Shown: piece by piece, positions 1-34,218 of the stretch
Position numbering within the stretch: position 1 is the first letter of the stretch
How the letters are laid out: every line of letters begins with the position of its first letter
Assembly: GCA_017524145.1 (NCBI GenBank)
Contig: JAFWUI010000052.1
Coordinates: 1 to 34,218, forward strand
Direction: 5' to 3'
DNA length: 34,218 bases
From: Oxalobacter sp.
Lineage (GTDB): Bacteria; Pseudomonadota; Gammaproteobacteria; Burkholderiales; Burkholderiaceae_D
Translations under genes and position numbers: made by a program
The notes under the pieces: generated by a model
Database searches by the model: none
Told to the model about the DNA's origin: nothing
What the model saw: only the letters and a program-made list of their open reading frames with translations

Positions 1-20
1 GTCAGGCACCATACCCTGGA

Positions 21-56
21 GCCCCGCATCGATAGGATGCGGGGCTTCTGCTTTTT
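21..56 (+). terminator. Rho-independent terminator of a gene left of the window
   Basis: A perfect 10-bp stem (GCCCCGCATC at 21-30 and its complement at 36-45) with a five-base loop is followed by TTCTGCTTTTT. The T-rich tail lies only on the plus-strand side, so it should end a plus-strand transcript whose gene lies before position 1. No coding sequence of that gene is visible here. Confidence 0.8.
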
Positions 57-186
57 GCAATGCCTGGCATACACACAGCCCAACCCACCCCTGCCTTTTT
101 ATGCCGCCTGCCTTTGCAGCCCTTCCCTGATTCTCTTTGATTATAGACAGCGGACAGCTTATCCCAAGATAATATGTTGTTTGAGC

Positions 187-223
187 AAAAAAAATCCCCT
201 CTTTCTGTTGCCAGAAAGAGGGG
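187..223 (-). terminator. Rho-independent terminator, minus strand
   Basis: Perfect 11-bp stem (196-206 with 213-223, six-base loop 207-212). On the minus strand it is followed by eight consecutive T (plus-strand A at 187-194). It lies about 40 bp beyond the terminator that directly follows tRNA-Lys, so it is either a second back-up stop for the tRNA transcript or the end of an unseen short RNA. Apart from this hairpin I see no gene in 57-260. Confidence 0.75.
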
Positions 224-261
224 CGAGAATACTATGAGATGGAAGAGAATGTAAATTGAAG

Positions 262-292
262 AAAATAAAAATCCACTGAAGAGTCAGCGGAT
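262..292 (-). terminator. Terminator of tRNA-Lys
   Basis: Nine-bp stem with one G-U pair (271-279 with 284-292, loop 280-283), followed on the minus strand by TTTTATTTT (plus-strand 262-270). It begins eight bases past the encoded CCA end of tRNA-Lys, the usual place for a tRNA transcript terminator. Confidence 0.75.
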
Positions 293-299
293 TTCATTT

Positions 300-375
300 T
301 GGTAGGTGGTGGGAGGCTCGAACTCCCGACCAACGGATTAAAAGTCCGCTGCTCTACCAACTGAGCTAACCACCC
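300..375 (-). tRNA. tRNA-Lys (anticodon UUU)
   Basis: A 76-nt cloverleaf on the minus strand. The acceptor arm starts GGGTGGT at 375 and pairs with ACCACCT (a G-U at the first pair), the D-arm holds AGCTCAGTTGGTAGAGC, the anticodon loop is CTTTTAA with anticodon TTT flanked by a GCGGA/TCCGT stem, the T-arm is GGGAG-TTCGAGC-CTCCC, and CCA is encoded at 302-300. It decodes AAA/AAG. It is divergent from tsaD, whose product helps make t6A37, a modification found on ANN-decoding tRNAs such as tRNA-Lys; the adjacency is probably chance. Confidence 0.97.
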
Positions 376-386
376 GAAAGATTTAC

Positions 387-415
387 ATATTAAATAGCGT
401 TTTTTAATCCGTCAA
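387..415 (-). promoter_or_regulatory. Sigma70-type promoter of tRNA-Lys
   Basis: On the minus strand TTGACG (plus 410-415) and TAATAT (plus 387-392) are separated by exactly 17 bp, and the expected start falls a few bases before the tRNA 5' end at 375. Strong match to the consensus; position relative to the tRNA supports it. Confidence 0.75.
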
Positions 416-459
416 GAAATTGGTAGAATATTGTATCGTTTTTACAAAAATTTCCGCTT

Positions 460-1488
460 ATGATTGTTCTGGGTATTGAATCATCCTGCGATGAAACGGG
501 TATCGCACTCTATGATACAGAGAAGGGACTGCTTTCCCATGCACTCTATTCGCAGATTGCCTTGCATGCTGAATATGGTGGTGTTGTTCCTGAGCTGGCA
601 TCCCGTGACCATATCCGGCGGATTGTGCCATTGCTGAGGAATGCGTTTGAAAAAGCGGCCTTGAAACCTGCGGATATCGATGCGATTGCGCATACACAGG
701 GACCTGGACTGGCAGGCGCATTGCTGGTTGGCAGTTCGGTGGCGGCAGGCCTTGGTTTTGCTTTAGGCAAACCACTGATCAGTGTGCATCATCTCGAAGG
801 TCATCTTTTATCCCCCCTCTTGGCGAAGCAGCCACCAACATTTCCATTTGTTGCCTTATTGGTTTCAGGCGGGCATACCCAATTGATGAAGGTCAGTGGT
901 GTCGGACAGTATGAATTGTTGGGGGAAACATTGGATGATACTGCAGGCGAAGCATTTGATAAATCGGCAAAACTGCTGGGATTGCCTTACCCAGGCGGTC
1001 CAGAAATTTCAAAACTAGCAGAGCAGGGGAATCCAGACGTTTTTCAACTGCCACGTCCAATGTTGCATTCAAAGGACTTGAATTTCAGTTTCTCAGGGTT
1101 GAAGACGGCAGTATTGACCACTGTCAATAAACAGGTCCAGCCAATGGATGGAAATATACGGGCAGATATTGCCCGGGGTTTTGTTGATGCCATTGTTGAA
1201 GTGCTGACAGCAAAATGTGCAAAGGCATTGCGGCAGACGCGGCTGCGGCAGCTGGTAGTGGCAGGAGGTGTTGGCGCTAATAAGCAATTGCGGGCAGCGT
1301 TGGACAAAATGACTTCCAAGCGCCGTTGCCGGGTCTTTTATCCTGAGATTGAGTTCTGTACCGATAATGGGGCAATGATTGCCTTTGCCGGAGCCATGCG
1401 CCTAAAAGCAAATCCAGATTGTGCAAACCCTGCATATGGGTTCACTGTACGGCCACGCTGGCCGATGGAAGGACTGACGGCAGCTTGA
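460..1488 (+). CDS. tsaD: tRNA N6-threonylcarbamoyladenosine (t6A37) synthase subunit TsaD
   Basis: TsaD transfers the threonylcarbamoyl group from threonylcarbamoyl-AMP to A37 of ANN-decoding tRNAs, working in the cytoplasm with TsaB and TsaE. The 342-residue protein begins with the Kae1/TsaD N-terminal signature [10 protein letters not shown], shows the metal-binding HxxxH as H111-LEG-H115, the ASRDH segment, GGHTQLM and the C-terminal [12 protein letters not shown]. Length is normal for the family. The ATG at 460 is the natural start because the ESSCDE motif sits at residue 7; the upstream sequence has no clear Shine-Dalgarno, and an element TTGGTA-N17-TACAAA (420-448) could be a promoter giving a very short leader. 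It ends head-on against ackA with no spacer. Whether tsaB or tsaE are nearby cannot be seen. Confidence 0.97.
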
Positions 1489-2724
1489 TCAGGTTTCAGA
1501 TGTTTTTTGTTGCCTTTCATGTGTAGTGGCGAGCCGTGCAGCGTGCCGGGCAATCATCAATTCTTCGTAGGTCGGCAAGATCCAGACTGAGACACGGCTG
1601 TTGTCTGCACTGATTTTCAGCTCTCCCAAACGGTTCGCACGTTCATCCAGTTCAATACCCAACCAATCCAGTTGTTTGCAGATGGCTTTACGGATTTCAG
1701 GAGAGCGCTCCCCGATTCCTGCTGTAAAGACAAAGGCATCCAATCCACCACAGGCAGCAGCAAGGGATCCGACTTCACGTACAACACGGTAAACGAACAG
1801 GTCCAATGCTTCTTTGGCAGCAGGCTCACTGCTTGCCATCAGGTCACGGACATCATTGCTGATGCCAGAGACACCCAATAAGCCAGAATCCTGGTACAAC
1901 AGCGTCTCAAGTTCTTTTGCCCCCATCCTTTCATGCTGTATCAGATAGAGGATGACTCCTGGGTCAAGTTGTCCACAGCGGGTTCCCATCACCAATCCAT
2001 CCAGAGCAGAAAAGCCCATAGTGGTTGCGATGCTTTTGCCATTCACCATGCCACACATACTGGCGCCGCTGCCAAGATGTGCAATGATGGTCTTTCCCAT
2101 AGCAGCATGGCGGTCAATATGTTTCAGCTCTTCACTGACATATTCAAATGACAGTCCATGGAAACCATAGCGGATAAGTCCCTTGCCAGTCAGGGATTTT
2201 GGGAGGCCATACAAACGGGCGATATGAGGGATTGTCTTATGGAAAGACGTATCAAAACAGACAATCTGGCAGAGTCCGGGATACCGTCCAATAATCGTGT
2301 CGATGACCTGCAGGATGCGTGGCTGATGCAGGGGCGCCAAAGGAATCAGGGTGCGCATTTTCGCAAGCACCTCAGGAGTGACGGTAACGGGTTCGTCATA
2401 AAGCATGCCGCCATGCAGCATTCGGTGACCGACTGCGCTCAGATGATGAGGGGAAAGGAAACGTTCAATCCATTCAATCAGGAACGATAGCAGGATATCC
2501 AATTGGGCAGGGAAATCCCAACGGTATTCATCCATGCAGTATTGGTCACTGTCAAAAGCGGTGAACATCGGGGCAGGACTGCCAATACCTTCGATTCCTC
2601 CACTTGTCTGCCTTTCAAGGCGGCCATCACTGGTTTCTGCAAAAAGCGAAAACTTCAGGCTTGATGAGCCTGCATTGAGTACAGCAAAAAAACGCTGGTC
2701 CGATGGCTTGTCAGTGGTGGTCAT
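1489..2724 (-). CDS. ackA: Acetate kinase
   Basis: Acetate kinase interconverts acetyl phosphate plus ADP and acetate plus ATP in the cytosol, normally paired with phosphotransacetylase. The 411-residue protein has the ASKHA-fold signatures in order: VLNAGSSSLKF near the N-terminus, VGHRMLHGG, FDTSFH, RYGFHG, HLGSGAS, the long GFSALDGLVMGTRCG segment, and GIGERSPEIR. Start: an open frame extends to 2826, but the alignment begins at MTTTDK (ATG at 2724-2722) with AGGAAA about seven bases upstream, and a good promoter overlaps the longer reading. No pta gene is adjacent, so ackA is monocistronic here, which is less usual. Stop codons of tsaD and ackA abut in the palindrome TGATCA (1486-1491). 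Confidence 0.97.
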   Translation of the reverse strand: MTTTDKPSDQRFFAVLNAGSSSLKFSLFAETSDGRLERQTSGGIEGIGSPAPMFTAFDSDQYCMDEYRWDFPAQLDILLSFLIEWIERFLSPHHLSAVGHRMLHGGMLYDEPVTVTPEVLAKMRTLIPLAPLHQPRILQVIDTIIGRYPGLCQIVCFDTSFHKTIPHIARLYGLPKSLTGKGLIRYGFHGLSFEYVSEELKHIDRHAAMGKTIIAHLGSGASMCGMVNGKSIATTMGFSALDGLVMGTRCGQLDPGVILYLIQHERMGAKELETLLYQDSGLLGVSGISNDVRDLMASSEPAAKEALDLFVYRVVREVGSLAAACGGLDAFVFTAGIGERSPEIRKAICKQLDWLGIELDERANRLGELKISADNSRVSVWILPTYEELMIARHAARLATTHERQQKTSET

Positions 2725-2797
2725 CAAAGGTTTCCTGCAGATTACGGAAAGGTTCCTGATACTCCGGGCAGGGGATGCCCTAGTCAGCCTGCCATCA

Positions 2798-2826
2798 ATA
2801 TAATAACAGCCATCCAGGGTAACCAA
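2798..2826 (-). promoter_or_regulatory. Probable sigma70 promoter of ackA
   Basis: Minus-strand TTGGTT (plus 2821-2826) and TTATAT (plus 2798-2803) with 17 bp between them, about 70 bp upstream of the chosen ackA start. Fair match to consensus; the position argues against the longer ackA reading frame starting at 2826. Confidence 0.5.
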
Positions 2827-2928
2827 AGTAGTTTTTATCCATAAATACAGAGGCTTTATGGGTATTGGGAAAAAGCTGTTTTTTAGCCTAGGCGTGGTAT
2901 CTGCGCACTGTTTGATGAAATCAAACTA

Positions 2929-2955
2929 TTGTTTTAATGCGAATTCAGCTATAAT
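2929..2955 (+). promoter_or_regulatory. Probable promoter of the rpsP operon
   Basis: A perfect -10 TATAAT at 2950-2955 lies about 40 bp before rpsP. The best -35 is TTGTTT at 2929-2934 with a short 15-bp spacer, so the upstream half is uncertain. A small inverted repeat TTTGAT-GAA-ATCAAA (2911-2925) lies just upstream. The region 2827-2993 otherwise holds nothing I recognise. Confidence 0.45.
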
Positions 2956-2993
2956 CATCTGATTTTTCCGTTTGAACTTTTTTTGGAAGACTT

Positions 2994-3230
2994 ATGGTCG
3001 TTATTCGTTTAGCTCGTGGTGGCGCCAAGAAGCGTCCTTTTTACCAGATTGTTGCAACTGATTCCCGTAACCGCCGTGATGGCCGTTTCATCGAACGTCT
3101 GGGTTACTACAACCCATTCGCAACTGAAAATGAACAGCGTGTTGTTATTGCTACTGACCGCTTGGCTTACTGGCAGGGTGTTGGTGCGAAGCTGTCCGAA
3201 ACCGTTACACGTCTGATTGCTGCCCAGTAA
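2994..3230 (+). CDS. rpsP: 30S ribosomal protein S16
   Basis: S16 is a small early-binding protein of the 30S subunit. The 78-residue sequence follows the family closely: [18 protein letters not shown] at the start, then [13 protein letters not shown]-like [20 protein letters not shown], and the [16 protein letters not shown] segment. First gene of the rpsP-rimM-trmD-rplS operon. The ATG at 2994 has GGAAGA a few bases upstream. Codon choice (CGT, GTT, CTG) looks like that of a highly expressed gene. Confidence 0.98.
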
Positions 3231-3791
3231 TTGGCAGAGATACCTGTTCAAGAATTGAAAGCAGAACGCCTGCAGGTTCCAGAAGACCTCGTTGAGGTCG
3301 GTCATATCAGTGGTGCATACGGCATCCGTGGATGGGTAAGGATAAGGCCTTATTCAGCGGATGCCGAAGCGTTGCTGACAGTCAGGCAATGGTGGCTTGA
3401 TAAGCCAGCCTACCATGAAGTCAGGGTTGTTGAAGCCAGATGGCAAGGCGATGAAGTTGTTGCCCGTTTTGATGGTATGGCAGACAGGAATGCGGCAGAA
3501 GCCTTGCGGGGAGCTGTCGTCAGGATATCAAGGTCAGCGTTCCCTGTCCTTGAAGAAAATGAATATTATTGGGTAGACCTCATTGGTCTGGATGCCATCA
3601 ATAAACGGGGAATCCATCTGGGCACGGTGTCGAATCTGATTGACAACGGCGCCCATCCAATCCTTCAGATACAGGCTGACCTGCCGGATGGCAGGAAAAA
3701 AGAGTTGTTGGTTCCCTTTGTCGACCGTTATGTTGGCGAAGTTGATACAGATAAGCGAACCATTGCTGTCGATTGGGAAATGGATTACTGA
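3231..3791 (+). CDS. rimM: Ribosome maturation factor RimM
   Basis: RimM helps assemble the 30S head region by binding S19 and acting on 16S rRNA maturation. The protein (up to 186 residues) has the N-terminal RimM beta-barrel, seen as [18 protein letters not shown] and later [16 protein letters not shown], and a C-terminal PRC-barrel with [13 protein letters not shown] and [13 protein letters not shown]. Start is uncertain: no ATG precedes the conserved VEVGHI, so translation must start at TTG, either at 3231 directly after the rpsP stop or at the in-frame TTG at 3255. No convincing Shine-Dalgarno is seen for either; translational coupling to rpsP is likely. The operon position confirms identity. 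Confidence 0.93.
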
Positions 3792-3832
3792 AACAGGATT
3801 CCTGTCAGGAAAATTCCATTGATGAACCGATG

Positions 3833-4585
3833 ATGCAGTTTGATGCAGTCTCTATTTTCCCTGAAATGTTTTCTGCATTGACGGAGGCGGGGATTACCCA
3901 TAGGGCATTCAGCACTGGAATCTGCCAGCTCGTGGTTTGGAATCCAAGGGATTTCACCTCGGATATCCGCAGGACGGTGGATGACCGTCCTTATGGTGGT
4001 GGTCCTGGCATGGTCATGATGGCAGAACCACTGGAATATGCCATCCATGCCGCACAGGAACGGCAGAAAGCGGCAGGGGTTGCTGATACCCATGTCATTT
4101 ATATGTCGCCACAGGGGAAACCGCTGACACATGAAAAAGTGCTGGACCTGGCAAAAAAACCGGGTTTGGTTATTCTCTGTGGACGGTATGAAGCTGTTGA
4201 CCAGCGTCTGTTGGATAGCATGGTCGATGAAGAAATCAGTATTGGGGACTTTGTCCTTTCAGGCGGCGAAATCCCCGCCATGGCATTGATGGATGCAGTC
4301 ATCCGTCAATTGCCGGGAGCCCTGCACGATAGCCAGTCGGCGCAGGAAGACAGTTTTGTCTCAGGTATCCTGGATTGCCCGCATTACACCCGGCCTTTTG
4401 AATACCGGGGCGTGTCAGTGCCTTCCGTACTGATGAGTGGCAATCATGGCGAGATTGCCATCTGGCGCCGCAGGCAGGCATTGCAGATGACCAAGACAAA
4501 ACGCCCTGACCTGCTTGAAAAGGCAGAAAGGGAAGGAAGACTGTCAGAAAGAGACAGAAAATTTCTTGAAGACAGCAGTTTGTAG
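3833..4585 (+). CDS. trmD: tRNA (guanine-N1-)-methyltransferase TrmD
   Basis: TrmD uses S-adenosylmethionine to methylate N1 of G37 in tRNAs with G36, preventing frameshifts. The 250-residue SPOUT enzyme starts [13 protein letters not shown], then shows [17 protein letters not shown], the trefoil-knot SAM site [17 protein letters not shown] and [15 protein letters not shown], and GISHRAF-type segments. The frame is open back to 3773, overlapping rimM, but the family begins at MQFD; ATGs at 3830 and 3833 are equally possible. No clear Shine-Dalgarno precedes them, so coupling with rimM (stop at 3791) is plausible. Confidence 0.96.
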
Positions 4586-4699
4586 TATAGTAGCGCCCGT
4601 GGATTTTTTTCCACGTTTATCAACCGTCATCCTATACCGGGCACCAGCCTTTCAAGGCAGATAAAAAACAGCGCCGGCATGATGATTTTAGGAGTCGAA

Positions 4700-5074
4700 A
4701 TGAACCTGATTGATCAGTTAGAAAAAGAAGAAATTGAACGTCTTGGCAAGGATATCCCTGAATTTGCTCCAGGCGATACCGTTGTTGTCAACGTTCTGGT
4801 GGTTGAAGGCACCCGTAAACGTGCCCAGGCTTATGAAGGTGTTGTGATTTCCCGCCGTAACCGTGGCCTGAATTCAAACTTCATCGTCCGTAAGATTTCC
4901 TCTGGTGAAGGTGTTGAACGTACATTCCAGCTGTATTCCCCACTCATCGAGTCCATCAAGGTCAAGCGTCGTGGTGATGTACGCCGTGCAAAACTGTTCT
5001 ATCTGCGCGGACGTACCGGTAAGGCTGCCCGTATCAAGGAAAAACTGCCAACCCGTAAGGCAACAGCTGCCTGA
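4700..5074 (+). CDS. rplS: 50S ribosomal protein L19
   Basis: L19 lies at the 30S-50S interface and takes part in an intersubunit bridge. The 124-residue sequence starts [15 protein letters not shown] and contains [27 protein letters not shown], and a basic C-terminal half with [11 protein letters not shown] and [15 protein letters not shown]. Start: TAGGAG at 4689-4694 precedes the ATG at 4700, so the longer open frame from 4679 is not used. Last gene of the operon. The 114-bp gap after trmD holds a small hairpin (4598-4615, six bp, T-rich loop) of unclear role. Confidence 0.98.
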
Positions 5075-5095
5075 TCATTACGTGGAAGGCTATTT

Positions 5096-5124
5096 AAGGG
5101 GACGTCAGTGATGTCCCCTTTTTT
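5096..5124 (+). terminator. Terminator of the rpsP-rimM-trmD-rplS operon
   Basis: Perfect 8-bp stem AAGGGGAC (5096-5103) with GTCCCCTT (5113-5120), followed by TTTT. It lies directly after rplS and only about 20 bp before the next gene, so the NUDIX gene must have its own promoter or depend on read-through. Confidence 0.85.
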
Positions 5125-5142
5125 ACGTCATCGGTGACGGCC

Positions 5143-5808
5143 ATGACCAGCAAATTCATTGATCCGACCATCCAGCCTGTTGATGCCATCGCAGAAGGGG
5201 CGCCTGTCCCGTCAGAACGTCTGACGGTTGATGCCCTGCGGCAGCGTTTTGCTTTTCCTCCGGGATGGCAGCCGGAAGTCAGGGAAGAAAAAAAGTTTGT
5301 TGACCGTAACTGGCAGTCTGCGGCAGTGCTTGTCCCTTTGGTCGATCGCCCTGAAGGGATTTCACTGCTGTTGACCCAGCGTTCGTTCCGCCTCAAAGAC
5401 CATCCTGGTCAGATCAGTTTCCCAGGAGGACGTGTTGATGAGGAAGATGATACGCATATTGAGACAGCACTTAGGGAAGCAAAAGAAGAAATCGGCATCG
5501 AGCGCAGTTGCATTGAAATTCTTGGATTGATGCCGGAATACCGTACAGGCAGTGGTTTCAAGGTCATTCCAGTTGTTTCCATCGTCCATCCTCCATTTGA
5601 CATCTGTCTCAACAGGCAGGAGGTTGAAGATGCTTTTGAACTGCCGTTTTCATTTTTCATGAACGGGACGAATTACCAGGTCCGTTCAGCAGAGTTCCCC
5701 AATGCCTTGGGCAGGCGCAGTTTTTATACCATTCCATGCAATGGGCGTTTTGTCTGGGGGGCTACAGCAGCTATGCTGCGGAACCTATACCATTTCATCC
5801 GCGCCTGA
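5143..5808 (+). CDS. NUDIX hydrolase, CoA pyrophosphatase type (NudL-like)
   Basis: Family members split coenzyme A and related CoA compounds into 3',5'-ADP and phosphopantetheine; substrate is inferred from family. The protein (221 residues) has the UPF0035 signature LLTQRS...LKDHPGQISFPGG followed by a complete NUDIX box, roughly residues 95-119, with GGRVDEEDD, REAKEEIGI and the metal-binding glutamates. An N-terminal stretch of about 55 residues before the fold contains no motif I recognise. Start: ATG at 5143 or GTG at 5134; neither has a good Shine-Dalgarno, and both lie just behind the rplS terminator. This gene next to rplS is a common betaproteobacterial arrangement as far as I recall. 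Confidence 0.88.
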   Translation: MTSKFIDPTIQPVDAIAEGAPVPSERLTVDALRQRFAFPPGWQPEVREEKKFVDRNWQSAAVLVPLVDRPEGISLLLTQRSFRLKDHPGQISFPGGRVDEEDDTHIETALREAKEEIGIERSCIEILGLMPEYRTGSGFKVIPVVSIVHPPFDICLNRQEVEDAFELPFSFFMNGTNYQVRSAEFPNALGRRSFYTIPCNGRFVWGATAAMLRNLYHFIRA

Positions 5809-5960
5809 TTCCAGACTCTCCAGGCACTTCCGGCAATCTGCAATAACTGTTGATTCCATCCTGGGGAACCGCTATTGTATTGGCAAAGGGGCTGCTGGAT
5901 TGCAGCAAGGATGTTCCATCGGTTTTCCCTGCATACAGCGGGAGGATGACAGGAGGGAAA

Positions 5961-8189
5961 ATGGTTTCTTCAGTATTGATCAACGAATCACTTGAGAATC
6001 TCACTGCAGGATTATCCAAGGCAGATGGCAAGTCTGTGATGGATGCTTTTGAATTTGTCAAAGCGTCCTGTCCTGACACCATTGTTGTCTGCGGACAGTC
6101 AGGAGTGGAATTCGTCAAGAATGTCGGGTTGATTCTGGCTGAACTGAATACAGATGCCCAGACCCGTATTGCCGGGATGGTTACATTGGTGCCGGAATAT
6201 CATCCTGAGGCATTGGAAAAAATTGAACCGCAGTTCGGGAGCGATGTTTTCAATCTGGTTGACAGTTTGAGGAAACTCCTGAAACTCAAGGACCTGACGG
6301 GCGGTCTTGAAGAAATGGCACGGGGAAAGAATGCCGCCCAGATCCGTAAGGCACAGGCAGAAACCCTTCGCAAGATGCTGCTAGCCATGGCATCCGATAT
6401 GCGTGTTGTCATGATCCGTCTGGCAGTGCAGATGGCCTCTTTGCGTTATTTTGCCAAAGTGAAGTCAGAAAGCGTGGTCAGTCAGCAATATGCCCGGGAA
6501 ACCCTTGAGATTTATGCGCCACTTGCCAACCGGTTGGGCATCTGGCAGGTCAAGTGGGAGCTGGAAGACTTGGCATTCCGCTTCGTCAATCCAGAAGCTT
6601 ACCGGAATATTGCAAAGAGCCTTGAAGAAAAACGGACGGAACGTGAAGCGTTCATCCAACGCATCATGGCACGCTTGCAGACAGAATTGGATGCAGCAGG
6701 CATCAAGGCACAGGTGGCAGGCCGTCCAAAACATATTTACAGCATCTATAACAAGATGCGGGGTAAATCCTTGGATTTTTCCAATCTGTATGACCTGCGG
6801 GCATTCCGTGTCATCGTCTCAGATGTGAAGACCTGCTTCACAGTCTTGGATATCATCCATCGGCTCTGGAATCCTATCCTCAAGGAATTTGACGATTACA
6901 TTTCAAGGCCGAAACCCAACGGATATCAGTCCTTGCATACGGTTGTCGAGGCGGAAAATGGACAGCCATTTGAAGTCCAGATCCGTACAGAAGAAATGCA
7001 CCGGCTGGCAGAATTCGGGGTTGCGGCACACTGGCGTTATAAGGAATCTGGTGGTTCTTCATTCGTTGCACAACGCTACGATGAGAAGATTTCCTACCTA
7101 CGCCAGCTGCTTTCTTGGAAAACAGAAGTCGGAGATGCTGTTGCAGAAGAAGATTCCCATAAGGAATGGACAGAAAAAATAAAGTCTGCCACGCTGGATG
7201 ACCGTATCTATGTGCTGACGCCACAGGCACGTGTCATTGACCTGCCTCGTGGCGCAACACCGATTGATTTTGCCTATCAGGTCCATACGGATGTCGGGCA
7301 CCGTTGCCGTGGTGCGCGTGTTGATGGTGTCATGGTGCCACTGAACACTCCTTTGAAAAGTGGACAGACAGTCGAGATCATTACTGCAAAAGGCACATCC
7401 GGCAATATTGGGCCTTCCCGTGACTGGTTGAGTTCCGGCTATGCCGTCAATCCAAGGACCCATACCAAAATCCGGGCATGGTTCAATGGCAAGGAATATG
7501 AAGAAACCGTCAATAACGGCCGTACTGTCTTGGAAAAACTGTTGCAGCGTGAAGGTAAGACAGCAGTCAATCTCGAAGACCTTGCCAAAAAACTCCAGTT
7601 CCAGAAAATTGAAGAATTCTTTTTTGCCATAGGCAAGGAAAAGATATCCCAGAAAGCGATTGAACTGGCACTGAAAGGGCAGACCGAACCACAATATGCG
7701 GAACACAGCAAAGAAGATATTGTCCGCAAGAGCCGCTCTGATGGTAAATCTGGGGTATTGGTTGTTGGCACAGAAGGTGTGCTCACCCAGCTTGCCAGGT
7801 GCTGCCGTCCTGTCCCACCTGATGAGATTGTCGGGTTTGTGACCCGTGGCAAGGGGGTTTCCATCCATCGCCTGGATTGCAAGAATTTCTTAGAGATGGC
7901 CCGGCAGGCACCTGAGCGTATCATCCAGACAGACTGGGGAACCCAGGCGTCAGATGCCGTCTATCCAGTCGATATCTATGTCCAGGCAAATGACCGTCAG
8001 GGCCTGCTCCGTGATATTTCTGATGTCTTTACACGCGAAAAACTCAATGTGACCGGTGTCCATACCCAAAGCAATAAAGGGGTGGCAAAAATGACATTCA
8101 CAGTAGAGGTTTCTGATACAGAATGGCTCAAGAAATCCATAAAACAGATCCGTGAAGTCAAAGGGGTGTCAACGGTCACCCGGTGCTGA
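5961..8189 (+). CDS. relA: GTP pyrophosphokinase RelA, (p)ppGpp synthetase I
   Basis: RelA makes (p)ppGpp from ATP and GTP/GDP on starved ribosomes. The 742-residue protein has a degenerate HD hydrolase domain (the segment MRVVMIRLAVQMASLRYF replaces the catalytic DRLHNMRT of Rel/SpoT), a synthetase domain with GRPKHIYSIYNKM and YDLRAFRVIV, the acidic motif E309-F-D311-D312 (EXDD, typical of monofunctional RelA, against RXKD in bifunctional enzymes), SRPKPNGYQSLHT, then a TGS domain (DRIYVLTPQARVIDLPRGAT), a cysteine segment (LARCCRPVPPDEI) and a C-terminal ACT domain. Start: the frame is open to 5850, but AGGAGG at 5951-5956 precedes ATG 5961, and the resulting length fits relatives. Confidence 0.95.
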   Translation: MVSSVLINESLENLTAGLSKADGKSVMDAFEFVKASCPDTIVVCGQSGVEFVKNVGLILAELNTDAQTRIAGMVTLVPEYHPEALEKIEPQFGSDVFNLVDSLRKLLKLKDLTGGLEEMARGKNAAQIRKAQAETLRKMLLAMASDMRVVMIRLAVQMASLRYFAKVKSESVVSQQYARETLEIYAPLANRLGIWQVKWELEDLAFRFVNPEAYRNIAKSLEEKRTEREAFIQRIMARLQTELDAAGIKAQVAGRPKHIYSIYNKMRGKSLDFSNLYDLRAFRVIVSDVKTCFTVLDIIHRLWNPILKEFDDYISRPKPNGYQSLHTVVEAENGQPFEVQIRTEEMHRLAEFGVAAHWRYKESGGSSFVAQRYDEKISYLRQLLSWKTEVGDAVAEEDSHKEWTEKIKSATLDDRIYVLTPQARVIDLPRGATPIDFAYQVHTDVGHRCRGARVDGVMVPLNTPLKSGQTVEIITAKGTSGNIGPSRDWLSSGYAVNPRTHTKIRAWFNGKEYEETVNNGRTVLEKLLQREGKTAVNLEDLAKKLQFQKIEEFFFAIGKEKISQKAIELALKGQTEPQYAEHSKEDIVRKSRSDGKSGVLVVGTEGVLTQLARCCRPVPPDEIVGFVTRGKGVSIHRLDCKNFLEMARQAPERIIQTDWGTQASDAVYPVDIYVQANDRQGLLRDISDVFTREKLNVTGVHTQSNKGVAKMTFTVEVSDTEWLKKSIKQIREVKGVSTVTRC

Positions 8190-8251
8190 CCAACAGATAA
8201 TGCATCCCTGTAGGCAAAGACGGGCACGGTATTGCAGTTTTTTAGGAGAAT

Positions 8252-8286
8252 CCTGTCAGTCATGGTATAGTTACCAATCTGACAGG
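8252..8286. repeat. 35-bp imperfect palindrome between relA and the small membrane protein gene
   Basis: CCTGTCAG (8252-8259) is inverted as CTGACAGG (8279-8286), and inside these TGGTA (8263-8267) is inverted as TACCA (8272-8276) around TAGT. As RNA it would fold into a two-step hairpin of 13 pairs. Neither side carries a T-run, so it is not an ordinary terminator. It also contains TGGTATAGT (8263-8271), an extended -10-like element that could drive the downstream small gene, so the palindrome could be an operator. Role unknown. Confidence 0.6.
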
Positions 8287-8324
8287 CCAGAGGACGCCTT
8301 TATTATTGTTTTATAGGTCAAGTG

Positions 8325-8528
8325 ATGTGGAATAGACGATTTTCAAAATGGGAAGTGTTTTTCGGTTCCGTCCTGATAGGATTCGGAATCATGTCTTTCC
8401 GTCTCTACCAGCATAACTTTTCATGGGAAGGTATCCATGATTGGCTGTTGGATGGATTGTTTGTCACAGCCATCGTCGGGTGGGTTGCCCTCAAGGCACT
8501 CAAGCATTTTGGAAAAATGAAAGACTGA
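8325..8528 (+). CDS. Small membrane protein, two predicted helices, unknown function
   Basis: I do not recognise this 67-residue protein. It begins with a basic, tryptophan-containing segment (MWNRRFSKWE), has a hydrophobic stretch at about residues 9-26, a polar loop with HNFSWEGIHDW, a second hydrophobic stretch at about 41-60 and a basic end (KHFGKMKD). Both ends are positive, which by the positive-inside rule places both in the cytoplasm. Start: ATG at 8325 with AGGT about eight bases upstream; GTG at 8322 is also open. A terminator follows at 8566 and a promoter-like element precedes it, so it appears to be its own transcription unit, which supports a real gene. Confidence 0.7.
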   Translation: MWNRRFSKWEVFFGSVLIGFGIMSFRLYQHNFSWEGIHDWLLDGLFVTAIVGWVALKALKHFGKMKD

Positions 8529-8565
8529 TTTTATCCTGCTGTTGAATCAGCCAACCGCTTATATA

Positions 8566-8594
8566 CAGACCCATCCAGGGTCTGTTTGTTTTTA
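8566..8594 (+). terminator. Terminator after the small membrane protein gene
   Basis: Perfect 8-bp stem ACAGACCC (8566-8573) with GGGTCTGT (8579-8586), loop ATCCA, followed by TTGTTTTT. It ends transcription about 40 bp after the stop codon at 8528. Confidence 0.88.
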
Positions 8595-9030
8595 TATCCA
8601 ACCTTATTCTTTTCCCCTTGAGTCCTATTTTGGAGACCAGATATTCCCCAATAACGTTCAAAGTGTGTGGTTTTTGAAAAAAATAAGGACTTTCAGGTCT
8701 TTTCACATGAAAACAGGGACTTCTGGCAAAAAAACGGATGATAACTGCAGTTTTTATTGTTATCATGTAGGGCGTTGAAAAAGAAGTAACCCTTCTCTTT
8801 GCGCTTTGGGCCACATCTGTACAAAAATGTGGTTTGATGGGGCAGATTGTTCTCTGTATCGACAACGCAAGATGTTTTTGCCCTTTCTGGCATGGTAAGG
8901 CCACCATGCTGGGGATCCTTTGCGCATCACAGGATGTTTGAACACATTCTTCCGTGTCAGTTTCGTGAAGGTACGGAGTGGGACACGGCTGTCAAAAGTT
9001 GTCAAACGTAAAATTGTAGATAAAGAGAAA
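8595..9030 (+). promoter_or_regulatory. Long non-coding upstream region of glcB with several inverted repeats
   Basis: About 435 bp without a supported gene. It contains, in order: ATGATAAC (8738-8745) inverted at 8759-8766; CCACAT (8811-8816) inverted as ATGTGG (8827-8832); GCATGGT (8890-8896) inverted as ACCATGC (8903-8909); and CCGTGTC (8952-8958) inverted as GACACGG (8982-8988). A possible promoter TTGATG-N17-TATCGA occupies 8834-8862, which would put the last two hairpins in the leader RNA and the first upstream as a possible activator site. On the minus strand the first hairpin is followed by seven T and could act as a weak terminator. I do not recognise a known riboswitch. Confidence 0.4.
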
Positions 9031-11238
9031 ATGACTGAACGTAAACAGTGTTACCGCTTGCAGGTAGCAGAACCCCTGTACCGTTTTATTGAAGAAGAAG
9101 CTCTGCCAGGTACCGGTATCAAGAGCGATGATTTCTGGCGTGGCTTTGATGCCATCGTACATGACCTGACTCCAATCAATGTTGAACTCCTTGCGGAACG
9201 TGCACGTCTGCAGGAAGAACTGGATAACTGGCATCGTCTCAATCCAGGTCCTGTGGCCGATATGGAAGCCTATAAAGCATTCCTGCGGAAAATCGGCTAT
9301 CTGGTTCCTGTTCCGGAAAATGTCACGATTGACCCCAAGAACATCGACCATGAAGTTTCAACCCAAGGAGGTCCGCAGCTTGTTGTACCGCTGACCAATG
9401 CACGTTATTCCCTGAATGCAGTCAATGCCCGTTGGGTCAGCCTCTATGATGCCCTGTATGGAACAGATGCCATCAGTGAAGAAGGCGGCGCAATCCGTAG
9501 CGGTCCTTTCAATCCTGTCCGTGGCCAGAAAGTCATCGACTATGCACGTGGCCTGCTTGATAAATTCATTCCTTTGACTGCTGGTTCCCATGTGGATGTC
9601 ACCCGTTATTATGTGAAAGACGGTGCCCTGGCAGCGGTCCTCAAAGATGGTTCAGAAGCTGGTCTGAAAGAACCTTCATGCCTGGTCGGTATCAATGGTT
9701 CTGCTGATGCGCCAACCTCCCTGCTGTTCAAGCAGCACTACATGCATTTTGACATGATCTTCGACAAGACCAGCCCGGTCTGTGCAACAGACCCAGCTGG
9801 CGTCCGTGACATCATTGTTGAAGCAGCGACCACCACTATCCTTGACTGCGAAGATGCAGTCACTGCAGTCGATGCAGAAGACAAGGCACTGGTTTACCAC
9901 AACCTGCTTGGCGTCATGATGGGCACCTTGGAAGAAAGTGTCACCAAGAACGGCAACACATTTGTCCGCCGCCTGAACAAAGACCGCGAATACAGCTGTG
10001 TCAAGACAGGTGAAAAATTCTCCCTGAAAGGCCGCAGCCTGGTCTTCGTCCGTAATGTCGGTCATCTGATGACCAATCCATCCATCCTGGATGAAAACAA
10101 CAATGAAGTCTATGAAGGCATCATGGATGGTGTCATCACCTCCCTGATCATGATGCGTGACCTGACCACCAAGATCAGTTCTACTGAAGGTTCCATCTAT
10201 GTCGTCAAGCCAAAACAACATGGTCCAAAGGAATGCGCATTCACCAATGAAATCTTCAACCGTGTTGAAGCGATGCTGGGACTGCCACAGTACACCATCA
10301 AGATTGGCATCATGGATGAAGAACGCCGTACTTCATGCAACTTGAAAGCCTGTGTTGAAGCCACCGCACACCGTCTAGCATTCATCAATACCGGTTTCCT
10401 TGACCGTACTGGCGATGAAATCCATACCTCCATGGAAGCAGGTCCAATGATCCGCAAGGGCGATATGAAGAAGACCAAGTGGATCCAGGCATACGAAGAC
10501 AACAACGTCTATGTCGGGCTGGAATGCGGTATGCGTGGTGTTGCCCAGATTGGTAAGGGCATGTGGGCTGCACCAGACCTCATGGCAGACATGATTGAGC
10601 AGAAGATCGGTCATCTGAAAGCAGGTGCGAACACAGCATGGGTTCCCTCCCCGACAGCGGCAGTCCTGCATGCTTTGCATTACCATCAGGTCAACATTGA
10701 AGAAACCCAGGCGGCTATGGATGCAAAACGTCCATTCCCATCAGTACTGGATGACCTGCTGGTTGTCCCTGTGGAAGCCAACCCAAGCTGGACACCTGAA
10801 GAAATCCAGCAGGAACTGGACAACAACTGCCAGTCGCTGTTGGGCTATGTTGTCCGTTGGGTCAATCTGGGCGTTGGTTGCTCCAAGGTGCCTGACATCA
10901 CCGATACAGCACTGATGGAAGACCGCGCAACCCTGCGTATCTCCAGCCAGCATATCGCCAACTGGCTGCGCCATGGCATCGCCACCGTTCCACAGGTCAT
11001 GGAAACCCTGAAACGTATGGCTGTTGTTGTTGATAACCAGAACGTCAATGAACCTGGCTATTACAGGATGTCTGACGACTATGAGCACAATCCTGGCTTC
11101 CGGGCAGCATGTGACTTGGTCTTCAAGGGACTGTCACAGCCATCCGGTTACACAGAACCCCTGCTGCATATGTGGCGGCGACGGGCCAAGGTCTATTATT
11201 CCTGTGGTTGTGGATGCTGCTGCAGCTGTGGCCAGTAA
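9031..11238 (+). CDS. glcB: Malate synthase G with a cysteine-rich C-terminal tail
   Basis: Malate synthase condenses glyoxylate and acetyl-CoA to malate and CoA in the cytosol, bringing two-carbon units into central metabolism. The 735-residue protein follows isoform G from end to end: [16 protein letters not shown] near the start, the catalytic arginine R341 in [10 protein letters not shown], Mg-binding E430 in MDEERRTS and D458 in GFLDRTGDE, and the catalytic-base aspartate D631 in [13 protein letters not shown]. Start: the frame is open back to a TTG at 8920, but homology begins at MTERKQ (ATG 9031), behind only a weak AAAGAGAAA. Odd feature: after the normal LLHMWRRR end the protein continues with a tail ending [11 protein letters not shown], six cysteines in nine residues, not known to me in the family. 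Codon use suggests high expression. Confidence 0.96.
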
Positions 11239-11271
11239 GTAAATAAAAAACAGGAACAGCTGCTTAAAGAG

Positions 11272-11304
11272 ACTGGATCATCGCAAGGTGGTCCAGTTTT
11301 TTTT
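11272..11304 (+). terminator. Terminator of glcB
   Basis: Nine-bp stem with one G-U pair (ACTGGATCA 11272-11280 with TGGTCCAGT 11289-11297) followed by an unbroken run of T. It lies 35 bp behind the glcB stop. Confidence 0.85.
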
Positions 11305-11532
11305 CGCCGGAAAGATTGTTTGTAGCGGCGATGGTCTGATGGTCCATTCCTTGATGATAAGTAACAGCGACCCAATAAATACTGTAGGCTATAGAAAACA
11401 AGTTTAAAGTCGGATACATTTATAGAGATGGTAAGTCACTGGAAACAATACAGGCAGTGATGCCAGTCAAGGTTGTGAATAGATGGTTACAGTTCCATCT
11501 GAAAATGGGAACAATAGAGGGTAGGATGAACC
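11305..11532 (+). other. Intergenic region before the surface-sugar genes
   Basis: No gene is seen in these 228 bp. The sequence is more AT-rich than the flanking core genes. I found no JUMPstart/ops element, no clear -35/-10 pair and no copy of the tRNA-Leu 3' end. TATAGA at 11421-11426 could be a -10 element but lacks a matching -35. The only firm element is the ribosome binding site AGGAT at 11523-11527 before the aminotransferase. Confidence 0.4.
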
Positions 11533-12684
11533 ATGGCTGAGAACAGATACCAAATACCATTCAATAGACCTTTTTTCTCTGACAGTGCCCTGAAAAATAT
11601 AAAGCACCTGATAGAGAATAAAGGTTCATTGGAGGGAGGCGGCTATTTTACAAAAAAATGCCAGGCGTTGTTGGAAGAAAAATTCAATGTCAGTAAAGTC
11701 CTTTTAACGAATTCATGTACGGTAGCCCTTGAAATGGCCGCCTTATTGGCAGGTATTGAAAAGGGGGATGAAGTGGTTATGCCCTCATATACATTTGTCT
11801 CAACGGCAAATTCAGTGCTGATGAGGGGAGCGGTTCCTGTCTTTGTTGACATAAACATCAATGACCTGAATATAGATTGTGAGTCTATCAAAAATGCTAT
11901 AACGGGAAAGACAAAAGCAATCGTGCCGGTGCATTACGCAGGGAATCCATGCTGTATGGATGAAATCAACAACATTGCGGAAGAAAACGGTCTGTCTGTC
12001 ATTGAGGATGCTGCACAATGCATAAATTCGTTTTATAAAGGGAAGGCTCTGGGGACATTCGGTGATATTGGGGCGGTAAGTTTTGATTGGGCCAAGAATA
12101 TACCTGTCGGTGAGTGTGGAGCCATTTATATCAATGATGAAAGCCTGCATGAAAGGGGCGATATCATTATCGAGAAGGGGACGAACAGGAAGGCCTTCAG
12201 GGATGGCAGGATTGACCGGTATGGCTGGATGGATATCGGTTCATCATATTATCCCAATGAATTGACAGCCGCTTTTCTTTATGCACAGCTGGAAAAGGCA
12301 GATCAGATAATGGAAAGGAGACGCTATATCTGGAATAAATACCATGTTTTTTTCAAGGAATATGAGGAGAAAGGTATTTTAAGGAGACCCCATATCATTG
12401 AAGGAGGCATTGGCAATGCACATATTTATTTTGTATTGATGGATTCAAGAGAGGAGCGCGATGCTTTCTTGAGGTATCTTCTGGAAAACAGCATCACTGC
12501 CTTGACGCATTTTGTTCCCCTGCATAGTTCGCCATATGGCAAGAAGGCAGCAAGGACATCAGGTTCGATGACAGTGACAGATGACGTTTTCCAACGCAGT
12601 CTGAGGTTGCCGATGTACGCCATGGGTGAAAGCGAGATTGATTATATCCTTGATGTGATGGAAAGTTATTTCATCAAGAAATGA
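11533..12684 (+). CDS. rffA: dTDP-4-amino-4,6-dideoxygalactose transaminase-like PLP aminotransferase (WecE/RffA type)
   Basis: A DegT/DnrJ/EryC1-family sugar aminotransferase of 383 residues. It resembles enteric WecE/RffA along its whole length: IPFNRP, GGGYFTKKCQALLEEKF, KVLLTNSCTVALEMAALL, DEVVMPSYTFVSTAN, KAIVPVHYAG, IEDAAQ, EKGTNR and DIGSSYYPNELTAAFL. The PLP lysine is K188 in FDWAKN (WecE has FHETKN). WecE makes dTDP-4-amino-4,6-dideoxy-galactose from the 4-keto sugar for a surface glycan; the exact sugar here is inferred. Start ATG 11533 has AGGAT six bases upstream. It is followed after 41 bp by a glycosyltransferase. No glucose-1-phosphate thymidylyltransferase or dehydratase is nearby, so the substrate must come from elsewhere. 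Confidence 0.85.
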   Translation: MAENRYQIPFNRPFFSDSALKNIKHLIENKGSLEGGGYFTKKCQALLEEKFNVSKVLLTNSCTVALEMAALLAGIEKGDEVVMPSYTFVSTANSVLMRGAVPVFVDININDLNIDCESIKNAITGKTKAIVPVHYAGNPCCMDEINNIAEENGLSVIEDAAQCINSFYKGKALGTFGDIGAVSFDWAKNIPVGECGAIYINDESLHERGDIIIEKGTNRKAFRDGRIDRYGWMDIGSSYYPNELTAAFLYAQLEKADQIMERRRYIWNKYHVFFKEYEEKGILRRPHIIEGGIGNAHIYFVLMDSREERDAFLRYLLENSITALTHFVPLHSSPYGKKAARTSGSMTVTDDVFQRSLRLPMYAMGESEIDYILDVMESYFIKK

Positions 12685-12725
12685 GGTATGGATTCCAGTA
12701 TTTGCCATGCAGGGATGATTGAAAG

Positions 12726-14531
12726 ATGAGCGCAATAAAGAATCTTGGTACCATTGCTGTGATGGTGCCTCTTTACAATAGCGAACCTTATATCCATGAT
12801 TGCCTCGACAGCTTGATTCGACAGTCATATCCGTACTGGGTTGCCTATGTTGTAGATGATGGATCACCGGATGCCAGTGGTAAGATTGCCGATGAGTATG
12901 CCGCAAAAGATTCACGGTTCTGTGTCTTTCATAAACAGAATGGTGGATATGGATCTGCCTTGAATTATGCGCTTGAACAGGCTGCATCTTCTTTGGAAAG
13001 TTTTTTGGCGGTTACGTTTCTGGATGGTGATGATTATTTAGATGAAAATGCTTATCGTGATCTTTCATCAGTCATGGCAGGCACGCAAGTAGATATCCTC
13101 TTTTTTGGTTTTAAACGATTACACTCGGATAAAAGAATCAATGAGAGAGAATTTTCATGCCCTTCTGGCACTGTTACAAGATTGTCTTATCATTCTGCTC
13201 AGCTTGGATGTGGTATATGGCAGGGAAAAAATGGTGCACATAATCAAATATGGAACAAGTTTTATAAATCATCATTGATTCAGAAAATTCGTTTTCTTGG
13301 TGATAAGGATTATATAGAAGACATTATTTTCTGTACGAAAACCGCTGTCAAAGCATCTAGTTTTTATTTTTTTGATAAATCTTATTATTTTTATAGGCAG
13401 CATGAAGATAGTGCTATCCGTTCCCCATATTTCCAAATTAGAAGAGCTCGTAGTATACTTTATTCATTATCTATTATTGAAAAAAGCACAATTAAAGAAA
13501 AGGATGAATTTCTAGAACAAATATATCCAAAGATGTTTAGGACATTTCAAAAGATGAGAAATGGCCATATTACCCATTTTTTTGAAAATAGCAACCTATT
13601 TATTGAAGTGGCGAATAAAATTATGCCTTGGGCAACCCAGGAATACCAAGCAGGAAGGGTGAAGGAAAAGGATTTTTTGTTCTTATGTGAGGTGGCATCA
13701 AGCCAGCCATTGAATGTTTCGCTTACAAGACATCCTGCTATACAGTTTGTCTTGCAAAAAGCAGAGTCATTGATAAACGAAAAGAAAATATTCAATTATG
13801 CCAAATATCTAACACTTCGGGTTGATATTCGCAATAAAGGAAAAGAGGGCAATAAGGTCATTGCACAGTCAATAGTTCCTGATCCTGAACGGGTTAGGGA
13901 ACAGCCTGCATGGTTGCCAGATGGTATCAGTATTGAGTCTACCTCACGGGAAATGAAAGTCATCATATGTTGCCAAGGGAAAGGCGAACTGGATATTCGT
14001 TTGCGTGGTCGGGATGAACGAAATGATGATAGAAAGCGTTATCCAGTGTGGATAGATTGTACTTATTTTACTGTCAATGGATTAGTTGTATTTTCTGAAG
14101 CAAAGACAGTCTGTCATGATAAACCTTACCTTTATAAGAAAACAGTCATAGATAGAGAGATTGTCAAATTGGAGTTCAGATGGACAGAATGCCGTTCATC
14201 ATCGGTTTTAGATGAATATCACCAATTGCAGAAAGATTTAAAAGAATCCCATCAAAAATTGAGTAATGAAGTCAAAAAGAACAAATTGCAGTCAGCATAT
14301 GCTTCTCAAGTTTTGTCTCAATTACATGATGAGGAGAGGAAGAATAAACGGCAGGAAGCGTATATTTTCAGAGCATCGTCACAATTACGCAGATTTCGTT
14401 TGACTAAGTATCTGAAGTATAAGTTTTTATCAAAAGTGACCTTTGGTAATATGCGAAACCATTATAAAGAAAAATATCAGGAACAGAAAAGTATCTATAA
14501 GTCGATAAAAAAAGGGCGATTCAGCTTATAA
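12726..14531 (+). CDS. Family 2 glycosyltransferase with C-terminal coiled coil
   Basis: A 601-residue protein. Residues about 8-220 form a GT-A fold: VMVPLYNSEPYIHDCLDSL, the nucleotide-binding VDDGS (43-47), NGGYGSALN and the metal-binding D100-G-D-D103. A helical middle (about 220-350) and a section around 370-490 with many beta-like stretches follow, then a heptad-like charged segment at about 495-560 that should form a coiled coil, ending in a very basic tail. It should transfer an activated sugar to a surface glycan; donor and acceptor are unknown. The gene is clearly more AT-rich than the core genes, with codons such as TTA, ATA and AGA more common, so recent transfer is likely. Its 3' end overlaps the convergent acyltransferase gene by six bases. 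Confidence 0.85.
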   Translation: MSAIKNLGTIAVMVPLYNSEPYIHDCLDSLIRQSYPYWVAYVVDDGSPDASGKIADEYAAKDSRFCVFHKQNGGYGSALNYALEQAASSLESFLAVTFLDGDDYLDENAYRDLSSVMAGTQVDILFFGFKRLHSDKRINEREFSCPSGTVTRLSYHSAQLGCGIWQGKNGAHNQIWNKFYKSSLIQKIRFLGDKDYIEDIIFCTKTAVKASSFYFFDKSYYFYRQHEDSAIRSPYFQIRRARSILYSLSIIEKSTIKEKDEFLEQIYPKMFRTFQKMRNGHITHFFENSNLFIEVANKIMPWATQEYQAGRVKEKDFLFLCEVASSQPLNVSLTRHPAIQFVLQKAESLINEKKIFNYAKYLTLRVDIRNKGKEGNKVIAQSIVPDPERVREQPAWLPDGISIESTSREMKVIICCQGKGELDIRLRGRDERNDDRKRYPVWIDCTYFTVNGLVVFSEAKTVCHDKPYLYKKTVIDREIVKLEFRWTECRSSSVLDEYHQLQKDLKESHQKLSNEVKKNKLQSAYASQVLSQLHDEERKNKRQEAYIFRASSQLRRFRLTKYLKYKFLSKVTFGNMRNHYKEKYQEQKSIYKSIKKGRFSL

Positions 14532-15185
14532 AATAATACCGGTTTGTTTATGAGTCTTGATTTTCTTGGCAGGACTGCCAACATACTGGGAATAAGGAAC
14601 AGTGTCTTTTGTGATGAGAGTTTTTGCTCCTATCAATGTTTCCGTTCTTATCGTCAACCTTTCAAGTATTGTTGAAGAAATCCCGATAAACGATAAGTCT
14701 TCTATCGTTGAATAGCCTGCGATATGGCAACCTGGTGAAATATATACCCCATTGTGGATATTGAAATCATGTCCCACATAGGTATTAGGACGGATGATGT
14801 TGCTGTTGCCAAGTCTGCCAAAGAAATCCAGATAGACACAGGAGAAGATGATATTGTTTTCGCCCATTACAACATTGTTAGCAACGGTTGCTTTCCTGCT
14901 GATGTAGTTGATGAACTGATAACCTTTCGCTTTCATCTGCAGGTAGGAATAGTATCTTTCCCTTGGAGAGGCATAGACCCCTGTTGAAATGACTTTCAGG
15001 CTGCCAGGGGGAAAATGCCTTTCAATGTCTGATGCCCTGTAAACAGGTTTTCCCATGAAATCAGCCGCTGAATAGAATTTATCATCACAGACGAAAGCTT
15101 CCACATCATAACGTCTGTCATCTGACATCTCGGCAAACAAGAGTCTTCCTTGCGTGCCAGTACCATGTATCAGTATCTTCATCAT
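14526..15185 (-). CDS. PglD/NeuD-type sugar O- or N-acyltransferase (hexapeptide repeat)
   Basis: A 219-residue two-domain protein. The N-terminal part (MKILIHGTGTQGRLLFAEM, later YDVEAFVCDD) is the Rossmann-like PglD_N domain; residues about 95-205 form a left-handed beta helix of hexapeptide repeats with NNVVMGENNIIF, NSNIIRPNTYVGHDFNIHNGV and the closing VGSPAKKI. The histidine in VGHDFNI is the likely catalytic base. Such enzymes acetylate amino or hydroxyl groups of nucleotide sugars or sialic acids. Next to a WecE-type aminotransferase it could acetylate the 4-amino group made there, replacing the enteric GNAT enzyme WecD; this is inference. ATG at 15185 or 15182. Convergent with, and overlapping, the glycosyltransferase. 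Confidence 0.82.
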   Translation of the reverse strand: MMKILIHGTGTQGRLLFAEMSDDRRYDVEAFVCDDKFYSAADFMGKPVYRASDIERHFPPGSLKVISTGVYASPRERYYSYLQMKAKGYQFINYISRKATVANNVVMGENNIIFSCVYLDFFGRLGNSNIIRPNTYVGHDFNIHNGVYISPGCHIAGYSTIEDLSFIGISSTILERLTIRTETLIGAKTLITKDTVPYSQYVGSPAKKIKTHKQTGIIL

Positions 15186-15251
15186 TGAAAAAACCTGTAT
15201 CTGTCTGATTGGAATATGGGAGATAGTGAAAGTGTATCACCGGCAATAAAA

Positions 15252-15279
15252 AAGCCTTGAAACAGGTAGTCCAAGGCTT
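15252..15279 (-). terminator. Terminator of tRNA-Leu
   Basis: Perfect 8-bp stem AAGCCTTG (15252-15259) with CAAGGCTT (15272-15279). On the minus strand it is followed by TTTTTTATT. It lies 33 bp past the tRNA 3' end. Confidence 0.8.
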
Positions 15280-15311
15280 AAGAGGTAAATAAAAATAATG
15301 CTGTAATAGAA

Positions 15312-15398
15312 TGGTGCCGGGAGCCGGAATCGAACCGGCACAGTATTTCTACCGGCAGATTTTGAGTCTGCTGCGTCTACCAGTTTCGCCATCCCGGC
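15312..15398 (-). tRNA. tRNA-Leu (anticodon CAA)
   Basis: An 87-nt class II tRNA on the minus strand: acceptor GCCGGGA from 15398 pairing with TCCCGGC, D-arm with TGGCGAAACTGGTAGACGC, anticodon stem GCAGA/TCTGC around loop CTCAAAA (anticodon CAA, reads UUG), a long variable arm, T-arm with GGTTCGATTCC, and encoded CCA at 15314-15312. Its 3' end points toward the surface-sugar patch, the side where integrating elements usually insert. Confidence 0.97.
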
Positions 15399-15408
15399 AC
15401 ATCTTTGT

Positions 15409-15437
15409 ATTATCGCCTATTTATATATTCTCGGCAA
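15409..15437 (-). promoter_or_regulatory. Promoter of tRNA-Leu inside the end of the ABM-domain gene
   Basis: On the minus strand TTGCCG (plus 15432-15437) and GATAAT (plus 15409-15414) are spaced by 17 bp, and the expected start lies a few bases before the tRNA 5' end at 15398. The -35 lies within the last codons of the upstream gene, so that gene and the tRNA are tightly packed. Confidence 0.6.
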
Positions 15438-15765
15438 CAGGCGGAACAGATTCTGCATTGACCGGGGGCTTTTCGTCCAAGATGGTCAGATGTTCGACCA
15501 ATGGTGGACGGACAAAGAAGGAACCGACAACACCACGCCATTGCAGGAATTCTTGTGAGCCCCGGAAATCTACCGTATGGTTTTCCAAGGTTGCCCAATA
15601 GTTCTGAAGGACATAACGCTCTGGGGACTCAATGGATTTACCGATACGGTAACCAAGGAATCCTGGCGTTTTGGCAATAAAGGTATTGACGCCATATTCA
15701 ATGGCTTTATCGAATTCTTCCTGTTTGCCAGGCTGAATCAAGATGTCAACCAGTTCAATAATCAT
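15421..15765 (-). CDS. Antibiotic biosynthesis monooxygenase (ABM) domain protein
   Basis: A 114-residue single-domain protein of the dimeric ferredoxin-like ABM fold: MIIELVDILIQPGKQEEFDKAI at the start (beta-alpha), TPGFLGYRIGKSIESPERYVLQNYWATLENHTVDF in the middle and a C-terminal strand with PPLVEHLTIL. Members range from quinol monooxygenases to proteins without known activity, so no substrate is assigned. Start: GGAGGA seven bases before ATG 15765; an in-frame ATG at 15780 is less likely. It is followed directly by tRNA-Leu on the same strand, whose promoter lies in its last codons. Confidence 0.8.
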   Translation of the reverse strand: MIIELVDILIQPGKQEEFDKAIEYGVNTFIAKTPGFLGYRIGKSIESPERYVLQNYWATLENHTVDFRGSQEFLQWRGVVGSFFVRPPLVEHLTILDEKPPVNAESVPPVAENI

Positions 15766-15829
15766 AGTGGATTCCTCCATTCCTGAAAGGGTATTCTAAC
15801 ATGTACCCGGAAAATAGCACGTTGTCTTT

Positions 15830-16243
15830 TCAGCTTTGCTGCCAGTCTTGGAACCATCTGCAAAGCGGGATGGCTGTCGGAAGCAATGGTGAGACAGTGA
15901 CATGGTCCTGCCATTGCAGGTTTTGGTTTTCGCGGGAAGATGGATTTCCAGACCAACGGTTGACAATGAAGCAGTGCAGACGGACCTTTGCATGTGGGTA
16001 TGTATGTACCATACAGCACCATGGCAACGCAGACAGGACAGTGATGCCCAGTTCTTCCTGCAATTCCCGCTCCAGCGCCTGCTGGGGTGTTTCCCCAGTT
16101 TCGATTTTTCCGCCAGGAAATTCCCAATATCCTGCGAATACCTTGCCTTCCGGACGCTGTGCCATCAATATGCTGCCATCAGGGTATGGCAGGATACCGA
16201 CTGCCGCATCAACGACAGGCGGCTGTTCAGCCATGATGGTCAT
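15830..16243 (-). CDS. mutT: MutT-type NUDIX hydrolase (probable 8-oxo-dGTP diphosphatase)
   Basis: A 137-residue NUDIX protein with a textbook box, G44 to G66, containing [17 protein letters not shown] and all metal-binding glutamates. The preceding [21 protein letters not shown] matches MutT, which clears 8-oxo-dGTP and so prevents A-to-C transversions. The C-terminal part ([15 protein letters not shown]) is family-like. The start lies inside the end of ruvB: ATG at 16243 or ATG at 16234, both upstream of the ruvB stop, implying translational coupling. Other NUDIX activities cannot be excluded from sequence. Confidence 0.85.
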
Positions 16244-17303
16244 CCCATAATTTCAGGCTGGTATTGTTGGGGTTGACGGAATCAGGGGGAGTTACCCCGA
16301 AATGGCGGTAGGTTGCCATTGTAGCGATACGTCCGCGGGGAGTCCGTTGCAGGAAGCCCTGCTGGATCAGATAGGGTTCCAGGACATCTTCAATGGTATC
16401 GACTTCTTCCCCGATTGCTGCGGCAAGGTTTGCGATACCTACAGGCCCGCCCCCAAACTTGAACAGCACCGCTTCCAGCAGCTTCCTGTCCATCAAATCA
16501 AAACCAACCGGATCGACATCCAGCATTTTCAAGGCAGCATCCGCCATCTCGCGGGTGATTTCCCCAGAACCGCGTACATCAGCATAATCACGTACCCGAC
16601 GGAGCAGGCGGTTGGCAATACGGGGTGTACCACGGGCACGTTTAGCGATTTCACGGGCACCTTCCTCGACAATCGGTGCTTTTAGCAGCATCGCACTGCG
16701 TGTCACAATCCTGGTCAGGTCTTCCGTGTCATAGAATTCAAGGCGGGCGACAACACCGAAACGGTCCCGCAAAGGATTCGTCAGCATCCCGGCCCGGGTG
16801 GTTGCACCAATCAGGGTGAAAGGCTGAAGATCCAGTTTCACCGAGCGGGCAGCCGGTCCCTCACCGATCAGGATATCTATCTGGTAATCTTCAAGGGCAG
16901 GGTAGAGGATTTCTTCCACCATCGGAGACATACGGTGGATTTCATCGATGAACAGTACATCATTTGCTTCCAGGTTTGTCAGGATAGCGGCAAGGTCACC
17001 GGGACGTTCCAGAACCGGGCCAGAAGTCTGGCGCAGGTTCACCCCCATCTCGCGGGCGATGATATGTGCGAGGGTCGTTTTCCCTAATCCTGGCGGACCG
17101 AACAGCAGGGTATGGTCCAATGCTTCCTGCCGTTTTTTGGCTGCAGCAATAAAGATTTCCAGCTGTTCACGGGTCTTTTTCTGCCCAACATATTCATGCA
17201 GGAACTTTGGGCGCAATGCACGCTCCATCGCTTCTTCATTGGAAGAAGCAGGAGCTGCATCGATAATCCGGCGTTCACTGAAACTGTCAGTCTGTATGCT
17301 CAT
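16227..17303 (-). CDS. ruvB: Holliday junction branch migration ATPase RuvB
   Basis: RuvB is the hexameric AAA+ motor that, loaded by RuvA, drives branch migration of Holliday junctions. The 358-residue protein shows [12 protein letters not shown], Walker [10 protein letters not shown], Walker [10 protein letters not shown], sensor segments [20 protein letters not shown] and the C-terminal winged helix with GGGPVG and [15 protein letters not shown]. Start: a TTG at 17321 extends the frame, but ACAGGG five bases before ATG 17303 makes the latter more likely. It lies 30 bp after ruvA and overlaps mutT. Confidence 0.97.
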
Positions 17304-17333
17304 GGAAACCCTGTCCGTCAATCATCAAGCCAA

Positions 17334-17915
17334 TCAACGCTTTGAAAGCGTCTTCAGTGCCATTTTAATCCCATCTGATACACTGCAGTCAGCGGGCAGC
17401 TGTTTCACTGCCAGCAACATTTCTTTCTCAGAATACCCCAAAGCCAGCAAAGCATTCTGGATATCTGTCCGGTTTGCTTCAGCAGGGGCAGAAACCGTAT
17501 TTGGTGAAACAGAAGAGTCCAGTTTGCCTTTCAGTTCCAACAGCAGGCGTTCAGCCGTCTTTTTGCCAATACCGGGAACACGGCAGAGGCGTGCAGTATC
17601 CTGCATGACTACAATTTCGGCCATTTCCTTGGCAGAAATCCCAGAAAGCAGCGCCAGTGCCGTACGTGCCCCGATGCCGGTGATCTTGATCAACTGGCGG
17701 AAAAGGGTACGTTCTTCCACCGTCCAGAATCCATACAGGACATGTGCATCTTCGCGGATTGCCAGATGTGTAAACAATGTAACACTGTCCCCTAAGGAAG
17801 GCAGGTTATAGAAAGTACTCATCGGCACATCGATTTCATACCCCACACCATGACAGTCCACCAGTACCTGTGGAGGGTTCTTTTCAAGCAGGATGCCTTG
17901 GATACGGCCAATCAT
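17334..17915 (-). CDS. ruvA: Holliday junction DNA-binding subunit RuvA
   Basis: RuvA binds the four-way junction as a tetramer and loads RuvB. The 193-residue protein has the N-terminal OB fold ([28 protein letters not shown]), two helix-hairpin-helix motifs ([14 protein letters not shown] and [17 protein letters not shown]), an acid- and proline-containing linker ([13 protein letters not shown]) and the C-terminal domain III that contacts RuvB ([12 protein letters not shown]). GAGG lies seven bases before ATG 17915. The ruvC-ruvA-ruvB order on one strand fits a single operon. Confidence 0.97.
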
Positions 17916-17956
17916 CTTTTACCTCATAAATAACCTGATGGAAGAATACCGGTCCA

Positions 17957-18502
17957 TCAACGGAGAAGCCTTCCCCTACGGATACGGAAAGAACTGCGGC
18001 TGCCCAGCGAAGCAGCGTTTTCCAATGCCCGGACGGCATCGAAACCATGGGCATGGCAGATGGCAACACCCAACGCATCAGAAGCATCAGCACCAGGTAT
18101 TCCCGGTAATGACAGCAGGCGTTGGACCATTGCCTGGACCTGCGTCTTGTCTGCCTTGCCATGACCGACCACCGCCTGTTTGATCTGCAGGGCGGTGAAT
18201 TCATACACTTCAAGGTCTGCGGCAACCAATGCACTGATTGCCGCACCACGTGCCTGCCCAAGCATCAAGGTTGATTGCGGATTGACATTGACAAACACCT
18301 TTTCAATGGCGGCACAATCAGGCTGATAGGTTCCGATAATCTCCGTGATGCCTTGGAAAATCGTCTTCAACCGGGCCGGCAACCCTGCATCAGCAGGCGT
18401 CTTGACCGTTCCCGAAGCAATATAAGACAGTTTATTCCCCACCTTATGGATGACCCCGAAACCCGTTGTCCGGAGCCCGGGGTCAATGCCAAGAATCCTC
18501 AT
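17957..18502 (-). CDS. ruvC: Crossover junction endodeoxyribonuclease RuvC
   Basis: RuvC cuts Holliday junctions symmetrically as a dimer within the RuvABC resolvasome. The 181-residue protein has the RNase H fold and the acidic catalytic set: D7 in [15 protein letters not shown]67 in [16 protein letters not shown], and D139/D142 in [16 protein letters not shown]. Basic residues at the end ([12 protein letters not shown]) extend beyond the core. GAGG lies seven bases before the ATG. It lies between purH and ruvA. Confidence 0.97.
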
Positions 18503-18556
18503 GATGGCACCTCAGCCAGACCGGGAATACACATCATGGGATATCCTGTTGCCAGA

Positions 18557-20122
18557 TCAGTGACGGAAATGGCGGATGGCAGTGAATGCCATCGCAATAC
18601 CATGTTCATCCGCTGCATCGATGACTTCCTGGTCCCGGACCGAACCACCTGGCTGGATGACTGCCTTTGCTCCAGCTTCAGCAGCAATATCCAGACCATC
18701 ACGGAATGGGAAGAAAGCATCAGAAGCGACAACCGAGTCTTTCAGGGAAAGTCCTGCCTGAGCTGCTTTCATCGTTGCAGTGCGGGCAGAATCTACACGG
18801 CTGACCTGACCGGCACCAATACCCAAGGTCATACCGTTGCCGCAGAACACAATTGCATTGGACTTCACAAACTTCACGATCTTGTAGGCAAACAGCATAT
18901 CGTCGATCTGCTGCTGGGTCGGCGCAACCTTGGTGACCACTTTCAACTTGTCAGCCATGGCTTTTGCTGTATCGGCAGACTGGACCAGCAGACCGCCCCC
19001 TACGCGTTTCATTTCATAGTTGTTGGTCTGTTTGCCCAATGGGATTTCCAACAGGCGCAGGTTTTTCTTGCGGTTGAAGACAGCTTTGGCTTCTTCAGTG
19101 AAATGCGGTGCAATCAGTACTTCCACAAACAGTTTGGAAACTTCTTCAGAAGTACGTCCATCCAGTTCACCGTTGAAAGCGATGATGCCGCCGAAAGCAG
19201 CCTGCGGATCGGTCTGCAATGCCTTGGTATAGGCTTCCAGAAGGTCCTTGCCAACAGCGACACCACATGGATTGGCGTGTTTGATGATGACACAGGCAGG
19301 TTCTTCAAAACTCTTCACACATTCCCATGCGGCATCCGCATCCGCAATATTGTTATAGGACAGCTCTTTGCCCTGGAACTGCTTATATCCCGCCAAAGCT
19401 CCATCAGGCAGGGATTTTTCACGGTAAAAAGCTGCAGACTGATGCGGATTCTCGCCATAACGCATATCCTGGACCTTCTCGAACTGCAGGTTCAGGATTT
19501 CAGGATAAGCCTGGCGGTTCTGGTGGTTCTTGTCAGCATTCAGGCTGGACATATAGTTTGCAATGGCACCATCGTAAGCAGCTGTGTGCGTAAAGGTTTT
19601 CACCATCAGCTGGAAACGGGTTTCCATGGACAGGGAACCATTGTTCCGCTGCATTTCAGCGATGATGTCCACATAATCAGCAGGGTCACAGACCACAGCT
19701 ACATCCTTCCAGTTCTTGGAAGCAGAACGCAGCATGGCGGGACCACCGATATCGATGTTTTCAATAGCATCTTCCAATGTGCAGTCTGCCTTTGTGATGG
19801 TCTGCTGGAAGGGATACAGGTTTACAACCACCATATCAATTGTGTCGATGCCATACTGCTGCAGTGCCTTCATATGTTCAGGCAGGTCACGCCTTGCCAG
19901 GATGCCTCCATGGATTTTGGGATGCAGGGTCTTGACCCGGCCGTCCAGCATTTCAGGGAAACCGGTATAGTCGGCGACTTCCGTCACGGCAATACCATTT
20001 TTCTGGAGCAGGTCAGCCGTGCCACCCGTAGATAGGATAACCGTATCCATGGCAGCCAGTGCTTTGGCAAAATCAACAATACCTGTCTTGTCGGAGACAG
20101 AAATCAATGCATATCGGGTCAT
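18557..20122 (-). CDS. purH: Bifunctional AICAR transformylase / IMP cyclohydrolase PurH
   Basis: PurH carries out the last two steps of IMP synthesis: formylation of AICAR with 10-formyl-tetrahydrofolate and ring closure. The 521-residue protein has the N-terminal MGS-like cyclohydrolase domain ([46 protein letters not shown]) and the C-terminal transformylase with [13 protein letters not shown], the lysine-histidine pair in [18 protein letters not shown] and [10 protein letters not shown]. The length matches the family. AGG lies seven bases before the ATG. It follows fis and precedes ruvC. Confidence 0.98.
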
Positions 20123-20161
20123 GGTAAAAACCTAACAAAATAAAAAATGGCCAAAAGACGG

Positions 20162-20410
20162 TTACATGGCATCCATATCAAGCAAGTCATGCTCCGCCAG
20201 TTTTTTCCGAAGGGTGTTCCGGTTGATGCCCAGCATTTCTGCTGCATGGGATTGGACAAAGCCAGCCTGTTCCATCACTATCATCAGGACAGGTTTTTCA
20301 ACCGTTTTGATAATCATATTGTAAACATCTGTTGGCTTCTGGCCATCAAGGTCCTTGAAATATGCCAACAGACTGCGTCTGACTGCATCCTGAATATGTT
20401 CACGACTCAT
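20162..20410 (-). CDS. fis: Fis-family nucleoid-associated DNA-binding protein
   Basis: Fis is a small dimeric DNA-bending protein that shapes the nucleoid and activates rRNA and other promoters. The 82-residue protein has the N-terminal helices (AVRRSLLAYFKDLDGQ) and the C-terminal helix-turn-helix typical of Fis and NtrC-like activators (QSHAAEMLGINRNTLRKKL). It is shorter than E. coli Fis at the N-terminus. The gene follows dusB on the same strand, the ancestral dusB-fis arrangement, so they should be co-transcribed. GGA about six bases before the ATG serves as a weak ribosome site. Confidence 0.93.
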   Translation of the reverse strand: MSREHIQDAVRRSLLAYFKDLDGQKPTDVYNMIIKTVEKPVLMIVMEQAGFVQSHAAEMLGINRNTLRKKLAEHDLLDMDAM

Positions 20411-20470
20411 CTGTATTCCAATCCCAGGCTGTGGCCTCTATCCGCCAAACAACCCATAAATCAAACAATT

Positions 20471-21463
20471 TCAATATTGTAACCGTTCATCCCGCTCAAG
20501 TAGAGGGGAGAAAAAACAATCCACGGCATTCAACTGCATTTCACAGGAATCTGCCTGGTTTGCCTGTTGCCTCAATACCTCACCATCAGGCAGGAAACGT
20601 GAATACCAGCCGATATGCTTGCGGGCAGTACGGACACCAGCGTTTTCCCCGTAAAACGCATAGTGCATCATCAAGTGGTCACGCATGGTTTCATGCACCT
20701 CAGATAACTTTGGGGGAGGCAGCAGTGTGCCATCTGACAGGAACCGGTCAATTTCCCGGAAAATCCAGGGACGTCCTTGGGCAGCCCTGCCGACCATCAG
20801 GCCATCAACCCCCGTCTTCTGCAGGACCATGGCCGCTTTTTCCGGCGAGTCGATATCGCCGTTTGCGATGACAGGAATGGATACCTGTGACTTCACCTCG
20901 GCAACCGTGTCATATTCAGCGGTGCCAAGATAGCCATCGGAGCGGGTACGTCCATGCAATGCCAATGCGGCAATGCCAATGCCTTCAGCCATTCTTGCTA
21001 TGGCAGGGGCATTGATATGGTCATGGTCCCAGCCCGTCCTGAATTTCAGTGTCACAGGCACAGCAACCGCATGTACCACTGCTTCAAGGATCCTGCCAAC
21101 CAAAGATTCATCCTGAAGCAGTGCAGAGCCGCACCAGTTCGAGCAGACCTTCTTGGCTGGACACCCCATATTGATATCGATAATCTGGGCTCCTTGGTCC
21201 ACATTGTAACGGGCAGCATCCGCCATCAGCTCTGGTGAAGAACCGACCAGCTGGATAGCGGCTGGGGCTGGCTCCCCGTCATGCATCAGCCGCCTGCGGC
21301 TCTTGTCTGTGTGCCATACCTGTGGATTCGATGCTGCCATTTCCGATATGGCATAACCTGCGCCCAGCTTCCGGCAGATCTGGCGGAAAGGGCGGTCGGT
21401 AACCCCGGCCATTGGCGCTACCACCAATCGGTTTGGCATCAGATAAGGTCCGATCTGCAACAT
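20471..21463 (-). CDS. dusB: tRNA-dihydrouridine synthase DusB
   Basis: DusB is a flavoenzyme that reduces uridine to dihydrouridine in the tRNA D-loop with NADPH. The 330-residue protein has the FMN TIM barrel starting LVVAPMAGVTDRPFR, the catalytic cysteine in INMGCPAKKV, LKFRTGWDHDH, ALHGRTRSDGYLG, PVIANGDIDSPEKA and DGLMVGRAAQGRPWIF, then the small helical RNA-binding domain (MRDHLMMHYAFYGENAGVRTARKHIGWY). The dusB-fis pairing separates it from DusA and DusC. No clear Shine-Dalgarno is seen before ATG 21463. Confidence 0.94.
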   Translation of the reverse strand: MLQIGPYLMPNRLVVAPMAGVTDRPFRQICRKLGAGYAISEMAASNPQVWHTDKSRRRLMHDGEPAPAAIQLVGSSPELMADAARYNVDQGAQIIDINMGCPAKKVCSNWCGSALLQDESLVGRILEAVVHAVAVPVTLKFRTGWDHDHINAPAIARMAEGIGIAALALHGRTRSDGYLGTAEYDTVAEVKSQVSIPVIANGDIDSPEKAAMVLQKTGVDGLMVGRAAQGRPWIFREIDRFLSDGTLLPPPKLSEVHETMRDHLMMHYAFYGENAGVRTARKHIGWYSRFLPDGEVLRQQANQADSCEMQLNAVDCFFSPLLERDERLQY

Positions 21464-21507
21464 CGTAGTAAGACAGAAAGCAGCCCTGCCTTGAAAGACA
21501 GGACAGG

Positions 21508-22176
21508 TCAGAAATGCTTGAAATAATCCACAGGCGGTTTCTTGGCCTCTTCCAGGTGTTCCGATTCCTGCCAGGCAGTCAGCTCAAGCCGGCCATCTTC
21601 ATACCATCGGAAACGGTTGATGCTGGTATTCAGCACCGGCATCCTGTTCACCACACCCAAAGGGATTCCCTTCGCTTCGCGGTAAGCGGTTTCCAATACG
21701 CCAAAATGGGTAATAATGGCAATCGTCTGTCCGAGATGGGCTTTTGCAGTCTCAGCAATGGCATCACGGGCACGGTAATGGAACTGCCGGGGACTTTCAG
21801 TCTTGCGTTTCCCATCAGGAAAAAACAGGTCAGGCGCAGCAGCAACCCAAGCCTTGTATTCTTCAGGGAATTTCGCCTTGATTTCATCCGAACGCAGTCC
21901 TTCGCAGGCACCATAACACCGTTCACGGAACCTGCGGTCAGCCGTTACTGGCAGACCATGGACGTCTGCAATCGCAAGCGCTGTTTCATAGGCCCGTTTA
22001 AGGTCACTGGAATAAATGGCATCCAGATGTTCACCTTTCAGGATGGAGGCAAGCGTTTCCGCCTGTTTCCTGCCATCTTCATTCAAGGGAATATCGCTAT
22101 GTCCCTGGAGTCTCTTCAGCTTGTTCCAGTCCGTCTGACCGTGACGGATAATCAGGATACCGGTATAGCCTGTCAT
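21508..22176 (-). CDS. Histidine phosphatase family protein (phosphoglycerate mutase-like)
   Basis: A 222-residue branch of the histidine phosphatase superfamily. The catalytic loop is LIIRHGQTDWN, with the later conserved pieces SDLKRAYETA, RERCYGACEG and IITHFGVLE (second histidine). In this family members are phosphoglycerate mutases, alpha-ribazole phosphatases or broad phosphatases; the sequence does not decide. The GACEG form and the DLFFPDGKRKTESP insertion are more like broad phosphatases than GpmA. Start: ATG 22176 lies just after the upstream PEBP stop; an ATG at 22200 would overlap that gene. Confidence 0.8.
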   Translation of the reverse strand: MTGYTGILIIRHGQTDWNKLKRLQGHSDIPLNEDGRKQAETLASILKGEHLDAIYSSDLKRAYETALAIADVHGLPVTADRRFRERCYGACEGLRSDEIKAKFPEEYKAWVAAAPDLFFPDGKRKTESPRQFHYRARDAIAETAKAHLGQTIAIITHFGVLETAYREAKGIPLGVVNRMPVLNTSINRFRWYEDGRLELTAWQESEHLEEAKKPPVDYFKHF

Positions 22177-22180
22177 GCCA

Positions 22181-22816
22181 TCACAGCTTGGCGGCGACAT
22201 CCGGGTTCAGCGAATAGACACCCGTAATGGTTGCCTTATCCAAGACATGCCCTTCAACGGCTTTCCAGACATCCTGACCGGTGAATGTGCCGGAAACCGC
22301 CAGTTTCTCGACATCCAGTGCATACAGCGTGAACACATAATGATGCGGAATCTCATCATTCCAAGGCGGGCAACAGCCATCGTAGCCGAAATAATCGCCA
22401 GACATATCCTTGTCAGATGCAAACCAGCCTGTGTAATCGTTGATACCCTGACGGCTGCCATCCAAAGCTTCAGGACCAGACTTGCCACGGGCAGTGATGC
22501 CGTTGGAAAACTCACCTTCTTCAACCGAAGTACGGGAAGCAGGCAGATCGACCAGCACCCAATGGAAAAAATCCACACGGGGCAGGGAAGCAGGGACAAC
22601 CTTGCCTTCCTGATTCACATTGTCGCCTTGGGACGGGACATCATAGTCATGGCAGATCAATGCCAGGGATTTGGTTCCAGCCGGCAGGTCACTCCAGGCA
22701 AAATGCGGATTCCTGTTGTCTGACATTGTCAGATGTGCGGCAGGGTCATACTTGCAGAAAGCGTATTGTGCAGGGATGGCTTTGCCATCCTGAATAGAAT
22801 TGCTCCAGAATTTCAT
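22181..22816 (-). CDS. YbhB/YbcL family Raf kinase inhibitor-like (PEBP) protein
   Basis: A 211-residue phosphatidylethanolamine-binding-protein-like fold: NPHFAWSDLPAGTKSLALICHDYDVP, HWVLVDLPAS, GYDGCCPPWNDEIPHHYVFTLYALD, and a C-terminal tail. The DHDxP-like and PPxxxPHHY segments are the ligand-site hallmarks. Bacterial members have no settled function. It has no signal peptide, so it should stay in the cytoplasm. It overlaps the next gene's longest frame and lies 66 bp from dtd. Confidence 0.85.
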   Translation of the reverse strand: MKFWSNSIQDGKAIPAQYAFCKYDPAAHLTMSDNRNPHFAWSDLPAGTKSLALICHDYDVPSQGDNVNQEGKVVPASLPRVDFFHWVLVDLPASRTSVEEGEFSNGITARGKSGPEALDGSRQGINDYTGWFASDKDMSGDYFGYDGCCPPWNDEIPHHYVFTLYALDVEKLAVSGTFTGQDVWKAVEGHVLDKATITGVYSLNPDVAAKL

Positions 22817-22882
22817 CGCAGCTCCTTGACAGATGGTAAAAGGAATAACTGCTATTTTGCCAGAGGAAGACAGGTTATGGCA

Positions 22883-23335
22883 TCACCTGCGGGGCGTTTC
22901 CAGCCAAAAAGTCACCGGTCCATCATTGACCAATGACACCTGCATATCGGCACCGAACCTGCCTGTTGCCACTTTGGCAATATCAGGCTGTTCCTGGGCC
23001 TTTTCCACAAAATAGTCAAACAGCCTTTTCCCGAGGTCAGGAGGTGCGGCAGGCGAGAAAGAAGGGCGCGTCCCTGATTTGGTGTCTGCTGCCAAGGTGA
23101 ACTGGGGGACAAGCAGCAGTCCGCCACCGATTGCGGAAACAGACAGGTTCATCTTGCCGCAAGGGTCAGAGAACACCCGGTAATTCACCAGCCGTTTCAA
23201 CAGCATGTCAGCTTCTTTTTCCGTATCCCCCCGTTCTGCACAGAGCAGCACCATCAGTCCATGACCGATACGGCCAATCTCTACAGAATCCACATGGACA
23301 GCCGCCTGGCGGACCCGTTGCAGTAAAGCGATCAT
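22883..23335 (-). CDS. dtd: D-aminoacyl-tRNA deacylase
   Basis: DTD hydrolyses the ester bond of D-aminoacyl-tRNAs and of glycine mischarged on tRNA-Ala, as a dimer. The 150-residue protein follows the family from [16 protein letters not shown] through [16 protein letters not shown], the active-site strand [18 protein letters not shown] (usual form SQFTL) and the cross-subunit loop [13 protein letters not shown] with Gly-cisPro read here as GPVT. GGGAG lies seven bases upstream of the ATG. It is grouped with anmK on one strand. Confidence 0.95.
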
Positions 23336-23357
23336 TCAAAACTCCCAAAAAATGCCG

Positions 23358-24485
23358 TCAGGCAGGGTACAGTGCACCAAGGATCCGGGGGCCGGTTGCC
23401 CCAGTCACTGCCGGCAGGTTCCCTGGCTTCCGCACAGTGAAACGGTGGGCAAGCCAGGCAAATGCCAACGACTCCACATGCATCGGGTCAATTCCCAAAA
23501 CAGTCGATGAATCCAGCGTCATTCCAGGTTTTTCCGCTTGCAACAGCCTGCGGATAGACTGGACCAGGAAACCATTCAATGCCCCGCCGCCACACAGATA
23601 CACCTGGCCGGTGTCAGGCGCATAGTTCAGCACGGCATCAGCAATTGTCCTTGCAGTCAGTGCCAGCAGGGTTGCCTGGATATCTTCCCCGCCGGTTGAC
23701 AATTCAACATCAGTCTGGAACAGATGCCGTTTCAGCCAGCCTAGATGGAACAGGTCCCTGCCAGTGCTTTTAGGGGGGGCTTTTTCAAAGAACGGATCAT
23801 CCAGCATACTCTCCAGCAGGCGTTCAATCACCTTGCCGCTTGATGCCCATCTGCCGTCTTTGTCATAAGGTTTCCGCAGCTGCTGCTGGATAAAGGCATC
23901 CATCAGCATATTGCCAGGACCCGTATCGAATCCTGTCACGGTTCCATCAGGACGCAGGATACTGATATTGGCGATACCCCCGATATTGATGACGGCACGG
24001 CTTGTGGAAGTGGATCCGAAAACTGTCTGATGAAAAGCCGGTACCAGTGGGGCACCTTGTCCGCCTGCTGCAATATCGCGGCTTCGGAAATCGGCGATTA
24101 CATCAATGCCAGTCAGCTCAGCCAATAATGCTGGATTGTTCGTCTGCCGGGAAAAACCCAGCTCAGGCCTGTGGCGTACAGTCTGCCCATGGACACCGAC
24201 CGCCGTGACATCCCGTGGTTTCAATCCAGCCTTTGCAACCAGCGCATTTACATTGGCGGCATATTTTTCTGCCAATGTATTTGCAGCCAGTGCTTCACGT
24301 TCAATCTCATTCACATCCATCCCCTGCAGCTGCATCAGCTCTTTCCGGAATGGAATGTCAAAAGGCACATGGGCATCGGCAAGGATTTCCAACCGTCCAC
24401 CGTTGTAATCATCAGGAATCGATGCCAGAACCCCATCGACACCATCAAGGCTTGTTCCAGACATCAGACCGATATAAAGCGCCAT
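23358..24485 (-). CDS. anmK: Anhydro-N-acetylmuramic acid kinase
   Basis: AnmK opens the 1,6-anhydro ring and phosphorylates anhMurNAc to MurNAc-6-phosphate in cell-wall recycling. The 375-residue ASKHA protein starts ALYIGLMSGTSLDGVDGV (phosphate loop and substrate aspartates), and contains VGVHGQTVRH, GIDVIADFRSRDIAAGGQGAPLVPAFH, NIGGIANIS, GFDTGPGN and YLCGGGALN. AGGAAA lies about seven bases before ATG 24485. Upstream of it on the same strand is an M23 endopeptidase, whose muropeptide chemistry fits recycling. Confidence 0.96.
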   Translation of the reverse strand: MALYIGLMSGTSLDGVDGVLASIPDDYNGGRLEILADAHVPFDIPFRKELMQLQGMDVNEIEREALAANTLAEKYAANVNALVAKAGLKPRDVTAVGVHGQTVRHRPELGFSRQTNNPALLAELTGIDVIADFRSRDIAAGGQGAPLVPAFHQTVFGSTSTSRAVINIGGIANISILRPDGTVTGFDTGPGNMLMDAFIQQQLRKPYDKDGRWASSGKVIERLLESMLDDPFFEKAPPKSTGRDLFHLGWLKRHLFQTDVELSTGGEDIQATLLALTARTIADAVLNYAPDTGQVYLCGGGALNGFLVQSIRRLLQAEKPGMTLDSSTVLGIDPMHVESLAFAWLAHRFTVRKPGNLPAVTGATGPRILGALYPA

Positions 24486-24508
24486 GGCGTTTCCTTGAGG
24501 GGTATCTA

Positions 24509-26236
24509 CTAAGAGCTGATCCGTTTGGAAGGATTCGCATTCAGCTCAGCAAAATAACTCTGCATCCGGTACAGATGCTTCCTGAAACGGGTCTTGTCGC
24601 TTCCGGTCAGCATCACATTCTGCCGGGAAGAAATCCCTGAGATGCTTGCAATCTTCGCGGGATCCTGCTGGATGCCGTTTACGCGGACCTCATAATGCAG
24701 ATGCGGACCAGTACTCATCCCCGTTGAACCGACATAACCGATGACATCCCCCTGGCGGACATGCAGGCCGGGTGCCATGCTCGGATGGATACGGCTCATA
24801 TGCCCATAGGCTGTTGCATAGACGCTCGTATGTTGGATGACGACCAGGTTGCCATAACCGCCATGCCAGCCAGCTTCACGGATAGTCCCATCCGCAGCTG
24901 CGTGGATTGGCGTGCCGGTCGCCGCCGCCATGTCCAGGCCTTTATGATGCTTCAGGCCACCGGTGACTGGATGGATACGGTAACCAAAACCCGAAGAAAT
25001 CCTGAAATTGTCCAAAGGCGTCCGCAGAGGCGAGGACAGCGGCGTAGCAGATGCCTTCAAGGAGCGGCCTTCCACATCATAATATTCACCTTTGCCGGTA
25101 TATTTCTCATACCAGATGGTCTGGTAATGCACCCCTTCATGGATGAATTCCGCTGCCAGCAGGTTCCCTGCCTTCACAAACCGGCCATCCTTCCGGTACA
25201 CCTCATAAATCACATTGAAGCGCGATCCTTTCAGGTCACTGATGTCCATATCCACATCAATCGAGAACAGGTTTGTGAATTTCTTGGTGATCTCATCTGG
25301 TAGCCCTGCACGCTGTGCCGCTGCGAAGATGGTTGTTTCAATCGTGGCAGAACGGGCTTCCACAGAAGTGATGGTGGCAGAAGGCTTTGTTTCACGGGGT
25401 CCTGCATCACCTTTCGCATAAACCCTTGGGGTGTCATTGTTGCTGTAGCGGTCGCGGTAGTCCTGCTTGGCAATCTCATCGATCTTGGAAGTCAGGTTAT
25501 CCTGCTTGGCGGCATTCTTGGTCCTTTCCGAATATTGGCGGGGATCCTTTGGTTTTGCCCGGATATCCCCTTTCTGGGCAACCTGTTTCACAACCGGCTT
25601 TTCGACAATCGGTTTCCGGGCATCGGCAGGTCCAGATACCTGGAATTCCGGTAATGAGGAAGACTGGCTGGCAGTCTGTGTTGCCGGTTGACTGAAACGT
25701 TTGGCATATGTCTTGCCGCTGGATTCCTGGAGTTCCGGCATCGATGCAGCAACCGAGTTTTTCTTGATTGGCCGGACCGTCTGTCTGGCATGCTGCGTCA
25801 TCCCAGACGGTTGCGGCTTGTGTGAAGCCGGAGATTTTGCAGCAGCAACCGTTTTTGCTGCCTGTTGGGTATGTTTTGTTTTTTGGGGAACCGCTGTCTT
25901 ATGGCTGTCCTGCCTTTCAACAGAGGCAACAGCAGAAGACCGGCTTGGGACAGGTTTGGCTGCTGTCTTTGCAGGTGCTTTCTCTGCCGGTTTCCGCTCA
26001 ACCGCCTTGACAGCAGACTGCTTGACCGATGCCTTTACAGGAGCAGAAGCCGTTTTCTTTTCAACCGCCTTGGCTGCCGTTTTCCTGGCAGCAGGCTCCG
26101 CTTTCCGTACTGTGGAACCCGGAGCTGTTCCAGCAGAGACAGATGAGGGAAGAAACAGTACAGCCCCTGAGACCGCCATGCATACTGACAGTAGCATCCG
26201 TTCCAGTATCTGTCCTGCGGTATCGGTAAGACGCAT
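24509..26236 (-). CDS. M23 family peptidoglycan endopeptidase with Lys/Ala-rich linker (MepM-like)
   Basis: A 575-residue envelope protein. Residues 1-35 form a basic segment and a hydrophobic stretch (MLLSVCMAVSGAVLFLPSSVSA) that is a signal peptide or anchor. Residues about 40-170 are low-complexity, rich in K, A, P, V and S, like a histone H1 tail. Residues 295-385 are an OapA/LysM-like region, followed by the M23 domain with zinc ligands H431 and D435 in HHKGLD and H512-L-H514 in PHLHYEV. M23 enzymes cut peptide cross-links. Divergent from tyrS, so a 142-bp spacer holds both promoters. AGAGGG lies seven bases upstream of the ATG. Confidence 0.9.
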   Translation of the reverse strand: MRLTDTAGQILERMLLSVCMAVSGAVLFLPSSVSAGTAPGSTVRKAEPAARKTAAKAVEKKTASAPVKASVKQSAVKAVERKPAEKAPAKTAAKPVPSRSSAVASVERQDSHKTAVPQKTKHTQQAAKTVAAAKSPASHKPQPSGMTQHARQTVRPIKKNSVAASMPELQESSGKTYAKRFSQPATQTASQSSSLPEFQVSGPADARKPIVEKPVVKQVAQKGDIRAKPKDPRQYSERTKNAAKQDNLTSKIDEIAKQDYRDRYSNNDTPRVYAKGDAGPRETKPSATITSVEARSATIETTIFAAAQRAGLPDEITKKFTNLFSIDVDMDISDLKGSRFNVIYEVYRKDGRFVKAGNLLAAEFIHEGVHYQTIWYEKYTGKGEYYDVEGRSLKASATPLSSPLRTPLDNFRISSGFGYRIHPVTGGLKHHKGLDMAAATGTPIHAAADGTIREAGWHGGYGNLVVIQHTSVYATAYGHMSRIHPSMAPGLHVRQGDVIGYVGSTGMSTGPHLHYEVRVNGIQQDPAKIASISGISSRQNVMLTGSDKTRFRKHLYRMQSYFAELNANPSKRISS

Positions 26237-26297
26237 CCAGTTTCCCTCTTATTGCTGCAATCAGTTAAAATAATCTATTTCCATGCGGAAAAAACGC

Positions 26298-26325
26298 TTG
26301 ATGTATTGTCTAATCAAAACATCAA
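26298..26325. promoter_or_regulatory. Inverted repeat in the M23/tyrS divergent spacer
   Basis: TTGATGT (26298-26304) is inverted as ACATCAA (26319-26325) around 14 bp. The spacer 26237-26378 must hold both divergent promoters; this dyad could be an operator. No confident -35/-10 pair is seen for either gene. Confidence 0.3.
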
Positions 26326-26378
26326 TCGAGCTCTAGATTATAGCAATTCAAGACGATAGATATAAGTTAATATCACCG

Positions 26379-27626
26379 ATGACTGAAAATACTCCGACTC
26401 CGGCACCTGTAGAAGAGCTGCCATTGACCGATTCTGTCAAAGAAGCGCTTGCCATTACAAAACGTGGCTGCGATGAACTGATCATCGAAGCGGAATTCGC
26501 CCAGAAACTCGCCCGTTCTGAAAAGACCGGAACCCCTCTGCGTATCAAACTGGGGCTCGACCCGACTGCACCAGACCTCCATCTGGGGCACACCGTTGTC
26601 CTCAACAAGATGCGGCAGCTGCAGGACCTGGGTCATGTCGTCATCTTCCTGATCGGTGACTTCACCTCCCTTATCGGCGACCCAAGCGGACGCAACGCCA
26701 CCCGCCCGCCGCTGACCCGTGAACAGATCGAGGAAAACGCCATGACCTACTTCAAGCAGGCAAGTATGGTGCTCGATCCTGAAAAGACAGAAATCCGCTA
26801 CAACTCTGAATGGAGCGATGCCCTCGGTGCGCGTGGCATGATCAAGCTCGCCGCCATGTACACGGTTGCCCGTATCATGGAACGTGACGATTTTTCCAAG
26901 CGCTTCAAGGCGGGAACCCCGATTTCAGTCCATGAATTCCTGTATCCGCTGATGCAGGGCTATGATTCCGTCGCCCTCAAGTCAGACCTCGAACTCGGTG
27001 GCACCGACCAGAAATTCAACCTGCTCGTCGGCCGTGAACTCCAGCGTCAGGTCGGTCAGGAACCCCAGTGCATCCTCACCATGCCGCTGCTTGAAGGGTT
27101 GGACGGTGTCCAGAAGATGTCCAAGTCCAAAGGCAACTACGTCGGCATCAAGGAACCCGGCAATGTCCAGTTCGGCAAGCTGATGAGCATCTCCGATGAG
27201 ATGATGTGGCGTTACTACGAACTGCTTTCCTTCAAGTCCATCCAGGAAATCGAAAAACTCAAGAAAGCCGTTGCCGAAGGCATGAACCCACGGGATGCCA
27301 AGGTTGCCCTTGCCCAGGAAATCGTTGAACGCTTCCATTCCAAGGCAGATGCCGAAGCTGCACTGCAGGACTTCGTCAACCGTACCCACGGCGGCATCCC
27401 GGATGACATCCCGACAGTCAAACTCAGTGGCGCACCTCTGCCGATTGGCAACCTGCTCAAACAGGCAGGACTCTGCCCATCCACCTCCGATGCGATGCGC
27501 ATGGTCCAGCAGGGCGCTGTCCGCATCAACAGCGAGGTCGTCAGCGACAAGGCACTCAAGGTCGGTGCCGGTACCATGGTCGTCCAGGTCGGCAAACGCC
27601 GCTTCGCCAAAGTCGAACTGGCTTGA
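26379..27626 (+). CDS. tyrS: Tyrosine-tRNA ligase
   Basis: Charges tRNA-Tyr with tyrosine via tyrosyl-AMP. The 415-residue class I synthetase has HLGH at 68-71 (the HIGH motif), [36 protein letters not shown], the loop K246-MSKS-250 and a C-terminal S4 RNA-binding domain ([22 protein letters not shown]). The DLHLGHTVV signature and length are those of the TyrS group with roughly 400-420 residues. Start ATG 26379 lacks a good Shine-Dalgarno. The gene is GC-rich and uses favoured codons, typical of core genes. Confidence 0.97.
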
Positions 27627-27641
27627 AACCCTCCCAGAAAA

Positions 27642-27675
27642 CAGGAAAGCCGTTCATCCCTGAACGGCTTTCCTG
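27642..27675. terminator. Shared hairpin between tyrS and the methyltransferase gene
   Basis: A perfect 15-bp stem (27642-27656 with 27661-27675) and a four-base loop. The minus-strand side is followed by TTTTCT, so it best ends the minus-strand methyltransferase transcript; as a symmetric hairpin it can also end tyrS from the other side, though no T-run follows there. Confidence 0.85.
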
Positions 27676-27693
27676 CGTTCAAGTCTTCAGCAT

Positions 27694-28935
27694 TCAGTCT
27701 TCCGCCTCGAAATCCAGCCCCAACGACGCACAGATTTCAGGGTGGAAAACCTCCCATGAAACCTTTGCCCCATCATGGGCATACTGTACCCTGGCTTCTT
27801 TGACGGTATCCAGCAGCTCATTCAGCCGGACACTCGGCCCGTAATGCAGCAACTGCCAGCCGGCATCATTGCAGGCATAGTAATAGCCGATGCCGCCCGC
27901 CACACCGACCCGTGTGATGAACGTCACATCATATTTCTCAAGCACCGCCTTGCCGACATAGACATCCGTCTTGTCCCAGGCGCTGAACACCATATCCGCC
28001 AGTGATTCGTTCCCCTCGATACGGACAATCTCCAGCTTCGAACGGCCATAAGCGGCGATGATGTCCTCGCGCCTTGCCGGTGGGAGATCGGTGGGGTTTT
28101 TCATGAACACAGCAACCGGATGCGTCTGTGGAAGACCGTTCCCATCTGTATAAGTCAGTCCTTTGGAGCGATGGGCGAGGAAGCGTAAGCCAGAAGCCTC
28201 GCAGATGCGTACCCAGCGGCAGAACGTTTCGCCATATCCCCAGCTGTCCTGCGAATAGAATACCCCGTCATCCGCCAGCAGCTCATTCACCAGCTGCATA
28301 TCTGCCAATGGCTGCTGAGGCTGGTCCCGTTCATCCGGTGTCATCAGTCCTTTGCTGAACACATCCATCGTCATCGAGGCGGCATACACCTGTGAGGCAA
28401 TCACCAGGTCCGCCTTGCCCAACCCGGCTTTCAGGAAACTGTCCAATGAGCCTGTAAATGTATGCACGTTGCCCAGCTTCAGGCCGATGGCGCGGGCATC
28501 CGTCACCAATGTGGCATCCATATTGATGTCCAGTGCAACCACCTGCGCATCCGGGAACTGCTTCGCCAGGAAACACGCCAGCAGGCCGTTGCCACAGCCG
28601 ATATCCACAACCACCTTGCCAGACAGGTCACCGACCTGCCCAAGCAGCCATTCCGCAAAAACACCCAGCCGCTCCGCATTCAACTGACCCGCCAGTGCGT
28701 TCGAGAACTCCAGCGAAGAATAGATGACACTGTAAGGCGCTTCAACAGCAGAGGCGTTTTCAGCCTTCGCATGCGCATAATCCAGATAGCGTTTCGCCAT
28801 ATCCTTGAACTTGATGTTCAGGCGTTTCTCAAAGGCGGCGTTGTTCGTCTGCTTCGGTACACCATGTCCCAGGCAGAACTGTGAGAACACCTGCCGGACA
28901 GGCTTGCGGTTCGATGGCTTCTTGACTTGTTTCAT
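27694..28935 (-). CDS. SAM-dependent methyltransferase, class I
   Basis: A 413-residue protein with a Rossmann methyltransferase core: motif I VVVDIGCGNG (residues about 108-117), motif II acid in VVALDINMD, then GKADLVIASQVYAA and DDGVFYSQDSWGYGET. An N-terminal extension of about 100 residues begins with a lysine-rich stretch (MKQVKKPSNRKPVRQ), and a C-terminal part of about 150 residues holds no motif I recognise; the substrate is unknown. Start: an in-frame GTG at 28956 extends it, but GGAGAG eight bases before ATG 28935 favours the latter. It lies divergently beside the CRISPR module, separated only by the tracrRNA gene; a link to the system is not suggested by sequence. Confidence 0.75.
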   Translation of the reverse strand: MKQVKKPSNRKPVRQVFSQFCLGHGVPKQTNNAAFEKRLNIKFKDMAKRYLDYAHAKAENASAVEAPYSVIYSSLEFSNALAGQLNAERLGVFAEWLLGQVGDLSGKVVVDIGCGNGLLACFLAKQFPDAQVVALDINMDATLVTDARAIGLKLGNVHTFTGSLDSFLKAGLGKADLVIASQVYAASMTMDVFSKGLMTPDERDQPQQPLADMQLVNELLADDGVFYSQDSWGYGETFCRWVRICEASGLRFLAHRSKGLTYTDGNGLPQTHPVAVFMKNPTDLPPARREDIIAAYGRSKLEIVRIEGNESLADMVFSAWDKTDVYVGKAVLEKYDVTFITRVGVAGGIGYYYACNDAGWQLLHYGPSVRLNELLDTVKEARVQYAHDGAKVSWEVFHPEICASLGLDFEAED

Positions 28936-29084
28936 CTCAAAAACTCTCCGTGGCACAGATGAAATGTGTGCCGATAACCAGAAAGGTCTTACTGTATCAG
29001 AGGATACAGTTTTGTCATATCAGTATTTTGGTAGGAAAAGACTGGCTGACGGCCAAGAAAAGGGTAAACGTTTTTCAAGACGTA
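28936..29084 (-). promoter_or_regulatory. Upstream region of the methyltransferase gene with a small hairpin
   Basis: This 149-bp stretch lies between the tracrRNA terminator and the methyltransferase start and must hold the methyltransferase promoter, though no strong pair is seen (TTGGCC-N17-TACCAA is the best and weak). It contains CTGTATC (28992-28998) inverted as GATACAG (29003-29009), which could be an operator. Confidence 0.35.
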
Positions 29085-29187
29085 GAAATAAGAAGATCCT
29101 GCCATTTCTGGCAGGATCGGATTCGTTTCATTCCCGAAGGAAATCAACTTATTGTAGTAACGGATCTCACCCCATAAAGCTACAACA
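29085..29187 (-). ncRNA. tracrRNA of the type II-C CRISPR-Cas system
   Basis: On the minus strand the stretch 29186-29151 is an anti-repeat: 36 bases matching the CRISPR repeat at 30 positions, perfect over 21 bases of repeat positions 15-35. Reading on, CTACAATAAG is followed by a TTCC-TTCG-GGAA hairpin (plus 29131-29142) and a perfect 10-bp hairpin GATCCTGCCA/TGGCAGGATC (plus 29095-29104 and 29109-29118) with CTTCTTATTT behind it, an intrinsic terminator. This order of anti-repeat, nexus and terminal hairpin is the Neisseria-type tracrRNA plan. A promoter with its start predicted at about 29187 fits. Expected length about 100 nt. It pairs with pre-crRNA for RNase III cleavage and holds the guide in Cas9. 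It runs opposite to cas9. Confidence 0.88.
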
Positions 29188-29192
29188 GCGTA

Positions 29193-29221
29193 AGTCTATC
29201 TGAACTTTCAAGTAACTGCAA
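29193..29221 (-). promoter_or_regulatory. Promoter of the tracrRNA gene
   Basis: Minus-strand TTGCAG (plus 29216-29221) and TAGACT (plus 29193-29198) are separated by exactly 17 bp, with the expected start around the first base of the anti-repeat (29186-29187). Good spacing, moderate consensus, and the ideal location together support it. Confidence 0.6.
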
Positions 29222-29282
29222 ATCTCTTGAATCTCCATGTTTTTTATAAGGTTTTCATTACGGAAAAATCCTGAAAAAAGTT

Positions 29283-29288
29283 TAGAAT
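29283..29288 (+). promoter_or_regulatory. Possible -10 element of the cas9 operon
   Basis: TAGAAT at 29283-29288, within the AT-rich stretch 29222-29300, is about 30 bp before cas9. The best -35 candidate is TTACGG at 29258-29263, spaced 19 bp, so the match is weak. The cas promoter and the tracrRNA promoter lie back to back in about 130 bp. Confidence 0.3.
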
Positions 29289-29319
29289 AAATGCATCGGC
29301 AAATTCTCAGGAGCAGGTC

Positions 29320-32300
29320 ATGAGCAATCGTATCATTGGATTGGATATCGGCATCGCTTCAGTTGGTTGGGCGGTTGTTGAAAACGGTGTCCGCATCATT
29401 GATTTGGGAGTCAGGACTTTTGACAAGGCGGAAACAGCCAAAGAAGGCGATTCGCTCAATCTCATCAGACGGGAAGCCAGGCTTGCCAGAAGACGTTTGT
29501 CACGCCGTGCCCAGCGGTTGCGCCAGACAGCCCGTTTCCTGAAAACATCTGGACTCATTGCATCTGAATCAGACTTACATCAGCCCTTGCACAAAGATGT
29601 TCAGAAAATAGAAGGGGAAGGTAAATCACCGTGGCAATTACGTGCTGAGGGACTTGACCGCTTACTGACACCATTTGAATTGGCCAAGGTTATTTTCCAT
29701 ATTGTCAAGCATCGGGGTTTCCATTGGGTAAGCAGTGCAGAAAGGGCTGCTGCCGACAATGATAAAGAAGGCGGAGCAATCAAGAAGGGACTCGTGGCGA
29801 CCGAAGCCAGAATGAAAGAAAAAGGTTATCGGACGTTGGGCGAAATGATTTGGAAAGAGTACCCGGATGCACAACGGAATAAAGGCGGTGCTTATGAAAA
29901 AGTCCTGCCCCGGACAGGATTGGATGCGGAGTTGAGGTCTCTTTTCGGTGTTCAGAAAAAATTGGGCAATTCTTCTGTCACTGATGCTTTGGTTGAAGGC
30001 ATTGTTGGTACAGGAGATCGGAAAACAGGGCTGCTTTGGAAGCAGAAACCGCCGATTCAAGGTGAGGATATCCTGAAAATGTTGGGGCATTGCCGTTTTG
30101 AACGTAATGAATTCCGTGCACCAAAAAACAGTTTTGCCGCAGAACGGCATATCTGGTTGACCCGGTTGAATAATCTAAGACTTGTCAGTAACGGACAGTC
30201 TCGCGAATTGACTCCAGAAGAAAGAAAAGAAGTCCTGAATATGCCTTATGACCAGAAAGGCGACCTGACTTATAAACAGCTACGTCGGAAATTGGAAAAA
30301 TCAGGACTTTGGAATAAAGGCGAATATCGGTTTGCTGGATTACGGTATGGGGAGAAAGACCCTGAAACAGCTGTACTGTGCAAGATACCTGGCTGGCATG
30401 CACTTGAAAGGGCCTATGAAAGTGCCGGATTGCAGGGAGAATGGAAACAGATTTCAGACAAAGCCCTATTGGAAAGCCGTTCCGATTTATTGGATCAGCT
30501 GGCATTCATCCTGTCTGTTTATAAAGAAGATGAAGAAGTCCGCGGGCAGCTGATTGAAGTATTGGGAAAAGGAAAGGACAAGTTGATTGATGCCTTGTTG
30601 TCCATCCGTTTTGACCAGTTCAGTGCATTGTCTTTGAAAGTGCTGAATGCCATCCTGCCATTCATGAATGCTGGTGACCGTTATGATGAGGCCTGTGGAA
30701 AAGCGGGTTATCAGCATAGTGCCAAAGGGACAGAAAACCTCGAAAAAACAAAGTATCTGCCATCTTTGTTCAGCGGTCGTGATGTCCATGGAACCATGGT
30801 CTTGAATGAAGAATTGGATGTTCCACGCAATCCTGTGGTATTGCGGGCAATCAACCAGACACGCAAGGTATTGAATGCCATCGTCAAGAAATATGGTTCT
30901 CCTTCTGAAGTGCATATCGAGCTAGGCAGGGATTTGTCCCGCAGTTTTTCGCAGCGGAACAGCATCGCAAGGGAACAGAAAAAATATGCAGACAGGAAAG
31001 AGGTGTTGATTCAGAAGTTCAGGGAACTGTTCAATGCAGAGCCAAATGGACGCAATCTGGAAAAATTCCGGCTTTATAGCGAACAGCAGGGTAAAAGTCT
31101 TTACTGTGGGAAGCCGATTGATATTGGACGTCTCCTTGAACCCGGCTATGTTGAGGTGGATCATATCCTGCCTTATTCCCGTAGTTTCGATGATTCCAAA
31201 AACAACAAGGCACTCGTATTCACTTGGGAGAACCGTGATAAAGGGAACCGCACACCGTTTGAATATATCGGGTCAAATACGGATGATTGGCATGAATTTG
31301 AAGAGCATGTCGGTTCATTGAAACTGACTATGGCAAAACGGCAGCGTCTGTTACGGAAGGATTTTGGTGATAAAACAGAGAAAGAATTCCGTGACCGCAA
31401 TCTCAATGACACCCGTTATGCCAGCCGTTTCTTCAAGAATTATGTCGATGCCTGTTTGAAACTAACAAATCCACTTAGCGAAGCAGGAGCGGTCAGCGTG
31501 AATGGGGCTTTGACATCTTTCCTCCGTGCCCGTTGGGGATTGTTGAAAGTCCGTTCTGAAAATGACCGTCATCATGCGATGGATGCTGTGGTGGTTGCCT
31601 GTTGTACAAGGGCGATGATTCAGCATGTTGCAATATATTCTTCGCATAGAGAACGTTTCTTTAAAAGAAAAGGCGATGTTGTAGATTTATCAACAGGCGA
31701 GGTCTTGAATCGTTTCCCTGTGCCTTGGGAACATTTCAGTGAGGAATTGCAACTTCGTCTTTACTGTAATGGCCGTCAGATGTTGCAGGAAGAATTGGCT
31801 AAGTTGGGGACTTATCCAGAAGAAGCCTTGAAAGCTGTGAAACCATTGTTTGTTTCTCGCGCCATCCAGCGTCGCGGAACGGGAGCCCTGCATAAAGAAA
31901 CCATCTATTCCCAGACAGCAGAACAGAAAAAAGAAGAATTGGTTACCCGAAAGATTCTGTTGACGGAATTGAAACAATCACATTTCAAAAGCCTTGTGGA
32001 TTATGACCGTAATGCCAAGCTCTATGAGACCATTCGCGGGAGACTGGAGGCGGCAGGCTGGGATGCCAAAAAAGCCTTTCCGGAAGGATCAATGCGGATG
32101 CTGGACAAGGAAGGCAGACCGAATGGTACGATGGTCAAATCAGTCCGGATAACGGAAAAGAAAACGGGAACATCTATCCGTGGAGGCTTGGCAGAGAATG
32201 GATTGATGAGACGGGTAGATGTCTTCAAGAAGAATGGTCAGTATTTTTTGGTGCCAATCTATTTCTGGCATAAAGAACTGCCGAATAGGGCTGTTGCTGC

Positions 32301-32604
32301 ATATAAACCTGAAGAAGAATGGTTTGTGATAGATAATCAGTTTGAATGGTGTTTTTCGTTGGTAACGAACGATTTGGTTCATATTAAGCTCAAGGGTAGA
32401 GAATATATTGGCTATTTTGCTGGATTGGATCGTGCAACAGGAGCAATCAGCATCTTGGGGCATGATAGAAACCAAGATTTTGGCAAAGAAGGTGTACAGA
32501 GAGGTATTGGGGTCAGAAATGCTCTGATTTTCAAAAAACTGGCGGTCGATGTGCTCGGCAATGTCTATGCTTTGCCACAGGAGCCACGCCATGAGCTGGC
32601 GTAG
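29320..32604 (+). CDS. cas9: CRISPR-associated endonuclease Cas9, type II-C
   Basis: RNA-guided double-strand DNA nuclease, the effector of this module. At 1094 residues it has the compact II-C size (near Neisseria Cas9). Order: RuvC-I with D9 in IIGLDIGIASVGWAV; arginine-rich bridge helix about 50-74; recognition lobe about 75-480; RuvC-II with E534 in EVHIELGRD; HNH with D614-H615 in VEVDHILPYSRSFDDSKNNK; RuvC-III with H752 and D755 in NDRHHAMDAVV; C-terminal wedge and PAM-interacting part from about 860. All catalytic residues are present, so both nuclease sites should be active. AGGAG lies seven bases before ATG 29320. The stop overlaps the cas1 start. The PAM cannot be read from the protein. 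Confidence 0.98.
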   Translation: MSNRIIGLDIGIASVGWAVVENGVRIIDLGVRTFDKAETAKEGDSLNLIRREARLARRRLSRRAQRLRQTARFLKTSGLIASESDLHQPLHKDVQKIEGEGKSPWQLRAEGLDRLLTPFELAKVIFHIVKHRGFHWVSSAERAAADNDKEGGAIKKGLVATEARMKEKGYRTLGEMIWKEYPDAQRNKGGAYEKVLPRTGLDAELRSLFGVQKKLGNSSVTDALVEGIVGTGDRKTGLLWKQKPPIQGEDILKMLGHCRFERNEFRAPKNSFAAERHIWLTRLNNLRLVSNGQSRELTPEERKEVLNMPYDQKGDLTYKQLRRKLEKSGLWNKGEYRFAGLRYGEKDPETAVLCKIPGWHALERAYESAGLQGEWKQISDKALLESRSDLLDQLAFILSVYKEDEEVRGQLIEVLGKGKDKLIDALLSIRFDQFSALSLKVLNAILPFMNAGDRYDEACGKAGYQHSAKGTENLEKTKYLPSLFSGRDVHGTMVLNEELDVPRNPVVLRAINQTRKVLNAIVKKYGSPSEVHIELGRDLSRSFSQRNSIAREQKKYADRKEVLIQKFRELFNAEPNGRNLEKFRLYSEQQGKSLYCGKPIDIGRLLEPGYVEVDHILPYSRSFDDSKNNKALVFTWENRDKGNRTPFEYIGSNTDDWHEFEEHVGSLKLTMAKRQRLLRKDFGDKTEKEFRDRNLNDTRYASRFFKNYVDACLKLTNPLSEAGAVSVNGALTSFLRARWGLLKVRSENDRHHAMDAVVVACCTRAMIQHVAIYSSHRERFFKRKGDVVDLSTGEVLNRFPVPWEHFSEELQLRLYCNGRQMLQEELAKLGTYPEEALKAVKPLFVSRAIQRRGTGALHKETIYSQTAEQKKEELVTRKILLTELKQSHFKSLVDYDRNAKLYETIRGRLEAAGWDAKKAFPEGSMRMLDKEGRPNGTMVKSVRITEKKTGTSIRGGLAENGLMRRVDVFKKNGQYFLVPIYFWHKELPNRAVAAYKPEEEWFVIDNQFEWCFSLVTNDLVHIKLKGREYIGYFAGLDRATGAISILGHDRNQDFGKEGVQRGIGVRNALIFKKLAVDVLGNVYALPQEPRHELA

Positions 32605-33490
32605 TATTGTCATTTCTAATCCAGCCCGCCTGCATCGGGAACATTATTCACTGGCAATCGAGCAGGAAGAGGCGGTTTTTGTGCCGTTTGAAGATATAGC
32701 GGTCATCGTTTTAGACAATCCACAGATTACGTTGACCCAACCGGTTCTAGCCGCCTGTGCAGAATATGGGATTGCATTGTTCTGCACCGATTTCACACAT
32801 ACCCCGTGTGGGGTGTTCTTACCTTTTGGGACACATTCCCGGACTACCCGTATCCTGCGGTTGCAGATCAAGGCAACACAACCTGCCAAGAAACGCATCT
32901 GGGCAGAAATTGTCAAGGCGAAAATCCGTAATCAGGCCCGGTGTCTGAGATATGCAGGACAAATGGGCGATGACAGGTTGGAGAAACTGGCATCAGCAGT
33001 CCGTTCAGGTGATGCAGGCAATCTTGAGGCGAGGGCAGCCAAATGGTATTTCGATGGGTTGTTTGGCAGTCAATTCAGCCGTATCCAGGATACACCTGTG
33101 AATGCATGTCTTAATTATGGCTATGCAATAATCCGGGGAGCAGTTGCCCGTCAGTTGGTGTTGCATGGGTTGCATCCGCCGATGGGGATATTCCATAGCA
33201 GTGAACAGAATGCCTTCAATCTGGCGGATGATTTGATAGAACCTTTCCGTCCAGTGGTTGACCTGTATGTTGCCACCCATTTGCCATCCATCTTGAATGC
33301 ATCAGATATTCCAAAAGCATCGTTGGTCCGTTTGTTGAATGTGGATATGGTGATGCCAGAAGGCGTGACTGCAGTATCAACCGCCATTGAATATGCTGTG
33401 GAAAGTTTTGTCAGGGTATTGGAAGGAACGGACAAGCATCTGTCGTTGCCAGAACTGATACCGTTGCGGACACATTTCAGGGAGACATGA
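32591..33490 (+). CDS. cas1: CRISPR-associated endonuclease Cas1
   Basis: Integrase that with Cas2 inserts new spacers into the array. The 299-residue protein starts MSWRSIVISNPARL and shows the metal-binding triad E146 in NLEARAAKWYFDGLFG, H202 in GIFHSSEQNAFNLADDLIEPFRPVVD and D214 in the same segment. Start: ATG 32591 lies inside the end of cas9 (14-base overlap) with AGGAG eight bases upstream; the frame is open further back but only as cas9 shadow. The presence of cas1 and cas2 with only cas9 and no csn2 or cas4 defines subtype II-C. Confidence 0.96.
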   Translation: MSWRSIVISNPARLHREHYSLAIEQEEAVFVPFEDIAVIVLDNPQITLTQPVLAACAEYGIALFCTDFTHTPCGVFLPFGTHSRTTRILRLQIKATQPAKKRIWAEIVKAKIRNQARCLRYAGQMGDDRLEKLASAVRSGDAGNLEARAAKWYFDGLFGSQFSRIQDTPVNACLNYGYAIIRGAVARQLVLHGLHPPMGIFHSSEQNAFNLADDLIEPFRPVVDLYVATHLPSILNASDIPKASLVRLLNVDMVMPEGVTAVSTAIEYAVESFVRVLEGTDKHLSLPELIPLRTHFRET

Positions 33491-33491
33491 A

Positions 33492-33824
33492 ATGTCAGCT
33501 GAATTGAGGCGTCCTATGCGATTACTTGTTTTCTTTGACCTGCCAACCATCACCCGTGCCAATAAGCGGGCTTATGTCCTTTTCAGACGGTTCCTGCTCA
33601 ATGATGGTTTTGACATGATTCAATGGTCAGTGTATGGACGCATTCTTTCAGGACGTGAAGCAGAACAGATGCATTACCAGCGTATCCGTGAGAATCTGCC
33701 CCCTGAAGGTTCCGTGCGTTGTATGACAGTCACAGAAAAGCAGTATGCAGGCATCAGGTTGTTGGTTGGCAAACCGAAAAAACAGGAAAAAAAGGTCAAC
33801 GCAGACCAGTTGTTGCTGTTTTAA
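33492..33824 (+). CDS. cas2: CRISPR-associated protein Cas2
   Basis: Cas2 is the central dimer of the Cas1-Cas2 integration complex. The 110-residue protein has the ferredoxin-like fold with the first strand LLVFFDLPTITRANKR (D16), then YVLFRRFLLNDGFDMIQWSVYGRI and a lysine-rich tail (KPKKQEKKVNADQLLLF). One base separates it from the cas1 stop; GGGAGA lies seven bases before the ATG. Its stop codon is part of the shared terminator stem. Confidence 0.95.
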   Translation: MSAELRRPMRLLVFFDLPTITRANKRAYVLFRRFLLNDGFDMIQWSVYGRILSGREAEQMHYQRIRENLPPEGSVRCMTVTEKQYAGIRLLVGKPKKQEKKVNADQLLLF

Positions 33825-33869
33825 AAAAGCCTGGAATCTGTGGATGAACACAGAAAATCAGGCTTTTTT
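33823..33869. terminator. Bidirectional terminator between cas2 and the CRISPR array
   Basis: An 11-bp stem AAAAAAGCCTG (33823-33833) with CAGGCTTTTTT (33859-33869) encloses a second hairpin (TCTGTG with CACAGA, around GATGAA). Each strand ends in a run of six T, so it can stop the cas9-cas1-cas2 transcript and, from the other side, transcripts of the array. It includes the last two bases of the cas2 stop codon. The next 50 bp up to the first repeat hold only a small GGGTT/AACCC dyad (33873-33892). Confidence 0.88.
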
Positions 33870-33921
33870 CTAGGGTTGAATTCTGATAACCCTTTGAATA
33901 TCAAGCGGAATCCAAAGACGG

Positions 33922-34218
33922 ATTGTAGCTTTATGGGGTGAGACCGGAAACTACAACGCTGTAACGGTAACTTCTGCGCTGTGGTGTATTGTAGCTTTAT
34001 GGGGTGAGACCGGAAACTACAACCTGGATTGCTGAGGACTACCGCGCCAGCGAAATTGTAGCTTTATGGGGTGAGACCGGAAACTACAACATTCCAATGT
34101 TTGTTAGCATCCTTTACTAGATTGTAGCTTTATGGGGTGAGACCGGAAACTACAACGATGGTTGCGGTATTGTTTTCCATGGCTATATTGTAGCTTTATG
34201 GGGTGAGACCGGAAACTA
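33922..34218 (-). CRISPR. Type II-C CRISPR array (at least five repeats, runs off the window)
   Basis: Identical 36-nt repeats at 33922-33957, 33988-34023, 34055-34090, 34121-34156 and, cut by the window end after 32 bases, 34187-34218. Spacers: 33958-33987 (30), 34024-34054 (31), 34091-34120 (30), 34157-34186 (30). On the plus strand the repeat starts ATTGTAGC and ends ACTACAAC; read on the minus strand it starts GTTGTAGT and ends GCTACAAT, as in Neisseria II-C repeats, whose last bases form a -10 promoter box. crRNAs are therefore probably made on the minus strand, spacer first and repeat second, toward cas2. The true number of spacers, and any leader, lie beyond the window. Confidence 0.97.

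Follow-up and report, generated by a model that had tools for sequence, protein, structure and literature searches.

The question raised by this Oxalobacter contig is whether the cas genes and repeats near its end form a CRISPR-Cas9 system that could still defend its host and, if so, to which subtype it belongs and which PAM its Cas9 would recognize. In the window (the whole stretch of 34,218 nucleotides that was analysed, contig C37 of a 1.81 Mb genome in 55 contigs that is 87% complete), positions 29085-34218 hold a tracrRNA gene on the minus strand, cas9, cas1, cas2 and a CRISPR array, so the list of parts given for these coordinates in an earlier note on this DNA was right. The host of the locus is an Oxalobacter species and the locus is a type II-C CRISPR-Cas9 system; we are highly confident that it is an ordinary and apparently functional adaptive immune locus of that species, working by the steps set out below. 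Beside it, at 16227-28956, lie ordinary chromosomal genes (ruvB, purH, dus and genes for a histidine phosphatase and a PBP-family protein, then dtd, anmK, a gene for an M23 peptidase, tyrS and a methyltransferase gene), and no phage or integrase family was matched by the ten neighbouring proteins scanned there. An Rfam scan of the window listed two tRNAs and no other family.

The three cas genes are intact frames that run in one direction. The first, cas9 (29320..32604, plus strand), encodes 1094 amino acids and matches TIGR01865 with 746 bits (cut-off 100) as well as the HNH_4 and RuvC_III domains. It is followed by cas1 (32591..33490, plus strand, 299 aa), which matches the type II Cas1 model TIGR03639 with 284 bits (cut-off 120) and which overlaps the end of cas9 by 14 nt if its start at 32591 is right; this start was our choice, the longest frame beginning at 32549, and it is also present in the sister genome described below. 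The last gene, cas2 (33492..33824, plus strand, 110 aa), matches TIGR01573 with 74 bits (cut-off 24.5). Cas9 aligns to solved Cas9 structures over nearly its whole length, the top matches being the chains of Nme1Cas9 (6jdv; 8ja0 is taken to be the same protein) and those of 8hnt, a Cas9 of 1055 aa that is presumably the one of Haemophilus parainfluenzae and that we also take to be of type II-C. PDB entry 6jdv is the type II-C protein Nme1Cas9 according to PMC9433092. Judged by these best solved matches rather than by a tree, the window Cas9 is closest to Cas9s of type II-C. In an alignment of 23 Cas9 rows, from which L060-L064 (one near full length, four partial) were left out, all seven nuclease residues (D9, E534, D614, H615, N638, H752 and D755) are kept in 21 rows, the window included, and the other two rows differ by a gap at D9 only. 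The earlier description of a type II-C, Neisseria-like Cas9 with its catalytic residues is thus borne out by the family matches, the alignment to solved Cas9s and the residues themselves: D9, E534, H615, H752 and D755 stand where that note had placed them, and D614 and N638 can be added.

The arrangement around these genes agrees with the same assignment. The locus combines what is expected of type II, namely a Cas9 with RuvC and HNH residues, a predicted tracrRNA complementary to the repeat and an array of unique spacers adjoining the cas genes, and its operon is that of subtype II-C, with cas9, cas1 and cas2 only and with neither csn2 (judged at the locus) nor cas4 (judged genome-wide). The window's ORF list has no additional frame of at least 80 aa between cas2 and the array, and the cas4 model PF01930 found no match in the host genome, at its 87% completeness.

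The predicted tracrRNA occupies 29085..29186 on the minus strand and consists of a 36-nt anti-repeat (29186-29151), a short nexus-like hairpin and a strong terminator hairpin (29118-29095). Its fold has an energy of -34.9 kcal/mol (z -4.20), which none of 200 shuffled sequences equalled, and the pairing of the anti-repeat with the crRNA repeat reaches -52.8 kcal/mol, where 200 shuffled anti-repeats gave -12.1 on average and -21.7 at best. The 20-nt core of the repeat has 11 matches in the genome, and of these the anti-repeat alone lies on the minus strand; the tracrRNA is near-identical, as compared by eye, in the sister genome's locus. Given this minus-strand anti-repeat and its pairing with the minus-strand repeat, both tracrRNA and crRNAs would be minus-strand transcripts that run against the direction of the cas genes. 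A plus-strand tracrRNA was considered and rejected, since the anti-repeat would then have its terminator on the wrong side. Between cas2 and the array, an A-tract, a hairpin and a T-tract (33823..33869, assigned to neither strand) fold far better than shuffled sequences (z -6.33 on the plus strand and -6.19 on the minus strand); a simple terminator scan listed nothing at this position. This element is a probable bidirectional terminator that would part the convergent transcripts.

The array itself (33922..34218, minus strand by its pairing with the tracrRNA) contains four full 36-nt repeats, 32 nt of a fifth, and four spacers of 30-31 nt. The earlier note had called all five visible repeats identical, which holds for the four full repeats and, for the fifth, across the 32 of its 36 nt that precede the end of the contig. 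The same repeat opens contig C18 of the same genome (L015:1-324), and the array found there begins with a 24-nt partial spacer, continues with four more full spacers and closes with a degenerate last repeat, so we infer that C37 and C18 adjoin. Since the array runs on to C18, the locus as contained in the window cannot be called complete and self-contained, as had been proposed, even though every part on the list is there.

The one named relative that came up is a sister MAG, Oxalobacter sp. MBin.057 (JAHAYL010000059.1, L002; taken to be genome G006), whose Cas9 is 90.0% identical to that of the window (985/1094). The two loci share gene order, repeat and an aspartate at the PAM-5 position, and the sister's array is likewise split between contigs and has a similar degenerate end; they differ in that the C-terminal region of Cas9 is only 86.1% identical and carries P, instead of the window's A, in the column of Nme1 Q981. 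A simple counting method applied to the two loci, without a neutral control, gave dN/dS values of 0.105 for cas9, 0.058 for cas1 and 0.035 for cas2. When the eight full spacers of the window's genome were compared with 14 of the 17 spacers of the sister (two that stand beside a variant repeat and one at a contig end were left out), none were similar, the closest pair having 17 mismatches. Low dN/dS and differing spacers speak for a locus that is maintained while its spacers turn over, and the earlier suggestion of an array that is not decaying is supported, in the form of a non-decaying locus, by the identical repeats and the low dN/dS.

The locus would then work as follows. The array would gain spacers through Cas1 and Cas2; minus-strand crRNAs, if transcribed as supposed, would pair with the minus-strand tracrRNA, to which the repeat is complementary in sequence; the crRNAs would be trimmed, possibly by RNase III as in the related system of C. 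jejuni; and the guided Cas9 would cut invading DNA beside a PAM whose position 5 is probably C. It is conceivable, though in our judgement unlikely, that the locus is intact in sequence but inactive: silent, for instance because it is not expressed, or inhibited, for instance by an anti-CRISPR protein of a prophage. Searches of phage, plasmid and viral collections and of relatives' genomes gave no protospacer for any of the eight full spacers, so there is no direct sign of interference at this locus, and the earlier proposal to read a PAM from bases shared beside protospacers in phage and plasmid sequence yielded none. Consensus promoter scans listed no promoter-like site within the array and none ahead of the tracrRNA; the one such site near the tracrRNA lies past its 3' end, and the count equals chance expectation. 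A precedent for silence comes from C. jejuni: PMC3656092 describes a strain in which crRNAs and tracrRNA are expressed only weakly, and connects this with a cas9 stop mutation. Against this, the promoter scans are weak tests, the repeats are identical, dN/dS is well below 1 in all three cas genes, and the sister species have no similar spacer among the 8 x 14 compared.

The protospacer searches may be described by collection. The window array had no match among phages or plasmids; the C18 array had none among plasmids, and its three phage records, each with E = 4, were rejected as chance. The two arrays of the sister MAG had no match among phages. As exact patterns of 18-21 nt, none of the eight full spacers was matched in viral contigs, a search that misses mutated targets. 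In the 13 genomes of the genus, the arrays strongly matched arrays and tracrRNAs and, in G007, an isolated repeat-like stretch; the remaining matches, at E 0.009-0.097, were weak, and one fell inside the array of G010. The isolated match (G007:C8:555205-555296) is a single repeat-like stretch, 73-85% identical over 41-88 nt, about 10 kb from the G007 array. Among 195 genomes of the family, 115 had a match to the window array at E <= 1; those below 1e-4 were arrays or tracrRNAs of G000, the sister MAG (G006) and G007, together with the isolated G007 match and one array of G137, and the remainder were read as chance. Spacer 4 had a match in G093 (84%, E 0.001). For many genomes of this family search fewer candidates were scored than found (e.g. 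3 of 8), so that targets may be missed.

One spacer match bears on a second alternative, namely that the main role of the locus is to regulate host genes through Cas9 as an RNA-guided repressor. The end of spacer 2 (window 34035-34054) recurs without mismatch, over 20 nt, in six of the family's genomes; the three sites that were read lie in one shared frame, and a scan of one of them identified the helicase gene priA (PriA). However, when 28 nt of spacer 2 were searched with up to three mismatches in the 13 Oxalobacter genomes, its own included, only the array itself was matched, the per-genome E of about 0.007-0.01 in the 195-genome search is compatible with chance, and Cas9 retains its cleavage residues, which together make a mainly regulatory role very unlikely. 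Self-targeting of priA by spacer 2 was likewise rejected, there being no match in Oxalobacter outside the array, and the 20-nt match is probably due to chance or is a trace of a foreign priA. That the locus is an assembly or binning artefact, on a contig from another organism, is hardly credible: the window is indeed a single contig from an assembly that is incomplete and in 55 contigs, but another contig of the bin starts with the same repeat and has a far flank that resembles that of the sister MAG (by eye), the sister Oxalobacter record has the same locus, and all ten neighbouring proteins scanned are of ordinary chromosomal kinds.

The C-terminal PAM-interacting region of Cas9 lies at 31867..32601 on the plus strand (residues 850-1094, by alignment to Nme1Cas9 and 8hnt). 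The earlier note could match this domain to no known PAM specificity; its 244 residues do, however, align to the PAM-interacting domains of both Nme1Cas9 and the 8hnt Cas9, 8hnt giving the best match at 162 bits. The comparison with Neisseria Cas9 that the note had proposed gives 99 identical residues among 225 aligned (44%), with no gap falling between key residues, and places D1037 in the column of Nme1 H1024, A994 in that of Q981, T1040 in that of T1027 and A1042 in that of N1029. Since Q981, H1024 and N1029 of Nme1 are thereby replaced by A, D and A, a different PAM is to be expected. Of the 23 aligned Cas9s, 12 have D in the H1024 column, 6 have H, 4 have N and 1 has G. Wei et al. report that orthologs of Nme1Cas9 with aspartate at this position prefer C at PAM position 5 (PMC9433092), and by that rule D1037 would place the window Cas9 in the group with an N4C PAM. 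The orthologs behind the rule are 59.6-70.4% identical to Nme1 over the whole protein (PMC9433092), and the 44% found here over the C-terminal region suggests that this Cas9 is farther from Nme1 than they are, so that the rule is likely to be stretched. We regard C at position 5 as probable, and the PAM stays a prediction because the protospacer search gave none. More tentatively, and here we are doubtful, the combination of A, D, T and A at the Q981, H1024, T1027 and N1029 positions might specify an N4C-type PAM whose positions 6-8 are new for a compact Cas9.

Besides the window, a search with this Cas9 of the 13 genus genomes (its own included) matched only the sister MAG at 90%, G007 at 47% and G010 at 45%, and the last two (loci L017 and L018) have divergent Cas9s and different repeats. 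At the level of the order, the window Cas9 has matches at E <= 0.001 in 48 of 399 genomes (its own included), many of them weak or partial, and the Cas9s of 17 loci belonging to other families (L041-L057) are 45-54% identical to it across most of their length; the Cas9s of G007 and G010 are therefore less like that of the window than are some from other families, for which horizontal exchange would be a natural reading. A plasmid search with Cas9 returned 63 records, all below 60% identity, with 40.6% for the top-ranked one. A locus in the same family (L023, G137:C19) has an array of at least 10 repeats at 66-nt spacing, with a related but different repeat. At L018:2026-7344 (G010:C59), a threonine synthase, a MoaD-like protein and Cas9 are read in one open frame of 1772 codons, and an apparent tracrRNA anti-repeat can be seen by eye in the stretch before Cas9; this probably reflects separate genes in a stop-free frame, or faulty assembly, and not a fusion.

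The available part of PMC9812493 names types I-C and I-F for Oxalobacter, to which the present locus adds type II-C. Of the 13 genus genomes, 2 matched the I-C marker cas8c, the host genome giving no match. Strain HC-1 is credited with CRISPR-associated proteins of no stated type in the accessible text of PMC5502849, and no earlier report of an Oxalobacter Cas9 was among the literature matches listed. Novelty could lie in the precise PAM, subtype II-C itself being already known. The locus adds a compact Cas9 with a concrete PAM prediction that is cheap to test, and it leaves the general understanding of CRISPR unchanged.

Among known systems, Nme1Cas9 aligns to the window Cas9 over near-full length (6jdv, 772-777 bits), its chains have 1082-1083 residues against 1094, and its repeat is presumably of the same type as that of the window (GTTGTAG...CTACAAT). 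The 8hnt Cas9 differs by having N at the PAM-5 position, where the window Cas9 has D. By its sequence, the window Cas9 is not near-identical to any solved Cas9, and the near-identity to a characterised Cas9 against which the earlier note had cautioned was not encountered in the collections searched, Nme1 standing at 44% over the C-terminal 225 residues. In overall plan the locus resembles the minimal II-C system of C. jejuni, which as described in PMC3656092 also has only cas9, cas1, cas2, a tracrRNA and an array, and in which the repeat bears a -10 box and every crRNA has its own promoter. The window repeat, read on the crRNA strand, similarly has a 3' end that resembles a -10 box, TACAAT, whereas that of C. 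jejuni ends in GGTAAAAT (PMC3656092).
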